Of a stretch of DNA of 64,000 nt, positions 1 to 64,000 are shown piece by piece. This stretch comes from Chelativorans multitrophicus (GTDB lineage Bacteria > Pseudomonadota > Alphaproteobacteria > Rhizobiales > Rhizobiaceae): the NCBI RefSeq assembly GCF_011317445.1, contig NZ_JAAAPL010000003.1, forward strand, positions 124,001 to 188,000. Direction: 5' to 3'. The translations under genes were made by a program, and so were the position numbers. Every line of letters begins with the position of its first letter. Positions within the stretch are counted from its first letter, which is position 1. The notes beneath the pieces were generated by a model that ran no database searches, was not told the DNA's origin, and worked only from the letters and a program-made list of their open reading frames with translations.

Positions 1-810
1 TATCCGCCGTTCCGCGCCTGCATCACAGAAGCCAGGCGCACCTTGATCGATTGCCCGATGATCGAAGGTGAAGACGGCTTCCGGTTCGATTTTGAGGCAA
101 TGGAAGCGCAAATCGATGACCGCACTCGGATGATCCTCCTCTGCAATCCGCACAACCCTACCGGTCGTGTGATGACCAGGGAAGAACTGTCGTCAGTGAT
201 TGCGATCGCCGAACGACACGACCTGATCGTCTTCGTTGACGAGATCCATGCCGATATCATCTATCCAGGCCACCGGCACCTTTCCCTTGCAAACCTATCA
301 CCCGAGGCCGCGGCGCGCACCGTCACCGCAAGTTCGGCTACAAAGTCGTTCACCACACCGGCTTTGCGGCTCGCCGTCATGCATTTTGGCTCCCGTCCCC
401 TGCGCGAGCGCTTCGACCGTCGCATCCCCAAAGCGCTTATGGGAAAACCTGCTATCACCGCGATTGACGCCAGCTACGCCGCCTGGACGGAAGGCGACGA
501 TTGGTTTGATGCTACGCTAGGGTATCTAACTACCGCCCGCGAAAAAGTGGTGAAGACCGTCGAGGCGGTGCCTAATCTGAGGCTGCATCAACCGGAATCG
601 ACGTATCTCGCCTTTATCGATTGTCGCGGATTGAAACTGAGCCGGCCCGCCGCTGCGTTCTTTCTCGACACGGCCCGGATCGGCTTCAGTGAAGGCGAAA
701 GCTTCGGAACCGGTTATGAGGGATGGGTTCGGCTGAATTTTGCGACCGCCCCCGATGTCTTGGGCGAAAAGCTGGCACGCCTGAAGGCCGCATGTCTTGC
801 CGAGGCCTGA
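1..810 (+). CDS. MalY/PatB-type PLP-dependent aminotransferase or C-S lyase, 3' part
   Basis: The frame is open from the first base, so the gene begins outside the window; 269 codons remain. The family is usually about 390 residues, so roughly the first third is missing. Class I/II aminotransferase landmarks are visible: CNPHNPTGRV, VDEIHAD, and SATKSFTTPALR, whose lysine is the expected PLP Schiff-base residue. MalY/PatB enzymes are cytosolic and carry out cystathionine beta-lyase-type C-S cleavage or transamination. The spacing around the HNPTGR and DEIH motifs fits that subgroup better than aspartate aminotransferases. The physiological substrate cannot be told. It may be cotranscribed with the GMC oxidoreductase downstream, about 230 bp away. 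Confidence 0.85.
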   Translation, partial: YPPFRACITEARRTLIDCPMIEGEDGFRFDFEAMEAQIDDRTRMILLCNPHNPTGRVMTREELSSVIAIAERHDLIVFVDEIHADIIYPGHRHLSLANLSPEAAARTVTASSATKSFTTPALRLAVMHFGSRPLRERFDRRIPKALMGKPAITAIDASYAAWTEGDDWFDATLGYLTTAREKVVKTVEAVPNLRLHQPESTYLAFIDCRGLKLSRPAAAFFLDTARIGFSEGESFGTGYEGWVRLNFATAPDVLGEKLARLKAACLAEA

Positions 811-865
811 TCACGATCGACGCGTAGACCTGGCTTCGACGGGGCAACTCACGAGGAAGGATCCC

Positions 866-1045
866 ATGGTCGATGGCATAGAGCCGACTAGCTTTTGGAA
901 GGCTACAGGCAACTTCGACATCGGCGCCTTCGGCCTTTCCGCAAGGCGTGTTTCAGCAACACCGCCGACCATGCCGACATTAGTCGACGCGGTGCCCTCG
1001 GCGGCCGCCTTTGCGCTCGCGATAATCAGGAAGAATCGGCGATGA
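866..1045 (+). CDS. Possible small protein translationally coupled to the GMC oxidoreductase
   Basis: A 59-codon frame opens with ATG at 866, preceded by a good ribosome site (GAGGAAGG, about 5 bases away). It ends in an ATGA overlap with the start of the downstream oxidoreductase. No family is recognised. The protein has a hydrophobic stretch near its end (PSAAAFALAII) followed by basic residues. The strong ribosome site and the exact 4-base overlap suggest a leader or coupling peptide. It could equally be a remnant of a gene lost between the aminotransferase and the oxidoreductase. Codon use was not tested. Confidence 0.35.
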   Translation: MVDGIEPTSFWKATGNFDIGAFGLSARRVSATPPTMPTLVDAVPSAAAFALAIIRKNRR

Positions 1046-2661
1046 GCAACCAGGTCGAAGCCGACGAGGATTTCGGCACCTACGATCATATCGTGATTGG
1101 CGCCGGTAGCGCGGGATGCGTGCTGGCGAACCGACTCACACGCGACGGATCGCGCAGGGTGCTGCTCCTGGAAGCCGGTGGCAGCGACAATTGGCACTGG
1201 ATCCGAATTCCCATCGGGTATGTCTATTGTATCGGCAATCCGCGCACCGATTGGATGTACAAGACGGAGCCGGAGCCGGGATTGAACGGTCGATCCATCG
1301 GCTATCCGCGTGGGCGCGTGCTTGGCGGCTGCTCGTCAATCAACGGGATGATCTACATGCGCGGACAGGCGCGTGACTACGATCACTGGCGTCAGCTCGG
1401 CAATGTGGGCTGGAGTTGGGAGGACGTACTGCCGCTGTTCAAGCGAGCCGAGAACTATTATCGCGGTGAGGATGACTATCACGGCGCCGAGGGCGAACTT
1501 CGCGTAGAGAAACAGCGCCTGCACTGGCCGATACTGGATGCCTTCCGTGATGCGGCCGAGGCGGCGGGCATCCCGCGAACCGAAGACTTCAACCGCGGAG
1601 ACAACGAAGGTTGCGGCTATTTTGACGTCACGCAACGCGGCGGCTTCCGGTGGAACGCGGTGCGGGCCTTTCTTGCCCCTGTTCGTAACCGGCCTAATCT
1701 TCGGATTCAGATCAATGCACAGGTGGACCGGCTCATTTTTGAAGGTAATCGCGCCACAGGCGTGCGTTTCCGTCTCGGTGGCCGTGACCGGATAGCCAAG
1801 GCCCGGGCCGACATACTGCTCGCGGCCGGGGCTATCGGGTCGCCTGTAATCCTACAGCGTTCCGGGATAGGCGATCCCGACCATCTGGCTGCTCTCGGAA
1901 TCGAGACACGTCGCGCTCTGAAAGGCGTGGGCGCGAACTTGCAGGATCACCTCCAGCTTCGCTGCATCTACGCGGTCAGCGGCGCCTCAACGCTTAATGC
2001 GCGTGCCAGAACGCTTATTGGGAAGGGTATGATGGGGGTCGAATATCTCCTGCGACGCACCGGACCCCTGTCGATGGCACCGAGCCAACTCGGTGCTTTC
2101 GCGCGATCAGGATCGCATGTCGAGTCAGCCGATCTGGAGTTCCATGTCCAACCGCTGTCGCTTGATCGTTTCGGCGAGCCCCTGCATACGTTTCCGGCGA
2201 TCACCGCCAGTGTCTGTCACCTACGGCCGGAAAGCAGGGGCGTGGTTCGGATTCGCTCGAGCGAACCTTCCGAGCCTCCGGCGATCCAGCCCAATTATCT
2301 ATCGACCGAGACCGACCGGGCAGTTGCGGCGAGTGCCATTCGCCTCACCCGCCGGATCATGGCTCAGGAGCCGATGCGGCGTTACCAGCCTCAAGAATTG
2401 AAGCCCGGAGGGGATGACGACAGTGAAGAGGCGCTCCGCCGCGCGGCCGGCGAGATTGGGACAACCATTTTCCATCCAGTCGGCACAGCACGCATGGGAA
2501 CTGACCCGGAGGCTGTGGTTGATCCAGAATTGCGTGTTTACGGTATAGACAATCTGCGCATTGCCGATGCCTCGATCATGCCCACGATCACGTCGGGCAA
2601 CACAAATGCCCCGACGATGATGATTGCCGAAAAGGCAGCGCAACTGCTTTGCGTTTCCTAA
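1042..2661 (+). CDS. GMC-family FAD-dependent oxidoreductase (choline dehydrogenase-like)
   Basis: A 539-residue flavoprotein of the glucose-methanol-choline family, which oxidises alcohols to aldehydes or ketones with FAD. The N-terminal ADP-binding motif reads VIGAGSAGCVLANRL, followed by LLLEAGG and by the GGCSSINGM signature. The C-terminal catalytic pair is His478 (FHPVGTARMG) and Asn520 (SGNTNAPT). The start at 1042 is chosen because AGGAAG lies just upstream and the flavin motif then falls at about residue 20; a longer in-frame reading from 895 has no homologous look. The length is normal for the family. The alcohol substrate is unknown. The neighbouring aminotransferase and small frame suggest a shared transcript. 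Confidence 0.92.
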   Translation: MSNQVEADEDFGTYDHIVIGAGSAGCVLANRLTRDGSRRVLLLEAGGSDNWHWIRIPIGYVYCIGNPRTDWMYKTEPEPGLNGRSIGYPRGRVLGGCSSINGMIYMRGQARDYDHWRQLGNVGWSWEDVLPLFKRAENYYRGEDDYHGAEGELRVEKQRLHWPILDAFRDAAEAAGIPRTEDFNRGDNEGCGYFDVTQRGGFRWNAVRAFLAPVRNRPNLRIQINAQVDRLIFEGNRATGVRFRLGGRDRIAKARADILLAAGAIGSPVILQRSGIGDPDHLAALGIETRRALKGVGANLQDHLQLRCIYAVSGASTLNARARTLIGKGMMGVEYLLRRTGPLSMAPSQLGAFARSGSHVESADLEFHVQPLSLDRFGEPLHTFPAITASVCHLRPESRGVVRIRSSEPSEPPAIQPNYLSTETDRAVAASAIRLTRRIMAQEPMRRYQPQELKPGGDDDSEEALRRAAGEIGTTIFHPVGTARMGTDPEAVVDPELRVYGIDNLRIADASIMPTITSGNTNAPTMMIAEKAAQLLCVS

Positions 2662-2824
2662 GATAGTCTTGCGGCAGCTCTGCCGATGACTGCAAACCGC
2701 GAGACCTTCGGTTCGGGTTCTGCGGGATGAGGCGCGGCGCTATAGCGGCGATATTTGCGGAACCGTCAATGCCGATCCCTCGCACAGAACGGGGTTTGGC
2801 CCCGGATCGACCACGGGCTGTTGG

Positions 2825-2848
2825 GCGGCCGGCACCTTGTCCGGCCGC
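2825..2848. terminator. GC-rich hairpin between convergent genes, possible terminator
   Basis: Perfect 8-bp inverted repeat GCGGCCGG / CCGGCCGC with an 8-base loop, followed on the plus strand by a pyrimidine-rich run (CTTTCCGTTTCTTC). A second, weaker inverted repeat (TTTCTTC / GAAGAAA, 2861-2880) lies just beyond. The pair sits between the converging GMC and cupin-like genes, where a bidirectional terminator would be expected, but a clean T-run is lacking. Confidence 0.4.
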
Positions 2849-2907
2849 TCGGGCTTTCCGTTTCTTCAAATCAGAAGAAATCGGACAAAGGCATCTGTTT
2901 TGCAAAT

Positions 2908-3363
2908 CTACAGCTTGCCGAATTCGCGCTTGCGACTTTGAACTTCGCCTTCTGGCCGCACGCTCTCGTCCGGCTCTGCCGCAAAAGCATGCGCCGGCAT
3001 GAGGATGCCCAGATGACGGTACGGGATATCTGACAGGACGGTGAACCGAAGCTGGTCGCCCTTGTCGAGCAAGTAGGCGTCACCGGGCTCCGCCACGAAC
3101 TTGCCGCTCACCCAGTTGCCCATACTGTAGGAAGACCAGTATTCCACCTGGACCTTGCCCTTCAGGGCGATGTGCAGACCCGTTGCCCAGACGCCATAGC
3201 GGGGTGTTACCGCGCCGGCAGCATAGTCTTCAACAAGCACATGGCATGCGGGGTCCCACAGCTTGCGCTTGATGGCAAGATCGATGCCAAAACCGGCGGA
3301 CGGTTGCATGAGCCGGGACATCTCTTCTTCGTCGACTTCGAATACACTTCGCATCAGCTTCAT
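2908..3363 (-). CDS. Cupin-like protein of unknown function
   Basis: A 151-residue protein with the look of a single small beta-barrel (cupin-like): alternating beta-strand segments such as HIALKGKVQVEYWSS and FVAEPGDAYLLDKGDQLRF, the latter resembling the second cupin motif (PGDxxxxxxG). The classical metal-binding HxH of motif 1 is not obvious, so metal binding is uncertain. The start at 3363 is favoured over an upstream one at 3441 because AAGGAG lies about nine bases before it. It is the gene following HyuB on the same strand, 248 bp away, separated by a probable terminator, so it may be expressed independently. Function unknown. Confidence 0.65.
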   Translation of the reverse strand: MKLMRSVFEVDEEEMSRLMQPSAGFGIDLAIKRKLWDPACHVLVEDYAAGAVTPRYGVWATGLHIALKGKVQVEYWSSYSMGNWVSGKFVAEPGDAYLLDKGDQLRFTVLSDIPYRHLGILMPAHAFAAEPDESVRPEGEVQSRKREFGKL

Positions 3364-3512
3364 CGAACACACACTCCTTGCGTGATTGTATTGAGAGGAT
3401 CGGATAGCCATAGAGGTGGGCTGCCCGTCCGCTTCAGCCATCTGGGCTGCTGCCTATCGAATCTTCCGCGTCAATCTAACGACATGCAGCCCATCCGACA
3501 TTTGACGAATTG

Positions 3513-3561
3513 AAAAACCAGCTTTGTCACGACCGTCCAAACTGAATGCCGGTTGTGACAA
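3513..3561 (-). terminator. Probable Rho-independent terminator after the HyuA-HyuB operon
   Basis: On the minus strand a 12-bp stem (3550-3561 paired with 3524-3535, one G-U pair, 14-base loop) is followed by a run of five Ts at 3513-3517. It lies about 50 bases past the stop codon of the hydantoinase B gene, the right place to end the HyuA-HyuB transcript. Confidence 0.55.
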
Positions 3562-3611
3562 GACGCGGAAAGACAGCCGCCCTTCAGCCCAGGCGCTCAT
3601 GCGCCCCCGTA

Positions 3612-5636
3612 TCATTCGGCAGCCTTCAGCTCCGCCTCGGCATAGTGGGCTTCCAGCCGGGCAAGCTCGGCCACGAAGCGTTCCCGGTAGGTTTCGGCCA
3701 GCTCGGCAAAAGCCTTGGGATCGATGCCATCGCTTGACAATCCGGGAATCACTGCATCGAAGAAGGCGCGGCGGCGCGCATTGCGGGCATGGGCCGGTAT
3801 GGTGAGCAGCAGCGCGTTCAACCGGCTCAACCCGGCATCGTCGAAGACCGAGTCCCATAACAGGCGCAGGTCGTCGAAGCCGAAGGCTGAGGGGGCGGGC
3901 CGGGGGGCACTGCGCAATTCAGCGGTGCCTGCCATGTCGACCTCGCCCGCTTCGGTCAGAACAACGCCATAGGCCGTCCGCGCTGCCTCGAGCGAGACGA
4001 TGCCGACGGCCACGTCCGCAGCTACCGCGGCGGGGTCGCGGGCGAAGGGATCGCCATAGCCGCCGCCGCCCGGGGTCATGACGGTAAAGGTATCGCCGCG
4101 GTTCAGCGTGATGATGTCGATCTTGCCCAGTTCGCGTTCATTGGCCGTGCCCATGTTGATGAGCGTGCGCGCCGCCGCGCCGGGCCGACCGCCGGCCACG
4201 CCCCAGGGCCGGAACAGGAAGCGCTCCATGCCGCGGCCCAGGATCTGGCAGCCGTCGCGGCGCACTTCGAAGGTCAGGGACAGGCCCGAGCCGCCGCGCC
4301 ATTCGCCGGCGCCGCCGCTGTCGGGGCGCAGCCGGAATTCACGGATGGCAACCGAGGCCGAGGCCTCGATCACTTCAATCGGATTGTTGGACATGGACGA
4401 CATCAGCGCGCCGCGCCCGTCCACCCCGTCCAGCCCGGGCCGCCCGCCGGTGCCGCCTACCATCAGTTCGACGACCATGACGTTGCGCGGCTTGGTGGCA
4501 GTCGGGGGTTCGGCGATGGTCACCGGCACGATAACCCCGCTCATACAGCCCGGTATCAGGTCGGGCGCGGCAGCGGCCAGTGCTCCATGGATCACGTCGT
4601 TGACGCGCATTGCGGTGGCATGGCGCACCCCGGTGGCCGCCGGAAATTCCGGATTGAGCACCGTGCCCTTGGGCGCGGTGACGGTTACGTTCTCCATCAG
4701 CCCGGCATTGAACGGAATATCGGGCGCCATGGTGGAGATGAACGAAATCATCCTCTGGGTAAGCCACTGATGGCGCTGGCCGCGAGTAACGATATTGTAG
4801 GCGGCGAGCGTCTGCGGATCGGTGCCGGAATAGTCGAGGTGGACTAGCCCGTCCCGCGCGGTCATCTGCAGCCTTATCCTGAGCGGAATCCGGCTGGTGA
4901 GATCGTCGTCGAGGTAATCCCAGAAATCGTAAGTGCCGTCGGGAATGCGCCGCAGCGCCTCGCGCGATTTCAGCCGCGCATATTCGATAAGGTCCACCTG
5001 CGCCTGCCGGAAGGTTTCCAGCCCATGCTCCTCGATGACTTCGGAGACCCGGCGCTGCGCGACACGATGGGCCGCAATCATGGCCTTGATGTCACCGAGA
5101 TTGGCTTCCGGCGTGCGCGAATTGGCGTTCATGATCGCCAGCACGTCGGGGTTGAATTCGCCGCCCGACATCAGGCGGACGGGCGGCAGCAGCAGCCCTT
5201 CCTGGAAGAGTTCAGTGGAGGTGGGCGAGATGCTGCCCGGCACCCGGCCGCCCACATCAGAGATATGAAGGAAGGACCAGCCGTAGCAGACCCGCTCGCC
5301 ATTGTGGAAATACGGCACCAGGAGCTGCACGTCGGGCGTGTGAGTGCACAGCCCCCCGGAGGCATAGGGGTGGTTGGTGACGACCACGTCGCCCTCGCGC
5401 AGGTCGGGCATGGCCTCGATCACGACCGATGCGTCAGCGACAACGCCGCCGGTGGCGCCGATTTCACGCGGAAAGGCGAAGAACCTGCCCTCGTCGGTCG
5501 CCAATGCACAGCAGAAATCGGCGATCTCCTTGACCATCAGCGTATGGCCGATACGGCGGATGGTATAGCCCGCTTCCTCGGCGATCGAGGTCACCTTGTT
5601 TGACAGGATCTCGATCAGAATTGGGTCGAGCTTCAT
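3612..5636 (-). CDS. Hydantoinase B / oxoprolinase-type subunit with C-terminal extension
   Basis: A 674-residue Hydantoinase_B family protein. With its partner HyuA it forms an ATP-dependent amidohydrolase or related enzyme acting on cyclic amides (hydantoins, 5-oxoproline) or, in acetone-carboxylase relatives, on ketones. Seen directly: the typical N-terminus (DPILIEILSNKV), a GRFFAFPREIGATGG region, and a late GGGGYGDPF motif. The start codon overlaps the HyuA stop (ATGA), so the two are translationally coupled. Beyond the GYGDPF region, where HyuB proteins normally finish soon after, there is an extra tail of roughly 100 residues rich in Ala, Leu and Glu. The exact substrate cannot be inferred. 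Confidence 0.88.
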   Translation of the reverse strand: MKLDPILIEILSNKVTSIAEEAGYTIRRIGHTLMVKEIADFCCALATDEGRFFAFPREIGATGGVVADASVVIEAMPDLREGDVVVTNHPYASGGLCTHTPDVQLLVPYFHNGERVCYGWSFLHISDVGGRVPGSISPTSTELFQEGLLLPPVRLMSGGEFNPDVLAIMNANSRTPEANLGDIKAMIAAHRVAQRRVSEVIEEHGLETFRQAQVDLIEYARLKSREALRRIPDGTYDFWDYLDDDLTSRIPLRIRLQMTARDGLVHLDYSGTDPQTLAAYNIVTRGQRHQWLTQRMISFISTMAPDIPFNAGLMENVTVTAPKGTVLNPEFPAATGVRHATAMRVNDVIHGALAAAAPDLIPGCMSGVIVPVTIAEPPTATKPRNVMVVELMVGGTGGRPGLDGVDGRGALMSSMSNNPIEVIEASASVAIREFRLRPDSGGAGEWRGGSGLSLTFEVRRDGCQILGRGMERFLFRPWGVAGGRPGAAARTLINMGTANERELGKIDIITLNRGDTFTVMTPGGGGYGDPFARDPAAVAADVAVGIVSLEAARTAYGVVLTEAGEVDMAGTAELRSAPRPAPSAFGFDDLRLLWDSVFDDAGLSRLNALLLTIPAHARNARRRAFFDAVIPGLSSDGIDPKAFAELAETYRERFVAELARLEAHYAEAELKAAE

Positions 5637-7711
5637 GACATCATCCTTTCCACTAGGATCACCCCTTGAGCGTTTGTGACACCCCTCCAGCCCGGCAGGA
5701 TTACTGAGGTCGTGTCCTCCTGCTCGATGACGGCGGGCCCTTTGACCACTGCGCCGGCGCCCAGGGCGGCGCGATCGTAAACATCGGCCTCGACCCAGCC
5801 GCCCGTCAAGTAGATGGGCCGCTTCGTGCGCGGCGTCGCCGGCCCAGGCGTGGCGGCGGCCATGGGCGCATCCAAGCTCGGCACGCGGCCCGTAACCTGA
5901 ACCCGGAGGTTCAGGATTTCGATCACATGGGCGTCGTCGCGGAAGCCATAGGCCAGCTTATGGGCGGCGTGATAAGCCTCTACCAGGGGGGCATGGTTAT
6001 GCGCGTCGATATCGGCTTCCTGGAGATCGACCTGAATCTCGCTGGCTTCTCCGCGATAGCGCAGATCGGCTGTCCAGCGACGCTCCACCGGTCCGACGAT
6101 ATCGCCTTCCGCCTCGATCCAGGCGCTAGCCTCCGCCCGCATTTCATCCGCCAGCTCAGCCAGCCTTGCGGTGAACGCGGCACTGCCGTCCACGGCAGTA
6201 CGGAAAGTGCGCACGAAATCGCGGCGAAGGTCGGAAATGAGAGCGCCATATGCGCAGAGGGTGCCGGGTGAAGGAGCGATCATTATGCCCTTTAGGTGCG
6301 CCTCCTCGGCCAGAAAATTTGCATGGGTGGGGCCAGCGCCACCATAGGCGGCCAGCATGAAGTCCTGTGGTGCGAGGCCACGCTGGGCAAAGCCCTTGTA
6401 GATATCGGTGGCCATGCGCGCCGTGGCGACGCGCAACGCCGACACGGCCGTGCGTTCGGCGATGTCGCGGCCCTCGAAGCCGAGTCGGGCACCCAGTTCC
6501 GCCAGTCCATTCATCGCGGCGGCGCGGTCCAGCCGCATGGCGCCGCCGAGGAACCCGTCCTCACGCAGCAGATTCATGGCAAGATAGCAGTCCGTAATCG
6601 TGGGGCGCGTTCCCCCGCGACCGTAGCAGATGGGGCCGGGTTCGGCGCCCGCGCTTTCGGGGCCAACCTTGAGCACTCCCTGCTTGTCCACCGTAACGAT
6701 CGAGCCGCCGCCCGCGCCAATGGCATTGACACTGACCACCGGCAGGATCAGCGGGAAGTCTCCAACGGTCGAGCGGGTGGTGAATTCCGGCACGCCGGCT
6801 TCCGAGACAGCCATGTCCGAACTGGTGCCGCCCATGTCGAAGGTGATGATGCGTTCGATGCCGCCCTGGATGGCAAATGACGAGCTGGCGACCACACCCG
6901 CGGCTGGCCCCGATAGCACCGTTTCGATTGGGCGCTGGCGCGCGGTCAACAGTCCGATCGTGCCGCCATTGTTCGTCGTCACATAGACCGGCGCGCGCAG
7001 CCCAAATTCCGCCATTCGGTTGGTCAGGCGCGAGAAATAGGCTTCCATCAGGGGGCTGATATAGGCGTTCAGCGCGGCAACCAGAGACCGCTCATATTCT
7101 CTGATTTCCGGCCAGATCGCGGCCGATGCGGTGACGAGCGTGCCGGGCAATGCCTCCGCCAGACGAGTGGCAAGCTTGGCCTCGGGCGCCGGGTGAAGAT
7201 AGGAGTTGAGGAGAACCACGGCGACGGCATCGACCTTGGCCCGGGTCAGACTTTCGATCAGCTCGGGGTTTACGGCGGGTTCGCCTTCAACATGTCCATT
7301 GGCCAGGATGCGGACCGGCACCTCATGGACCATGTTGCTGGCGATCAGTGGCACTTCCTTGACGACGTTCAGGTCAAACGGGCGATCCACTTTGCCCCGG
7401 CCGATCTCGAGCACATCGCGGTTTCCTTTCGAAACCACCAGCGCCATTCTTGCGCCGCGCCGCTGGATGATGGCGTTGAGGCCGATGGTGGTGCCGTGAA
7501 TGATCAGCTCGACCTCCTCGGGCCGACGACCGGCCCGTTCGAGCACGCCTCTCACCCCGCGTTCCACGGCTTCGGACGGATCGGCAGGCGTGCTCGGTTC
7601 CTTGAACACGGTGAGTGCACCAGTCGCACGATCGACCAGGACGAGGTCTGTAAATGTCCCTCCCACATCGATGCCGATGCGACAGGTTCCATTCAATGTA
7701 TCCAGGCTCAT
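5633..7711 (-). CDS. Hydantoinase A / oxoprolinase-type ATP-binding subunit
   Basis: A 692-residue Hydantoinase_A protein with an N-terminal actin-like ATPase fold. The phosphate-binding motif GIDVGGTFTD is at about residues 13-22, with the family's HGTTIGLNAI, NNGG and FDMGGTSSD motifs further on and a C-terminal QEDTTSVILPGW segment. The length is normal. It couples ATP hydrolysis to ring opening by the HyuB subunit. It is the first gene of a two-gene leftward operon, since about 450 bp upstream contain no gene. Family members include methylhydantoinases, 5-oxoprolinases and acetone/acetophenone carboxylases; the sequence alone does not decide among them. Confidence 0.9.
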   Translation of the reverse strand: MSLDTLNGTCRIGIDVGGTFTDLVLVDRATGALTVFKEPSTPADPSEAVERGVRGVLERAGRRPEEVELIIHGTTIGLNAIIQRRGARMALVVSKGNRDVLEIGRGKVDRPFDLNVVKEVPLIASNMVHEVPVRILANGHVEGEPAVNPELIESLTRAKVDAVAVVLLNSYLHPAPEAKLATRLAEALPGTLVTASAAIWPEIREYERSLVAALNAYISPLMEAYFSRLTNRMAEFGLRAPVYVTTNNGGTIGLLTARQRPIETVLSGPAAGVVASSSFAIQGGIERIITFDMGGTSSDMAVSEAGVPEFTTRSTVGDFPLILPVVSVNAIGAGGGSIVTVDKQGVLKVGPESAGAEPGPICYGRGGTRPTITDCYLAMNLLREDGFLGGAMRLDRAAAMNGLAELGARLGFEGRDIAERTAVSALRVATARMATDIYKGFAQRGLAPQDFMLAAYGGAGPTHANFLAEEAHLKGIMIAPSPGTLCAYGALISDLRRDFVRTFRTAVDGSAAFTARLAELADEMRAEASAWIEAEGDIVGPVERRWTADLRYRGEASEIQVDLQEADIDAHNHAPLVEAYHAAHKLAYGFRDDAHVIEILNLRVQVTGRVPSLDAPMAAATPGPATPRTKRPIYLTGGWVEADVYDRAALGAGAVVKGPAVIEQEDTTSVILPGWRGVTNAQGVILVERMMS

Positions 7712-8157
7712 CCGCGATCTCCATGACTAAGCAAGCAAGAGAATATGCCGGGCAGCGGCGCGGCCGTCGCAGCCCAGGTGATTTGCTAGCATTGCCTCGA
7801 TTTTGCAGAAACCTGCCTATTCAGGATGGCAGCTTTACAAATCCGTTACAGGCGGAGGCTCTTATGCGCTTATGCAACCCGCACTTAGACCAAGTGCATG
7901 AAGCCGCCGGACGCCGGGACCTGCAGGATATTCAATAAAAGGCGGTATTCTCCGCAAATGCCTGTCGCGTTGTCAGACACAATTTCGTCGTAACCGTTGG
8001 CTGCCCCTTGGACAGCCCGCTCCGCATCAAGGCGCATGAGCACGGACAGGCCGCACTCGTGAGGTGCGGCAAGATGTCAGGTCATCGCCCCAGTTGAGAA
8101 CACCGCGTGCGCAAGGGGCTGAACTATCGAGCGGAGAATTCCATCGGCGGCTGTTCG
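7712..8157. other. Gene-free stretch upstream of HyuA
   Basis: No convincing gene is present. The interval must hold the promoter of the HyuA-HyuB operon and the 3' end of the ABC-transporter operon. A 7-bp inverted repeat (GCCGCAC / GTGCGGC, 8050-8070) lacks a T-run. Neither the LysR palindrome nor the GntR site found elsewhere in the window occurs here. Confidence 0.5.
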
Positions 8158-9744
8158 TTAGTTGGATAGCCACGTGCCCGATTGATCCAGATAGAGAAAG
8201 TTGGAAGGGCTGAACGTCCAGCCGTGAAGCTTGGCATCCATCGCAACGCTTCGCTCCAACCAGACGACCGGCAAGGAGTATGACTGCTCCATCAGGCGTT
8301 CCTCGAACTTACGCAAGAGATCCAGCCGCGCTCTAGGATCTGTTTCGACAGCCTGGCGCGCCCATATATCGTCAAGCACCGGGTCGTCGAAACGGCCGGC
8401 AGATCGGTGAGAAAGATCATAGGAGATATACTTGGTGAGCTGCTCTGTCGGCTCTTCGCGCAGTGCCGAATAGATGTCGGTAATGGCCACGAAATTGCTA
8501 TTGGTCAGGGCAGAGGCCCATTCGGGCGTCTGGACGATTTTGAGTTCCGCATTGACCCCAACTCTACGCCATTGGTCAGCAAGAAATACCGCGAAATCGA
8601 CGAGGATTGGAGGGCCGTCCCGCACGGTCAGCGTGAAAGACAGGTCTGCCTGACCGGCCTCAGCCAAAAGCTGCCGGGCTTCCTCACGCGCTTTCTCTAT
8701 GTTTCTGCTGAATCCGGGCAGCGATTCGAGATGAGCGTCACTGCCGGAAAACTGGCCGTTGGGCATAAGCGGCCCTCCAACATATTTCATCTCGCTGGTG
8801 GCGCCCAGACCCGCGACGCCGCCCCAACGATCTATCGCCAGGTTCAGCGCCTTGCGCACCCGCTGATCGTCGAACGGAGCGGATTGGCTGTTGAATGTGA
8901 CAAGGAAGTGAGTCAGCGACGGTCCAACATGGGTCGTAATCCCGTCGCCCAATGCTGTGCGAAGACGTTCAGCGGCCTGTGGGCTCACACCTCTGAAGTC
9001 CGTATGAACCTGACCCGCCTGAATGGCATTGACGACGGCCTGCCCTTCCATGGTGTAGGATTCGAGCCGGTCGAGGTAAGGCTGGCCTTCACGGAAATAA
9101 TTCTCGAACCGTGACGCCGTCCAGACCGACCCCGCGACGAAATCCTCGAATACAAACGGTCCGCTCCCCATGACGACTCGCGATGGGTAGCTGGGATTCG
9201 ATTCAAGCAGTTCCGAGGAGTAGATGCAGTTCCACGGTGAAGCAAAGGTGCCGAGAACCGACGTGTCCCATTCCTTGAGGTGAAACCGTACCGTCAGTTC
9301 ATCCACGACTTCGACGGATTCGATCTGGCGGAAGGTTTCGATTCTTTCCGAAATGACGCCTTCCGGCGGAAAGGCTAGCCGCTCGAAGGTGGCCGCGACG
9401 TCTTCCGCAGTCAACTGCGAGCCATCGTGGAACTGGATGTCGGGGTGAAGAGTAAACGTATAGGTCAGCGCTTCGGGGTCGGCCTCCCAGCTCCTTGCGA
9501 CATCTCCTTCGATCTCGGGATAGTTACCGGGTTTGAAGCGCAGCAGCGTTGAATAATGAGGCGCGAGCCGCATCAGAACCGCGAAATTGTTGGCTGCGTG
9601 ACAGTCGAAATTCGCAGGATCGTCGCTTACGGCGTAGCGCAGCGCGCCGCCATACTGCGGCTCCCCCTGTGCCGCAACAGGTGCGGCGGAGACGATCACA
9701 GTTGCTGCTGCCAGACCGGCGATGAATGTTTTACCCGGTATCAT
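8158..9744 (-). CDS. ABC transporter substrate-binding protein, peptide/opine/nickel class
   Basis: A 528-residue periplasmic solute-binding protein of the SBP_bac_5 (DppA/OppA) family. It has a Sec signal peptide (MIPGKTFIAGLAAATVIV..., cleavage near AAQG). The mature part opens with the typical YGGALRYAVSDDPANFDCH and continues with SWEADPEALTYTFTLHPDIQFHDG. The start at 9744 has GGGAGG upstream; a start eight codons earlier is less likely. It is the last gene of the leftward unit, after both permeases, which is an unusual order for a binding protein. The class imports peptides, opines, nickel chelates or oligosaccharides; the aldolase and amidohydrolase in the same unit suggest an organic acid or aromatic derivative. 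Confidence 0.92.
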   Translation of the reverse strand: MIPGKTFIAGLAAATVIVSAAPVAAQGEPQYGGALRYAVSDDPANFDCHAANNFAVLMRLAPHYSTLLRFKPGNYPEIEGDVARSWEADPEALTYTFTLHPDIQFHDGSQLTAEDVAATFERLAFPPEGVISERIETFRQIESVEVVDELTVRFHLKEWDTSVLGTFASPWNCIYSSELLESNPSYPSRVVMGSGPFVFEDFVAGSVWTASRFENYFREGQPYLDRLESYTMEGQAVVNAIQAGQVHTDFRGVSPQAAERLRTALGDGITTHVGPSLTHFLVTFNSQSAPFDDQRVRKALNLAIDRWGGVAGLGATSEMKYVGGPLMPNGQFSGSDAHLESLPGFSRNIEKAREEARQLLAEAGQADLSFTLTVRDGPPILVDFAVFLADQWRRVGVNAELKIVQTPEWASALTNSNFVAITDIYSALREEPTEQLTKYISYDLSHRSAGRFDDPVLDDIWARQAVETDPRARLDLLRKFEERLMEQSYSLPVVWLERSVAMDAKLHGWTFSPSNFLYLDQSGTWLSN

Positions 9745-9777
9745 GCAGTTCCCTCCCAGATTATGCATGGTTTTGAA

Positions 9778-10692
9778 CTAGCGCCCGGCGCTGGCCTTGG
9801 GATCGAAAATATCCCTCAGCGCATCACCCAGCATGGAAAAGGAGAAGACGACCAAAGCGATCGCCACCCCTGGGAAAATGACGATCCAGGGTGCGGTCAA
9901 GGCGCTGTTGAACGCGTTGCCCGCCAACATCAGTCCCCAGCTTGCCGTTGGTGCGGTCACGCCCAACCCAAGATAGGAAAGTGAGGCTTCGATCAGGATG
10001 GCTTGGCTTACGAAGGTCGTGACCATAACGATGTAGGGACCCGCAATATTGGGCGCAATGTGCCAGGCTATGATGCGTGAGGAAGAAAATCCCAGCGTGC
10101 GCGCGGCATCGACATAAGCTTGCCGCCGGATCGTCAAGGTCTGGCTGCGCGCGATCCTTGCCATGTTGGGCACGATTGGCAGCGCGATCGCCAGTACGAG
10201 ATTGAAATCGATGCCGAACACAAGATTCCGGCCCATCGTTGCCACAAGTACGAGGGCGAGAATCATGGTTGGAATTGCGAGAAGCACTTCGAGAAAACGT
10301 TCGAGTATGAGCTCGAACCACCCCCCGATATAGGCGGACGTAATGCCGAGCATCGCGCCGATGGTGGAGCCGATAATGCTCGCCGAAACGCCGATAAATA
10401 GTGCGGTGCGCCCACCATAGAGCACGCGGCTCAAGAGATCGCGCCCAAAAGTGTCGGTTCCCAGCCAGTGTTGCAAGGATGGCGCCGCTAAGGTGTTGGC
10501 GTAGTTTGTTTCCAGGGGATCATACGGCGCGATCCAATGCGCCAGTCCCGAAGCGACAAAGATGATAACCAGAACCAGCAGACCGACGACCCCAAACGGG
10601 TAGTTTCGTATTAGTTCAACCCAGTTGGGCAGCCGCTTGGGCTCGTTTGCCCAAAGGGGTCCGTGAGACGGTGGGGGAAAGACGTTCCTCAT
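9778..10692 (-). CDS. ABC transporter permease, DppC type
   Basis: A 304-residue inner-membrane permease of the binding-protein-dependent (DppC/OppC) class. It begins MRNVFPPPSHG and has an early membrane span (FGVVGLLVLVIIFVASGLA). The family signature LGTDTFGRDLLSRVLYGGRTAL follows the first periplasmic loop, and the EAA-type loop is recognisable around YVDAARTLGFSSSRIIAWHI. The ATG at 10692 overlaps the stop of the DppB-type gene by four bases; a longer reading into that gene is an overlap artefact. It pairs with the DppB-type subunit to form the translocation pore. Confidence 0.93.
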   Translation of the reverse strand: MRNVFPPPSHGPLWANEPKRLPNWVELIRNYPFGVVGLLVLVIIFVASGLAHWIAPYDPLETNYANTLAAPSLQHWLGTDTFGRDLLSRVLYGGRTALFIGVSASIIGSTIGAMLGITSAYIGGWFELILERFLEVLLAIPTMILALVLVATMGRNLVFGIDFNLVLAIALPIVPNMARIARSQTLTIRRQAYVDAARTLGFSSSRIIAWHIAPNIAGPYIVMVTTFVSQAILIEASLSYLGLGVTAPTASWGLMLAGNAFNSALTAPWIVIFPGVAIALVVFSFSMLGDALRDIFDPKASAGR

Positions 10693-11648
10693 CCTCGGCC
10701 CAGCCTTATTCTTGGATCGATTGCCGCATAGGCCAGATCGACCAGCAGATTGATGGCGATGAAAATAATGGTCAGGACAACCACGATGCCCTGGATAACA
10801 ATTAGGTCGCTGCGCGCCACGGACTCCACGAAAAGGCGGCCGAGGCCGTTCAGGCTGAAGACCTGCTCGATCACGACAAGGCTTCCAACCATCAGGGCAA
10901 ACTCCAGACCGATTATCGTGACCGTGGGCAGCAGGGAGTTCGGCACAATGTGCCTGCGCACAATGCTGCTTGCGGGTAATCCCTTGGCGCGAGCCGTTCT
11001 TACATAGTCCTCCGACATTGCCTCGATGACCGAGGCGCGCATCATGCGCACCAGCATGGCGGCATATCGGTAGCCGACGGCCAATGCCGGCAGCGTGAGT
11101 TGTTGCAGCACCCGTATCGGATCGGAAAAGAGCGAGTTGGAACCAAGTGGCGGCAGCCAGTTGAAAAACCAAAGCATCGCAAGTGCCAGCATCATGCCCA
11201 GCCAGAAGGACGGCAGGGCAATGCCCCCGAAGGCGAAGATGCGAATGAGATTGTCTAGCCAGGTGCCGTGAAAAATCCCGGCCAGTGTGCCCAACGGCAA
11301 GGCAATGACCACCGCGATGATCATGCCGAGAACGGCAAGTTCCAGCGTAACGGGAAGGCGAAGCATTATCTCGTCGAGGACCGGCTTGCCCGTCCACGAC
11401 GAAGAGCCGAGGTCACCCGTGAACAACCCCCATAAAAAGTCGCCGAATTGCACCAGGATTGGGCGATCCAGCCCCAGTCTCGCGCGTTCAGCCGCAATGA
11501 TCTCGGGTGTCGGGTTGCCTCCGTCCGCACGCAGCATCGTTTCAACGGCATCTCCCGGCAGTAGGGCAAGCATGAAAAATGTGAGCGTCGCGACACCCAG
11601 CAATGTCGGGATTGCGAGCATGAGCCGATTTAGTAGGTAACGCAGCAT
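10689..11648 (-). CDS. ABC transporter permease, DppB type
   Basis: A 319-residue membrane permease starting MLRYLLNRLM, with the conserved N-terminal span IPTLLGVATLTFFMLALLPGD that is diagnostic of DppB/OppB proteins. The EAA loop lies at YVRTARAKGLPASSIVRRHI. About six hydrophobic segments are visible. The start at 11648 is chosen over one 24 codons upstream, because the alternative would run deep into the ATPase gene and the family begins at this point. It lies two bases downstream of the fused ATPase gene and overlaps the next permease by four bases, so all belong to one operon. Confidence 0.93.
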   Translation of the reverse strand: MLRYLLNRLMLAIPTLLGVATLTFFMLALLPGDAVETMLRADGGNPTPEIIAAERARLGLDRPILVQFGDFLWGLFTGDLGSSSWTGKPVLDEIMLRLPVTLELAVLGMIIAVVIALPLGTLAGIFHGTWLDNLIRIFAFGGIALPSFWLGMMLALAMLWFFNWLPPLGSNSLFSDPIRVLQQLTLPALAVGYRYAAMLVRMMRASVIEAMSEDYVRTARAKGLPASSIVRRHIVPNSLLPTVTIIGLEFALMVGSLVVIEQVFSLNGLGRLFVESVARSDLIVIQGIVVVLTIIFIAINLLVDLAYAAIDPRIRLGRG

Positions 11649-11650
11649 GG

Positions 11651-13648
11651 CTAGGCCCTTACGCACGCAACTTTGTGAGTTTCGGTAAGGGAGCGGCTCT
11701 CGGGAACGGCCGTGCGACACTCATCCGTTGCCAACGGGCAGCGCGTATGAAAGACGCAGCCGGAGGGTGGATTGAGCGGTGAAGGGATCTCGCCCTGCAA
11801 GGGGCCACGCGACAATCCCTCACCCTTCAGCCCTCGAAACGAAGGAACTGCGGCAAGCAAGGCCTGCGTGTAAGGATGTCTCGGCTCGGCAAAAAGCTCT
11901 TGGCGGCGGCCGCTTTCGACGACCCGGCCGAGATACATGACCGCGACGATATCGGAAATATGACGAACGACCGCCAGATCGTGAGCAATGAAGAGATAGG
12001 TGAGGCCCAGTTTTTTCTGAAGCTCCACCAGGAGATTCATGATTTGCGCCTGGATTGAAACATCGAGCGCGGAGACCGGCTCGTCACAGATTATGAAGTC
12101 CGGCTCCATCACCAATGCCCGCGCGATACCGACCCGCTGGCGCTGCCCGCCCGACATTTGATGGGGATAACGATCGCCCATTTCCGATGGAAGGCCCACA
12201 AGGGATAGAGCCTCTTCGACCCGTTCCCTCGCTTCACGCCGGTTCTTGCGCAATTTATGGACAAGCAGCGGCTCGACCAGTGCGTCCGCCACCTTGTGCC
12301 TTGGGTTCAATGACGTGAACGGATCCTGATAGACCACCTGAATTTTGCGGCGCATGTCCTTAAGGCGCTGCCCCCGCTTAAAAAGCAGGTCGTCGCCGTC
12401 CAGTTCAAACGTACCCGCAGTTGCCTGTTCCAGCCGCAGAAGAAGACGAGCCAGTGTGGTCTTTCCGCACCCGGATTCGCCAACGAGCCCCAATGTGCCT
12501 CCTGTCGGCACGCTGAAACTGACATTTTCGACAGCCCGCACCGTAGCGCCCCTACCCAAGTAAAAATGCTTGGTCAGACCTGAAACCGTCAAAAGAGCTT
12601 CTTTGGAGATTGCGGGTTTGATGGGTTCTGGCGTTCCAGCCGCCGGGTAGACCCCATTGTCCTTGAAGGGATGGAAGCAGGCGTCGCTGTGATCCTGCGT
12701 GCTGCGCGTCAGCGCCGGAATTTCCAGGCACTTATCGCTAGCCGCAGAGCATCTTGGACGAAAGGCGCATCCTTCCGGCAAGGCCCTGAGGCTTGGCGGC
12801 TGCCCCGGTATCGTCTCGAGCAGTTCCTGGCGTGGCATATCAAGCTGCGGAACCGCCTTCAGCAATCCAGCCGTATATTGATGCCGGGGATGACGCAGCA
12901 CCTGACTGGTTGTGCCGGCCTCCACAATTCGTCCCGCATACATGACGTTGACACGGTCGGCATATCGCGCAACCAGGCCAAGATTATGCGTAATTAAAAC
13001 CAATCCGATCTTCAGTTCATCGACCAGGTCCTGCAAGAGATCGAGAATCTGGGCCTGAATCGTCACATCCAGCGCCGTGGTGGGTTCATCCGCTATTATG
13101 ACGCTGGGATTGCATGCGAGCGCGATTGCGATCATCACCCTTTGACGCATGCCCCCCGAGAACTGATGGGGGTACAGCCCCAGCCGCCGCTCGGGATCGG
13201 GCACGCCAACCAGGGTCAGCAATTCGACAGCCCTGTTCCACGCCTTTTCCCGGGAGTAGCCCAGATGCGCGAGCATGGGCTCCATAATCTGTATCCCTAT
13301 CGTCAACACGGGATTCAACGCCGTCATGGGCTCCTGGAACACCATGGCGATCTCGCGCCCCCGCAGCCGGCGCATCTGCTCTTCTGAAAGGCCAAAATAA
13401 TCCATGCCCTTCAGACTGGCGGCACCACTGATCCGAGTCGCATCACCGCCATGCAGCAGCCCCATCAGGGCCAGCGAAGAAACGGATTTCCCGCAGCCCG
13501 ATTCTCCCACAAGGGCGACGATCTCTCCCGCCCAAACGTCGTAGCTGACGCCCCGAACGGCATGAATAAGGCCCGCTCCTGTCAAAAACTGCACATGCAG
13601 GTCGCGCACTGACAGGAGCACGTCTCCCTCGATCTGCTTTTCCGCCAT
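11651..13648 (-). CDS. Fused double ATPase of a peptide-type ABC transporter (DppD-DppF)
   Basis: A single polypeptide carries two complete ABC ATPase domains. The first has Walker A GESGCGKS, signature FSGGMRQRV and Walker B IIADEP; the second has [25 protein letters not shown] and IICDEP. Each is followed by the oligopeptide-transporter C-terminal segment with Cys-rich motifs (CAFRPRC, CVFHTRC), which in the family often bind an Fe-S cluster. Such fusions are common in Hyphomicrobiales. The start at 13648 (665 residues) matches the family. An in-frame ATG at 13780 would add 44 unconserved residues but sits only eight bases after the amidohydrolase gene, so it remains possible. Confidence 0.92.
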
Positions 13649-13788
13649 CGGGTTGCCGGGATTCTCGCTGTCATTGATGCTCCCGAGCAGCTCATGCACC
13701 CGCTGACGCCAGCGGGTGGGGAGCGCGCTATGGCGGCTTGCAAGCCGGTCCTTCCGGACGAAATTCGGGAGCGGCAACATTATCCAGC

Positions 13789-14667
13789 CTAGGTGAAATC
13801 AAAAAGGTTGAGAGGGTTGTCCACGAGTATGCGGCGGCGTATCGCGGCGTCCGGCGCCCAGTCCATGACAAGGTTCAGAAGTTCGCCAGTGTTGCGGCTG
13901 GACTGCGGAATGTGGGGCCAGTCGGATCCCCAGACAGCCTTGTGGGGAGCCGCGTCCACGATCGCCCGAGCGATGTGGCTAACCGCATCATATCCTTTGT
14001 TTTTTGCAATTCTGTATGGTCCGCTAAGCTTGAGCCAGCCATTGCTTTCATTGAGCAGGTTCAGGAGACGCTGGAAATCCGCATCCGTGAGCCCGTCCTC
14101 CTCCAGCATGTAGCCCATGTGGTCAATGATGAAATTTGTATCGAGCGTCCCGAGATAGTCGATGAGGTCGCGAACGATATAACCGGGTGCGTAGAATTGC
14201 AGGTGCCACCCGAGCGGCTTTACCCTCTCGGCCATATTGGCGATGTATCTCTTGATATCGGCAAGCGGAAGCGCAGCACGCTTGAACAAGTCGAGACGGA
14301 TGCCCCGCACGCCGACGGAGTGGAAATGCTCAAGCGTCGCATCCGCCACATCATCCTCGACCATTACGACGCCGCGAGCATTAGCGCCGGCAGCCTTCAA
14401 GGTGTCCACGAGGCAGCTATTATCCGTGCCGTAGAAGCTCGGCTGCACCACGACAAACCGTTCGAGCTCGAGAACTTTCATTAGCTGCTGATAATGCGAA
14501 AGCTTTCCGTCCGGCAGGGTATATTGCGGCTCGGAGACACTCGGATACCGATCCAATGGTCCAAACGCATGCATATGCATGTCGCATGCCCCCAGCGGCA
14601 TATCGAACTTTGGCCTTTCAACCGAAGAAAGGGACAACATCGGTTCGGAAACGAGTGGCTTATTCAT
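13789..14667 (-). CDS. Amidohydrolase-family hydrolase, 2-pyrone-4,6-dicarboxylate lactonase-like
   Basis: A 292-residue amidohydrolase_2 protein. Characteristic pieces are DMHMHAFGPLDRYP near the N-terminus, IDHMGYMLEEDG, and WGSDWPHIP with the conserved catalytic Asp. These match the LigI/PDC-hydrolase subgroup, which opens the 2-pyrone-4,6-dicarboxylate lactone in the protocatechuate 4,5-cleavage pathway, as well as related lactonases of unknown substrate. Its start shares a TGATG junction with the aldolase stop, indicating tight coupling. An aldolase plus a PDC-lactonase-like enzyme in an importer operon points to breakdown of a carboxylated, possibly aromatic-derived compound. No ring-cleavage enzyme is present. 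Confidence 0.85.
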   Translation of the reverse strand: MNKPLVSEPMLSLSSVERPKFDMPLGACDMHMHAFGPLDRYPSVSEPQYTLPDGKLSHYQQLMKVLELERFVVVQPSFYGTDNSCLVDTLKAAGANARGVVMVEDDVADATLEHFHSVGVRGIRLDLFKRAALPLADIKRYIANMAERVKPLGWHLQFYAPGYIVRDLIDYLGTLDTNFIIDHMGYMLEEDGLTDADFQRLLNLLNESNGWLKLSGPYRIAKNKGYDAVSHIARAIVDAAPHKAVWGSDWPHIPQSSRNTGELLNLVMDWAPDAAIRRRILVDNPLNLFDFT

Positions 14668-15506
14668 CAGCTTTGCGAAGTCCTGTCGTGGGTATTAGGA
14701 GAAGTCTGGCCGGCACGCCATTTCGCAGCTCGGCCATCGAGCGCCTCGATCAAGAGCTCAGTATCGATGGCCGCAAATGCGAGCGGCGCGACACCAAGCT
14801 CGACCAATTCGTTGAAATGCTCGGGATCGGTAACGCCGCCGACGACCAACTGCTTGCCCTGACGGCGCACAGCCTTCGCGACATGGCGGCACGCAGACAT
14901 TATTTCAGGATGCCGCGGCTGCCCTATGCAGCCCAGCTGGGACGACAGATCGTTCAACCCAAGCGCGATCAGATCCACACCGTCCACGGCGGCGATGGCC
15001 TCGGCATTGCGAACGCCCTCCTCCGATTCGATGAGAACCTGCAGTACGGTTTGGCGGTCAACGACCTCGACCCGCTTTGCGGCAGGCATACGCTCAAACG
15101 CCAACTGGGGCAGCAGGGCGTTTTGCGAACGCTCTCCGCGCGGCGGATACCGGCAAGACGCTACGGCTTTGCGGGCATCATCCGCCGTGGCGATATGGGT
15201 GGCGATTATTCCGCTGGCGCCGCCATCCAGAAGCCGGCCGATCGCGCCGTAGTCCTGTTCCGGCGGCCGGACCCATGCGGCCAAACCGATATCCCGGGCA
15301 GTTTGAGCCAACAAACACGCCGTTTCGAGCGACATCGTTGAATGCTCAAGATCGATCCAGACGACGTCATAGCCACAGGTCGCCGCCATCCGGACGATAT
15401 CGGGTGTCCGGGAGGTTCGAATACCCAGGGACAGCAATGACTGGCCCGCAGCGAGCCGCTCAACGATCATGTCGGAACGTTGAACGAGTAGTAGCTTATG
15501 ATCCAT
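14667..15506 (-). CDS. HpcH/HpaI-type class II aldolase
   Basis: A 279-residue TIM-barrel aldolase of the HpcH/HpaI/citrate-lyase-beta superfamily, which makes or cleaves 2-keto-acid aldols using a divalent metal. Seen: VWIDLEHSTMS, YPPRGERS, the metal-binding IESEEGVRNAEAIAAVDGVD and GLNDLSSQLG. The start at 15506 has a strong GGAGGAG site seven bases upstream; the longer reading from 15608 would cross the palindromic operator. It is the first gene of the leftward aldolase-amidohydrolase-transporter operon, with a LysR-type palindrome 85 bp upstream. Confidence 0.9.
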   Translation of the reverse strand: MDHKLLLVQRSDMIVERLAAGQSLLSLGIRTSRTPDIVRMAATCGYDVVWIDLEHSTMSLETACLLAQTARDIGLAAWVRPPEQDYGAIGRLLDGGASGIIATHIATADDARKAVASCRYPPRGERSQNALLPQLAFERMPAAKRVEVVDRQTVLQVLIESEEGVRNAEAIAAVDGVDLIALGLNDLSSQLGCIGQPRHPEIMSACRHVAKAVRRQGKQLVVGGVTDPEHFNELVELGVAPLAFAAIDTELLIEALDGRAAKWRAGQTSPNTHDRTSQS

Positions 15507-15590
15507 AGTCTCCTCCACCGCCTTTTGAAGCGGCGATTCCGCGAAACTAGTTTCGAGGCGCGATATGCGCCAATTCAAGTTAAGAGCCAT

Positions 15591-15613
15591 ATTGATTGGA
15601 ATAGGCAATCAAT
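15591..15613. promoter_or_regulatory. LysR-type operator palindrome upstream of the aldolase operon
   Basis: Perfect inverted repeat ATTGATTG - 7 bases - CAATCAAT, followed by GAAG. The same arms, spacer length and trailing GAAG occur at 18146-18168, in front of the other leftward operon. It is probably the binding site of the LysR protein encoded at 18214-19137. Confidence 0.7.
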
Positions 15614-15755
15614 GAAGCGTGACGTGGCCAATCTGCGGCCACTCGCAAACCCTGCACCGACTGCACGCGCCCCAGAGCGCACACCGTCCAGCAATGGTAG
15701 CGTCGCAATTGAGGCAACCTGCCCAACGGCTTGTCCATGAGCAGACTGCCCCGCG

Positions 15756-16928
15756 TCAGGAAACGGCCGGGAAATCCACGTTGGTGAAACCGGGAATGCG
15801 AACCCGAGACGGGTCCATGTCCTGGACGCAGAGTTCATCGATGATGAATTCGGCAACCGAGTTCGACAGCAACTGACGCGGATCTTCCATGACAAGCCGC
15901 AGCCGGGAGATTGCCGTCAAGCGGTCATCGGGATCACGCAACCGGGGCATTTCGGCCAGCGTCTTCGTTGCGGATGTGATGATCGGAGCCGCATCGATGT
16001 TCGGTACAAATGCCGGAAAGCCCTCGAACATCTTGGCGCCGATATCCGCCGTCACCCGGGTCTTACACCAGTACCCGCGATATACGGCCTCCAGTTTCTC
16101 GACCATTTCCTTGTTGCTCAGCTCGTCGACTTCCAGTCCGGGCAGGTGCGCTGCGATCAACAGCCGTTCCGGGGGCAGGCTTTTTCCAGAGGCCCGCCAC
16201 AACAAATGGCACATGTTATTCGTAGCCCAGGTCAAGCCGGCCGTGGGGCGTCCGGACGGTCCTGCGATCAGCACCATTATCTTTTGCCAATCGATGGACT
16301 GGCTATGAATCCAGTTCATCGTCCGGTAGGCAATGTCGAGGAACGTCAACGCGAAAGTTGCCACCATCACATCGTTGAAAGGAACAGCCATCTGCGATCC
16401 CGGACGAGGCTCGAGGAAGTCCTCCCGAACGTTGTCGAAACTCAACTTCGACGGGTCAGCGAGGCAATCTTGCAGAAACTCGGACGTGGTTCGGCAGCCA
16501 TAGTCCAGGAGCCTCGCAATTTTCTCCTCCTGTTCCCGCCAAGCTTCAACCGCGATCTGCTTTTGAACAAAATCCCGGTTGCAAAGCTCCCGCGTGCGAT
16601 TGGCCTGATCGATCAAGCGGGAGGCCCAATGCTGCCATTCGGGATTGCCTGTTTCATGCATCTCGGCAAGCCATGCCACGGTTGTACCGAGGTGGGATAC
16701 TGCGGTCATTTCTTTGAAGCCGCGGGTACTGTGACGGAAACTCTCGGCAATCGGCGAGGCGCCGCCCCCGGGGAACAGCACGAGGTCCGAACCTGTCGAC
16801 ACCAACAGCGGGTTTGCCGACGTGGCGCCGACCATCTGCTCGGCCAGATCAGCCGCGATGCTTTGCGGGCCGGTGTATAGGTCATAAAGGCGCACAAAAT
16901 CTTCGTGCGGGGCATATTGGTTTTCCAC
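15756..16928 (-). CDS. Conserved-looking protein of unknown function (390 aa)
   Basis: A 390-residue soluble protein that I do not recognise. It has no signal peptide or membrane span. It looks largely helical, with notable segments LVSTGSDLVLFPGGGASP, HLGTTVAWLAEMHE, and IAGPSGRPTAGLTWATNNMCHLLW in the middle. The start is GTG at 16928 with AAGGGA upstream, 20 bases after the stop of the EPTP-repeat gene, so the two form a small operon. The shared palindrome with the aldolase operon suggests a role in the same pathway, either enzymatic or as a partner of the propeller protein. No function is proposed. Confidence 0.75.
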   Translation of the reverse strand: MENQYAPHEDFVRLYDLYTGPQSIAADLAEQMVGATSANPLLVSTGSDLVLFPGGGASPIAESFRHSTRGFKEMTAVSHLGTTVAWLAEMHETGNPEWQHWASRLIDQANRTRELCNRDFVQKQIAVEAWREQEEKIARLLDYGCRTTSEFLQDCLADPSKLSFDNVREDFLEPRPGSQMAVPFNDVMVATFALTFLDIAYRTMNWIHSQSIDWQKIMVLIAGPSGRPTAGLTWATNNMCHLLWRASGKSLPPERLLIAAHLPGLEVDELSNKEMVEKLEAVYRGYWCKTRVTADIGAKMFEGFPAFVPNIDAAPIITSATKTLAEMPRLRDPDDRLTAISRLRLVMEDPRQLLSNSVAEFIIDELCVQDMDPSRVRIPGFTNVDFPAVS

Positions 16929-16948
16929 GGCACGTCCCTTCGCTGTCG

Positions 16949-18067
16949 CTATGCTCTAAACTCGTAGACGGCGCTGTCCTGCCGAAACCGGATGCCGGCG
17001 GTCAGGCTATGCGCTACGACGAGGAAGGGCTGTCCGTCGCTTTCAAAGAATGCCGCATCTGTGGCGCCAAAGCTCGGAAAGCTATCCACCTGCCTCCACC
17101 CATCCGGGTGCCATTCATAAACGAACGATGTCAGGTCAGTTTTCGGAGATTGCGGCGTTCCCTCTATGAACCGCACCAGAACCAGCCAAGACCGTTCGCC
17201 ACGCTGATAAAGTGCGAATTCGCGGCCGCCATCGCGCCGCAAGATCTGCCGCATTTCGAATGCCTCTCCGGTCCATTCGAAAATACTGACGTCTCCCGAA
17301 ATCGTGGCGAAAGCCAGCTGGAAGCCATCACCCAGCCTGATGGGCTGAAACGCGCGCCCTCCATCTCCAGGCAGAAGTTGAAACTCCTCGTAGCGTCCGT
17401 CCCGCCACTCGTATATCCTGGAACCGGAGACGTGATCCGCATAGGCGAGGAATTCGCGTCCGCTGATCGAAAAGGCGGAGAAATTATACCCCCATTCTCC
17501 ATCCAGTGTCTGAAGGGGAACAAACTCGTGACCACGCCACTCGTAGATGAATGACCGGCTCGGGTGCCGCCGCTCGGGTCCATCCACGGTCACGCCCACC
17601 GCGTAAGCAAGGAAGTCTCGGCTACCGATGCGGAGGTGACGCACTTGTTTGGCGTAGAACGTTGGCACATCTTGAAAAACCTCGTAGCCGCGATCACCCA
17701 ACCGCCAGATGCGACTGGCCAAGTTAGGTTCATAAGGCCCCCGTCCTGACCGCGCGCTTGCCGTGGCTAAAAACCTCTGGCCGCCTATTTCGAAGAATTC
17801 GGCATCCTCTCCGCCGGGAACCCCCAGCGCTGCTATCTGCACAAAGGCTCCCGACATCCAGCGAAACAGGGGCATATCAACATCGCTCGTTCCGCCGTTC
17901 ATGTGCGCATCGCTGCCCTCGATATCCTTGGCGAGTTGGGGAACGGCAAGAAGCACATTGTCATCCTGCACGCAGACAGCGGCCGCCCGAGCACCAAATG
18001 TTTCAATGGCAGCTACCGGATGGATAACCCGACCTTCACCCTCGAAGGCGCGCAAATCGCCCGTCAT
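16949..18067 (-). CDS. EPTP/EAR-repeat beta-propeller protein
   Basis: A 372-residue protein made almost entirely of repeats of about 45 residues with the pattern hxxW..G.xFxxxQxL ... hxhxGxxFLAxA. These match the EPTP (epilepsy-associated, EAR) repeat best known from LGI1. Copies begin near residues 66, 118, 172, 217, 261 and 314; the last strand (SAVYEF, about 366) and the first segment (17-45) together make a seventh, which would close a seven-bladed propeller. No signal peptide is seen, so a cytosolic location is likely. ATG at 18067 follows AGAGGGG; a GTG one codon earlier is possible. EPTP repeats usually bind protein or sugar ligands; its partner here may be the co-transcribed 390-residue protein. 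Confidence 0.8.
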   Translation of the reverse strand: MTGDLRAFEGEGRVIHPVAAIETFGARAAAVCVQDDNVLLAVPQLAKDIEGSDAHMNGGTSDVDMPLFRWMSGAFVQIAALGVPGGEDAEFFEIGGQRFLATASARSGRGPYEPNLASRIWRLGDRGYEVFQDVPTFYAKQVRHLRIGSRDFLAYAVGVTVDGPERRHPSRSFIYEWRGHEFVPLQTLDGEWGYNFSAFSISGREFLAYADHVSGSRIYEWRDGRYEEFQLLPGDGGRAFQPIRLGDGFQLAFATISGDVSIFEWTGEAFEMRQILRRDGGREFALYQRGERSWLVLVRFIEGTPQSPKTDLTSFVYEWHPDGWRQVDSFPSFGATDAAFFESDGQPFLVVAHSLTAGIRFRQDSAVYEFRA

Positions 18068-18145
18068 CACGTTTCCCCTCTCAGCGGATATGAGAACGTG
18101 TCTAGTGGGAGGAGCATGACCGAAGCAATTTCAACTTCGGCCTCT

Positions 18146-18168
18146 ATTGATTGCGAATTCCAATCAAT
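18146..18168. promoter_or_regulatory. LysR-type operator palindrome upstream of the EPTP-repeat operon
   Basis: Perfect inverted repeat ATTGATTG - 7 bases - CAATCAAT followed by GAAG, 79 bp upstream of the EPTP-repeat gene start and just past the 3' end of lysR. It is identical in arms and spacing to the copy at 15591-15613. Confidence 0.7.
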
Positions 18169-18213
18169 GAAGGGAGCATCGACGGCACAGCAGATCGTTT
18201 CCCGGATCTCTAA

Positions 18214-19137
18214 TCAGATTTCAGCACCGATACCCTCACCAGCCTCCGTCGAGAACGCCTGCTGGGCAAGGTGAACCAATTGCTGGACTTTCAGATTGGC
18301 CTCACCGGTTCGGAACGCGAGTAGAAGCTCTGTAATGGCATCTTCGTCGGCAATATGCCGAAACTCAAGGTTTGGTATCTGGATATATCTCAATCCTCCA
18401 GGAACCACCGCCACCCCCAATCCGGCGGCAACCAATCCCACGATTGTGGTGGCCTCCTCGGCTTCCTGAACGATGTCCGGCGCGAAGCCCCACTTGCCGC
18501 AGAGCTTAATGAACTGGTCGTAGATCCCGATACCCATCTTACGTGGAAAAAAGATGAACTTCTCCTTGGCAAGCTCTGGAATAGCGACGACCGACTTGGA
18601 CGTCAGAGGGTGTCCCGAAGGCAAGGCCACCACGAGCCGGTCGGTGGCCAGTCGTCGGGTCGAAATCTCGGCGGGTATACTCTGGCGGGGTCGGCGCAGC
18701 AGCCCGATATCGATCGTTCCCTCACTCAGGGCAGAAATTTGCTGCACAGTGGTCATCGACTGCAACTGCACGTCGATTTCCGGGAATTTCTTCTGAAATG
18801 CACTGATCAGCTTTGGGAACGGGGACAGCAACGACGAAGCGGCCGTGAAAGCAATGCGCAACTGTCCTGCCTTGCCGTTCACGATCGCGCGGATGTCCTG
18901 TTCGCAATGTTCCAGTCGGCTAATCAACCCCTGCGCATGATCGTAGAGCCGTCTGCCGACCTCGGTAAGCTGGACGCTTCGCTGATTCCGATGAAAAAGC
19001 TTTGCGCCTAATTCCTGCTCAAGATTTTGAATTGCGATGGAAAGGGGGCTTTGTGTGATGTTCAACTTTTCGGCAGCACGCCTGAAATGAAGCTCCTCGG
19101 CCAGAACGCTAAAATATTGAAGCTGCTTCAGATTCAC
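18214..19137 (-). CDS. LysR-family transcriptional regulator
   Basis: A 307-residue LysR-type regulator. The N-terminal winged helix-turn-helix covers about residues 1-60 (MNLKQLQYFSVLAEELHFRR, ITQSPLSIAIQNLEQELGAKLF), and a periplasmic-binding-like effector domain follows. Its N-terminus resembles the BenM/CatM branch that senses aromatic catabolites, but this is only a family-level impression. It precedes the EPTP operon on the same strand. Two perfect palindromes stand before the two leftward operons and a rearranged one stands 29 bases before its own start, suggesting it controls both operons and itself. Confidence 0.93.
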   Translation of the reverse strand: MNLKQLQYFSVLAEELHFRRAAEKLNITQSPLSIAIQNLEQELGAKLFHRNQRSVQLTEVGRRLYDHAQGLISRLEHCEQDIRAIVNGKAGQLRIAFTAASSLLSPFPKLISAFQKKFPEIDVQLQSMTTVQQISALSEGTIDIGLLRRPRQSIPAEISTRRLATDRLVVALPSGHPLTSKSVVAIPELAKEKFIFFPRKMGIGIYDQFIKLCGKWGFAPDIVQEAEEATTIVGLVAAGLGVAVVPGGLRYIQIPNLEFRHIADEDAITELLLAFRTGEANLKVQQLVHLAQQAFSTEAGEGIGAEI

Positions 19138-19165
19138 GCAAAAGCCCCAATGACGGCATTTTGAA

Positions 19166-19187
19166 AATCAATGCCAGGGGATTGATT
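19166..19187. promoter_or_regulatory. Candidate autoregulatory LysR site
   Basis: AATCAAT - 8 bases - ATTGATT, the same half-sites as at 15591 and 18146 but in the opposite order, 29 bases upstream of the lysR start. This fits the usual binding of LysR proteins at their own promoter. Confidence 0.5.
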
Positions 19188-19476
19188 GGTATACAACAAG
19201 AAAAACTGGCGTGATTTTGATCCGCATAGGGCTAACGACTCTGGGCGTTGTGCAGCGGAAAAAGCTGAAGGCCTCCGGGCGCCGCTGCCGACTGTCTGTC
19301 CGTCCGCGGCATCCAACTAGAACGCGCTATTGAACCTGCGTCACCCTGCGCTCACCTCCGGTCCGCAGTTCGGCGCCCGGAAACCGGCAGCTGACTGCGT
19401 AGCTGCTCCAATCCGTGGCACCAATCTAGATCAAGTAAGGTTTCGCGCCGCTAGAGAGATTACGCCTATCGGTACA

Positions 19477-19505
19477 GATCAGCTGCGCACAATGAGCAGC
19501 TGATC
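19477..19505 (-). terminator. Strong hairpin just past the luciferase-like monooxygenase gene
   Basis: Perfect 10-bp stem GATCAGCTGC / GCAGCTGATC with a 9-base loop, 18 bases beyond the monooxygenase stop codon on the minus strand. No T-run follows, so it may be a U-less terminator or a 3'-end stabilising structure. Confidence 0.45.
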
Positions 19506-19523
19506 CAATCCGGCTGTGGCTTG

Positions 19524-20693
19524 CTAGTTTGCAACCGCTTGGCTTGCTTTCTGTTTCCGCTCGGACTCGAACTGGTCAAAAGCCAGTTTCGTGGCACGTG
19601 ATTTGCTGTCCTGAAGGTCCGATTTGTGCGCGGAGTTCCATTCGTAGGAAGCTATGCGGTTGGCGTTTGCGCCCGAAAAATGCGGCATCACATAGCGCGC
19701 ATAAAGTTCATGCGAACGCTTTGTCTCCTCCCAGTCAGCCCAGTCATGAATGAGCTGCGTGAAATAGCCGAACCCGCCTTGCTGGTCGAGGAGCCGCTGG
19801 ATCAGCTCTATGGCGTCATCTGGCGTCCCGACGACGCCATAGCCATTGGCGCAGAACCACTCGACGGGATCCTCTCCCGCAGGAATGGTATAGCGCTGAT
19901 CGTGATTGTTGTAGTAGTTGATGTACCGCATGAAGCCCCATTCGCAGTTGGCACGGGCTTTTTCCCGCGTCTCGGCGATGTGAATCGGCGCAACGACACG
20001 CAACCGCTGGCGGTCCATCGTCGTGCCGCGTTCGGCCGCGATTTCGCAGGCGATCTGCCAATTGGTCGACAATGCATTGAATCCCGTGGGCGAGGCGGCG
20101 GCCACGCACAGCATGCTCAGGCCGTAGGTTGCAGCGATCTTCCCGCCTGACGGCGTCGCTGAGCTTGCCACTGCGATCTCGGGCCGCGGCAGCGTATAGG
20201 GAAGCAGGTGGGCGCGGGCCTCGACAAGATTGTACCAGGACGTTTTCTCGGTCACCGTCTCCCCATCCAGCAGGCGCAGGATAACGTCCAGCGCCTCCGT
20301 CATCATCTCGCGCTGCTTGTTCGTGTCGATTCCCAACTGGAACGCATCCGATGCCAACAGACCGGGTCCAAATCCGAAGCTGACGCGACCGCGCGTCATG
20401 TGATCAAGCTGAATTATACGGTTCGCCACCATCAGAGGGTTGTGATAGGGCAACGAGATGACGCCGGTTCCAAAGCGCAGACGACGTGTGCGCTCGGCTG
20501 CCGCCGCGATGAAAAGCTCCGGCGAGCAAATGGTCTCAAAGCCGGCTGAGTGATGTTCGCCGATCCATGCTTCGTCAAAGCCGAGTTTATCAAGCCATTC
20601 CATGAGCTCGAAATCGCGATGGATGCACATCGTCGGGTTCTCGTCGAGCGGATGATAGGGTGCCACGAAGACACCATGTCCGAGATTCGGCAT
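19524..20693 (-). CDS. Luciferase-like (LLM class) flavin-dependent monooxygenase
   Basis: A 389-residue TIM-barrel protein of the bacterial luciferase superfamily. These enzymes use reduced FMN from a partner reductase to insert oxygen into an organic substrate. Visible motifs are GFDEAWIGEHHSAGFE, RLRFGTGVISLPYHNPLMVANR, QLDHMTRGRVSFGFGPG and VASSATPSGGKIAA. It is closest in look to the limonene-monooxygenase-like subgroup. The start at 20693 has AAGGAGGAG upstream; the longer reading would include the operator. A full GntR-type site lies 48 bp upstream, and a likely FMN reductase is encoded at 29249-29857 in another unit of the same regulon. Confidence 0.9.
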   Translation of the reverse strand: MPNLGHGVFVAPYHPLDENPTMCIHRDFELMEWLDKLGFDEAWIGEHHSAGFETICSPELFIAAAAERTRRLRFGTGVISLPYHNPLMVANRIIQLDHMTRGRVSFGFGPGLLASDAFQLGIDTNKQREMMTEALDVILRLLDGETVTEKTSWYNLVEARAHLLPYTLPRPEIAVASSATPSGGKIAATYGLSMLCVAAASPTGFNALSTNWQIACEIAAERGTTMDRQRLRVVAPIHIAETREKARANCEWGFMRYINYYNNHDQRYTIPAGEDPVEWFCANGYGVVGTPDDAIELIQRLLDQQGGFGYFTQLIHDWADWEETKRSHELYARYVMPHFSGANANRIASYEWNSAHKSDLQDSKSRATKLAFDQFESERKQKASQAVAN

Positions 20694-20740
20694 CAGTAAG
20701 CTCCTCCTTGTGGATGCGGCGTCTCCCAGCAGAGACAGAA

Positions 20741-20763
20741 TTTGGTATACCAAATACCAAATT
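20741..20763 (-). promoter_or_regulatory. GntR-type operator (site 1), monooxygenase promoter
   Basis: On the minus strand this reads AATTTGGTATTTGG then TATACCAAA, containing the 14-bp perfect palindrome TTTGGTATACCAAA (20741-20754). It is 48 bp upstream of the monooxygenase start. The same element recurs at 21656-21678, 25242-25264 and 28334-28356. Confidence 0.75.
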
Positions 20764-20863
20764 GCTGTCAACGGCCAGATCGGCACGGCATGGCGTCGGA
20801 ACCTCCGGAACGTGGAGCGTCCGCCTTCACTCCGCGAACGCTACCGTAGACCTGCCGGAAATC

Positions 20864-21532
20864 TCATTTTCCAACGGCGCGAGACTGCAGTTGTGAGAGA
20901 ACTGCGTCCCTGGATCCATCGATGTGCTTGCGCATGAATTTCGCCGCCATGGCCGCGTCCTTGGCGAAGAAGGCTTCAACGATAGCGTTTCGCTCGCCAA
21001 TGGTGCGCACCTGGAGTTCGAGGCTTTCATTGGCTGAGTGCCGCGCGAGCTGAACTTGCAGCCGCAGATTGCTCAGGCAACTGATCAATGTGTCATTGCC
21101 CGACAGCGTCGCGATCATGGCATGGAACTGGCCGTCCGCCTTCTCGAATTCAGACCGGTCTCCCGAGTCGAATGCCGCATGGCAACGCTCGACCAGCGAC
21201 TTGAGCGCAGCACGATCATCATCGCTGGCATTGCGGACTGCCAGGCTGACAGCAAGGGTCTCGAGATTCTTTCGGACATCAAAAAGGTCGCGAATCTGCT
21301 TGCTGGAGAAGGTTCGCACATAATTCCCCTGATAGGGGCGCCGCTCGATGATGCCTTCGGCGGAAAGCCGGCCGATGGCCTCACGCACAGGCGTGCGGCT
21401 GATGTTCATCTTCTCGGCCAAGTCGCGTTCATCGAGCCGCTCGCCGATTTGCAGGTGGCCTGCGGCTATTAGCTCGCACAGAAGGTCATATGCGCGTTGA
21501 TTGACCGTGCTGATCCCAATTGCATAGTCCAT
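20864..21532 (-). CDS. GntR-family (FadR/FCD-type) transcriptional regulator
   Basis: A 222-residue regulator with an N-terminal winged helix (AYDLLCELIAAGHLQIGERLDE, NISRTPVREAIGRLSAEGIIERR) and an all-helical FCD effector domain (VRKNLETLAVSLAVRNA, FHAMIATLSGN). FCD proteins generally act as repressors released by an organic acid. The ATG at 21532 is taken as the start; the GAGGAG upstream is about 15 bases away, which is long, but no better codon is present and the domain begins there. It lies between the monooxygenase gene and the divergent Tm-1-like operon. Five related sites before its own gene and four other units mark it as the likely controller of the region. Confidence 0.9.
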   Translation of the reverse strand: MDYAIGISTVNQRAYDLLCELIAAGHLQIGERLDERDLAEKMNISRTPVREAIGRLSAEGIIERRPYQGNYVRTFSSKQIRDLFDVRKNLETLAVSLAVRNASDDDRAALKSLVERCHAAFDSGDRSEFEKADGQFHAMIATLSGNDTLISCLSNLRLQVQLARHSANESLELQVRTIGERNAIVEAFFAKDAAMAAKFMRKHIDGSRDAVLSQLQSRAVGK

Positions 21533-21578
21533 GGTCTGAACCGAAAGCTCCTCATTTCTGTTCAGCCCAGATATAGGA

Positions 21579-21609
21579 AAGTGCACAAAATACCAAGTAC
21601 AATGCACTT
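21579..21609 (-). promoter_or_regulatory. Diverged GntR-type site within an inverted repeat, gntR promoter
   Basis: A 7-bp inverted repeat (AAGTGCA / TGCACTT) encloses, on the minus strand, ACTTGGTATTTTGT, a diverged copy of the TTTGGTATTTGGT element. It is about 50 bp upstream of the GntR start, a probable autoregulatory site. Confidence 0.5.
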
Positions 21610-21640
21610 CCTCCCAGTCGGCTAACGCGATCGCCCACCT

Positions 21641-21678
21641 CCCCGGTCTTGACCGGGGATGGTATTTGGTATACCAAA
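21641..21678 (+). promoter_or_regulatory. GntR-type operator (site 2) with adjacent palindrome, Tm-1-like operon promoter
   Basis: GGTATTTGGTATACCAAA (21661-21678) repeats the regulon element. Two bases before it is a further perfect inverted repeat CCCCGGTC / GACCGGGG (21641-21658, 2-base centre). Both lie in the divergent region between gntR and the Tm-1-like gene, 75 bp before the latter's start. Confidence 0.7.
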
Positions 21679-21753
21679 CGCCAAGTGCTGACGGCTCGGG
21701 AGATTCCTGCACGTTGAGGCTGGTGGACCGTTGGTGAGCGAGGGAGGAGCCGC

Positions 21754-22986
21754 ATGTCTACTGTTGTGCTCATGGGCACGCTCGATACGAAAGGCGCGGA
21801 ATATGCCTTTTTGCGTGACGAGATCGAAAAGCAGGGGATTGAAACCCTTCTTGTGGATACAGGGATCCTCGGGGATCCATCGACCCGGCCCGACATATCC
21901 AGAAGCGTGGTGGCAGAGGCGGCCGACGCCGACCTTGCGGCCCTTATAGAGGCTCACGATCGCGGTGCCGCCGTTTCGGCGATGGCCAAGGGCGCCGCAG
22001 CTCTTGCGCTGCGCCTCTATGAGGAAGGCAAGCTGGACGCGATCGCCGGGCTGGGCGGCACCGGTGGAACCGCCTTGGTGACCGCTGCCATGAGAGCACT
22101 GCCGATTGGCGTGCCGAAGCTGATGGTTTCGACGGTGGCTTCCGGCGACACGCGTGCCTATGTCGGCTCAACGGACATTACGATGATGCACTCGGTGGTC
22201 GACATCGCGGGCATCAACAAAATTTCCCGCAAAATACTCGGAAACGCCGCAGGCGCTGTTGCAGGCATGGCGGGACAGCCCGTGACCGACGCGCCATCGC
22301 GTGAGGCACCGCTGATCGCCGCCACAATGTTTGGCGTGACGACGCCGTGTGTCCAGAAGGCCCGTGAATTGCTCGAGCGGAGCGGCTTCGAAGTTCTCAC
22401 CTTTCATGCGACCGGAACCGGCGGGCGCTCGATGGAGGAACTCACGAAAGCAGGAATGTTCTCAGCCGTGCTCGACGTGACGACGACCGAACTCGCAGAT
22501 GAACTCGTCGGAGGCGTTTTCTCAGCAGGGCCGGACCGGCTGACGGCCGCCGGCGCGGCTGGCATTCCGCAGATCGTCAGCCTCGGCGCGCTGGATATGG
22601 TCAATTTCGGCGCATGGGAGACGGTTCCGGAAAAATTCCGGGAGCGGAATCTGTATCGCCACAACGCTTCGATTACCCTGATGCGGACTACGCCACAGGA
22701 GTGCCTGGAAATCGGAAGGCGGCTCGGTTCGCGTCTTAGCCAGTCAAAAGGGCCCACCGTGGTTTTCGTGCCGCTCAAGGGCATTTCGCTCATCGCGCGT
22801 GCGGGCCAGCCCTTCCACGATCCCGAAGCCGATAATGCGCTGCTGCGTGGGCTGCGTGAGTCGTTGCGTGCCGACATCGAGATCCGCGAGTTCAATACCG
22901 ACATCAATGATCCCTCCTTCGCGGAAGCAATGGTGGAGGCGCTTATCGAGATAATGGCCGAAAAGAAGGTCAATGCTCATGCATGA
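21754..22986 (+). CDS. Tm-1-like ATP-binding domain protein (UPF0261)
   Basis: A 410-residue UPF0261 family protein, the stand-alone equivalent of the N-terminal half of the plant Tm-1 resistance protein. Seen: [18 protein letters not shown] at the N-terminus, [30 protein letters not shown], and the later [18 protein letters not shown]. The family binds ATP in Tm-1; the bacterial reaction is not established. GGGAGGAG lies just before the ATG. Its 3' end overlaps the TIM-barrel gene that corresponds to the second half of Tm-1. It is the first gene of an operon continuing to a TIM-barrel isomerase and a cupin. Confidence 0.92.
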
Positions 22987-23842
22987 TCGCAAAACCATTC
23001 TGAAACGCCTTCGTTCAACAATTGCCGATGGCAAGGCCATCGTGGGCGCAGGCGCGGGAACCGGGCTTTCAGGGAAATGCGCGGAAGCGGGCGGCGTCGA
23101 TCTGATCATCATTTATAATTCGGGCAGATACCGGATGGCCGGCCGCGGCTCGCTTGCCGGATTGATGCCTTATGGCGACGCCAATGCAATCGTCATGGAC
23201 ATGGCGCGCGAGGTGCTGACTATCGTGAAGGACACTCCGGTTCTGGCAGGTGTGTGCGGGACCGATCCTTTCCGCCTCATGCCGATCTTTCTTCGCCAGG
23301 TTGCCGATGCCGGCTTTGCCGGTGTTCAGAACTTTCCGACCGTGGGACTGATCGACGGTACATTCCGCGAGAATCTCGAGGGCACCGGCATGGGGTTCGG
23401 CCTTGAGGTGGAAATGATCGCCCGGGCGCACGAGCTTGACTTGCTTACCTGCCCATACGTGTTCGATCCAGAGCAGGCGCGTCAGATGGCGGCGGTTGGC
23501 GCCGACATTATCGTCGCCCACATGGGTCTGACCACCTCGGGGACGATCGGCGCTTCCGTAGCGATGTCACTCGAAGACGCTGTTGCCCGCGTGCAGGAGA
23601 TTCGTGATGCCGCGGCAGAGGTGCGCAACGATATCATAGTGCTGTGCCACGGCGGCCCGATCGCGATGCCCGCGGACGCGGAATTCGTGCTTTCGCGAAC
23701 CAAAGGCGTCGCGGGCTTTTTTGGCGCATCAAGCCTCGAGCGGCTGCCTACCGAGACAGCGATGACGGAGACCGCGCGCGCGTTCAAGGCTGTGGGGCAT
23801 GCTGCCCGTCAGCCCGCTTCCGAAGACGGAAATCTCAAATGA
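22979..23842 (+). CDS. Phosphoenolpyruvate-hydrolase-family TIM-barrel protein
   Basis: A 287-residue protein matching the TIM-barrel C-terminal half of plant Tm-1 (PEP mutase/IGPS-like superfamily). Visible segments are [59 protein letters not shown] and [15 protein letters not shown]. The actual reaction in bacteria is unknown. The start at 22979 is favoured by AAGAAGG nine bases upstream; ATG at 22973 is also in frame. The 8-base overlap with the UPF0261 gene implies translational coupling and a complex in which the two Tm-1 halves act together. Confidence 0.9.
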
Positions 23843-24705
23843 CACGACTGACCGTGTTGAACTCGATGGCTTCCGCGGACTTCTCAGAGTCAATCGAGAT
23901 ACAGAAAAGCTGGGGCATTCGCGACCTTGATCTTCGGGATTCGATCCTTGGCGAAAGCATCAATGATCTTAGCCAGCCCACCGCCGAACGGGTTCGCAAG
24001 GCGATCGACGGGAGCGGGCTGGAAGTGACCTGCCTTTCCAGCACCTTCTTCAAGGAGGACTTGTCCAAGGGCCAGGATCATTTCGTTGAACAACACTTGC
24101 GCAAGCTCGAGAGCGTCCTTGCCGCCGCCCAGATCCTCAGGCCGCGCTTTTTCAGGCTGATCGCGGCAAGCCTTCCCGTCGACGGCAATGGGCGCCGTCT
24201 GGCGCTGCTTGAGCATGAACTCGCCTGGGTTGTCGACCTCTATCGCGAGGCGGTGGACCGGATTGCCGAGGCCGGCCTGAGGACGACCATCGAGAACGAG
24301 GCCCCAAATTCAATCTTCACCCACGACGACGACATTATCGGTTTTTTTGAACTTCTCGGCCGGCCCGAAACCGCAAGCTTCACATGGGACATCCAGAACC
24401 AGTGGGCCTGCGGGGTATTTCCTTCGATCGAGGGGTTCGAACGGCTCAAGAACTTGATCGGCTATGTCCACGTCAAAGGCGGGCAAGCGGAGCCGTCAGG
24501 CCGCGATCTGGTCTGGGCGGCTTCCCTTGAGGATTCAGACTGGCCGGTCAGGACCATCGTTCAGGCTGTGGTGGACTCGGGTATCTCGCCAGTTATCTGC
24601 CTCAACCGGCCGAGCCACGGCAGGCCCAAGCCGGGGTACGACTACGAAGCGCTGACCAAGCGAGACATCGACTTTTTGCGTAGTGAAATAATAGGGATCG
24701 AATGA
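23839..24705 (+). CDS. Xylose-isomerase-like TIM-barrel protein (sugar phosphate isomerase/epimerase family)
   Basis: A 288-residue AP_endonuc_2/xylose-isomerase-like barrel. Metal-site strands are recognisable: [16 protein letters not shown] (Glu), [12 protein letters not shown] (Asp), [10 protein letters not shown] (His) and a closing acidic region. Members isomerise or epimerise keto sugars or act as hydroxyacid-handling enzymes. The start codon ATGA overlaps the previous stop, so it belongs to the Tm-1-like operon; the longer frame from 23644 is an overlap artefact. Its substrate is unknown but presumably a product of the neighbouring enzymes. Confidence 0.85.
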
Positions 24706-25091
24706 TGAGCGAAGATGCAATGGCAGACGAGGTTATCGTGAGCCGCAACGACCGACACCTCGTCGTACCGACCTCTTGGGGACGTCTGGTCTGGCAGGTC
24801 GGAGCCTCGCAGAACAACTCGCGGAACCTCACGGTTGGCATGTGCTACATCGAGCCCGGACAGGCAAACGGGCGTCATTATCATCCCAATTGCGAGGAAG
24901 TCCTAACCGTCGTCAGCGGCCGTATCGTGCACACTTGGGATGATCAGGAAGTTGAAATGAGCGAGGGTGACGCCATTACCATACCTGCGAACATCGTCCA
25001 CAACGCACGCAACATCGGCGAACATACGGCGGCGATGTTCATCGTCTTTTCCAGTGCCTACCGCGCAGCGATTGCGGAGGAGAAACAGTGA
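24702..25091 (+). CDS. Single-domain cupin
   Basis: A 129-residue cupin with a good metal-binding motif 1 (PGQANGRHYHPNCEEVLTVVSG, giving HxH and Glu) and motif 2 (GDAITIPANIVHNARN, giving His). It probably binds a divalent metal and acts as a small isomerase, lyase or sensor. It starts by overlapping the stop of the TIM-barrel gene (ATGATGA) and is the last gene of the unit; a strong hairpin and the next operator follow. Two adjacent ATGs (24702 and 24705) are equally plausible starts. Confidence 0.85.
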   Translation: MMSEDAMADEVIVSRNDRHLVVPTSWGRLVWQVGASQNNSRNLTVGMCYIEPGQANGRHYHPNCEEVLTVVSGRIVHTWDDQEVEMSEGDAITIPANIVHNARNIGEHTAAMFIVFSSAYRAAIAEEKQ

Positions 25092-25151
25092 ACGGCCGTG
25101 AGCACGGCCCATCCTCCTCTGCTGACGACCATGACCAGAGGCGCTGCTTCG

Positions 25152-25189
25152 TGGCGCCTGTCTAGCGGCACTTCGCTAGACCAGCGCCA
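25152..25189 (+). terminator. Long interrupted hairpin after the cupin gene
   Basis: Inner perfect stem GTCTAGCG / CGCTAGAC (6-base loop) extended by an outer stem TGGCGC / GCGCCA, 38 bases in all. A T-run (ATATTTTT) appears about 15 bases later, too far for a classical terminator. A smaller hairpin GGCCGT / ACGGCC (25094-25109) lies right after the cupin stop. It probably ends or attenuates the upstream unit before the TRAP promoter. Confidence 0.45.
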
Positions 25190-25241
25190 ACCAACGGAGA
25201 GACATATTTTTCAAAACGTTGGATGGCGCGTTCCATTGACG

Positions 25242-25264
25242 AATTTGGTATTTCGTATACCATA
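25242..25264 (+). promoter_or_regulatory. GntR-type operator (site 3), TRAP transporter promoter
   Basis: AATTTGGTATTTCG then TATACCATA, differing from the consensus by few bases, 60 bp upstream of the TRAP binding-protein start. It shows that transport genes belong to the same regulon. Confidence 0.7.
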
Positions 25265-25324
25265 CACCGTCAACGACGTCGCTGATGAACGTCGTCCAAG
25301 CAATAGTGGAGGAGGAGAAATTCA

Positions 25325-26338
25325 ATGTTCAAGATGAGCCGACGCCTGTTACTGGCCGCAGCCGCCACAGGCTGTATATCGCTTGCCGCGCCTGCGGTGG
25401 CCCAGGAAGTCAGACTGGACATGCAGGAATATTTCGGTCCGACCAATCTCTCGGGAACCGCCAGTTCCGATTTCGCGAAGCTGGTTTCAGAAAAGACGAA
25501 CGGCCAGGTCCAGATCAATGTTCACTTCAACGGCTCGTTGGGCCTGGGGGAAGCAGACATCCTGAAGACAGTCGAGCAGGGCGTTGTGCCGCTCTCAACA
25601 TCCATGCTCGATAAGATGCTCGGCACGATCCCGGTCGCCGCTATTCAGTCGGTGCCGTTCATGGCGACGTCGCTAGACGAGTCACGTGCGCTCTTCGAGT
25701 CTTTCGAGCCCTATGTCCGCGAGCAGCTCGAAAGCCAAAATCAGATGCTTCTGTTCGAGGTGATCTCGCTGCCGGATGGACTCTGGTCGAAGAAGCCCGT
25801 TCCCGACGTCGATGCATTGAAAACGCTGAAGACCCGCACCAACAGCCCGATTGCGACAAGAACCCTGAGTAATGTCGGCGCCTCTCCGGTTCCCATGGCC
25901 TGGGGTGATGTTGCGCCGGCGCTGGTAACGGGCGTTATCGACTCCGTCATCACGACGGACGATAACGGGCTCCAGTCGCATCTTTACGAGCAGATGTCAG
26001 ACTTCACACGGCTCAACATGTCGACGGCATTCTGGATCGTTCACATGAATAAGGATGCCTACAATTCCCTTTCTCCCGACGAGCAGAAGGCTGTGCTGGA
26101 GGCCGCCGAGCAGGCGCGTTCCGACGCATATGACAGGGCGAAGGTGCGCCTCAAGGAAAACAGCGCTGAAATGATTTCGAAAGGCATTGCAGTGGCTGAA
26201 GAAATATCCATGCCGTTCCGGCAGGCGCTCATTGAAGCTGCGGCGCCTTTGCGCGATGAGTGGTCCCAGAAGGTCGGCGCGGATGTCAGCTCTGCGGTGC
26301 TGTCTTCCTATGAAGAAGCCAAAAAAGGGTCAAACTGA
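25325..26338 (+). CDS. TRAP transporter substrate-binding protein (DctP type)
   Basis: A 337-residue periplasmic binding protein with a signal peptide (MSRRLLLAAAATGC..., cleavage near AVAQE). It is of the DctP family: GSLGLGEADILKTVEQGVV, KTLKTRTNSPIATRTLSNVGASPVPMAWGDVAPAL and TTDDNGLQSHLYEQ, the Arg in the RT(N/S) region being the usual carboxylate contact. A GGAGGAGG-type site precedes the ATG. TRAP systems use ion gradients to take up organic acids. The gene is followed by a 10-bp hairpin and then the two membrane components. Confidence 0.93.
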   Translation: MFKMSRRLLLAAAATGCISLAAPAVAQEVRLDMQEYFGPTNLSGTASSDFAKLVSEKTNGQVQINVHFNGSLGLGEADILKTVEQGVVPLSTSMLDKMLGTIPVAAIQSVPFMATSLDESRALFESFEPYVREQLESQNQMLLFEVISLPDGLWSKKPVPDVDALKTLKTRTNSPIATRTLSNVGASPVPMAWGDVAPALVTGVIDSVITTDDNGLQSHLYEQMSDFTRLNMSTAFWIVHMNKDAYNSLSPDEQKAVLEAAEQARSDAYDRAKVRLKENSAEMISKGIAVAEEISMPFRQALIEAAAPLRDEWSQKVGADVSSAVLSSYEEAKKGSN

Positions 26339-26357
26339 TTTAGCCGACGCATACCCT

Positions 26358-26381
26358 CCCGGCTCGCGCAGGCGGGCCGGG
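26358..26381 (+). other. Intercistronic hairpin after the TRAP binding-protein gene
   Basis: Ten-base-pair stem CCCGGCTCGC / GCGGGCCGGG (one G-U pair) with a GCAG loop, between the binding-protein stop and the small permease gene. Such structures commonly stabilise the 5' segment of the transcript so that the binding protein is made in excess. Confidence 0.6.
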
Positions 26382-26407
26382 GCTGATTCACACGGGAGGA
26401 GGTTTGC

Positions 26408-26917
26408 ATGCTGGCGAGGATTCTTGCTGCCACGGCGCGGTTTGGCGAAATTGCGGCCGGCGCCGTTCTGGTGGCTATGACTGCGTATATGCTTGTGGAA
26501 ATCGTCCTGCGCTGGACACTTGGCGTCTCGTCCAACCAAGTGGTGGAGTTCGTCGGATATGGGCTGGCGACGATGACCTTCCTTGGCGCGGCCCAGACCG
26601 TCCGCGACGGCGGAATGCTGCGGATAAACCTTCTCCTCTATTTCCTGCCCGAGGGTGTGCGAAAAGCATTTGATCTGCTCTGCATTGCCATCGGCATTTT
26701 TGCCATATCCTTTGTCGGGTACTACTACTGCGTGGACATGTATAGCAGCTATGTGCGCGGCTATGAAACGGAAGGCGTCATTGCGCTGCCTCTCTGGGTG
26801 CCGCCTCTGGGCCTCGTACTTGGATCGGTCCTTTTCCTGGTCGAGATGGTTCGCCAGTTCATCATGATTATGATCGGCGGTGAACGCTTCGCGGAATCGA
26901 TGGCAGAAGCCACCTAG
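26408..26917 (+). CDS. TRAP transporter small membrane subunit (DctQ type)
   Basis: A 169-residue membrane protein with four hydrophobic segments: FGEIAAGAVLVAMTAYMLVEI, the FVGYGLATMTFLGAA region, FDLLCIAIGIFAISFVGYYY and PLGLVLGSVLFLVEM. This is the pattern of DctQ subunits, which join the large permease and the binding protein. GGGAGGAGG lies upstream of the ATG. It is separated from the DctM gene by 12 bases. Confidence 0.92.
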   Translation: MLARILAATARFGEIAAGAVLVAMTAYMLVEIVLRWTLGVSSNQVVEFVGYGLATMTFLGAAQTVRDGGMLRINLLLYFLPEGVRKAFDLLCIAIGIFAISFVGYYYCVDMYSSYVRGYETEGVIALPLWVPPLGLVLGSVLFLVEMVRQFIMIMIGGERFAESMAEAT

Positions 26918-26929
26918 GGGATTTTTGCC

Positions 26930-28240
26930 ATGGAACCGGAATTCGCAAGAGGTCTCATCATAGTGGCCGTGCTGCTGGTGCTCCTCGGGTCGGGCATCTG
27001 GATCTTCGGGGCAATCTTCCTGATCAGTCTCGGCGGGTTGTTCTTTCTGCAGGATTTCTCGTTCGTTCGTATAGGCACGCTAATGAAAACCGTGTCGTGG
27101 CGCGCCCTCACCAGCTATGAACTGGCCTCGCTCCCGCTGTTCGTCTGGATGGCCGAGATTCTGTTCCGAACGCGACTGTCGGAGCAGATTTTCAGAGGCG
27201 TATCGCCCTGGGTGGACTGGGTACCGGGAAGGCTTCTCCACGTGGTTATCGTAGCCTGTGGATTGTTCGGAGCCGTTTCCGGTTCATCCACGGCCACGTG
27301 CGCGACCGGGTCCAAGATTGCCCTGCCGGAACTGCGCAAGCGTGGCTACGACGACGGTGTTATCATCGGCGCTCTCTCCGCGGGCGGCACGTTGGGGATT
27401 ATGATCCCACCCTCGATCGCCATGGTGATCTATGCGGTCGTCGCCGAGGTTTCACTTGTCAAGCTGATGCTCGCCGGCTTCCTGCCCGGATTGCTGATGA
27501 TGGGGCTCTTCTCCGGCTACATCTGTGGTTGGTCCGTCCTCAATCCACATCGCACACCAGACGATCCCGAACCGATGCGACTCATCGAGCGGTTTGCCAG
27601 ATTATTCGAACTCGCACCAGTTGCCGTGCTGTTCATCTTCATCTTCGGCGCGTTGTTTGCCGGCTACATCACCGCCACCGAATGCGCGGCGTGGGGAGTG
27701 GCGGGCGCCCTCCTGATTGCTGCGCAGCAGCGCTTGCTGACGTGGGAGACATTCAAGCTCAGCATACGAGGGACGGTTCGTACCACCAGCATGCTTGTCA
27801 TGCTTATCGGCATGGCCGCCATCATGTCGTCGTTTGTCGCCCTTGCCGGGATACCCAACGCAATGTCGCGCGCGGTGGACAGTCTGGGCGTCGGCCCCTT
27901 CGGACTGGTGGCGATCCTGATGCTGGTCTTTATCGTGCTGGGCATGTTCCTCGACGGCATGTCCATGATTCTTCTGACCTTGCCGGTAACCCTGCCGATG
28001 GTCGTCGCCGCTGGCTTCGACCCAATCTGGTACGGGATTTTCCTTATTCTGATGATTGAGATTGGTGCGCTGACCCCACCCGTGGGCTTCAACCTCTTCG
28101 TCCTTCAGAACATTACCGGCAAGAACATATTCTCGATCGGCCGGATGTCATTTCCGTTCTTCCTGATGATGGTCATCTGCATCTTCGTTCTGGTGGCGTC
28201 CCCGCAAATCGTAATGGTTCTGCCCAATCTCTATCACTGA
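26930..28240 (+). CDS. TRAP transporter large permease (DctM type)
   Basis: A 436-residue polytopic inner-membrane protein, the translocation channel of the TRAP system. It has about twelve hydrophobic segments and the family motifs SGSSTATCATGSKIALPELRKRGYD and GTLGIMIPPSIAMVIYAVVAEVS, then GALTPPVGFNLFVLQNI near the C-terminus. The length is typical. It is the final gene of the three-gene transporter unit governed by site 3; the next operator follows within 100 bases. Confidence 0.94.
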   Translation: MEPEFARGLIIVAVLLVLLGSGIWIFGAIFLISLGGLFFLQDFSFVRIGTLMKTVSWRALTSYELASLPLFVWMAEILFRTRLSEQIFRGVSPWVDWVPGRLLHVVIVACGLFGAVSGSSTATCATGSKIALPELRKRGYDDGVIIGALSAGGTLGIMIPPSIAMVIYAVVAEVSLVKLMLAGFLPGLLMMGLFSGYICGWSVLNPHRTPDDPEPMRLIERFARLFELAPVAVLFIFIFGALFAGYITATECAAWGVAGALLIAAQQRLLTWETFKLSIRGTVRTTSMLVMLIGMAAIMSSFVALAGIPNAMSRAVDSLGVGPFGLVAILMLVFIVLGMFLDGMSMILLTLPVTLPMVVAAGFDPIWYGIFLILMIEIGALTPPVGFNLFVLQNITGKNIFSIGRMSFPFFLMMVICIFVLVASPQIVMVLPNLYH

Positions 28241-28333
28241 GACCGGAGCAGGACCCAGATCACCAGTGCTGGGCTGACCGCAGCAATTCGAGTGCCGCTG
28301 TTTCGGACGGTGAGAATTGCGTTGCGTTGACGT

Positions 28334-28356
28334 GATTTGGTATTTGGTATACTGTA
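28334..28356 (+). promoter_or_regulatory. GntR-type operator (site 4), SDR-FMN reductase operon promoter
   Basis: GATTTGGTATTTGGTATAC with a weaker right arm (TGTA), 27 bases before the SDR start codon, so it overlaps the probable promoter. The left two-thirds match sites 1-3 exactly. Confidence 0.65.
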
Positions 28357-28382
28357 CACAGAAACTAGGGAGCGAAACGATC

Positions 28383-29147
28383 TTGGAAAAGGCAGTCGTA
28401 TTGATTACCGGGGCGGCCAGCGGAATCGGCGCCGCCGTAGCGCGCAAGCTCGCCGCAGACGGATTTCGCGTTGCGGCGTGCGACCTGAATTTGCCTGGCG
28501 CGGAGGCAACCGCGTCAGCGCTGGGGGATGGCCACAAAGCGTGGCTGATGAATGTGACGGATGAGTCGAGCGTGGCCGCCAGCTTCGCCGGTGCCGTCGA
28601 GAGTATGGGGCCAATCTACGGCGTCGTTTGTTGCGCGGGGGGCGTGAAGTCGTCCTATGACAAGATGCCCGCAACCGCAGATGTTTCGCTCGACGACTGG
28701 ATTTGGACGGAGGCGTTAAACGCGCGCGGCGCGTTCTTGTGTATTCGCGAATTCCTGCGTCAGCATCGTGCAAACCGGTTGCAGGGCGGCAGGATCGTGA
28801 CCTTCGCGTCGCTGGCTGGCCAAACCGGCCGAAAGGCCGGGGTTTCCTACGGTGCGGCCAAGGCAGCGGTGCTGGGCCTGACGCGCACTGTGGCGCTCGA
28901 GGTCGCGCCCCAGGGGATTACCTGCAACGCCGTGGCGCCGGGAGTCATCGACACGCCCGCCTTCCGCGGCATCGTGGAGGCAGGTCCCCAAGACGAATTG
29001 CGGGGCCCCTACATCCAGGAGGTTCCGCTGAAGCGCGTCGGCAAAGCCGAGGAAGTCGCCGCCGCGGTCTCCTATCTGATGTCACCGGGTGCCGGGTTCG
29101 TCACCGGCTCGACCCTCGACGTCAATGGCGGGCTCAGGATGGGCTGA
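28383..29147 (+). CDS. Short-chain dehydrogenase/reductase
   Basis: A 254-residue NAD(P)-dependent SDR with cofactor motif TGAASGIG, the NNAG-equivalent CCAGG, the catalytic Ser (FASLAGQ), YGAAK with Tyr and Lys, and the C-terminal TGSTLDVNGGLRMG. The start is a TTG at 28383 with AGGGAG ten bases upstream. The only in-frame ATG, at 28317, lies upstream of the operator and would place it inside the gene. It probably oxidises or reduces an intermediate of the regulon's pathway. Confidence 0.88.
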   Translation: MEKAVVLITGAASGIGAAVARKLAADGFRVAACDLNLPGAEATASALGDGHKAWLMNVTDESSVAASFAGAVESMGPIYGVVCCAGGVKSSYDKMPATADVSLDDWIWTEALNARGAFLCIREFLRQHRANRLQGGRIVTFASLAGQTGRKAGVSYGAAKAAVLGLTRTVALEVAPQGITCNAVAPGVIDTPAFRGIVEAGPQDELRGPYIQEVPLKRVGKAEEVAAAVSYLMSPGAGFVTGSTLDVNGGLRMG

Positions 29148-29248
29148 CTGCGGCCGCTCGCATGCGACCGATGACGGCTCCATCAGTCGCCAGAATCGCG
29201 GTCGCGACGAGCGACCGCCAGCGGCAACACAACGGGAGGAGAACCGAA

Positions 29249-29857
29249 TTGAGTAGCAGGCCTCTGATCGTCGGCATAGGCGGGTCGACCCGGCCGGGCT
29301 CGTCTTCAGAAATGGCATTGCGGTATGCGATGACCATGGCGAGCAATCTAGGGGCGGATATCGAGATCTTCGACGGAGCAGCATTGTCAATTCCCATGTA
29401 CGCGCCAGAAATCCCCTTCAGGACTGCGGAAGCGCAAAAGCTGATTGCCGCGCTTCAGCGTGCAGATGGCGTGATCCTGAGTTCTCCCGGCTACCATGGC
29501 TCGGTCTCCGGCATGCTTAAGAATGCCCTGGACTATGTGGAGGATTTGCGCAGCGACGTACGGCCCTATTTCGAGGGGCGGCCTGTCGGCTGCATTGTCT
29601 GCGCTTCCGGCTGGCAGGCGGTCGGTACTACTTTGACCGGTCTGCGGTCTGTGATTCACGCGCTAAGGGGCTGGCCCACGCCGCTGGGCGTTGGGATCAA
29701 CACAGCGGTAGGAAAGGCATTCAGCGCGAATGGCGATTGTCTGGATGAGGCCGTACGTGGGCAGCTGACCCTGCTTTCGCAGCAGGTTCTGGACTTTCTC
29801 AATGGCGAGCATGCGAAATGGCCGGCCCGGATGCGCGCTACGGCTAGAAAGGAATGA
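29249..29857 (+). CDS. NAD(P)H-dependent FMN reductase
   Basis: A 202-residue flavodoxin-like FMN reductase with VGIGGSTRPGSSSEMAL (phosphate-binding loop), SSPGYHGSVSGMLKNALDYVEDL (FMN site) and ASGWQAVGTTLTGLR. It probably supplies reduced FMN to the luciferase-like monooxygenase encoded in the same regulon at 19524-20693. The start is TTG at 29249 with GGGAGGAG seven bases before it; no ATG fits the domain. It lies about 100 bases after the SDR gene and overlaps the next gene by four bases. Confidence 0.88.
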   Translation: MSSRPLIVGIGGSTRPGSSSEMALRYAMTMASNLGADIEIFDGAALSIPMYAPEIPFRTAEAQKLIAALQRADGVILSSPGYHGSVSGMLKNALDYVEDLRSDVRPYFEGRPVGCIVCASGWQAVGTTLTGLRSVIHALRGWPTPLGVGINTAVGKAFSANGDCLDEAVRGQLTLLSQQVLDFLNGEHAKWPARMRATARKE

Positions 29858-30159
29858 CTATGCTTCTCAAGATTGGATGGGGCCGTCTCCGGCCAGGAGG
29901 CTGGGAGGATTTTGAGCGAGATTACGTCACCTTGCACGACAGCAATTTGGTGGCCGGACGTCAATCCTATTATCTGGTTCAGGACATTACTCAACCAGAT
30001 GCCGGCTTTGCATTGACGGTGTGGTCGAACGAAGCCGAGTTGGCCGCGTATGATAATTCGGCTCTCAGGCAACAAACGGTTTCCCAACTTCAGAAACATT
30101 TTACGGATCGCAACAACAACCAGATTTGCCGGATCAGACATCACAAGACCTGGTCCTAG
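29854..30159 (+). CDS. Antibiotic-biosynthesis-monooxygenase-like dimeric alpha-beta barrel protein
   Basis: A 101-residue small ferredoxin-like fold protein (KIGWGRLRPGGWEDFERDY, AGFALTVWSNEAELAAYD) of the ABM/dimeric alpha-beta barrel superfamily. Members oxidise quinols or act as accessory proteins without cofactors. Its ATG overlaps the FMN-reductase stop. Co-regulation with an FMN reductase and an LLM monooxygenase suggests a part in the same oxygenation, perhaps handling an unstable product. Confidence 0.75.
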   Translation: MTMLLKIGWGRLRPGGWEDFERDYVTLHDSNLVAGRQSYYLVQDITQPDAGFALTVWSNEAELAAYDNSALRQQTVSQLQKHFTDRNNNQICRIRHHKTWS

Positions 30160-30394
30160 ATTTGCCTGCAGCCTGCACCCTGCAGAGGGGAAATGATCCG
30201 GGTAGGAAGCCACGTCAGTATCCGGAAGCTGGTGGCAAACCGAATTGACCATGGACCACCGATTATGTGCGCCCATGTTTCTGGCTCGACCACTGCTCAA
30301 ATCTGCTTTGCCTGCAGGGCACGTAAACTTAGGAGCAACGTGCCGACGCCATCAGTCTTACTCAGGCCAGTGCTTACAGAAGCTCAATGCATCA

Positions 30395-31534
30395 TCAGTC
30401 CGCAATCGCGCGAGCGGACCCGGAGCCAGCGCCCTGTTTCGCGGATTTTGCGAGAAAGTCGGCATCATAGGGCAGCATAAAGTTGTGACCGCCACGCATT
30501 GTCACCCGAAGCTGTCCATCCACAATGTCTATCCTTTCCGCTTCCGTTTCGTGCCCGAAGAGCGTTGTGGCTCCTATCACGCACCGGATTTCCGGGTCTC
30601 CCTCGAGGGATATCGCCGTTTTGATGCCATTGCGGCTAAGGTGATTGTCGGAAATCGACGAGCTGTGGCCGTAGGCAAAATAAGTGCATGCTTCTTCCAC
30701 GCCAAGAACGCCGCGATGGCGGCCGTTCCATGGGGCATAAAACCGCCCCCCGTTGGAGTACCAGAAAATCGTCGCCGGAAGAACGGCCGGTTGTTTCAAC
30801 GCAATGGCGATGTCCCGTTCGTTTGGGCGGACAACCGCAGTCCAACCCAGCGGATTCGCCGGGTTTTCGATAAGCATCACCAGGTCTTCATTAATATCGG
30901 CAATCGGGTATCGCAGGAGATCCACCTGCCCACCATCACTCGTCGGAAATGCGTGGAGATCCTCTGACGTTGAAGGATACGCAAGTGCGGATTTTCCCCT
31001 TTCCGGATCAGGCTCCAGCGAAATGGCCATCGTCTCCGCTCGCAGCTTGGGCGACACAGATACCACACCCCCGGACGGCAAGCTCACCATCGGATGATAG
31101 GCGACCGGTATTGACCCTTGGCTTCCCACAAAACGGTGCGACTGGTAGAGGAACGGATGCCGGTCACGTACCGTCAAAGTCTTGATGACCTGACCGCCCA
31201 TGACCGTTTTAGAAAGCAGGAAGCTGGCGCGTTTACTTCCTTCGAAATCCTCCTCCTCCAGCAAGGTCCATGGCGCATTCGCAGGCCAGCCGTGAAGGGG
31301 CGTATTCTCGATATCGGACTTGGCGAAGGGCGCACAGAAGAAGTCAACCGACATTCGTTCCAGGTGCGGGTCCGTTCCCTCCGGGAATTCCTGGTTTGGA
31401 TCGTCCCTCCACGGGACTGTGTGGAACGGCGACAGTTCGCGGCCGTCGCGGGTGACGACGAGTTTTGAGATCTGCCCGAGGCCGAGGTCGAAGATTACCT
31501 CGATTCCGATCGCCGAAAGATTGTAAGACTTCAT
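30395..31534 (-). CDS. Aldose-1-epimerase-like (galactose-mutarotase fold) protein
   Basis: A 379-residue protein of the galactose-mutarotase-like beta-sandwich superfamily, judged from the layout ISKLVVTRDGRELSPF at the start, PLHGWPANAPWTLL (conserved His-Gly region), SHRFVGSQGSIPVAYHPMVSLP and FWYSNGGRFYAPWNGRHRGVLGVEEACTYFA. These enzymes interconvert sugar anomers. Its start forms a TGATG junction with the GMC oxidoreductase stop, and it is the last gene of a long leftward sugar operon. The specific sugar is unknown. Confidence 0.75.
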   Translation of the reverse strand: MKSYNLSAIGIEVIFDLGLGQISKLVVTRDGRELSPFHTVPWRDDPNQEFPEGTDPHLERMSVDFFCAPFAKSDIENTPLHGWPANAPWTLLEEEDFEGSKRASFLLSKTVMGGQVIKTLTVRDRHPFLYQSHRFVGSQGSIPVAYHPMVSLPSGGVVSVSPKLRAETMAISLEPDPERGKSALAYPSTSEDLHAFPTSDGGQVDLLRYPIADINEDLVMLIENPANPLGWTAVVRPNERDIAIALKQPAVLPATIFWYSNGGRFYAPWNGRHRGVLGVEEACTYFAYGHSSSISDNHLSRNGIKTAISLEGDPEIRCVIGATTLFGHETEAERIDIVDGQLRVTMRGGHNFMLPYDADFLAKSAKQGAGSGSARAIAD

Positions 31535-33165
31535 CAGCGCACCATAGCTTGCGCAGGGACTGGCTGTTTAGCGCTCTCGGTGTCGACCGTCTTGAGGATC
31601 ATATCCGCCGCCTTCTCTGCGATCATCATCGTCGCAGCCGCCGTATTACCGGAGATAAGCTTCGGCATGATCGAAGCATCGACCACTCGAAGTCCCTCGA
31701 TGCCATGCACACGCAGGCGGTCGTCGACGACAGCCATTGGATCGCTGCCCATCTTGCAGGTTCCTACGGGGTGGAAGGTTGAATTGGCGTTCTCGCGGAT
31801 GTAGCGGTCGATATCGTTTTCGTCGGTCATGTGCGCCCCCGGCGCATATTCGAAATCACGATATTCGTTGAAGGCCGCCTGCGCGAAGACTTCGCGACCG
31901 ATGCGCACACCTTCGCGCATGAGCCGGACGTCCTCGGGCGAAGAGAGATAGTTCGGATCGATCATCGGATGCTGGCGCGGGTCGGCCGACTTGATCCTGA
32001 TCGTTCCGTGGCTGTGTGGATGCGAAATGTTGAAATATGCCATTACGCCATGCCGTGGAACGATGATCCGGCCGCAATCCTCGTACATCAGACCGACGAA
32101 GTGATATTGCAGATCGGGCATAACCAGCTCGGGCCTGGAGCGAACGAATGCCAGTGCTTCGCCGCCGCTATAGACGCAAGGCCCCGAATTCGTCAGGAAA
32201 TACTGTGCCAGGCCCAGTGCCGCCTTCAATGGCCGAGTGTGCGGATAAAGGCTGAGGGGCTTCTTTATCGCGAGTTTGACGCCGGCGGCGAGATGATCCT
32301 GGAGATTGGCCCCGACCCCCTGCAAGTTCACGATGGTATCGACGCCCGCGGAGGAAAGAACCGCCTCGGGCCCTATGCCTGATAGCTGGAGCAGTTGGGG
32401 GGAATTGATCGAGCCGCCGCAGAGAATCACCTCGCGCCGCGCACGCCTGACCTGGCTTTGCCTTCCCTTGACGATCTCTACCCCGACTGCACGGCCGTTC
32501 TCGATGAGGACGCGGGAGACGAGCGTATTGGTCAGAACAGTCAGGTTCGGCCGCGTCATGGCCGGGCGGAGGTAGGCTGTGGCAGCACTGACGCGGCGCT
32601 TGTTGGCCACATACCCGTCCATCGGCCCGAAGCCCTCCTGGCTGGCCGCATTGACATCGTCCGTATACGGATAGCCCGCCTGCACTCCGGCCTCGATGAA
32701 GGCCTTGCTGAGTGGGCTGAGATTCTTAACGCGGGTGGTGGATACGGGACCTCCCGAACCGTGGAACGCATCGGCACCAAGCTCCCAGTTCTCTAGGCGC
32801 TTGAAATAAGGCAGCACATCGTCGTAGGACCAACCTTGGTTGCCCATCTGCGCCCATCCGTCAAAGTCGTTCGGATGCCCGCGGACATAGACCATGCCGT
32901 TTACCGACGTGGAACCGCCAACCGTCTTGCCGCGGGGCCAAAACATCACCCTATTGTCCAGGTGTCTCTGGGCCACAGTGTGATAGCCCCAATCGACCAC
33001 ACCCGTCTTCATCAGACCAAAGTAGCCCGCCGGCATATGAATGAGTGGATTGCGGTCGGGGCCACCCGCCTCAATCAAAAGCACCTCGCAGCCCCTGTCC
33101 GCGGAGAGACGGTTCGCCAGGACGCACCCCGCCGCCCCGGCGCCGATGATGATGTAGTCAGCCAT
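31534..33165 (-). CDS. GMC-family FAD-dependent oxidoreductase (second copy)
   Basis: A 543-residue GMC flavoprotein with IIGAGAAGCVLANRL, LLIEAGGPD, GGSTSVNGMVYVRGHP and the C-terminal catalytic STFHPVGTCKMG (His) and SGNTAAATMMIAEKAA (Asn) regions. It would oxidise an alcohol group, here probably of a sugar or polyol brought in by the ABC transporter encoded just upstream. It differs clearly from the copy at 1042-2661, so it is not a recent duplicate. It starts 36 bases after the permease stop and overlaps the epimerase-like gene. Confidence 0.92.
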   Translation of the reverse strand: MADYIIIGAGAAGCVLANRLSADRGCEVLLIEAGGPDRNPLIHMPAGYFGLMKTGVVDWGYHTVAQRHLDNRVMFWPRGKTVGGSTSVNGMVYVRGHPNDFDGWAQMGNQGWSYDDVLPYFKRLENWELGADAFHGSGGPVSTTRVKNLSPLSKAFIEAGVQAGYPYTDDVNAASQEGFGPMDGYVANKRRVSAATAYLRPAMTRPNLTVLTNTLVSRVLIENGRAVGVEIVKGRQSQVRRARREVILCGGSINSPQLLQLSGIGPEAVLSSAGVDTIVNLQGVGANLQDHLAAGVKLAIKKPLSLYPHTRPLKAALGLAQYFLTNSGPCVYSGGEALAFVRSRPELVMPDLQYHFVGLMYEDCGRIIVPRHGVMAYFNISHPHSHGTIRIKSADPRQHPMIDPNYLSSPEDVRLMREGVRIGREVFAQAAFNEYRDFEYAPGAHMTDENDIDRYIRENANSTFHPVGTCKMGSDPMAVVDDRLRVHGIEGLRVVDASIMPKLISGNTAAATMMIAEKAADMILKTVDTESAKQPVPAQAMVR

Positions 33166-33201
33166 GGTTCAATGTCTTCCCGGTCGATGAGCGGACGGCT
33201 A

Positions 33202-34209
33202 TCAGCTCATTTTCTGGTTCTGAATCTTCTGAAGGATCACAGCCGCGACGATGACCGCACCCATAATCACCTGCTGTGTATAGCCTGGTACGTTGGAAAG
33301 ATTCATGATGTTGCCGATAATGGCCAGGATGAGCGCGCCAAGCACGGTGTTCAGCGCATCGCCCCGGCCGCCCATGAGGCTTGCGCCACCGATGACGACG
33401 GCGGCTATGACCTGCAATTCGAATCCGACGCCGACATTGGGCGCTCCGACACCGGTCCGGCCGGTGATCAGCACACCGGCAAGCGCCGCCATGAAACCCG
33501 AAATGACATAAACCGCCACGATATAGCGTTGTGTCCGTATGCCGGACAGGCGCACAGCCTCCTCGTTCGAACCGATCGCCTTCACCAGGCGCCCGAACGA
33601 AGTGAACATGAGCACAAAGGTTCCCAGCAGAACGATCGCTGCCATCAGCAGCACGGGATAGGGGACCGGGCCGATGTAGCCGCCGGCAAAAGCACTTAAC
33701 CCACTGGCCGCGTCGTTGAGCATGATGGGCTGCCCGCCGGTCAGGATAAAGGCAGAGCCGCGAGCCACCGTCATCATAGCCAAGGTTATGACGAACGGGG
33801 GCAGCCTGAGATACGCGATGAGAGTGCCGCATGCGAGTCCGCAAATAAGACCAGCGACCAGCGCAACGGCAATTGATGCAGGCAATCCCCACTCCGGCGC
33901 GAGAAGCGCGGCAATCACGCCGCCCACGGCAAGGACCGATCCGATCGACAGGTCGATGCCGCGGGTGAGCACGACGAAGAGCATGCCGATCGCCATGATG
34001 ATGGTCGTCGATGCCTGCCTGAGCAGGTTCATCACGTTCCGCAATGTCAGGAAGTCGGTCGAGATATATGCCGCCGCAGCAACGAGGAGAACGAAGATGA
34101 CAAGCGTGCCGTAACGGCGTGTAAAGCTCAAAAACTTGACGCCTTGTCTATGCCTCTCGGTCTTAATGGCGTTGCTGCGGAAATGCTGAACGTTCTGCAA
34201 CGGCGTCAT
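33202..34209 (-). CDS. Sugar ABC transporter permease (RbsC type)
   Basis: A 335-residue permease of the ribose/xylose class with about eight to ten membrane segments. The diagnostic LTRGIDLSIGSVLAVGGV and AVVIGGASLMGGRGDALNTVLGA motifs are present. The ATG at 34209 has CGGAG six bases upstream; a TTG two codons earlier is possible. It lies between the ATPase and the GMC oxidoreductase genes in one operon. Confidence 0.94.
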   Translation of the reverse strand: MTPLQNVQHFRSNAIKTERHRQGVKFLSFTRRYGTLVIFVLLVAAAAYISTDFLTLRNVMNLLRQASTTIIMAIGMLFVVLTRGIDLSIGSVLAVGGVIAALLAPEWGLPASIAVALVAGLICGLACGTLIAYLRLPPFVITLAMMTVARGSAFILTGGQPIMLNDAASGLSAFAGGYIGPVPYPVLLMAAIVLLGTFVLMFTSFGRLVKAIGSNEEAVRLSGIRTQRYIVAVYVISGFMAALAGVLITGRTGVGAPNVGVGFELQVIAAVVIGGASLMGGRGDALNTVLGALILAIIGNIMNLSNVPGYTQQVIMGAVIVAAVILQKIQNQKMS

Positions 34210-34240
34210 GGTCAACTCCGAATTCCTTCCTCTGCAGGTT

Positions 34241-35761
34241 TCAGCCCGCAGGGTTTTGATCCGTTCTCACGGTCGTTTGTATTGGTTCGATTGCGAGCGA
34301 GGCCGAGAGCAGCCGCTCTTCGTCGAATTCGCCAGGCAGAAGCTCCGACCGGATTCGCCCCCTGCCCATCACAAGCACCCGGTCGCACAGGCCGAAGAGC
34401 TCCTGGTGGTCCGACGAGATCAGCAGCACGGCTCTGCCTTCATCGGCCAGGCGTCGAATGATCGCGTAAATTTCCGATTTCGCACCCACGTCGACACCGC
34501 GAGTGGGCTCATCCAGGATGATCACCTTGCTTGCGACGTCGACCCATTTGCCGATGACGACTTTCTGTTGATTGCCGCCTGAAAGTGACTGTACGGGCGC
34601 GTCGATGCCCGCCGATTTCACTTTGAGCGCAGCTATCTTTTCTCCCACGAAGCGGCGCTCGAAAGTTCGCTTGATGATTCCCGCCGGGGAAAATCTCCTG
34701 AGCGACGTCATCGTCGTGTTGATCCGGATGGAGGCATCGATAACGACACCCTGGCCCCGGCGGTCCTCCGGAACGAGGCCGATCCCCGCTTTGACGGCGT
34801 CGCGCGGGTCCCTGATTTTCACTTGGGAGCCATCGATGAAAATCCGTCCGGATTCCCGTTTGTCGGCGCCGAAAATGGCGCGCGCCGTCTCCGTGCGACC
34901 TGATCCGATGAGGCCGCCAAGTCCGACGATTTCACCGGCTCGAACGCCGAACGACAGATCTTGCACGAGCGGCCCAGCGGTAAGCGACTCGACGCGGAAA
35001 ATCTCCGCTCCAAAGGGTGATGTCCGTTTCTCGCCGAACAACGCGGATATGGGGCGACCGACCATCAATCTTACCATCTCCTCGATGGTAACGTCCTTTG
35101 CCGCCCTGGTCGCGATAAGGGAACCGTCATTGAGAACCGTGACACGGTCTGCGATATCGGCAACTTCGTCGAGACGATGCGAGATGTAGACGATGGCCAC
35201 GCCTTCGCTACGCAGTGACCTGATCAAGTTCAGGAGCCGCCGCGCGTCGGATGGACCGAGCACCGCCGTCGGTTCGTCGAAAATGATCAGCCGCGCGTTG
35301 AGCGAAAGCGCCTTGGCAATCTCAACGATCTGACGTTGCGCCAAAGGTAGGTCGCCGATGGTGGCGCCCGGGTCGATTTCAAAGCCAAGCCGGTCGAGTA
35401 TCTGGGCAGCGTCGCGACGGAGCTTTGCCCAATCGATCAACCGGGGCATCCGATTCATGAATATGTTTTCGGCGACCGTGAGATCAGGAGCAAGGACGAG
35501 TTCCTGATGGATCATGGCAATGCCCGCGGCGATGGCATCACCAGGGGTGGAAAACCGCCTCACACATCCTTCAACACTGATCGTCCCCGCGGTAGGGATC
35601 ACATTGCCGCTAAGCACTCCCATGAGCGTTGACTTGCCCGCCCCGTTTTCACCTATGAGGGCATGCACTTCCCCGGATTTAACGGTGAAATCCACGCTCT
35701 TGAGCGCCGCGATCCCGCCGAAATGCTTTTCGATGCCGATAAGTTGGACGAAGTCTGTCAT
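34241..35761 (-). CDS. Sugar ABC transporter double ATPase (RbsA type)
   Basis: A 506-residue protein with two tandem ABC domains, as is normal for RbsA/MglA. The first has Walker A GENGAGKST and LAQRQIVEIAKAL in place of a classical signature, with LIIFDEPTAVLG; the second has a degenerate P-loop (GLIGSGRTETA), LSGGNQQKVVIGKW and VIILDEPTRGVDVG. This asymmetry is usual for the family. The start is ATG at 35761, with an alternative GTG at 35767; no clear ribosome site is seen. A GC-rich hairpin separates it from the binding-protein gene. Confidence 0.94.
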   Translation of the reverse strand: MTDFVQLIGIEKHFGGIAALKSVDFTVKSGEVHALIGENGAGKSTLMGVLSGNVIPTAGTISVEGCVRRFSTPGDAIAAGIAMIHQELVLAPDLTVAENIFMNRMPRLIDWAKLRRDAAQILDRLGFEIDPGATIGDLPLAQRQIVEIAKALSLNARLIIFDEPTAVLGPSDARRLLNLIRSLRSEGVAIVYISHRLDEVADIADRVTVLNDGSLIATRAAKDVTIEEMVRLMVGRPISALFGEKRTSPFGAEIFRVESLTAGPLVQDLSFGVRAGEIVGLGGLIGSGRTETARAIFGADKRESGRIFIDGSQVKIRDPRDAVKAGIGLVPEDRRGQGVVIDASIRINTTMTSLRRFSPAGIIKRTFERRFVGEKIAALKVKSAGIDAPVQSLSGGNQQKVVIGKWVDVASKVIILDEPTRGVDVGAKSEIYAIIRRLADEGRAVLLISSDHQELFGLCDRVLVMGRGRIRSELLPGEFDEERLLSASLAIEPIQTTVRTDQNPAG

Positions 35762-35777
35762 GGTCACACACTGAACA

Positions 35778-35803
35778 TCGGCGGCGGGTCTCCCCGCCGC
35801 CGA
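35778..35803 (-). other. Intercistronic hairpin between sugar binding-protein and ATPase genes
   Basis: Eleven-base-pair perfect stem TCGGCGGCGGG / CCCGCCGCCGA with a TCTC loop, ten bases past the binding-protein stop. There is no T-run. It probably protects the binding-protein message from 3' decay, giving excess binding protein over the membrane parts. Confidence 0.65.
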
Positions 35804-35813
35804 AGTCCGAAGA

Positions 35814-36776
35814 TCAGAAAACTGAATCCGGGTTATAGTACTCGTCGACGTTTTCGGCGTGGACGGCAGCCGGTTCGGTAAGCGTCAGCTTCTGAACGCC
35901 GTCGCCGAGTTCTTTCCTGAAGGCCTTCACTGCGATTTCGACAGCGGTATTGGCGACAAGGGTCGGATCATTGAGGCCAGTCGCACCATATTTGCCCTCC
36001 TTGATGAAGGCATAAGCTTCCTTCTGGCCGTCAGCGGCAGCCGCGACAAGGACGTCGTTTTTGCCCTTTTCGTCCAGAACCCTCATCGCGCCGAAATTGA
36101 TGATGTCGGCTTCACTCAGGACCACGTTGACATCCGGATGCGCGGTGAGGATATCCTCCATCGCGCGGAGGCCCGCATCGGACGTCCAATCGGTGTAGCG
36201 CTGCGCGACGATCTCATAATTCGTCTTGCCAAGCGAACGCAGCTGCTCCTCTGAAATCCCGAGCAGCAACCCGCTCCGGCGTTCGAGACCGGCACCGCTG
36301 CCTTCCTGACCAGACAAGAGCGCAATTTTCATCGGCGTGTCGCCCATCTTCTTGGCGACCCATTCGCCGACGAGCGTGCCGTTCTTGATGTTGGAGGATT
36401 GGACCATGGTGACGAACTTGGCGCTCGCATCCATCGTGTTGTCCATAACGACGACAGGAATCCCCTGGGCGGCCGCATTGTTGACCGTGGCGACGAGGCC
36501 GCCCTGGTTATAAGGATCGATCACAAGAACGTTGACGCCGCCGGCCAGCAAATCCTCGACATCGCTGATCTGCTTCGTAAGATCGTTCTGGGCGTCAGTC
36601 GAAACCACTTCGCAGCCCAGTGCCTGTGCCTTGGCGATGGCCGCCTGCTGCAGCGCTGCCATGAAGCGACTGTTCAGGGTATACACCGACACGCCGACCT
36701 TGCATTCGTCCGCGAAAGCGCTTGAACCCGAGACGAGTGCAGCACCCATCAGCAGGCCAGCCAGTATCTTCTTCAT
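35814..36776 (-). CDS. Periplasmic sugar-binding protein (ribose/RbsB type)
   Basis: A 320-residue periplasmic binding protein with signal peptide MKKILAGLLMGAALVSGSSAFA. The type I fold is clear: KVGVSVYTLNSRFMAALQQAA, VLVIDPYNQGGLVATVNNA and VVVMDNTMDAS. AAGGAGGAG precedes the ATG. The class binds pentoses, hexoses or polyols such as inositol; the residues do not settle which. It heads the transporter part of the leftward operon. Confidence 0.94.
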   Translation of the reverse strand: MKKILAGLLMGAALVSGSSAFADECKVGVSVYTLNSRFMAALQQAAIAKAQALGCEVVSTDAQNDLTKQISDVEDLLAGGVNVLVIDPYNQGGLVATVNNAAAQGIPVVVMDNTMDASAKFVTMVQSSNIKNGTLVGEWVAKKMGDTPMKIALLSGQEGSGAGLERRSGLLLGISEEQLRSLGKTNYEIVAQRYTDWTSDAGLRAMEDILTAHPDVNVVLSEADIINFGAMRVLDEKGKNDVLVAAAADGQKEAYAFIKEGKYGATGLNDPTLVANTAVEIAVKAFRKELGDGVQKLTLTEPAAVHAENVDEYYNPDSVF

Positions 36777-36840
36777 GTACTTCTCCTCCTTGGTTGGATA
36801 CGAAATCGCCGCCGCCCAGCCCAGGCCCGCGGCCCATCTG

Positions 36841-37614
36841 TCAAAGGCGGCAGAGCTTGGTCAGCCCGCCATCGACAAGAATGTCCTCACCCGTGATGAA
36901 ACCCGCGCCGTCGGACGCCAGGAATGCCACCGTCTTGCCGACTTCCTCCGACCTGCCGAGACGCTCCAGTGCATGCATGTGCCGGAAGGCTGCTTCCTGC
37001 CGGCCGGTCGGATCGCGGTCGAGAATCTGACGTGTCATCGTCGCGTCAATCGCACCGGGCGAGACTGTGTTGACCCGGATGTTGAAGCGCCCCCATTCGG
37101 CCGCCAATTGCCGCGACATCGAAATGATCGCGCCTTTGGTGGCGGCGTAGGCGGTCCATCCGGTCAGCGAATGGCTTTGGTGCACAGACGACATGTTAAT
37201 CACAGCGCCGCCGCCCGCTTCCTGCATGCGCGGCAGGACGAAACGGCAAAAGCGATAGATGGAGGAGACGTTGACGTTGAAAATATTGTTCCACGTCTCC
37301 TCAGAGAGCTCTGGGATTGACGTGGGCGCCGTGCTCACAGCCGCGTTGTTCACCAGAACATCGAGCTTGCCGTAAGTGGAATAGACTTCGTCAACGGCCG
37401 ATCTGACTTCTTCAGTATCGCGGATATCGCAATTCCGGTAATATGCATTTCCGCTGGATTTCTTAATATTTTCTGCGACTTCAGCGCCAAGCTCGTCGAG
37501 AACGTCCAGCAGGGCAACCCTTGCGCCTTGGGCGGCAAGCTCCACCGCGATCGCTTCTCCCAACCCGCGCGCAGCGCCCGTCACCAGGGCGACCTTACCA
37601 GAGAGCACTTCCAT
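36841..37614 (-). CDS. Short-chain dehydrogenase/reductase, sugar operon
   Basis: A 257-residue classical SDR: TGAARGLGEA cofactor motif, NNAAV, the active-site MSSVHQ Ser, YAATKG with Tyr/Lys, and the closing FITGEDILVDGGLT. A GGGAGG site lies upstream of the ATG. It is the first gene of the leftward sugar operon and stands divergent to the IolC-like gene, so both are probably driven from the shared 137-bp promoter region. It likely oxidises the imported sugar or polyol. Confidence 0.92.
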   Translation of the reverse strand: MEVLSGKVALVTGAARGLGEAIAVELAAQGARVALLDVLDELGAEVAENIKKSSGNAYYRNCDIRDTEEVRSAVDEVYSTYGKLDVLVNNAAVSTAPTSIPELSEETWNNIFNVNVSSIYRFCRFVLPRMQEAGGGAVINMSSVHQSHSLTGWTAYAATKGAIISMSRQLAAEWGRFNIRVNTVSPGAIDATMTRQILDRDPTGRQEAAFRHMHALERLGRSEEVGKTVAFLASDGAGFITGEDILVDGGLTKLCRL

Positions 37615-37685
37615 TCCGTCGCATTCCTCCCATCAACCGCAGCACTCGTTTAGACATTTTTTTCTATTGTTGCAAGATCAATTCG

Positions 37686-37714
37686 TTGACTGAATGAAAA
37701 TAACATTCTAGCAA
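37686..37714 (+). promoter_or_regulatory. Predicted promoter with operator in the spacer, iolC-rpiR operon
   Basis: TTGACT (37686-37691) and TAGCAA (37709-37714) are spaced by 17 bases. That spacer is itself an inverted repeat (GAATG - 7 - CATTC, 37692-37708). A repressor bound here, plausibly the RpiR protein of the operon, would block RNA polymerase. The predicted transcription start near 37721 supports the GTG start of iolC at 37752. The -10 match is weak. Confidence 0.45.
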
Positions 37715-37751
37715 AAAACGAATGGACGCGCATGTTCGGAGGAGAGTTGTC

Positions 37752-39644
37752 GTGCAATTCGACGTTGCTGCATTAGGCCGGATCGCAGTCGATCTTTATG
37801 GCGAACAAAAGGGCACATCCCTGGAGGACACCGCGACATTCCGACGCTACGTCGGCGGCTCAAGCGGAAACTTGGCGATTGGCTGCGCAAGGCTCGGTCT
37901 GAAGACGGCGATGATTTCGAGTACCGGAGAAGACCCGATGGGACGGTATATCCGCGCCGAACTCGCCAAAGCAGGCGTTGATAATACCTGCGTTACGGCA
38001 AATCCCCAGCGACGAACCGCCCTCGCGTTCCTTGGAATGCAGCGTGCCGATGCGATCGCGCTCGATTTCTACCGTGACCGCGCCGCGGACATGGCGGTTG
38101 GTTTCGGTGACCGTGAAGCGGAAAAGGTCCGCCAATCCAGATTACTGGCGCTGACCGGCACGCACATGTCGGAACCGGGTACCGCCGACGCCCTGCGCAA
38201 AGCCGTCGAGACCGCCCGCGAGGCCGCAGGCAAGGTCGTTCTGGACATCGACTTCCGCAAGGCCCTGTGGGAGCAGTCGCCGGGCGGCATTGAGGGTGTC
38301 GTCAGTTCAATCAATGATCTGCTGGACAAGATCAATATCGTCGTCGGCAACGAGGAGGAGTTCCTGAGGCTCGGTGGAAGCAACGATATTGTCGAGGCTT
38401 TGAAGAAGGTCCGCGGCAACACGTCGGCTCTTCTCGTTTTGAAGCTCGGCGCCGAGGGCTCCATCGCGTTTGCCGGTGAGATACCGCCTCGGTCCGAATG
38501 GAGACCTGTCCCGGGCTTCAAAGTCTACGTCCTAAATGTCGTCGGCGCGGGCGACGCTTTCCTCGCGGGGTTCCTTTCGCTTTGGCTGCAAGGCGAGCCT
38601 GTCAACGCATGTTTGCGCAGAGGTAACCTGAATGGTGCGCTCGTTGTGTCGCGTCATGCATGCTCTGACGCCATGCCATTCCTGGCAGAGATCGAAACAA
38701 TTGAAGATGAATCAGCGGTGGATCTGATAGCGAAGGGCAGCGAGCTGGAACGGCTGCATGCGGTGCTGAAACGGCCTCGTGTTGAAAGAGGCCTCACCGC
38801 GCTTGCTTTCGACCATCGCGTCCCCTTCGCCCAGCTGATAGCCGAAACCGGGCGCTCTAAGGCTGACGCCATCGCTTTCAAGAAATTGATCGCCCGCGCC
38901 GCAAAGGAAGTTGCCGGAGAACGCGGTCTTGCCAATCCCGGCGTCCTGATCGATCAGCATTACGGCACCGATGTGATGGAGGCCTTGACCGAAGACGGCT
39001 GGTGGGTCGGCCGCCCGGTGGAAGAAACGGGCTCTCGTCCGCTGCGTTTTGAAGCCGAAGATTCGCTTGAGGAAACCATCTCCGCGTGGAACCCGAAGCA
39101 CGTCGCCAAGGTGCTGGTCTGGTATCATCCAGGCGATGACATCGCACTCAAGAACGAGCAACAGGCGAGCCTCAAAAGGCTGCAAGCCTGCTGCCGCGGC
39201 CGTGGACAGGAGTGGATGCTGGAGGTCATTCTCCCGCTGGACCTTGAGCGGTCCGACGCGCTGCTCATTGCTGCGGTCGGCGAGCTCTACGCTGCCGGCC
39301 TCAAGCCCGATTGGCTGAAGCTTTCCGGCTTCGAAACAGCAGACGCATGGGATCAGCTCGAGAGTATGGTCAAGAGCTTCGATCCCTACTGCCGTGGAGT
39401 TATTCTGCTGGGCCTCAGCCAGCCGATCGAAGATTTGCGCATACCTATCGAGCTTGCCGCACAGCAGCCGTTCTGCCAAGGATTCGCTGTTGGACGGTCG
39501 ATCTTTATGGACCCCGCAAGGAAATGGTTCGCCGGTATCTCGACGGACGAAGAAACCGTCAATGAGATCAAGGGGAACTACGCGAAGGTGGTGGATATGT
39601 GGAGCTCTACAAAGCAAAGCACGTCGATAGCCGAGGTGGCTTGA
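37752..39644 (+). CDS. iolC: IolC-type 5-dehydro-2-deoxygluconokinase fused to DUF2090 (aldolase-like) domain
   Basis: A 630-residue two-domain protein. Residues about 1-325 are a PfkB sugar kinase (ALGRIAVDLYGEQ, RRYVGGSSGNLAIGCARLGL, VVGAGDAFLAGFL with the catalytic Asp). The rest is DUF2090, a TIM-barrel domain related to class I aldolases. Such fusions are named bifunctional 5-dehydro-2-deoxygluconokinase/phosphogluconate aldolase and occur in rhizobial inositol clusters. GTG at 37752 is chosen because GGAGGAG precedes it by seven bases, and it aligns with family N-termini; ATG at 37722 falls at the predicted transcription start. No iolB, iolD, iolE or iolG gene is nearby. Confidence 0.9.
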   Translation: MQFDVAALGRIAVDLYGEQKGTSLEDTATFRRYVGGSSGNLAIGCARLGLKTAMISSTGEDPMGRYIRAELAKAGVDNTCVTANPQRRTALAFLGMQRADAIALDFYRDRAADMAVGFGDREAEKVRQSRLLALTGTHMSEPGTADALRKAVETAREAAGKVVLDIDFRKALWEQSPGGIEGVVSSINDLLDKINIVVGNEEEFLRLGGSNDIVEALKKVRGNTSALLVLKLGAEGSIAFAGEIPPRSEWRPVPGFKVYVLNVVGAGDAFLAGFLSLWLQGEPVNACLRRGNLNGALVVSRHACSDAMPFLAEIETIEDESAVDLIAKGSELERLHAVLKRPRVERGLTALAFDHRVPFAQLIAETGRSKADAIAFKKLIARAAKEVAGERGLANPGVLIDQHYGTDVMEALTEDGWWVGRPVEETGSRPLRFEAEDSLEETISAWNPKHVAKVLVWYHPGDDIALKNEQQASLKRLQACCRGRGQEWMLEVILPLDLERSDALLIAAVGELYAAGLKPDWLKLSGFETADAWDQLESMVKSFDPYCRGVILLGLSQPIEDLRIPIELAAQQPFCQGFAVGRSIFMDPARKWFAGISTDEETVNEIKGNYAKVVDMWSSTKQSTSIAEVA

Positions 39645-40567
39645 TGGCCGCCGAAAACAAATCCATCGACGCGATTCTGGATCCGGTGATAGAGCCGCCG
39701 ACATCGGCCGACGGCCTCATTAATCTCATCCGGCTTCGCCGCATGTCGATGCCGCAGAAGCTGCGCGCCGTTGCCGACTTCATCATCGAGCGAGCGCATG
39801 AGGTTCCGATACACTCGATTACCGAACTCGCGCGTATGCTGGATATTGCGCCGTCGGCAATCGTTCGCTTCGCCAAGCTGCTTGGATTCAGCGGCTTTTC
39901 GGAGATGCAGAGGCTCCTCCGCTCCCAGGCGATTACAGGACAGAACTCCTATGTCGGCCTGACCAGCAAACTGACCCGACCCGGGGCCGGTCAGGTTTCA
40001 ACGATAGGACATGTGCTCGACGCGTTTTTCGATGCCAACATATCGGCGCTTCAGGCCTGTCGTGCCGAAGTGGATGTCCAGGAGATGGAGAAAATCGTCG
40101 AGGCCATGGCTTCGGCCAACCTGATCGCGGTCATCGGCCAAAAGCGGGCATTTCCGCTGGCGTCCTACCTCTTTTACGGCCTGTCGATGTTGGGCTGCAA
40201 AACCGTCCTGTTCGACGGGCCCGGTGGCCTGCTACAGCGCCAGGCGGCCATTCTCGACAAGAACGATGTCCTCATTACAATCAGTTTCGCCAAGTATGCC
40301 GAAGATGTCATCGCGACCGCGCGGGCAGCAAAAGAGGCCAATGTCGAGGTGATCGCCATCACCGACAGTAAGGAAAGCCCGCTGGCTGACATCGCAACAA
40401 GAGCGCTGTTTGTCCAGGATTCCAACTTGAACGGGATCCGATCGATATCGGTGACATCCACAATTCTCCAATCCCTGTTCGTTGGTCTCGGCATCCGCAT
40501 CGAGAACAAGCAGGCTTTGAACAAAAATCGAGAGAACAATGCAAGGCATCACCAAACTGAGCAATGA
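39644..40567 (+). CDS. RpiR/MurR-family transcriptional regulator
   Basis: A 307-residue regulator with an N-terminal HTH_6 domain (MPQKLRAVADFIIERAHEVPIHSITELARML, PSAIVRFAKLLGFSGFSEMQ) and a C-terminal SIS sugar-isomerase-like domain (MASANLIAVIGQKRAFPLASYLFYGL) that senses a phosphosugar. Its ATG shares a TGATG junction with the IolC stop. RpiR proteins usually control the sugar genes around them; the inverted repeat at 37692-37708 is a candidate target. Confidence 0.93.
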   Translation: MAAENKSIDAILDPVIEPPTSADGLINLIRLRRMSMPQKLRAVADFIIERAHEVPIHSITELARMLDIAPSAIVRFAKLLGFSGFSEMQRLLRSQAITGQNSYVGLTSKLTRPGAGQVSTIGHVLDAFFDANISALQACRAEVDVQEMEKIVEAMASANLIAVIGQKRAFPLASYLFYGLSMLGCKTVLFDGPGGLLQRQAAILDKNDVLITISFAKYAEDVIATARAAKEANVEVIAITDSKESPLADIATRALFVQDSNLNGIRSISVTSTILQSLFVGLGIRIENKQALNKNRENNARHHQTEQ

Positions 40568-41543
40568 GTCCGGCGAGATGGACCTGATCGAGTTCCCTCG
40601 GCCAATCGCAGGACACGGCAACGTTGTGCTGGAGGTTGCCGCCGCTGGTATTTGCGGCACGGACATCCACATCCTGAAGGGTGAATATAAGGTTGTCCCA
40701 CCGGTAATCGTGGGTCATGAAGTTTGCGGCTTTGTTTGTGACGCCGGGGAAGGCGTCGATCCGGCGCTTGTCGGCAAGCGTGTCGTCACTGAGACGTTTT
40801 ATTCGGTATGTCACACCTGCGCCTATTGCCGGAACGGTAGGCCGAACATGTGCGCCAATCGCAAGTCGATCGGCACCCATGCCAACGGAGCGATGACGCG
40901 CTGGGTCGAGGTGCCGTCCCATGGACTGCACGCCGTTCCTGATTTCATGTCGGATGCCGCGGCTTCCATGGCAGAACCCGTCGCTTTCGTGACAAATTCC
41001 ATGGCCGGCGAATACAACTATGTCGGCCCTGATAATGAGGTTCTTGTCATCGGCCCCGGAGCGATCGGCCTCATCGCGGCGCAGGTCGCGCGGGCGGCAG
41101 GAGCGAACGTCAATATCCGCGGCACGACCAAGGACAAGGCCAGACTCGATCTCGCCGAACGGCTTGGATTCAGCGTCAGTGACAATGACACGCCCCTCGT
41201 CCCTCAGAGTTTCGACCGTGTCGTCGAGTGCTCGGGTTCTCCATACGGCATCGCCGACGCCTTGGCGGCACTCACGAAAGGCGGCCACCTGATGCAGATG
41301 GGGATTGTCGGCAGGGATTCGCAGCTTCCCTTCGATTACGTCTGCTACAAGGAACTCAAGATTACCGCAGGATTTGCATCAACCCCGAAGTCTTGGCTTC
41401 GGGCGATGAAGCTGATTCGCGACCGGAAGGTGGATCTTGAGCCCCTTGTCTCTGATGTCTGCGCATTGCACGCCTGGAAGACTGCCTTCGACCGCTCCAT
41501 GTCGGCCGAAGGCGTGAAGTTCGTTTTTGATCCCCGGCTGTAG
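40539..41543 (+). CDS. Zinc-dependent alcohol dehydrogenase (MDR family)
   Basis: A 334-residue medium-chain dehydrogenase. The catalytic zinc region ICGTDIHILKG and GHEVCG, the structural-zinc cysteines CHTCAYCRNGRPNMC, and the nucleotide-binding VIGPGAIGLIAAQVARAAGA are all present. It resembles sorbitol/threonine dehydrogenase-type polyol enzymes. The gene begins within the last 29 bases of rpiR, with a GAGAG ribosome site, so it belongs to the iolC operon. The substrate is probably a polyol or sugar acid. Confidence 0.92.
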   Translation: MQGITKLSNESGEMDLIEFPRPIAGHGNVVLEVAAAGICGTDIHILKGEYKVVPPVIVGHEVCGFVCDAGEGVDPALVGKRVVTETFYSVCHTCAYCRNGRPNMCANRKSIGTHANGAMTRWVEVPSHGLHAVPDFMSDAAASMAEPVAFVTNSMAGEYNYVGPDNEVLVIGPGAIGLIAAQVARAAGANVNIRGTTKDKARLDLAERLGFSVSDNDTPLVPQSFDRVVECSGSPYGIADALAALTKGGHLMQMGIVGRDSQLPFDYVCYKELKITAGFASTPKSWLRAMKLIRDRKVDLEPLVSDVCALHAWKTAFDRSMSAEGVKFVFDPRL

Positions 41544-41545
41544 GA

Positions 41546-42415
41546 ATGGATGTTTTTTTCGAAGCAGGAATGGAAACTGGCGAAGGGCCGATTTGGGACC
41601 CGAGAAATGGCACGCTGTATTGCGTGGATTCTACCAACCCGGCTCTTTGGGCCTTTGTACCCGGATCCAACCAGGTTCGCCGCTACGCGCTTCCACAGCA
41701 GGTCGGGTTCGCGGCGCTTACATATAAGGTCGATACTGTAGTCCTGGGCCTCGAGGACGGCCTATATGCCTACGATCTGAACCGTCGGGAACTACGGTTG
41801 ATCATCGATCCCGAACCCGGCATCGCCGGCAACCGCATCAATGACGGCACCGTCGACATCGATGGCGGCCTTATCTTCGGTACTTTGGACCTCGGCTTAA
41901 GGAATCCGACCGGGTCAGCATACAAGTTGTTCCCGGACGGGCGCCTCCTGAAATTCGACGAAGGCTATATTGTCTTCAACGGACCGTTCGCCGATCCCGC
42001 CAACCCGCGCATCTTTACAGTCAATTCCGAAGTGCACGAAGTGTACGTATTCGACCGCGAGGCCGACGGTTCCTTCACAAACAAGCGGTTGTTCACGGAA
42101 TGGCCGAGAGAATGGGGCATCCCCGATGGTCTCGTCATGGATTCAGCCGGCAATGTCTGGATCGCTCACTGGGATGGCAGTAGAATCACGCGTTTCTCGC
42201 CAAGCGGTCGATATGAAGCCCATATTGAGCTACCCGTGGGCCGGGTGACAAAAATCGCATTCGGCGGTGAGGATCTCCGAACCATTTATGCAACCACCGC
42301 GAATAGAGGCGTGGAACGCAGGTTACAGCCCCTCGCTGGGAGTGTATTCCGGCTTGAACAAGATTATCGCGGGCTTGGGCCTCGGTTTGTCGCCGACACT
42401 TTGCTGGCACTCTGA
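41546..42415 (+). CDS. SMP-30/gluconolactonase-family lactonase
   Basis: A 289-residue six-bladed propeller of the SMP-30/regucalcin family. The metal ligands are recognisable: EGPIWDP (Glu), NRINDGTVD (Asn) and PDGLVMD (Asp). It would hydrolyse a sugar lactone made by one of the neighbouring dehydrogenases to the aldonate. The ATG lies two bases after the alcohol-dehydrogenase stop. It is the last gene of the rightward operon. Confidence 0.9.
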   Translation: MDVFFEAGMETGEGPIWDPRNGTLYCVDSTNPALWAFVPGSNQVRRYALPQQVGFAALTYKVDTVVLGLEDGLYAYDLNRRELRLIIDPEPGIAGNRINDGTVDIDGGLIFGTLDLGLRNPTGSAYKLFPDGRLLKFDEGYIVFNGPFADPANPRIFTVNSEVHEVYVFDREADGSFTNKRLFTEWPREWGIPDGLVMDSAGNVWIAHWDGSRITRFSPSGRYEAHIELPVGRVTKIAFGGEDLRTIYATTANRGVERRLQPLAGSVFRLEQDYRGLGPRFVADTLLAL

Positions 42416-42846
42416 TCATTTTTGCGTGATGGGCGACGCTCTCCGATGCATCGGCTGACGGAGTGGAAAATCTGGATCACTCAGCCTCGATCCTGAGCTC
42501 CAGCATAATCAGTAGATGGTTTGAACCTGCGCATACAGGCTCTATTCCGCTGATCTCCTGAAATGCGAGATGCGCTGCCGGCCCCAGAACCGACCGGGGT
42601 GGCTATTTCGGCCCGACAATCGTCTTGCGGGCCGCCCGCAATTTCCCAAAAATCTTTGGGCCTCGGCCGATGATAATTGTGGTCGGCTTTCACCAAGCCT
42701 CCGCATTGTAAACACGGGTGCTTCACTAGCCGACTGACACCAAGGTGTGAATAGCCCAGACTCCCCTGGAGAGGCGGCAGAAGTTGCTGGTCTGCCGCTG
42801 AAAGTGCCTACCGCCCCGATATCGATAATCCTCACGCGCCCTAAAC
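42416..42846. other. Gene-free stretch between the sugar regulon and the polysaccharide cluster
   Basis: No gene is supported on either strand. A 12-bp palindrome (CCGATGCATCGG, 42443-42454) follows the lactonase stop but has no T-run. The right half must hold the promoter or a lost 5' end of the broken glycosyltransferase. It may mark a junction between two acquired segments. Confidence 0.45.
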
Positions 42847-44051
42847 TTGTTGTACACAGCGCCGACGACGCTTGACGCGTTCGTTTATCGAGTACATAAA
42901 CAGATATTCGAAAACGCTCGCGGTGACACATTGCTGATCGCATTTGTAAGGTCCTACCTATCGGACTACGATTCGAGAATAAGAAAATTCTTCCGATGCG
43001 CCGAGCTCGTAAACGAAGAGTTCATGTTCATCGGATGGGCGCGCGCGGGCGCGGACTATGAGCCCGCACCTTACAAAGTCATCTACCGCAGCGGCACCCG
43101 GATAGGTGCAAGGTGGGGGAATTTCATAGGGTTTCTTCGTTGGCAGCGATACTTGCTCGCCACCTTATACAAACACCGGGAAAAAATAGCAGCGGTCCAC
43201 TGCGCAGACCTGGATACAGCATTGGTGGGTTATCTCTTCTGCTGGTTATTCAGGAAGAAATTCATTTTCGATATTTATGACCAATACTCATCTTCACGGG
43301 GTGTGTCTGGCTACGCATCCAGGATTATGAATTGTATGGAATCCTATTTGGCCCGCGAAGCCCATCTCTGCATCATCGCTGCAGAAGAACGGGTCGAGCA
43401 GCACAGGTTGCAGAAAGGCGCAAATGCCCCGCTGATTCTCGAAAACGTACCTCTTGAGGATCTGGGTGCAGAGGAGATACCGGAATATTCCGGAACCCTC
43501 CATATCGGCTACTTCGGCGTATTGGAGCGACGCCATCGTGGTATCGAGGACCTTGTGGCGTTCGCATCCTCCCGCGCCGATATACACCTTCACATCGCCG
43601 GGTATGGAGCGCGGGAACAAGAAGTCAGGCTTGCGGCGTCCCGGAGCGGGAACATCACCTACTACGGCCCGATGCAATGGGCGGAGGGCGTCGCGCTTAT
43701 GCGGCAAGTGCATGTTATTGCGGTTTTTATTACCTGAGCAATCCCAATCATGCCTATGCAGCGCCAAACAAGTATTACGAGCATCTTATGCTCGGACGTG
43801 GGCTGCTGACCACGAGAGGCACCCCTCCCGGCCAAAGAGTCGAGAGGCATGGTTCTGGATGGGCCATAGAAGAGGGGCTTGACCCTTTAAACCGATGGAT
43901 AGCTGAACTGCATCTTAGTGACATGAGGCGAGCTGGAATGAATGCCAGGGCGCTTTGGGAGACCCGTTACCGCGATTATTTTCAAGAACATTATGTCGGT
44001 CGATACGGACGGCACATAAGCCAATATTCAAGAAGTTTAGAAAATGCATAG
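42847..44051 (+). pseudogene. GT4-type glycosyltransferase broken by a frameshift
   Basis: Two overlapping frames together make one glycosyltransferase of the GT4 type. The first (to 43737) carries the N-terminal fold (LIAFVRSYLSDYDSRIRKFF, FIFDIYDQY) and the UDP-sugar domain up to GPMQWAEGVALM. The second frame continues exactly there with YYLSNPNHAYAAPNKYYEHLMLGRGLL, the expected SNPN/APNK..E motif, and ends at 44051. The break lies in a five-T run at 43724-43728; one added base would restore the frame. No convincing start codon is seen: 42847 is a TTG and family homology begins near 42931. It is either a true pseudogene or a sequencing indel. Confidence 0.75.
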
Positions 44052-44814
44052 CACCCTCCCTCTCGTCAGCGTCGTTATGCCAGCGCGCAATGCGGCACCG
44101 TTCATTATGGACGCGATAAGCTCTGTATGTGCCCAGACCTATCTGGCGTGGGAATTGATCGTCATCGATGATTGTTCGGACGATGAAACGGCGCAAATCG
44201 TTGAGGAAGTTTCGAAAGCCGAACCCAGGATTCGCCAGCTCACCAATTACCGACGGCTGGGTGCCGCGGCTTCCCGAAATCGAGCTTTGGACCTCGCTCA
44301 GGGAAGCTATATCGCTTTTCTTGACAGCGACGACTTTTGGCATCCCATGAAGCTCGACAGACAGCTACAGTTCATAAAGGCGAGCGGCACCGCCATCACC
44401 TTTGGCGACTATATTCGCATGAGACCGGATGGCCAGCCGATCGGATCTGTTCGAGCGCCGGAAAGCACAGATTACCATCGCATGCTGCGCTCAAACTTCA
44501 TCGGTAATCTCACGGCGGTTTACAAGAAGAGCCGTCTACAGGATCTCCGATTCGAGAATGTCGGCGCTGAAGATTACTTGTTTTGGCTCCAGGCTCTGCA
44601 GCGCCTCGGTGAGCCGGTTTTCGCGACTCCAAGCGATGTTCCGCTAGCCAACTATCGTGTTAACTCTGCATCGCTCTCCGGCAATAAGTTCCGGTCGGCA
44701 AAATGGCCCTGGATCATCTACACACAGCATCTTGGTTATAGCAAGCTGAAGAGCTGCTACTACATGACCAACTATATATATCATGGCCTGCGGAAAAGAT
44801 GCCATGCAGTGTGA
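44044..44814 (+). CDS. Family 2 glycosyltransferase
   Basis: A 256-residue GT-A enzyme with the family 2 hallmarks VSVVMPARNAAPFIMDAISSV, ELIVIDDCSDDETA, GAAASRNRALDLAQGSYIAFLDSDDFWHP (DxD metal site) and ED about residue 180 (VGAEDYLFWLQ). It transfers a sugar from a nucleotide donor onto a growing surface polysaccharide at the cytoplasmic face. Its ATG overlaps the end of the broken GT4 gene by eight bases. It ends 13 bases from the convergent wecB gene. Confidence 0.92.
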   Translation: MHSTLPLVSVVMPARNAAPFIMDAISSVCAQTYLAWELIVIDDCSDDETAQIVEEVSKAEPRIRQLTNYRRLGAAASRNRALDLAQGSYIAFLDSDDFWHPMKLDRQLQFIKASGTAITFGDYIRMRPDGQPIGSVRAPESTDYHRMLRSNFIGNLTAVYKKSRLQDLRFENVGAEDYLFWLQALQRLGEPVFATPSDVPLANYRVNSASLSGNKFRSAKWPWIIYTQHLGYSKLKSCYYMTNYIYHGLRKRCHAV

Positions 44815-44827
44815 GTGAGTAGAAGCC

Positions 44828-45937
44828 TCAACCCCGCCCGGCAGTATCACACGCCAGGATTTCGATGACGCGCTGCGACGCCATTCCGTCTCCATAAGGA
44901 GAGACACCGCGGGACATATTTTTATAGGCATCGGCATCGTCAAGCAGAAGCTGCACCTGAGAAACGATGTAATCGTGATCCGTGCCCACCAGCTTTACCA
45001 CGCCCTCGGCCACCGCCTCAGGACGCTCCGTCTCATCCCGCAGGACGAGAACAGGTTTGCCGAGCGCGGGTGCTTCTTCCTGAACTCCGCCAGAATCGCT
45101 GATGATCAGGTGTGAGCGGCGCATGACGGAAACGAAAGGCGCATAGTCTAGCGGAGCGCAAAGCTGCACGTTTTGCAACCCGGCAAGCATCGTCTCGGCC
45201 ACCTCCTTTACATTAGGATTGGGATGAACCGGGTAGACGAGGTGCACGTCCGGATTCCGCAGCGCCAATTCCTTAAGCGCCGCACAAATGCGCCGGATGG
45301 GTTCGCCAAAGTTCTCGCGCCGGTGCGCAGTAATCAGGACGATACGCCTCCCTTCCGGAAGGTTGAGGCCACTGTCGATCCTGCGCTCCGCGGTGTTGAG
45401 GAGCGCATCGATAACGGTATTACCCGTCACGAAAATGCGATCCTCCGAGACCCCTTCACGCAGCAAATTCTGCTTTGCGCCCTCTGTCGGAGCGAAATGC
45501 CAGCGCGCCAACCTGCCGGCGATGACCCGGTTCGCCTCCTCGGGAAAGGGGTTGCGGATATCCCCCGTTCGCAGGCCGGCCTCCACATGCCCGAGTGCGA
45601 TCCGGCGATAGAACGCGGCAATGGCGACCGCCATAACAGTGGTTGTGTCCCCCTGCACCAGCACCACGTCGGGCCGCTCCCGGTCCAATACCTCGCCGGC
45701 CCCGACAAGGAGCCGCGCGGTAAGCTCGGTAAGGTCCTGGTTGGGGCGCATTACGTTCAGGTCACTATCGGGCACAATGCCGAAGAAATTCAAAACCTGG
45801 TCCAGCATTTGCCTGTGCTGCGCGGTGGCCAGCACATGAACCACGGCCCATGGCTGTTGCTTCAATGCCAGAATGACGGGCGCCATTTTAATGGCCTCGG
45901 GGCGAGTGCCGACAATACAGAGGACCTTTTTCGTCAC
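44828..45937 (-). CDS. wecB: UDP-N-acetylglucosamine 2-epimerase (non-hydrolysing)
   Basis: A 369-residue WecB-type epimerase converting UDP-GlcNAc to UDP-ManNAc. Characteristic segments: CIVGTRPEAIKMAPVI, TAQHRQMLDQVL, VQGDTTTVMA, GHVEAGLRTGD, PFPEEANRV and ISDSGGVQEEAP. The length is normal. It is the last gene of the leftward polysaccharide operon, its ATG overlapping the upstream glycosyltransferase stop. UDP-ManNAc would feed the polymer exported by Wzm/Wzt. Confidence 0.94.
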   Translation of the reverse strand: MTKKVLCIVGTRPEAIKMAPVILALKQQPWAVVHVLATAQHRQMLDQVLNFFGIVPDSDLNVMRPNQDLTELTARLLVGAGEVLDRERPDVVLVQGDTTTVMAVAIAAFYRRIALGHVEAGLRTGDIRNPFPEEANRVIAGRLARWHFAPTEGAKQNLLREGVSEDRIFVTGNTVIDALLNTAERRIDSGLNLPEGRRIVLITAHRRENFGEPIRRICAALKELALRNPDVHLVYPVHPNPNVKEVAETMLAGLQNVQLCAPLDYAPFVSVMRRSHLIISDSGGVQEEAPALGKPVLVLRDETERPEAVAEGVVKLVGTDHDYIVSQVQLLLDDADAYKNMSRGVSPYGDGMASQRVIEILACDTAGRG

Positions 45938-46986
45938 AGTTTCAATTCCGTCATGAGCTTGTTCCAGTCGCTCAGGAAGGACGTGGAGGAGAGGGACTTC
46001 CTGAGATCTGAGACGGCGTTCAACATGTATTCGTAGTTATCGATGACGGCAAAGACGCGTGCCGCCAGTCCCTTGGGATCGCCGAGAGCATAGGTAAATG
46101 CCTCACGATGTGTGCCAGTAAGACTGCGGTGAGCTTCGATATCCGACAGGACCACGGGCACACCGTACGAAATCGCCTCGGCCGCTGACAGGCCGAAGGA
46201 TTCGTCCCTTGATGGCGAGACGAATATCCCCTTCCTTGTTGCAATGGCGCGTAGCAGCTTCTGAACGGACGTAAAAGGAACCGGTGGCATGTAAACACAA
46301 CTGCTCATAAGACGGCGTGTCTTCAACTCCTTCTGGAGATCAAACTCCGGCATAATCGGGCCGCAAAAGAGCAGAAGGAATTGCCCAGGTCGGTTCGCCT
46401 CAATGACTTCGAAGGCGTCCAAGAGTTCTGATGGGTTTTTTAGCCCATCCATCCGGCCGAGAAACAAGATGGGCCGGCGATGCCATCCCGGTAGGCTTAT
46501 TTCTTTCCGATTTTCATTTGGCAGAAGATCCCAAGGCACAAAATTGCGGACTAACTCGCATCTCTTGCTCAGGCGCGGATGCTCCATGACAATTTTCTTA
46601 AGAAATTCAGCGGATGGCACCAGTACCTTCTCGCAACTCTCCGGCAGCCTTTTCAGATAGGTTCTGTTCTCCGCATATGCTGTGTGGCATTCGACAATGT
46701 AACGCAGCCGTTGCGTGCAAAGCGTGTTTACAGCTTCTTCGCTATCGATGGCCACGAACAGATCGCAATCATCGGGTAGGGTTTCTACAATTCTGCAGAA
46801 GCCACTTAAGGAAAGTCGCCCGATTGCCTCGGTCAGGTGCTTCAGACCACCGGCATTGTGCTGAAAGTGAAGATTCATCCTGATGGGCGCGTTGACCGAG
46901 GCGAATGCCGCAGCGCGGTTCAGGAGCATGCGCTCAACGCCGCCGAACGTAGCCCACGGATAAATAAAGCAGATTTCACGCCGCAT
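45934..46986 (-). CDS. Family 4 glycosyltransferase
   Basis: A 350-residue GT-B glycosyltransferase. N-terminal CFIYPWATFGGVERMLLNRA matches the acceptor domain of GT4 enzymes. The C-terminal donor domain shows RPILFLGRMDGLKNPSELLDAF and the E-x7-E region SPSRDESFGLSAAEAISYG. The start at 46986 (AGGAAG upstream, 11-base overlap with the preceding gene) fits the conserved beginning; the longer frame to 47142 does not. It belongs to the Wzm-Wzt operon. Confidence 0.92.
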   Translation of the reverse strand: MRREICFIYPWATFGGVERMLLNRAAAFASVNAPIRMNLHFQHNAGGLKHLTEAIGRLSLSGFCRIVETLPDDCDLFVAIDSEEAVNTLCTQRLRYIVECHTAYAENRTYLKRLPESCEKVLVPSAEFLKKIVMEHPRLSKRCELVRNFVPWDLLPNENRKEISLPGWHRRPILFLGRMDGLKNPSELLDAFEVIEANRPGQFLLLFCGPIMPEFDLQKELKTRRLMSSCVYMPPVPFTSVQKLLRAIATRKGIFVSPSRDESFGLSAAEAISYGVPVVLSDIEAHRSLTGTHREAFTYALGDPKGLAARVFAVIDNYEYMLNAVSDLRKSLSSTSFLSDWNKLMTELKL

Positions 46987-49156
46987 AGAGCTTCCTGATT
47001 GTAGCATCGGAAGTCGTAGCGAAGAGAGCGTCGAAGCGAGCGGTCCACGTGGTATCCTGCAGGAAGGACTCCACAGCCTCTTCACTCCACGGCGTCCCCA
47101 GCGCGCGCCGGATAGCCGGTCCAAGATCGCCCCGGTCGGCAACGTGGGTCATGGGGTACCGCGCCGCATGTCTGATCCCGGTCGCCACGACGGGCAATCC
47201 GAAGTACAGGTATTCATATAGCTTTATAGGGTCTACGGCCTCAGAGAGGCGCCCCTCGATAAACGGAATTACTCCTGCCGACCAGCGGCGCACAAATTCA
47301 TGCAGCCTGGAGGGAGGCACCTTGCCGATCAGGTTGACATTCTTGAGCCTAGCGGCCGCTTCTGTCGCCCATTGCGGCTCCCCGTAGCCGATAATCTCGA
47401 ACCTCAGATCCTGATTGCTTTCGGCGACCTTTAGGAGCTGAGTCCAATCAAACCAGGAGTCGGTCAGATGGCCGAAATAGCCGATGACCGGAGTACCATC
47501 GGCGGGCGCTGAAATGCGGCGGCAAGACTCACCTATTAACCGTGGATCATATCCGTTGCCGATCACCGTGATGTCGTTTCGGATCGAGCTAAACTTCGCC
47601 GCGAGGCAGGGCGCCACCGCCGAGACCAAATCGGCCTGTAGGACCAAGTTGTCCTCGATCTTCCGATCATACCATACAGCCTGCCCTACCTTGGCGAACT
47701 CTTCCCAGTCATCCATGATGTCGTAGATGATCGACGCGCCTTTTGAGCGCAAAACCAATGTGGCCTCGGTAAATACGGCTGCCGGCATAGTGACAACGAA
47801 GTATCCAGTCTCCATGCCCTCTGGAAAGAACGAGACGTTATCAACAAAATCATATAGCGATACCTGGAACACACCTTCCCAAACTTCCGTGTTAGATTTT
47901 TCAAGGCGCTCCCCCCGACCCCACTGCCAAGCAACAAACAACACCTTGAAGCCTTGGGACGCAAGGTATTTCGCAGCGTTTATCGGTCTCTGGTTTACCA
48001 GTTCGTCAAATTCGAAGCCACATGGAATGATGGCGATCTTCTTTTCCCCCCGCAGGAAGTCGATCCATTTGCGCGAGGTGCCGGAGAGAGGTGCTTCCGA
48101 CATCCAGGAAATAGATCTTACACGAAGCGAAAAGGGATATAGCCTCCTCCTAATCGAGACCGGCAGCTTCCGATAAATGCTCTTCGCCATTGGAAGGGCA
48201 TACGAGGCGCGGAAAGCACCTGACGTCAGCGAAAGCGCTCGTAGGGGCGCTGTTACTCTCCAAGAAGTAGAATTCAGCACTGCATTGAGCTGTTCCACCT
48301 GGTTACTGCATGTACGCGCCTGAGCAGCGAGCGCTCGCTCAAGTAGAACGATACTTTGACGATGATGCGCTAGTTCAGCTTCCTGCTCGTCTATGCGCCT
48401 GAGCTGCGCTACTTTACTTCTTTCTCCCTCTTCCACCATCCTCTCCAGCTGCAAAGTGCGTTCTCTTGATTCGAGGAGCTTTTCGTCTCCGAGTTCGATG
48501 TCGCTCAAAGAGAGATTTGTCTGCGCGGCAAATTCGGGGCGAGTATAGAGCAGAAGGACCTGCAGTCCTGGCCAGTGGACAGGCCGCCGCGCTTTCGAGT
48601 CTATAACAACCGAATGGGCGAGCACGTAATCGCGCGAGGGCGCAAAAGCAATGTTGGATGCAAGAAAGGTATAGAAGTGCTCGTGATGACGATCTAACTC
48701 GCGATAGGGAAGCAGCAACGCGACACATTTGCGTGCCGCTGACATCAAGTGCAGCAGCGGAACGTGCGGTTCTCGAAAGTGTTCGAGAGTATTGGACGAA
48801 AAGACGATATCGTACACCCCCTCGGGCGAGTCATTTTCTATCCAGTCTTCAACAGAGAACGTCAGGTGAGGATACTCGGCTTGCGCCCGCTCAATCGCCT
48901 CTGAGGAGAAGTCGACGCCCGTTACCAATTCTCTGCCAAACTGCCCGGCAAGAATGTCTGTGCCATCTCCCTCGGCGCATCCCCAATCGCAAATCGTCAG
49001 CTTTTGCTCGCGGATTTCCTGAGCGAGCCAGGATGGCAAATGCTCGATCGCTAGCTGCGCAAAATACCGCGATTGCTGACGACCCATTTTGGCATCCCAA
49101 TCGGACCGGAAGCGCTTATCCCAGTATTGCCTGCTATTTACTTCAATATCCGCCAT
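46976..49156 (-). CDS. Methyltransferase - coiled coil - glycosyltransferase fusion
   Basis: A 726-residue three-part protein. Residues about 1-210 are a class I SAM methyltransferase ([47 protein letters not shown]). Residues about 225-295 are a charged, Glu/Arg/Gln-rich coiled coil ([18 protein letters not shown]...). Residues about 370-726 are a GT4-like domain ([30 protein letters not shown]-type motif read as [15 protein letters not shown]). Similar methyltransferase-coiled coil proteins cap O-antigen chains and set chain length in Wzm/Wzt systems; adding a glycosyltransferase suggests a combined terminator/elongation enzyme. ATG at 49156; a TTG three codons earlier is possible. Confidence 0.88.
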
Positions 49157-50432
49157 GAGTTTCAATCACTTCTTGCTGAATTTCTGGCTGGAATATCCCG
49201 AACAGGCGCACTTTCGACATGGAGGAGAAGTAATGCGCGCCTTCGATATACTCATAGTAGTGGATTGCTGGCGAAGAACGGTCCTCTATGGCGGCGACCA
49301 AAAAATACCGGCCAGGCACTAGAGGATTTTTGAACCGGAAGCGCACGAGATAACTTCCGCCATTGCCATTGAACGCATACCGCTCCCAATCAGATGTGGA
49401 GGATACAATAAGATCGCTGCCCTTGAGGTCTTTGATGGAGAAAGCAACCGTCAGATAGTCTGGCTTGGCATCACGAGGAGTTTTGAAGGCGATACGAACC
49501 TCCATTTCTTCTCCGATTTCAAAAGCAGCGGCGCGTTCTCCGTTGCGCGCAAATAGTCCAGCGCTTTTTATGCACCCCAGATGAGACCCCCAGTGCGTTA
49601 CCGGTTTTGAGTCGTAGGCGGTTTCAGGGGCTGCATTTATCGGAGTTTCGCATTCTAGGGCGGGCAGTGCTGCTGCGACCGGTTCCGATTTCTCACCCTC
49701 GAGCATATATTCCATGAAGCACCCGGTCACCGGGAAGACATCGCCGGCCATCATGAGTCGGCCCGCGTCCAGCCATATCGCACGCTCACAAAGCGTCCGG
49801 ACCGAGGACACGTCATGGCTCACGAAAAGGACGGTCGCCCCATCCTCTCTGATTGTTTTGATGCGCTTCATGCATTTTGCTTGGAAGCGTGCGTCGCCCA
49901 CGGCCAGGGCTTCATCCACAATCAGGATATCCGCGTCGACATTGCTGTAAACAGCAAATGCCAGCCGCGCAAACATGCCGCTCGAGTACGTCTTCACCGG
50001 TTGATCTATATAATCACCGATATCGGCAAAGGCCGCGATATCGTCAAATCGTGAATCGATTTCTGCTCGAGACAGTCCGAGAATGGCCCCGTTCAGATAT
50101 ACATTCTCGCGCCCGGTGAATTCCGGATTGAACCCGGCACCCAATTCTAGCAGTGCGGCGATGCGGCCTCTCGTCTCCACCGTGCCTGAGGTCGGGCGCA
50201 GCGTGCCGCAGATAATCTGCAATAGTGTGGATTTGCCGCTACCGTTGCGGCCGATGATACCGACAGTCTCTCCCCTCCCGATCGAGAAAGATACCTCCCG
50301 CAGAGCCCAGAACTCTCGGTAAAATTGCCGGCGGCCGCGCGCCAGCATCTGCAGCAGGCGATCCCGGGGCGTATTGAAAATGTGATAGCATTTGCTCAGC
50401 CCCTCGACCTTTATCAGAGGATCAGAGGACAT
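49143..50432 (-). CDS. wzt: Polysaccharide ABC exporter ATPase with C-terminal carbohydrate-binding domain
   Basis: A 429-residue Wzt-type ATPase: Walker [10 protein letters not shown], signature [12 protein letters not shown], Walker [13 protein letters not shown]. It is followed from about residue 250 by a beta-sandwich domain ([43 protein letters not shown]), as in Wzt proteins that recognise the finished, capped O-chain. The start at 50432 has GAGGAGGG eight bases upstream. It overlaps the Wzm stop by 11 bases. The presence of this domain fits the nearby methyltransferase fusion as a capping enzyme. Confidence 0.93.
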
Positions 50433-51237
50433 CCGCGAACCCTCCTCGCGTCTTCTGGAACCAGGCAAAGCCAAGATAGGCCACCACCGCGGAGAGACAG
50501 GTGAGCAGGAACAGGCCGGTCCAGTCCGGAAAAGCGCCCCACATGAGAACGCCGCGCGCCTGCTCGATGATGAATGTCAGCGGGTTGAGGTGCAGAACCG
50601 CCTGAAAGGCCGGCGGGAGCATGGCGACCGGATAAAAGATCGGTGACAGAAACAGGAGCATGGTCGTCAGAACGCCCACCACCTGGCCGACGTCCCGCAG
50701 ATAAACGCCGAGCGACGCGAGGAACCATGAACACCCGAGAGTGAAAAGGCAAAGCGGGACCAGCAGCAGCGGAAAGAAAACCGCCGTGACGCTGGGCACG
50801 CCGAAGAGAACCAGATACGCCAGGAGCCAGACGAGAAAGCTGACCCCTAAATGAAATAGCGCTGCAAACAAGGCAACGATCGACAGGATTTCCAGCGGAA
50901 ACACCACCTTCTTCACGAAATTGACGTTGTTCAGGATGAGAGTCGGCGATCGGTTGATGACCTCCGCAAACAGACTGTAAACCATCAAGCCAGCGAACAG
51001 CACGACTGCGAACTCTGTTCGGGAATCCGATCCGGAGTTCCATCTCGCTCGGAAAACGATGCTAAAGACAAATGTGTATATGCCGAGCATTAGCATCGGG
51101 TTTAGAAAGGACCAAAGCAGGCCGAATATGGATCCGCGATAACGCCCAAAGACTTCGCGCCATGCCATTCCGAGTACAAGCGCCCGGTGAGACCAAATGG
51201 AAGAAATCGCTGTCGCCGGTGCTACCGAACTGCCCAT
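50422..51237 (-). CDS. wzm: Polysaccharide ABC exporter permease
   Basis: A 271-residue ABC-2 type membrane protein with six hydrophobic segments and the typical N-terminal amphipathic part [32 protein letters not shown]. Conserved [12 protein letters not shown] and [16 protein letters not shown] lie in the second half. It forms the export pore for a lipid-linked polysaccharide made by the glycosyltransferases of this operon. It is the first gene of the leftward operon. Confidence 0.93.
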
Positions 51238-51672
51238 TATGATTTACCTAAAACCAAAGACCTGGAGCGCTGAAAAATCCGCAGCCATTCACGCTTGGCC
51301 AACTGCTGGCCGGGATAGGTTGCGCGTCATCGGTGAAGACGCATTCAACCTGCTATTGATCCGGCACGAACCCCCGCTAAAACGATCATTCCCATGACAC
51401 CCCATACGCAACTTGTTTGAATACAATGTCCATCGCTTAACACCATCGGCCCACGCCGGCATGGCTCTGAGTGAGGATTGCCTATATACCATAAACTATC
51501 GGCAACCAAAGCGTTATCCTAACTTTTGCACGTATTCAAGTTTCTCTGGCGACGGTAATCGCGGCCGCCAGGACTGTACTGTGATAAACAGATTCTGGGC
51601 AGGCCCGCGCGGGCCTGCATACCTGATGAATGACACTCAATTTCTGCGGCTACATCCTGCGGAGGCAGGCGG
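51238..51672. other. Gene-free stretch between wzm and the storage-sugar region
   Basis: No gene is supported. Somewhat less GC-rich than its surroundings by eye, it should carry the wzm operon promoter. It contains a 20-bp perfect palindrome (51599-51618). Confidence 0.45.
51599..51618. repeat. 20-bp perfect GC-rich palindrome
   Basis: GCAGGCCCGC immediately followed by its reverse complement GCGGGCCTGC. As RNA it would form an 8-bp hairpin with a CGCG loop. There is no T-run. Its role (terminator-like structure or protein site) is open. Confidence 0.5.
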
Positions 51673-51930
51673 ATGAGATTAAGCGTTGGCGAGACGATGA
51701 TGCGGCTGCTTTCCAGCCTCCATGGAGGGTTTTCTTCTTCAAAGAGTGCCTTACGGCAGAAGCTGGGCGGCAGTGACGAACCGCATATAGCCGTCAGGAA
51801 ATTTGTTCACGCTGCCCTTTCAACCGGCAAAGCCTTACCTAAATCACCAACGACAACTTGCTCTGGCGAGTGTCTCCGTTTTTTCACTTCCAACGTGATG
51901 CTTGCTCAACCTTTGAGGAGGTGTTGCTGA
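51673..51930 (+). CDS. Possible small protein upstream of and coupled to a glycosyltransferase
   Basis: An 85-codon frame starts with ATG at 51673 after a purine-rich GGAGGCAGG. It ends with a TGATG junction at the start of the next glycosyltransferase, whose ribosome site (GAGGAGG) lies inside it. The protein is basic, Ser/Leu-rich, and resembles no family I know. The junction suggests translational coupling, but the frame could be chance. Confidence 0.3.
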   Translation: MRLSVGETMMRLLSSLHGGFSSSKSALRQKLGGSDEPHIAVRKFVHAALSTGKALPKSPTTTCSGECLRFFTSNVMLAQPLRRCC

Positions 51931-53015
51931 TGAAAATTGCACAAATTGCTCCGCTGGCCGAAAGCGTGCCCCCCCGCTTTTACGGTGGCACGGAGCGAAT
52001 CGTCTCCTTTCTCACGGAAGAACTTGTCCGCCGCGGCCATGAGGTGACCCTGTTCGCTTCAGGCGACTCGCTCACTTCGGCAGAACTGGTCGCCTGTTCG
52101 GATCGTGCCTTGCGCCTCAATCCAGACGTGCGCGACCCGATCCCGCACCATCTCATCCTTCTGGAAGAGGTGCGTCGGCGTGCGGATGAATTCGACGTTT
52201 TGCATTTCCACATCGACCTTCTGCATTTTCCGCTGATCCGCCCGATCGCTCACCGTACCATAACGACACTCCATGGCCGCCTCGACCTGCCTGATCTGAT
52301 GCCATTTTATCAGACATTTCCGGAGATCCCTGTCGTCTCGATCTCCAACAGCCAACGCGATCCGTTGCCGATGGCGAATTGGGTTGCCACGGTACAGCAC
52401 GGTCTTCCTTTGGATCTGCTCCCGTTCCGCCCGAAACCCGAGGACCGATATCTGGCATTCCTTGGACGCATTTCACCGGAAAAAAGACCCGACCGCGCCA
52501 TTGAAATCGCCGCGCGCGCGGGCATGCGCCTTAAGATTGCAGCCAAGATCGACAAGGCCGATCAGGACTACTGGCTCACTGTCATCAAACCCATGATCGA
52601 CCACCACCCCAATGTGGAATATATTGGTGAGGTGAACGAGCGTGGAAAGGCCGAGTTTCTTGGCAACGCATCTGCCCTTCTCTTTCCCATAGACTGGCCG
52701 GAACCCTTCGGGCTCGTTATGATTGAAGCTATGGCGTGCGGCACTCCGGTGATTGCCTTCCCTTGTGGTTCGGTGCCGGAAGTATTGGACAATGGCATCT
52801 CCGGATTTATCGTCCATTCCATGGATGAGGCCGTCGCCGCGGTTCCGCTTGCTCTGGCCCTGGATCGTGCAACCGTCCGGCGCCGTTTCGAGGAGCGCTT
52901 CAGCAGCGAGCGCATGGCAGCCGCCTATCTGGAAGTATACGAGAGGTTACTGCATCACCGGATGCGAACCGTCCCGTTCCCGGCCGAAGTGGTCGGCATC
53001 CAGACGGTCGCTTGA
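51930..53015 (+). CDS. Family 4 glycosyltransferase, glucan region
   Basis: A 361-residue GT-B enzyme starting MKIAQIAPLAESVPPRFYGGTERIV, the typical GT4 opening. The donor domain shows YLAFLGRISPEKRPDRAIEIA and FGLVMIEAMACGTPVIAF. The start at 51930 follows GAGGAGG. The gene lies 21 bases before a glycogen-debranching-like gene and seems cotranscribed with it. It may make a glucan, glucosylglycerate or similar compound rather than belong to the O-chain cluster. Confidence 0.9.
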   Translation: MKIAQIAPLAESVPPRFYGGTERIVSFLTEELVRRGHEVTLFASGDSLTSAELVACSDRALRLNPDVRDPIPHHLILLEEVRRRADEFDVLHFHIDLLHFPLIRPIAHRTITTLHGRLDLPDLMPFYQTFPEIPVVSISNSQRDPLPMANWVATVQHGLPLDLLPFRPKPEDRYLAFLGRISPEKRPDRAIEIAARAGMRLKIAAKIDKADQDYWLTVIKPMIDHHPNVEYIGEVNERGKAEFLGNASALLFPIDWPEPFGLVMIEAMACGTPVIAFPCGSVPEVLDNGISGFIVHSMDEAVAAVPLALALDRATVRRRFEERFSSERMAAAYLEVYERLLHHRMRTVPFPAEVVGIQTVA

Positions 53016-53036
53016 TCCCGCTTCGGGGAGGCAAAC

Positions 53037-55241
53037 ATGGACGACCGTATCGACCCGCTCGCGCCCAACCCCGACGAATACGCGACGGCACGCACACCAC
53101 AATTCTTCATCGCAGCCACCGCTCCGCTACAGGAGCGGCGGCCGCGAACGCAGAAGCACGACGATACCTTCTCCATGTTCGATCACAATGGAGATGCGCT
53201 TTCGGGGCCGGGCAGCCCCGAGGGCATTTTTCATCGCGACACGCGCTACCTGTCACACTTCTTCCTCACCATCGGTGGGGAGCGCCCGCTGCTTCTCAGT
53301 TCGATGTTGCGCGATGACAACGCACTGCTGACCTTCGATCTTGCCAATCCGGATCTTTACGAGAACGGCGTCATCACGCTTCAGCACGATCTCATCCATA
53401 TCAGGCGAACGCGCTTTCTTTGGAAGGCCGCCTGTTATGAGCGGATCAGCGTGCGCAATTACGATGAGCGCAGCCGGACGGTGCGTTTGGAGCTCGCTTT
53501 TGCCGCCGATTTTGCGGATCTTTTCGAAGTGCGCGGAGCGCGCCGAAAGAAACGGGGCCGTACCCATGCCCCCGAGGTCGGAGCCGATAGGGTCACCCTT
53601 TCCTATAAGGGGCTCGATGGTGTTCTTCGCCGCACGATCATACGCTTCGACCCCGCGCCTGTAACGCTCACAGGAGAGCAGGCGGTGTTTGAGGTGAAGC
53701 TGATGCCGCGCCAGACGCGTCAGCTTTTTGTCGAGATACTCTGCAATGAAGAACCGCAGGAGTTCACTCCGCGCCGCCTCTTCTTTTCCAATCTTTTGGA
53801 AGCGCGGCGCGCCAACCGCGCTGCTGTCATGAATGCCGCATCCGTTGCCACCTCCAACGATGTCTTCAACGAAGCGGTGCGCCGCGCCGTAGCGGACCTC
53901 TACATGCTGGTCACCGACACGGAAGACGGCCCCTACCCCTATGCCGGAATTCCGTGGTTCAGCACGGTCTTCGGGCGCGACGCGCTCATTACGGCGCTGC
54001 AAACATTATGGCTTGATCCATCTATCGCCCGCGGCGTCTTGAAACATCTCGCTGCCAATCAGGCAACCGAGGAAAATCCCGCCGCCGATGCGGAACCAGG
54101 AAAGATTCTCCACGAGGTGCGCTATGGCGAGATGGCGGAACTGGGTGAGGTTCCCTTCCGCCGCTATTACGGCAGCGTGGATGCTACGCCGCTCTTCGTG
54201 ATGCTCGCCGGGGCCTATCTCGATCGCACCGGAGATCTGGAAACCTTGAAATCGCTCTGGCCGAATATCGAGGCGGCGCTTTCCTGGATTGAGGAATATG
54301 GCGACCGGGACGGCGACGGTTTCGTGGAATATGGCCGCCGTACGCTGGAAGGCCTCGCCAATCAAGGCTGGAAGGATAGCTTCGACGCGATTTTCCATGC
54401 CGACGGCAAATTGGCAGTTGGGCCGATCACGGTCTGCGAGGTCCAAGCCTATGTCTATGGTGCATGGACTGCCGCCGCCAAAATAGCCGCGGCCATGGGG
54501 CAGCCACGACGCTCACTCGAATTCGAGACGAAAGCCAAGGAGCTTCGCGCCCGCTTCGACAGCGCATTTTTCGATGAGGAACTCGGCACATATGTGCTGG
54601 CGCTCGACGGCAGCAACAAACCCTGCCGCGTACGGGCGTCGAATGCGGGCCACACGCTCTTCACCGGAATCGCCTATCCCCACCGCGCAACAAGGGTCGT
54701 AACAACTCTCATGGACCGCTCCTCCTTCTCAGGATGGGGTATACGCACGGTGGCGACCACCGAGTCCCGTTACAATCCCATGAGTTACCACAATGGGTCG
54801 GTCTGGCCGCACGATAACGCGCTGATCGCGGCAGGGTTCGCCCGCTATGGCTACCGCGCCGAAGCCGTGCGTGTTTTCGAGGGGTTGTTCATGGCTTCTA
54901 CCTATATCGACCTGCGGCGGCTGCCGGAACTTTTCTGCGGCTTTCCTCGCCAGAGAAGCCGCGGCCCGACCTTTTATCCGGTCGCCTGCTCTCCCCAAGC
55001 CTGGGCGGCCGTAACGCCGCTCTCGATCCTGCAGTCTTGCCTTGGAATGAGTTTTGACCCCAGTTCGGGAACGCTACTCTTCCACCAGCCGATGCTGCCG
55101 GAGTTTTTGGACGAAGTTACGCTTCGCGGCATAAGGCTTCCCCAGGGCCGGCTGGATATGTTCTTGCGGCGAGCCGGAGACGAAGTGGTGGTGCAGGTGC
55201 TTGACCGCGAGGGCGACACGCGCGTCACCACCACATATTGA
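53037..55241 (+). CDS. Glycogen debranching-type amylo-alpha-1,6-glucosidase
   Basis: A 734-residue two-domain protein. The N-terminal beta-rich domain (about 35-230, FDHNGDALSGPGSPEGIFHRDTRYL) is the bacterial GDE N-terminal domain. The C-terminal alpha/alpha toroid (about 280-700) is of the amylo-alpha-1,6-glucosidase/GH63-like type, with PYAGIPWFSTVFGRDALITALQ, GDRDGDGFVEYGRRTLEGLANQGWKDS and MSYHNGSVWPHDNALIAAG carrying the probable acid residues. It would remove alpha-1,6 branches or hydrolyse small glucosides in the cytosol. In this family it often accompanies a GT4, as here. Confidence 0.9.
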   Translation: MDDRIDPLAPNPDEYATARTPQFFIAATAPLQERRPRTQKHDDTFSMFDHNGDALSGPGSPEGIFHRDTRYLSHFFLTIGGERPLLLSSMLRDDNALLTFDLANPDLYENGVITLQHDLIHIRRTRFLWKAACYERISVRNYDERSRTVRLELAFAADFADLFEVRGARRKKRGRTHAPEVGADRVTLSYKGLDGVLRRTIIRFDPAPVTLTGEQAVFEVKLMPRQTRQLFVEILCNEEPQEFTPRRLFFSNLLEARRANRAAVMNAASVATSNDVFNEAVRRAVADLYMLVTDTEDGPYPYAGIPWFSTVFGRDALITALQTLWLDPSIARGVLKHLAANQATEENPAADAEPGKILHEVRYGEMAELGEVPFRRYYGSVDATPLFVMLAGAYLDRTGDLETLKSLWPNIEAALSWIEEYGDRDGDGFVEYGRRTLEGLANQGWKDSFDAIFHADGKLAVGPITVCEVQAYVYGAWTAAAKIAAAMGQPRRSLEFETKAKELRARFDSAFFDEELGTYVLALDGSNKPCRVRASNAGHTLFTGIAYPHRATRVVTTLMDRSSFSGWGIRTVATTESRYNPMSYHNGSVWPHDNALIAAGFARYGYRAEAVRVFEGLFMASTYIDLRRLPELFCGFPRQRSRGPTFYPVACSPQAWAAVTPLSILQSCLGMSFDPSSGTLLFHQPMLPEFLDEVTLRGIRLPQGRLDMFLRRAGDEVVVQVLDREGDTRVTTTY

Positions 55242-55292
55242 GATAAGGCGCCCGGCTGTCTTTCTTTCCGGGGAAGAGGGCCGGGGGCATCA

Positions 55293-55640
55293 TCAAAGGC
55301 CAAGAAACGGCTGGAAGCCACCGAAGATCAGTCGTTTCCCATCAAAAGGCATCTCTTGGGCATTCATGCGGGGGTCAGCCATTACCTTGGCCAAAACCTC
55401 GTCGCGGTGCTCGCGCGACTTGTAGATGATCCAGGAGAAAACGACAATCTCGTCCTCCTTTGCCTGCACCGCCCGCGGAAATGACGTCACCTCGCCATAT
55501 GGTACGTCGTCGCCGAGACATTCTACATATCCGATTGCACCGTGCTCACGCCAAACCTGCTCACCAAGTTGAGCCTGCCGCTTGTAATCGTCGACCCTGT
55601 CGTTTGGCAGCGGGATGATGAAGCCATCTACATACGCCAT
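55293..55640 (-). CDS. DUF1428-family protein
   Basis: A 115-residue YbaA/DUF1428 protein: MAYVDGFIIPLPNDRVDDYKR, EHGAIGYVECLGDDVPYGEVTSF, EIVVFSWIIYKSREHRDEV and MPFDGKRLIFGGFQPF cover the whole family length. The fold is a dimeric alpha-beta barrel; the biochemical role is unknown. It stands alone on the minus strand after the AraC gene. Confidence 0.92.
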   Translation of the reverse strand: MAYVDGFIIPLPNDRVDDYKRQAQLGEQVWREHGAIGYVECLGDDVPYGEVTSFPRAVQAKEDEIVVFSWIIYKSREHRDEVLAKVMADPRMNAQEMPFDGKRLIFGGFQPFLGL

Positions 55641-55719
55641 GTGAAAACCTCCATTGTGAGATTGCCAACCTAGGACGAATGAAGATGGCGATGCCCGACA
55701 CAGCGCCGGGCACTAACGC

Positions 55720-56631
55720 TCATGACCGCATGCGGATAAGCGCCGGCGTTGCCTGCTTATATTTTCTCATGGCCGAGGTGAGGTGACTTTGGCTTGAAAA
55801 CCCGCTGAGATAAGCCACTTCGGCGATCGTCATGTCGGTTTCAATGAGGAGTTTTTCTGCAAAATTGAGGCGAATATTCACCAGAAATTTATGCGGAGGC
55901 TCACCGAAGGTTTTCGTGAACGCCTGAATGAAGTGGCCGGCAGACAATCCACAAAGCGCGGCAAGCTCGTTTACAGAAAGCTTTCGGGCGAAATTTTCCC
56001 TCAAATATTCCTGGACGCGCCTGGCTGCCTCGTTGGAAAGCCCTCCCTTGCGCCTGACAATCGTTCTCGCGCGAGACGAGTAGTTTCGCAACAAATGAAC
56101 GCCAAAGATCGTAACGAGTGAGTCGACGAGAAGTTCGTTTGGCGGCTCGGCGGATGTCAACTCGGCCTTGAGCATTTGCGCGAGCTGAAGCGCCTTGCGA
56201 TCCACGATGCCGAATGGGGACGGCTGCAATTCCCAGGAGCCGCCGCCGAACTCGTGGCCGGCAAGTTGCTCCATGCTTTCCGGCGGCAGGGCGACCACAA
56301 TGTTTTCCCTCGTCGCGGTCCAGCTGCTTTTGCTGTCCACCCGTGCCGGACTGACGACGATCATTCCGACCGGAGCATCGAAGGTCACAAGCCTGTCACT
56401 GCCAAACGCGGAGGTAAAATTCGCCAAAGGCGCCAGCATGACGGCCGCGCAGTGCGATTCGGCCACGAATGTTTGCGATCCCGCCGGGCGCACAGAGTGA
56501 ACGGCTCCGCCTGTAAAGGTCGTCACCCTCGGTCCCGCATCCTTTGGAATAACATCCAATATAACGGGGTCCGCACGCGGGCGCTCTGAAATAACGCGTT
56601 CGCGCACGATTGCTCTCACATTATGCTGCAT
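55720..56631 (-). CDS. AraC-family transcriptional regulator
   Basis: A 303-residue regulator whose last 100 residues hold the double helix-turn-helix: RVQEYLRENFARKLSVNELAALCGLSAGHFIQAFTKTFGEPPHKF and IAEVAYLSGFSSQSHLTSAMRKYKQATP. The N-terminal half is a cupin-like effector domain without a clear ligand signature. A 6-9-6 inverted repeat lies just upstream (56647-56667). Targets are unknown; the adjacent DUF1428 gene, 79 bases downstream on the same strand, is a candidate. Confidence 0.92.
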   Translation of the reverse strand: MQHNVRAIVRERVISERPRADPVILDVIPKDAGPRVTTFTGGAVHSVRPAGSQTFVAESHCAAVMLAPLANFTSAFGSDRLVTFDAPVGMIVVSPARVDSKSSWTATRENIVVALPPESMEQLAGHEFGGGSWELQPSPFGIVDRKALQLAQMLKAELTSAEPPNELLVDSLVTIFGVHLLRNYSSRARTIVRRKGGLSNEAARRVQEYLRENFARKLSVNELAALCGLSAGHFIQAFTKTFGEPPHKFLVNIRLNFAEKLLIETDMTIAEVAYLSGFSSQSHLTSAMRKYKQATPALIRMRS

Positions 56632-56646
56632 CCGAAGACGTTGCCC

Positions 56647-56667
56647 GACTACTATTTGTATGTAGTC
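56647..56667. promoter_or_regulatory. Inverted repeat in the araC-type gene promoter
   Basis: GACTAC - 9 bases - GTAGTC, 15 bases upstream of the AraC-family start. A candidate autoregulatory or promoter element; seen once only in the window. Confidence 0.35.
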
Positions 56668-56885
56668 TGATCTATTTCCAATGTGATCGCAAGTTTCAAT
56701 AAAGTCTGGGGAAATCTGGCTACAGATGACCGTGGCGCCATATTTGCTCTTGAATCGTCAGGCAATGTGGCGCGGCATCATCTGATTCGGCCGCCAGTCA
56801 GCGGAAAGACAGACACTTTTAGCGTCGTCCGTTCGTTCCCATTATAGTTCAAATTTGCCGCTGCTGATTGCAAATGAACAGTACA

Positions 56886-58205
56886 TCACGTTTTGTTGAT
56901 CAGCCTGTCCTGTCGAGCCCGCAGCTCGGCGATCTTGGAGTCCGGCGGTGGCGCGGCGTTATCGTAGGTGAGAATTTCACCCTTGCGAACAGGCTTCAAC
57001 ACCGTGCCGCCTTGCAAGAGTCCGCAGGGTATGGCTTTGGCCGACCTGGCTTCCTCGGCCCTCATGATCCAAGCGCGATAACAGTACTCCCCTATGGCAT
57101 CGAGCCTCTCGCCAACGTTGAGGTCCTTCTTCGCCACTGCGCAAACTTCAGCCACCGGCTTGGGAAGCGGCACCATGTCCGGCTTGCCATAAAGAACGAC
57201 TCGGGCACAGGTGAGCGGCACCTCCAGTGACGTGAGGTGGTAGGGCCGATGGAAGGTAAAATAAGGCCCCTCTCCCATTTTCAGGTCTTCCATGCGTTCA
57301 CGGATGCGCGGATGCGACATTTCGGCGATGACGAAGACGCCCGGCGCGACCCCCTTTCCAATCGAGTAATCCACAACGCCGGCGCGCGAGAGCACCCCAC
57401 CATCTTTCTGCGGAATCAGAGTCCGGTTGAGTTCACCCAGAGTGGCGGCCGGCCCGTGCATGCCTGGCTTGTCGGGAACGAGACCCGTGGCGTTCGCGAT
57501 CGCCGCCATTTCCACCATCGTTTTGGAGCCATCGACGAATTCCACCAGCATGCGAACATTCATGTTCCGCCGCTCGGCTTCGGCGGCATAATCGTCCGGA
57601 ACGGCATCGATATTTAGCGGGTTGTTCTTGCCTTTACCCGCCGCGACGATGGTGTGGCCCATCGCAGAAACGAATTCGATCAGTTCCATGCAGGCGGAAG
57701 GCTCATCGCCCGCGCCGAGCGAGTAGGTGACACCCAGCCGGTCGGCTTCGTTCTTGAGATAGGCTCCGATGGTAACGTCCGCCTCGACATTCATCATGAC
57801 GAGATGCTTGCCGCGCTCCATCGCGCGAAGGCCGATTTCAGCACCGACAGCCGGAACGCCGGTAGCATCCACGACGACATCGATAAGATCGCTTTCGATG
57901 ACGTGACTTGCATCGTCCGTAACGGCAATGCGCCCCGCCTCGATCGCCCGTGCCATCGCTGCACCGCTGTCGACGGTCCTTGCACGATCCGGTTCGCCAT
58001 AGGCGATTTCGACTGCCTGAAGCGCGGCCTTCGGTCGCAACTCGGCGATCGCACCCACCTCGATCCCCCGCATATGGGAGATGCGCGCCACAATGTCGGT
58101 ACCCATTTCGCCCGTACCAATCAGGCCGATTCGGATGGGCTTCCCCGCTTTGGCGCGCTCTTCCAGATCACGCGCGAGCCCAACAAGCGCTACATTGGTC
58201 ACCAT
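56886..58205 (-). CDS. NAD(P)-dependent dehydrogenase with SAF domain (homoserine-dehydrogenase-like)
   Basis: A 439-residue protein with a Rossmann domain (IRIGLIGTGEMGTDIVARI), a VVVDATGVPAVGAEIGLRAMERGKHLVMMNVEADV segment as in homoserine-dehydrogenase-like enzymes, and a C-terminal SAF domain (about 355-425, KKDLNVGERLDAIGEYCYRAWI...). The SAF domain is shared with sialic acid synthase, antifreeze proteins and altronate dehydratases. The start at 58205 has GGGAG upstream and drops seven extra residues. It is a single-gene unit. Proteins of this kind occur in tetritol and sugar-acid loci, but the substrate is undetermined. Confidence 0.85.
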   Translation of the reverse strand: MVTNVALVGLARDLEERAKAGKPIRIGLIGTGEMGTDIVARISHMRGIEVGAIAELRPKAALQAVEIAYGEPDRARTVDSGAAMARAIEAGRIAVTDDASHVIESDLIDVVVDATGVPAVGAEIGLRAMERGKHLVMMNVEADVTIGAYLKNEADRLGVTYSLGAGDEPSACMELIEFVSAMGHTIVAAGKGKNNPLNIDAVPDDYAAEAERRNMNVRMLVEFVDGSKTMVEMAAIANATGLVPDKPGMHGPAATLGELNRTLIPQKDGGVLSRAGVVDYSIGKGVAPGVFVIAEMSHPRIRERMEDLKMGEGPYFTFHRPYHLTSLEVPLTCARVVLYGKPDMVPLPKPVAEVCAVAKKDLNVGERLDAIGEYCYRAWIMRAEEARSAKAIPCGLLQGGTVLKPVRKGEILTYDNAAPPPDSKIAELRARQDRLINKT

Positions 58206-58324
58206 GAATAGGCATCTCCCGGCCACAGCTTTCTACGAGGGTTAATGGTCTGCGACGCAAGCAGTCAAGGACAGGTGCTTGCTGCGCTGCGACAGAATTG
58301 CACGGCTGCTATGCAAAAGAACTC

Positions 58325-58353
58325 TTTAAATTGCTGACGGAGCCCCCTATCTA
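58325..58353 (+). promoter_or_regulatory. Predicted promoter of the sRNA
   Basis: TTTAAA (58325-58330) and TATCTA (58348-58353) spaced by 17 bases, placing the transcription start near 58360. Both boxes are only moderate matches to sigma-70 consensus. Confidence 0.4.
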
Positions 58354-58359
58354 CACCGC

Positions 58360-58485
58360 AAGTTCTCGACGGGGCTCCTCCTCCCAAAAATCCCTGTCGG
58401 GTCGCGGTTAGCCTTTCCTCCTCCCTAGGCTGACCGACTTCAAAAGCACCCGCTGGACCTCCTCCCCCAGCGGGTGCTTTTTTTT
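58360..58485 (+). ncRNA. Trans-acting sRNA with three anti-Shine-Dalgarno hairpins, alpha-r14 (NfeR1)-like
   Basis: Three successive hairpins each expose a CCTCCTCCC-type motif in the loop. Hairpin 1 pairs 68-74 with 92-98 of the 58300s and has a loop with CTCCTCCTCCC. Hairpin 2 is GGTTAGCCT / AGGCTGACC (58406-58435). Hairpin 3 is the terminator with CCTCCTCCC between its arms. The length, about 126 nt, and the three repeated anti-SD loops match the alpha-r14 family of Hyphomicrobiales. Its Sinorhizobium member NfeR1 represses many ABC-transporter mRNAs by pairing with their ribosome sites. The many GGAGGAG sites in this window would be natural targets. Confidence 0.8.
58442..58485 (+). terminator. 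Rho-independent terminator of the sRNA
   Basis: A 15-bp perfect stem (58442-58456 with 58467-58481, core CACCCGCTGG / CCAGCGGGTG) with a 10-base loop, running into eight Ts (58478-58485). It is the strongest terminator in the window. No protein gene precedes it on this strand, which is what points to the sRNA. Confidence 0.92.
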
Positions 58486-58605
58486 ATCAGCTCAGCGCAG
58501 CTCTCCAGCAACCTTCGCCATTCGCCGATTTGCGCAGCGGAACATAAGCGACTTGCGTGTGTTCACCGCGTCATGGGGAACCCAGGACCAGCGCGGAAGG
58601 AGCTC

Positions 58606-60228
58606 ATGAAAGGCACAAGCCCTGACGTTGAGGTGCACTCATCGCAAGAGCCATGGTGGCGGCGCGGCGTCATCTACCAAATCTATCCGCGCTCCTTTCA
58701 GGACAGCAATGGCGACGGCATCGGCGACATCCGCGGCATCATAGATCGCCTGGACTACCTCGTCTGGCTCGGGATAGATGCCGTCTGGATTTCGCCGATC
58801 TTCTTCTCGCCAATGGCCGATTTCGGCTATGACATCGCGGATTATCGCAAGATCGACCCTCTTTTCGGTACGCTCACGGATTTCGACCAGCTCATTGAAG
58901 CCGCGCATCGGCGTGGAATTCGGATATTGCTCGACTATGTGCCGAACCACTCCTCAGACCGTCATCAATGGTTTCTGGAGGCGCGCAGCTCCCGCGATAA
59001 TCCTCGGCGCGATTTCTACATATGGCGGGATGCGGCGCCGGACGGGGGACCGCCAAACAACTGGCAAAGCGAATTCGGCGGCAGCGCATGGGAACTGGAT
59101 GCCGCAACCGGCCAATATTACTACCATGCCTTCCTGAAAGAGCAGCCCGATCTAAACTGGCGCAATCCAGAAGTGCGCCGTGAAATGTACGACGTGCTCC
59201 GCTTCTGGCTGGACCGGGGCGTCGACGGTTTTCGCGTCGATGTCATGTGGCATCTCATCAAGGACGCGGAGTTTCGCGACAATCCGCAGAACCCCGACTG
59301 GACCGAAGACATGCCGCCGCACAAGTCGGTGCTTTCGATCTATTCCTGCGATCAGGAGGAGGTGCACGACGTAGTCTCCGAAATGCGCGCCGTGCTGGAC
59401 GAATACGGGGGCGACCGGCTGCTTATCGGAGAAATATATCTGCCGATTGCCCGGCTCGTCGCCTATTATGGCCGGGATCTTCGCGGTGCGCACCTGCCGT
59501 TCAATTTCCGCCTTATTGAGGCGCAATGGGACGCTCGCCACATCGAGCGGCAGATTGTCGAATACGAGGCCGCTCTGCCGGAGGGCGGCTGGCCGAACTG
59601 GGTTTTGAGCAATCACGATAAGCCGCGTATCGCCTCCCGTGTCGGCCGGGACCAGGCGCGTGTTGCCGCCATGATGCTACTTACGTTGCGCGGCACGCCA
59701 ACCATCTATTATGGCGACGAGATCGGGATGAACGACGCTCCCATTCCGCCTGAGCGCGTGCAGGACCCGTTCGAGCTGCGCGTTCCCGGACGCGGTTTCG
59801 GGCGTGATCCCCAACGCACGCCTATGCAGTGGGACAATACGGTGAATGCAGGCTTCAGCACCGGCTCGCCTTGGCTTCCTCTTGCCCCGGACAAGGACAG
59901 CTTCAATGTGGAGGCGGAACGCAGCGATCCGCACTCAATGCTGTCGCTCTATCGCAGGCTGATTGCATTCCGGCGAGAAAATGATGCGCTGAACCTTGGC
60001 CGTTACGCCTCCGTCGAGGCAGACAGCTGCGTGCTCGCTTACCTCCGGGAGACGGAGAATGATCGCTATTTGATTGCACTTAATCTCGGGCCCGAGCCGG
60101 CGGTGCTGGAAACACCCGGGCAATGCCGGATTGTGATCAGCACGGAAGGCAAGGCGGAAGGCGAGATTGTCGAGAAAAAGCTCCACCTGCAAGGCAATGA
60201 GGGCGTGCTGGCGGAGATGATGAGTTAG
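58606..60228 (+). CDS. GH13 alpha-glucosidase (oligo-1,6-glucosidase type)
   Basis: A 540-residue GH13 hydrolase: WWRRGVIYQIYPRSFQDSNGDGIGD near the N-terminus, VPNHSSD, GFRVDVMWHL with nucleophile Asp212, LIGEIYLP with acid Glu276, and SNHDKPRIASR with Asp338. The order and sequence fit the alpha-glucosidase/oligo-1,6-glucosidase subfamilies, acting on short alpha-glucosides in the cytosol. The start at 58606 has GGAAGGAG five bases upstream. The gene is followed after 110 bases by a trehalose-synthase-like gene. Confidence 0.92.
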   Translation: MKGTSPDVEVHSSQEPWWRRGVIYQIYPRSFQDSNGDGIGDIRGIIDRLDYLVWLGIDAVWISPIFFSPMADFGYDIADYRKIDPLFGTLTDFDQLIEAAHRRGIRILLDYVPNHSSDRHQWFLEARSSRDNPRRDFYIWRDAAPDGGPPNNWQSEFGGSAWELDAATGQYYYHAFLKEQPDLNWRNPEVRREMYDVLRFWLDRGVDGFRVDVMWHLIKDAEFRDNPQNPDWTEDMPPHKSVLSIYSCDQEEVHDVVSEMRAVLDEYGGDRLLIGEIYLPIARLVAYYGRDLRGAHLPFNFRLIEAQWDARHIERQIVEYEAALPEGGWPNWVLSNHDKPRIASRVGRDQARVAAMMLLTLRGTPTIYYGDEIGMNDAPIPPERVQDPFELRVPGRGFGRDPQRTPMQWDNTVNAGFSTGSPWLPLAPDKDSFNVEAERSDPHSMLSLYRRLIAFRRENDALNLGRYASVEADSCVLAYLRETENDRYLIALNLGPEPAVLETPGQCRIVISTEGKAEGEIVEKKLHLQGNEGVLAEMMS

Positions 60229-60338
60229 GCTGCGGTGACCAGCCCGATCTCGCCTTCGGTACGCCGCCGGAACGCTCCCTCGATCAAAAGCGTTGCCTGC
60301 TCGCATGAGTATTTTCAATCGAGGATATTGCCGGGCCG

Positions 60339-61961
60339 ATGAAAGACTATTGGTGGAAGGATGCCATCGTCTACGCAGTGGATGTAGAGCGGTTCTGTGA
60401 TTCGGATGGTGACGGGGTAGGAGACTTCAAGGGGCTCACGTCTAAGCTGGACTATATCGCTGAGCTCGGTGTCACCTGCATTTGGCTTCTCCCGTTCTAT
60501 CCATCCACGGGAGAGGACAACGGCTACAGCATCACCGACTACTTACGCGTGGACTCCCGCTTTGGGCTGTTTCAGGACTTCCTCGAATTCATTCATCGGG
60601 CCGGCGAGCACGGCATCCGCGTGGTCGTCGATCTGGTGGTACATCATACGTCGAACCAGCATCCCTGGTTTCAGGCCGCGCGGCACAACGAGAAATCGCG
60701 TTACCGCGATTTCTATATCTGGACCCATAACCCGCCTCCCACACCTCCCGGCAAGGGGACTATTTTTCCAGGCGAGGAAGGGACTGTCTGGACCTATGAC
60801 GAGGTCGCGCGCGCCTATTACCACCATCGCTTCTACCACTTCGAGCCAGGGCTCAACCATGCAAACCCGGACGTGCGCGACGAGATCGGCCGGATCATAG
60901 ATTACTGGCTGAGCTTCGGCGTTGCTGGTTTCCGCGTGGATGCCGCATCGCATATCTTGGAAAACCCGCTGGCAAAATCCGGGGAAGACGAGAACGCGCC
61001 GGACATGCTGCGCGAGATGTTCCACCGGGCCACGGGCTCGAAATCCGACATTGTCATGCTGGGCGAGGTGGACGAGAGCCCCAACGAGCTTGAGAGGTTC
61101 TTCGATGGCACGCGGTTGAACATGATGTTCAACTTCCTCCTCAACAATTATCTTATCCTCGGGCTGGCAAAGGAGAAGGCAGAGCCGATCCAGCGCGGCC
61201 TGGCAATGCTGCCCGTTCCCCCTGAAAACGGCCAATGGGCCAATTTCCTCCGCAATTTCGACGAGGCGGACCTGGAACGACTGACGCCGGAGGAACTGGA
61301 GAGCGTTCTTAAAATCTTCGCGCCAAAGGAAGAGATGCGAATCTATGGGCGGGGGTTGAGGCGCAGGCTTGCCCCTATGCTGGACGGAGACGTACGCCGC
61401 CTGAAAATGGCAATGAGCCTCCTCTATTCCATGCCCGGGGCGCCCGTTTTGGTTTATGGCGATGAGATCGGCATGGGTGAGGATCTGACCCAAGAGGGCC
61501 GAAATTCCGTTCGCTCACCGATGCAATGGGATGGAAGCCGAAATGCAGGCTTCTCGTCGGCCCGCAAGGAAAGAATGGTGCAGCCGATCATCGACAAGGG
61601 CCGTTTTGCCTTCGAGCGGATCAATGCCGAGACACAGCGAAACGACCCGGCTTCGCTTCTCTCTTTCGTCAAGCAGCTCGCGATCCTGCGCCGGGAGCGC
61701 ACCGAGATCGGGAGCGGCTTCTGCGCGTTCCTGGAGTGCGGCTCCGATCACGTGCTCGCCCACCACTACAAATCGGAGGCGGCTCCTCTGGTCATGGTCC
61801 ACAATCTGGCAGGTGAGGCGGTGAAGATCGACGTCAAGTTGCCGGCTGGCGTAACCTCGCTTGGCACGCTCTTTGGCGGCGAAATGCCGTCGATCGAAGA
61901 TGGGCATTTGCGCATGAGCTTGGAACCATACGGCGTGCGCTGGCTGGGTCTGCCGCGCTGA
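60339..61961 (+). CDS. GH13 trehalose-synthase-like glucosidase/isomerase
   Basis: A 540-residue GH13 protein resembling trehalose synthase (maltose alpha-glucosyltransferase) domains: WWKDAIVYAVDVERFCDSDGDGVGDFKGL, YPSTGEDNGYSITDYLRVD, GFRVDAASHI with Asp201, LGEVDES with Glu243, and FLRNFDEADL with Asp308. It lacks a fused maltokinase. In region IV the almost invariant His before the third Asp is Phe307, so the activity may differ from standard TreS. The sequence GDEIGMGEDL and RSPMQWD closing motifs are intact. It shares the locus with a debranching enzyme and an alpha-glucosidase. Confidence 0.88.
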   Translation: MKDYWWKDAIVYAVDVERFCDSDGDGVGDFKGLTSKLDYIAELGVTCIWLLPFYPSTGEDNGYSITDYLRVDSRFGLFQDFLEFIHRAGEHGIRVVVDLVVHHTSNQHPWFQAARHNEKSRYRDFYIWTHNPPPTPPGKGTIFPGEEGTVWTYDEVARAYYHHRFYHFEPGLNHANPDVRDEIGRIIDYWLSFGVAGFRVDAASHILENPLAKSGEDENAPDMLREMFHRATGSKSDIVMLGEVDESPNELERFFDGTRLNMMFNFLLNNYLILGLAKEKAEPIQRGLAMLPVPPENGQWANFLRNFDEADLERLTPEELESVLKIFAPKEEMRIYGRGLRRRLAPMLDGDVRRLKMAMSLLYSMPGAPVLVYGDEIGMGEDLTQEGRNSVRSPMQWDGSRNAGFSSARKERMVQPIIDKGRFAFERINAETQRNDPASLLSFVKQLAILRRERTEIGSGFCAFLECGSDHVLAHHYKSEAAPLVMVHNLAGEAVKIDVKLPAGVTSLGTLFGGEMPSIEDGHLRMSLEPYGVRWLGLPR

Positions 61962-61982
61962 TGGCGATGCTGGAGGAGTGAT

Positions 61983-63023
61983 ATGGCGAGGCGAAGAAGC
62001 GGTGAGGCGCGCCGCGAGGTGGTGGTGATCACCGGCGCATCCGCCGGGGTCGGCCGGGCGGTGGCTCACCGCTTTGCGCGGTCGGGCGCGGCTGTGGCGC
62101 TTATCGCGCGGGACCAGGCCGCGCTTGAGGAAACGAAGGCGGAGGTGGAAGCTGAAGGTGGGCATGCCATGGTGCTGCCGCTGGATCTGGCCGATTCCGA
62201 TGCCGTCTTCGCCGCCGCTCGTGACATTGAGGAAGAACTTGGACCCATCGATGTCTGGATCAACAACGCGATGGCCACGATCTTTTCGCCTCTCTCCGAG
62301 ATAAGGCCGGAGGAGTTCCGTCGCGTTACGGAAACCACTTATCTGGGCTATGTGCATGGAACCATGGCCGCACTCCAGCACATGCGCCGGCGCAACCGCG
62401 GTGTGATCGTGCAAGTCGGCTCCGCGCTCTCCTATCGCGGAATTCCCCTGCAATCGGCCTATTGCGGAGCCAAGCACGCCATTCGAGGCTTCACGGACTC
62501 GCTGCGTTGCGAACTGATCCACGAAAGAAGCCGGATCAAGCTCACCACGGTGCATCTGCCTGCGGTCAACACACCGCAATTTGATTGGGCGCGCACGCAT
62601 CTCGCCAACGAGCCCCGTCCGGTCGCGCCCGTCTTCCAGCCGGAAGTGGCGGCCGAAGCGATCTTCGATGCCTCCCGCAATCCTCGCCGCGAAGTGTGGC
62701 TCGGTTCCAGCACGGCTCAGGTTATTCTGGGCAACGCCCTCGCGCCCTGGCTTCTCGACAGATATCTGGCGCGCGTTTGCTATGAAGGGCAGCAGCGGCA
62801 GCGGCAATTGCCGCGGGGTCGCGCGGACAACCTGTTTCATCCGGTGCACGAACCGCACAGCACGCACGGATCTTTCGATAAGGAGGCTTCGTCCTCGGCC
62901 CTCGCTTTTTCGGAAAACACGTTGAGAATTGCCGCTGCCGTGGCGGGATTGGGAGCGGCGATGATTGTCGGCGTTCTGGCGCGAGGCGCCCTGTCCGCCC
63001 GGTCGTTTCCGCGGAGGCGCTGA
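61983..63023 (+). CDS. SDR-family oxidoreductase with C-terminal membrane segment
   Basis: A 346-residue SDR: ITGASAGVGRAVAHRFARSG cofactor motif, NNAMA, VGSALSYRG with Ser, YCGAKHA with Tyr/Lys. After the usual domain (about 260 residues) a tail leads to a hydrophobic segment at about 315-340 (LRIAAAVAGLGAAMIVGVLARGAL) that probably anchors it in the inner membrane. GGAGGAG lies upstream of the ATG. Similar membrane-tailed SDRs occur in rhizobial stress loci. The substrate is unknown. Confidence 0.88.
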   Translation: MARRRSGEARREVVVITGASAGVGRAVAHRFARSGAAVALIARDQAALEETKAEVEAEGGHAMVLPLDLADSDAVFAAARDIEEELGPIDVWINNAMATIFSPLSEIRPEEFRRVTETTYLGYVHGTMAALQHMRRRNRGVIVQVGSALSYRGIPLQSAYCGAKHAIRGFTDSLRCELIHERSRIKLTTVHLPAVNTPQFDWARTHLANEPRPVAPVFQPEVAAEAIFDASRNPRREVWLGSSTAQVILGNALAPWLLDRYLARVCYEGQQRQRQLPRGRADNLFHPVHEPHSTHGSFDKEASSSALAFSENTLRIAAAVAGLGAAMIVGVLARGALSARSFPRRR

Positions 63024-63101
63024 CAGCCGGTCTGCTGGAACATTCGGAGCGGGCATGGGTTTGGGCCGCATTGCCTTTGGCCTCACTCGAGGGAGCATCC
63101 G

Positions 63102-63761
63102 ATGCGTCACAGACACCATAATCATGGCACCGGCCGTGCCATAGCAGCCGGAATGCTGGGTGCTGCAGCTGGCGCCGTCGTCCTGATGGCCGCCCGCAGC
63201 ATGATGAGAAACAACTATCCAACAGGCCCCGAGGACTCGCCGCGACACGCCTGGCGACGCGGCGCCAGCAGCCGGTGGCGCGAGGGGGCCGTGGTTGGCA
63301 GAAGCATTACGGTGAACGCGCCGCGAGAGGAGGTTTATTCCCGCTGGCGTGACTTCACGACCTTCCCGAACTTCATGGAAAATGTGGTCTCCGTGACGCC
63401 GCTCGACCAGACACGCTCGCGATGGGTGGTGGAAGGGCCGGCCGGCAGCACGATTGAATTCGAGACAAGGATCACGGAGGATCGGCCCAACGAACTGATC
63501 GCCTGGGAGTCGGACGAGGACGCCGAAGTGCGCAACAGCGGCCGCGTCACGTTCCGTGATGCGCCGGGCGGCCGCGGCACGGAGATTGAGGCGGTCATTG
63601 CCTACGATCCTCCTGGCGGCGCTGTCGGCCGTATGGCGGCGAAACTCTTCCAGAAGGAGCCTGGGATCCAGGCAAAGCGGGAGCTCCGCCGTTTCAAGCA
63701 ACTGATGGAAACGGGCGAGATCGCTACCGCCGCCTCCGGCTCAGCCGCACCCAGCACTTGA
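63102..63761 (+). CDS. SRPBCC-family protein with N-terminal membrane segment
   Basis: A 219-residue protein. After a His-rich start there is one hydrophobic stretch (AIAAGMLGAAAGAVVLMAA, residues about 13-31). It is followed from about 65 by a START/SRPBCC domain of the polyketide-cyclase/coenzyme Q-binding type (SITVNAPREEVYSRWRDFTTFPNFM, RWVVEGPAGSTIEFETRI, LIAWESDEDAEVRNSGRVTF). It probably binds a hydrophobic ligand at the membrane. GGGAGC precedes the ATG. It sits between the membrane SDR and a zinc alcohol dehydrogenase in one apparent operon. Confidence 0.88.
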   Translation: MRHRHHNHGTGRAIAAGMLGAAAGAVVLMAARSMMRNNYPTGPEDSPRHAWRRGASSRWREGAVVGRSITVNAPREEVYSRWRDFTTFPNFMENVVSVTPLDQTRSRWVVEGPAGSTIEFETRITEDRPNELIAWESDEDAEVRNSGRVTFRDAPGGRGTEIEAVIAYDPPGGAVGRMAAKLFQKEPGIQAKRELRRFKQLMETGEIATAASGSAAPST

Positions 63762-63772
63762 GGGTGTAGCGA

Positions 63773-64000
63773 ATGCGCGCCCTCGTCTGGCATGGAAAGC
63801 ATGACGTTCGCGTGGAGACAGTTGACGATCCAAAGATCGTCAACCCGCGCGACGCGATCATAAAAATAACCTCGACTGCGATCTGCGGCTCGGATCTTCA
63901 CCTTTACGACGGCGTCATCCCCGCGATCCGTCCGGGGGATATTCTGGGCCACGAATTCATGGGCGAGGTCGTCGAGGTAGGAAAGGGCAATAGCCGGCTA
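63773..64000 (+). CDS. Zinc-dependent alcohol dehydrogenase, 5' part
   Basis: The first 76 codons are present and the frame runs off the window. [20 protein letters not shown], the zinc-ligand region [12 protein letters not shown] and the [12 protein letters not shown] motif identify a medium-chain zinc dehydrogenase of the glutathione-dependent formaldehyde-dehydrogenase-like group. ATG at 63773 follows GAGGGTG. It lies 11 bases after the SRPBCC gene. Confidence 0.9.

What the first reader, a model, noticed from the sequence alone, without database searches (positions are those of the whole stretch)
19524..30159. Self-contained catabolic regulon for an unidentified substrate
One GntR/FCD regulator is surrounded by an LLM monooxygenase, an FMN reductase, an ABM protein, an SDR, a split Tm-1 pair, a xylose-isomerase-like barrel, a cupin and a TRAP importer. 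All units carry the same operator. Family knowledge says TRAP imports an acid, and the LLM enzyme plus FMN reductase make a two-component oxygenase; the Tm-1 pair and the barrel have no assigned reaction. I know no described pathway with this gene set.
Basis: partly seen in the sequence, partly recalled or inferred. Interest (0 to 1): 0.78.

Follow-up and report, generated by a model that had tools for sequence, protein, structure and literature searches.

The report
One-repressor breakdown cluster, substrate unknown
Twelve neighbouring bacterial genes for importing and breaking down an unidentified compound share one DNA switch found nowhere else in the genome; an old cassette with a probable small-molecule kinase has here been joined by an oxygenase and a new importer.

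Summary
All twelve genes are present. The same operator, TTTGGTATTTGGTATACCAAA within 3 mismatches, occurs at four places in the 4.82 Mb assembly, one before each transcription unit, none elsewhere. All four lie inside a TTGAC-N-TATAC promoter, as expected for repressor occlusion.

The gene set is not conserved as a whole. A core (GntR regulator, UPF0261, PEP-hydrolase-like barrel, xylose-isomerase-like barrel, cupin) recurs in Mesorhizobium sp. Root554 and one unnamed relative, with the operator conserved, but with a sugar-type Gfo/Idh dehydrogenase and other importers. The LLM oxygenase, FMN reductase and TRAP importer look like additions: a search detected them in none of 34 long UPF0261 loci, and SDR kin in 5.

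"No assigned reaction" is out of date for UPF0261: a solved member binds acetovanillone (PDB 9mpy), very probably the kinase MarK. I propose a phosphorylating route: TRAP import of an acid, oxidation by SDR and oxygenase, phosphorylation by UPF0261, cleavage by its partner barrel. Regulon and modular make-up are shown by sequence; reactions and substrate are inferred.

The parts
19524..20693 (-). LLM: luciferase-like FMN-dependent monooxygenase, own transcription unit
   Evidence: Pfam PF00296 142 bits; none of the 25 NCBIfam models shown (of 32) over its cut-off; PDB kin 7bip, 3,6-diketocamphane monooxygenase, luciferase
20864..21532 (-). GntR/FCD repressor
   Evidence: PF00392 + PF07729; HTH part 67% and 78% identical in the two loci that keep the operator, 45-48% in three loci without a 12-mer match at 2 mismatches
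21754..22986 (+). UPF0261 (Tm-1 N-terminal type), proposed ATP-dependent small-molecule kinase
   Evidence: PF06792 + PF23189; kin Tm-1 3wry and Saro_1862 9mpy
22973..23842 (+). PEP_hydrolase-like TIM barrel (Tm-1 C-terminal type), proposed to act on the phosphorylated product
   Evidence: PF09370 435 bits; 2p10 Mll9387; HGGP and GASS at least 95% conserved in 35 sequences
23839..24705 (+). Xylose-isomerase-like TIM barrel
   Evidence: PF01261; model pLDDT 88; high-ranking solved folds are sugar epimerases, hydratases and lyases; E152, D184, H211 invariant in 5 sequences, E231 in 3 of 5; metal-ligand role recalled from the fold family
24702..25091 (+). Cupin
   Evidence: PF07883
25325..26338 (+). 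TRAP receptor (DctP)
   Evidence: PF03480; best PDB kin 2pfz and 2pfy, pyroglutamate-bound receptors; Arg171
26408..26917 (+). TRAP small membrane subunit (DctQ)
   Evidence: PF04290
26930..28240 (+). TRAP large membrane subunit (DctM)
   Evidence: PF06808
28383..29147 (+). SDR dehydrogenase (TTG start)
   Evidence: PF13561/PF00106
29249..29857 (+). FMN reductase (TTG start)
   Evidence: PF03358; LLM genes in loci of relatives
29854..30159 (+). ABM-domain protein
   Evidence: PF03992; an ABM gene also follows the LLM gene in Novosphingobium
20741..20761 (-). Operator of the LLM unit (0 mismatches), inside promoter 20744-20771
21658..21678 (+). Operator between GntR and UPF0261 (2 mismatches), inside promoter 21649-21675
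25244..25264 (+). Operator of the TRAP unit (2 mismatches), inside promoter 25236-25261
28336..28356 (+). Operator of the SDR/FMN reductase/ABM unit (3 mismatches), inside promoter 28327-28353

Best explanation
A four-unit catabolic regulon repressed by one GntR/FCD protein, put together from two sources. (1) An inherited core: repressor, operator, UPF0261, PF09370 barrel, xylose-isomerase-like barrel and cupin. (2) Local additions under copies of the same operator: a TRAP importer, an SDR and a two-component LLM oxygenase with its FMN reductase and an ABM protein, in the place of the Gfo/Idh dehydrogenase and the other importers of related loci. Proposed working: with no substrate the repressor covers the -35/-10 interval of four promoters. 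The substrate, or something made from it, releases it. TRAP brings in a small hydroxylated carboxylate; the SDR makes a ketone; the LLM enzyme, fed FMNH2 by the reductase, inserts oxygen; the isomerase-like metal barrel isomerises or eliminates; UPF0261 phosphorylates the product with ATP, and the PF09370 barrel cleaves or hydrolyses the phosphorylated compound into central metabolites. Shown by sequence: gene families, operators, promoter-like elements, modular conservation. Inferred: repression, order of steps, kinase and cleavage reactions, substrate class.
For: Operator unique to the cluster in the whole assembly and inside a promoter-like element of every unit. Core with conserved operator in Mesorhizobium sp. 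Root554 L103 (GntR 54, UPF0261 67, PF09370 75, barrel 43, cupin 62% identity; operator 2 mismatches) and in unnamed G677 L113 (61, 67, 76, 48, 65%; exact 12-mer between GntR and an importer gene). The three UPF0261 proteins form one supported clade (97/94). The Gfo/Idh gene between barrel and cupin in L103 and L113 is absent here, and the best match in the genome is 34% over part of the protein. Kinase: 9mpy is a UPF0261 protein with bound acetovanillone; MarK is described as the single-component kinase starting acetovanillone catabolism in the same species. UPF0261 and PF09370 as partners: PF09370 in the locus in 26 of 34 long UPF0261 loci; plant Tm-1 fuses both and they co-evolve (PMC5028733 passages). 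HGGP and GASS of PF09370 resemble the phosphate-binding loops of TIM barrels (resemblance recalled; conservation).
Against: That MarK is Saro_1862 is my inference; the MarK paper is not held. Window UPF0261 is only 34% identical to 9mpy, and the C-terminal motifs near-invariant in its own branch (FGVTTPCV, DMVNF, TLMRTT) are replaced in 9mpy, so the substrate must differ and kinase activity might too. Six canonical UPF0261 genes have no PF09370 gene within 1.5 kb. No hydrolase for a lactone or ester, the usual next step after a Baeyer-Villiger reaction, is in the cluster. SDR kin occur in 5 of 34 long UPF0261 loci, so the SDR is less clearly an addition. The TRAP ligand is unknown.
Confidence: 0.5

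Rival explanations
1. A MarK-like route for a lignin-type hydroxyaryl ketone or acid: UPF0261 phosphorylates a phenol, and the LLM enzyme acts on the ketone.
For: 9mpy binds acetovanillone; MarK starts acetovanillone catabolism; the Thermomicrobium locus holds UPF0261 and PF09370 with a split PEP-synthase-like pair, an FAA hydrolase and an ABM-family protein.
Against: No three-component carboxylase or phosphatase family, part of the Hpe/Acv route, is among the cluster genes; the C-terminal motifs of 9mpy are not shared; the core of several relatives sits with Gfo/Idh and with sugar, peptide or Tct-type importers.
Confidence: 0.15
2. An oxidation-elimination route for a glycoside, anhydrosugar or cyclitol acid: a dehydrogenase makes a 3-keto compound and the isomerase-like metal barrel eliminates or hydrates it, as in levoglucosan and O-glycoside deglycosylation; here the SDR replaces Gfo/Idh.
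For: Barrel next to Gfo/Idh in L103, L113 and L010; high-ranking folds include 2-hydroxy-3-keto-glucal hydratase 8ro4 and 3-keto-glucoside lyase 8tcd; the chemistry is described in PMC7676230 and PMC10628242 (passages).
Against: The window lacks the Gfo/Idh gene; sequence identity to those enzymes is only about 15%, and epimerases score as well; it does not explain LLM plus FMN reductase.
Confidence: 0.2
3. The LLM/SDR/FMN reductase/ABM set handles a different compound, for instance detoxification of a plant product, and only shares the repressor with the core.
For: LLM and FMN reductase were not found with the core in the other loci examined; LLM kin lie in unrelated catabolic and biosynthetic clusters.
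Against: Same extended operator on every unit, and on the importer too.
Confidence: 0.15

Closest known systems
Core cassette of Mesorhizobium sp. Root554 (NZ_LMGA01000001, L103)
   Same: GntR, UPF0261, PF09370, isomerase-like barrel, cupin; same operator and promoter geometry
   Different: has Gfo/Idh and a TctC/TctA importer; no LLM, FMN reductase, SDR, ABM or TRAP detected in the 20.9 kb held. Not seen in the papers listed
MarK / Saro_1862 of Novosphingobium aromaticivorans (PDB 9mpy; identity of the two inferred)
   Same: UPF0261 family; ASG, GIN.ISR and PLKG stretches shared
   Different: 34% identity; C-terminal motifs of the PF09370-linked branch replaced; long separate branch of unsure place
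Plant Tm-1 (fusion of UPF0261 and PF09370)
   Same: same two domains; 36-38% identity in the first
   Different: fused, in a plant; known as an inhibitor of a plant virus's replication (PMC5028733 abstract and passages); no metabolic role found
Two-component LLM monooxygenases (luciferase, diketocamphane monooxygenases)
   Same: LLM oxygenase plus separate FMN reductase
   Different: no curated model shown reaches its cut-off; substrate unknown
Hpe/Acv pathway for hydroxyphenylethanones
   Same: ATP-dependent phosphorylation as an early step, if UPF0261 is a kinase
   Different: no carboxylase or phosphatase family in the cluster

Membership tests
GntR/FCD transcription regulators | GntR winged helix plus FCD domain | tested here: met
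   PF00392 66 bits, PF07729 98 bits
GntR/FCD transcription regulators | binds a palindromic operator in its regulon | not testable with these tools
   the palindrome is there, at four places and none elsewhere, and is kept with similar regulators; binding itself needs an experiment
TRAP importer | P, Q and M subunits | tested here: met
   DctP, DctQ and DctM
TRAP importer | carboxylate-binding Arg in the receptor | tested here: met
   Arg171 aligns with an Arg of 2pfz, 2pfy and 6wgm; that this is the ligand Arg is recalled, its role from PMC3454389 (passage)
Two-component FMN-dependent LLM monooxygenase | LLM domain with a separate FMN reductase gene in the regulon | tested here: met
   PF00296, PF03358, shared operator
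Type II Baeyer-Villiger monooxygenase | ketone to ester chemistry | not testable with these tools
   kinship to diketocamphane monooxygenase at 77 bits
UPF0261 (Tm-1 N-terminal) family | both UPF0261 domains | tested here: met
   PF06792 226 bits, PF23189 315 bits
UPF0261 (Tm-1 N-terminal) family | kinase activity | not testable with these tools
   precedent only
MarK-type aromatic kinase | the letters of 9mpy at the positions of FGVTTPCV, DMVNF, TLMRTT (feature chosen by me) | tested here: not met
   the window keeps the canonical letters, 9mpy does not
Hpe/Acv hydroxyphenylethanone pathway | three-component carboxylase and phosphatase in the cluster | tested here: not met
   none among the Pfam families of the 12 cluster proteins; rest of the genome not searched
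Oxidation-elimination glycoside pathway (Lgd/OGE type) | Gfo/Idh dehydrogenase with isomerase-like metal barrel | tested here: not met
   barrel present, Gfo/Idh absent from the cluster and no close homologue of the L103 one in the genome; the pair is present in L103, L113, L010

The most novel reading that the evidence does not exclude
UPF0261 and PF09370 form a widespread phosphorylate-then-cleave enzyme pair, shared by bacteria, haloarchaea and (fused) plants, which serves different upstream routes; this window is a case in which an LLM oxygenase route has been wired into it under the same operator.
Probability: 0.35. Interest if true: 0.78.

Novelty: new variant of a known kind. Interest (0 to 1): 0.5.

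Why it matters
The Tm-1 pair is widespread in bacteria and fused in land plants, yet no metabolic role of the pair turned up in the papers found. A compact regulon with a unique operator gives a direct handle: whatever lifts the repressor, or is bound by the TRAP receptor, names the class of substrate. The comparison also suggests how an existing repressor cassette can gain a new oxygenase front end by copying its operator.

Tried and rejected
Considered and rejected: one conserved pathway; operator widespread in the genome (one search shows four places only; the 12-mer with 2 mismatches is uninformative); LysR at 18214-19137 as a fifth unit (site at 19185 has 3 mismatches of 14). A genomic island was neither shown nor excluded: GC is 0.53-0.61 over 8-46 kb with dips near 18-20 and 42-45 kb, and both flanks have only short matches, up to 328 bases, in the other 15 genomes of the genus.

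Led nowhere: genome-contig scan with the barrel alone (49 pattern matches, 0 confirmed); host name (no SSU rRNA found in the assembly; DNA search of the right flank); the MarK paper and citing papers for its gene number; a paper holding at least 5 of 6 terms for this gene set (0 papers); the SAR202 paper for UPF0261. The UPF0261 model is weak (pTM 0.57), so its fold matches beyond its own family (UDP-GlcNAc 2-epimerase-like N-domain) are not used.

Caveats: ORFs of unnamed loci come from my own simple caller. The ABM search by phmmer at 1e-5 is insensitive (the annotated ABM-family gene of L003 was missed). The Gfo/Idh profile was built from 7 of the loci it then scanned, so its count is not independent. 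The 7 FMN reductase loci were picked by me (6 of 25 listed hits, plus L014). In some searches at most 4 candidates per genome were scored. The PF09370 flag for L006 is an ORF-start artefact (annotated next to UPF0261). Several gene functions in unnamed loci are read from sequence by eye.
Full report
Observation. Pfam places a luciferase-like monooxygenase, a GntR/FCD regulator, both UPF0261 domains, PF09370, a xylose-isomerase-like barrel, a cupin, a TRAP receptor, an SDR, an FMN reductase and an ABM protein at the stated positions, with DctQ and DctM between. By gene order and operators there are four units: LLM (minus strand), UPF0261-PF09370-barrel-cupin, TRAP P-Q-M, and SDR-FMN reductase-ABM, with the repressor gene facing the second.

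Operator. TTGGTATACCAA occurs exactly twice in the 4.82 Mb assembly, both times here. The four sites share a longer element with three half-sites, TTTGGTATTTGGTATACCAAA. At up to 3 mismatches it gives 4 places in the genome, one per unit, and the reversed control gives none. Each site lies in a TTGAC-N-TATAC promoter-like element; the window holds 4 such matches in all (shuffle mean 0.5 over 50 shuffles), each at one operator. This is the layout of a repressor that blocks RNA polymerase. The promoter pattern was picked after looking at the sites, so the count is descriptive.

Conservation. The barrel is rare: 1 of 397 genomes of the order (the window's own) at 1e-20; one clear plasmid match of 2; and 4 loci confirmed of 47 pattern matches in the scan of the genome collection (84,980 species genomes by the tool's description): two Mesorhizobium, a Poribacteria MAG and a Phycisphaerae MAG. 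Mesorhizobium sp. Root554 (L103) has GntR facing UPF0261-PF09370-barrel-Gfo/Idh-cupin-TctC-TctA, with the operator at 2 mismatches. The repressor's helix-turn-helix part is 67% and 78% identical in these two, and 45-48% in three loci without a 12-mer match at 2 mismatches. UPF0261 of window, G677 and Root554 forms one supported clade. M. amorphae pM0123a has the same genes with a more distant UPF0261 and no such operator found.

So the core moves as a unit with its switch. In 34 long UPF0261 loci (14 kb or more; 33 distinct records, L104 repeats L010) PF09370 is present in 26, the cupin in 16, Gfo/Idh in 10 (profile seeded from 7 of these loci), the barrel in 4 and SDR kin in 5; LLM, FMN reductase, ABM and TRAP were detected in none, though an annotated ABM-family gene in L003 was missed. 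In 14 LLM loci of 11.7-20 kb UPF0261, PF09370 and the barrel were detected in none. The Gfo/Idh gene that sits between barrel and cupin in L103 and L113 is missing here, and the genome has no close homologue (best 34% over part). The simplest reading is that the oxygenase half and the TRAP importer were added to the core under copies of the operator.

The oxygenase half. Relatives of the FMN reductase have an LLM gene in the same locus in 5 of 7 cases that I picked, in one of these at only 23% identity. The closest LLM relative found in the order sample (57%, G004) has a Flavin_Reduct protein next to it, and SDR and TRAP genes nearby. An ABM gene follows the LLM gene in Novosphingobium. This supports a two-component oxygenase fed by an SDR. 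Which reaction it does is open; the kin include a diketocamphane monooxygenase, luciferase and polyketide-pathway enzymes (listing).

The UPF0261 half. [quoted passage not shown] 2025 (PMC13101465, passages). I infer that MarK is Saro_1862; the paper is not held. The window protein is nearer to plant Tm-1 than to 9mpy by phmmer score. Among 45 relatives, 39 are of the canonical type and broadly keep the C-terminal motifs; 32 of the 45 have PF09370 next to them by script (33 with L006), all of these canonical; six of another type (DEN in place of DRG) have none within 1.5 kb. I conclude, as inference, that UPF0261 proteins are small-molecule kinases whose acceptor pocket differs between branches, and that in the canonical branch PF09370 handles the phosphorylated product. 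The HGGP and GASS stretches of PF09370, at least 95% conserved in 35 sequences, look like the phosphate-binding loops of TIM barrels (recalled).

The barrel. Its model is good (pLDDT 88); the best solved matches are a mixed group of sugar epimerases, dehydratases, a 3-keto-glucal hydratase and a 3-keto-glucoside lyase, tied within about 3 Z units. Three candidate metal ligands (E152, D184, H211) are invariant in five sequences; the fourth, E231, is kept in three of five. The fold therefore points to a sugar-like or keto-acid substrate but not to one reaction.

The import step. The TRAP receptor is nearest in the PDB to 2pfz and 2pfy (122 and 102 bits, next 85), which were solved with pyroglutamate (PMC3454389 passage), and has an Arg (171) where the kin have one; that it is the carboxylate-binding Arg is recalled. 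A small, perhaps cyclic, carboxylate is the best guess; the identity is too low to name it.

Verdict. The regulon and its modular make-up are established at the level that sequence allows. The substrate is not identified. The most likely working is uptake of an acid, oxidation, phosphorylation and cleavage. None of the papers listed describes this gene set as far as their listings and the passages read show (open-access library only).

Noticed in passing
window 13789-19137 (-): A separate cluster beside the regulon: amidohydrolase, HpcH/HpaI aldolase, DUF5624 protein, EPTP-domain protein and LysR; a weak operator-like site at 19185-19198 precedes LysR.
   Followed up: partly
window 30395-33165 (-): A 379-aa protein without a Pfam match at 0.001 next to a GMC oxidoreductase, in front of genes that read by eye as a sugar ABC importer.
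   Followed up: no
L040, L041, L043-L046: A UPF0261 subfamily with DEN in place of DRG and changed C-terminal motifs, with no PF09370 gene within 1.5 kb in 6 of 6; function unknown.
   Followed up: partly
L018/L047, L108-L110: Canonical UPF0261 genes (54-60% identity) without PF09370 nearby; one (L047) sits among genes that look by eye like a tetronate kinase and an aldolase.
   Followed up: partly
L113:17131-17991: A second copy of the isomerase-like barrel (46%) with genes that read as another importer, and a weak operator-like site at L113:14394-14414.
   Followed up: partly
L003:8254-18167: Thermomicrobium locus with UPF0261 and PF09370 beside a split PEP-synthase-like pair, reminiscent of the two-component aromatic kinase HpeHI (PMC12167813 abstract and passages).
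   Followed up: no
L053, L055: In two relatives UPF0261-PF09370-cupin lies with genes that read as a sugar ABC importer and an M24 creatinase/prolidase-type protein (Pfam for L053; L055 by eye).
   Followed up: no
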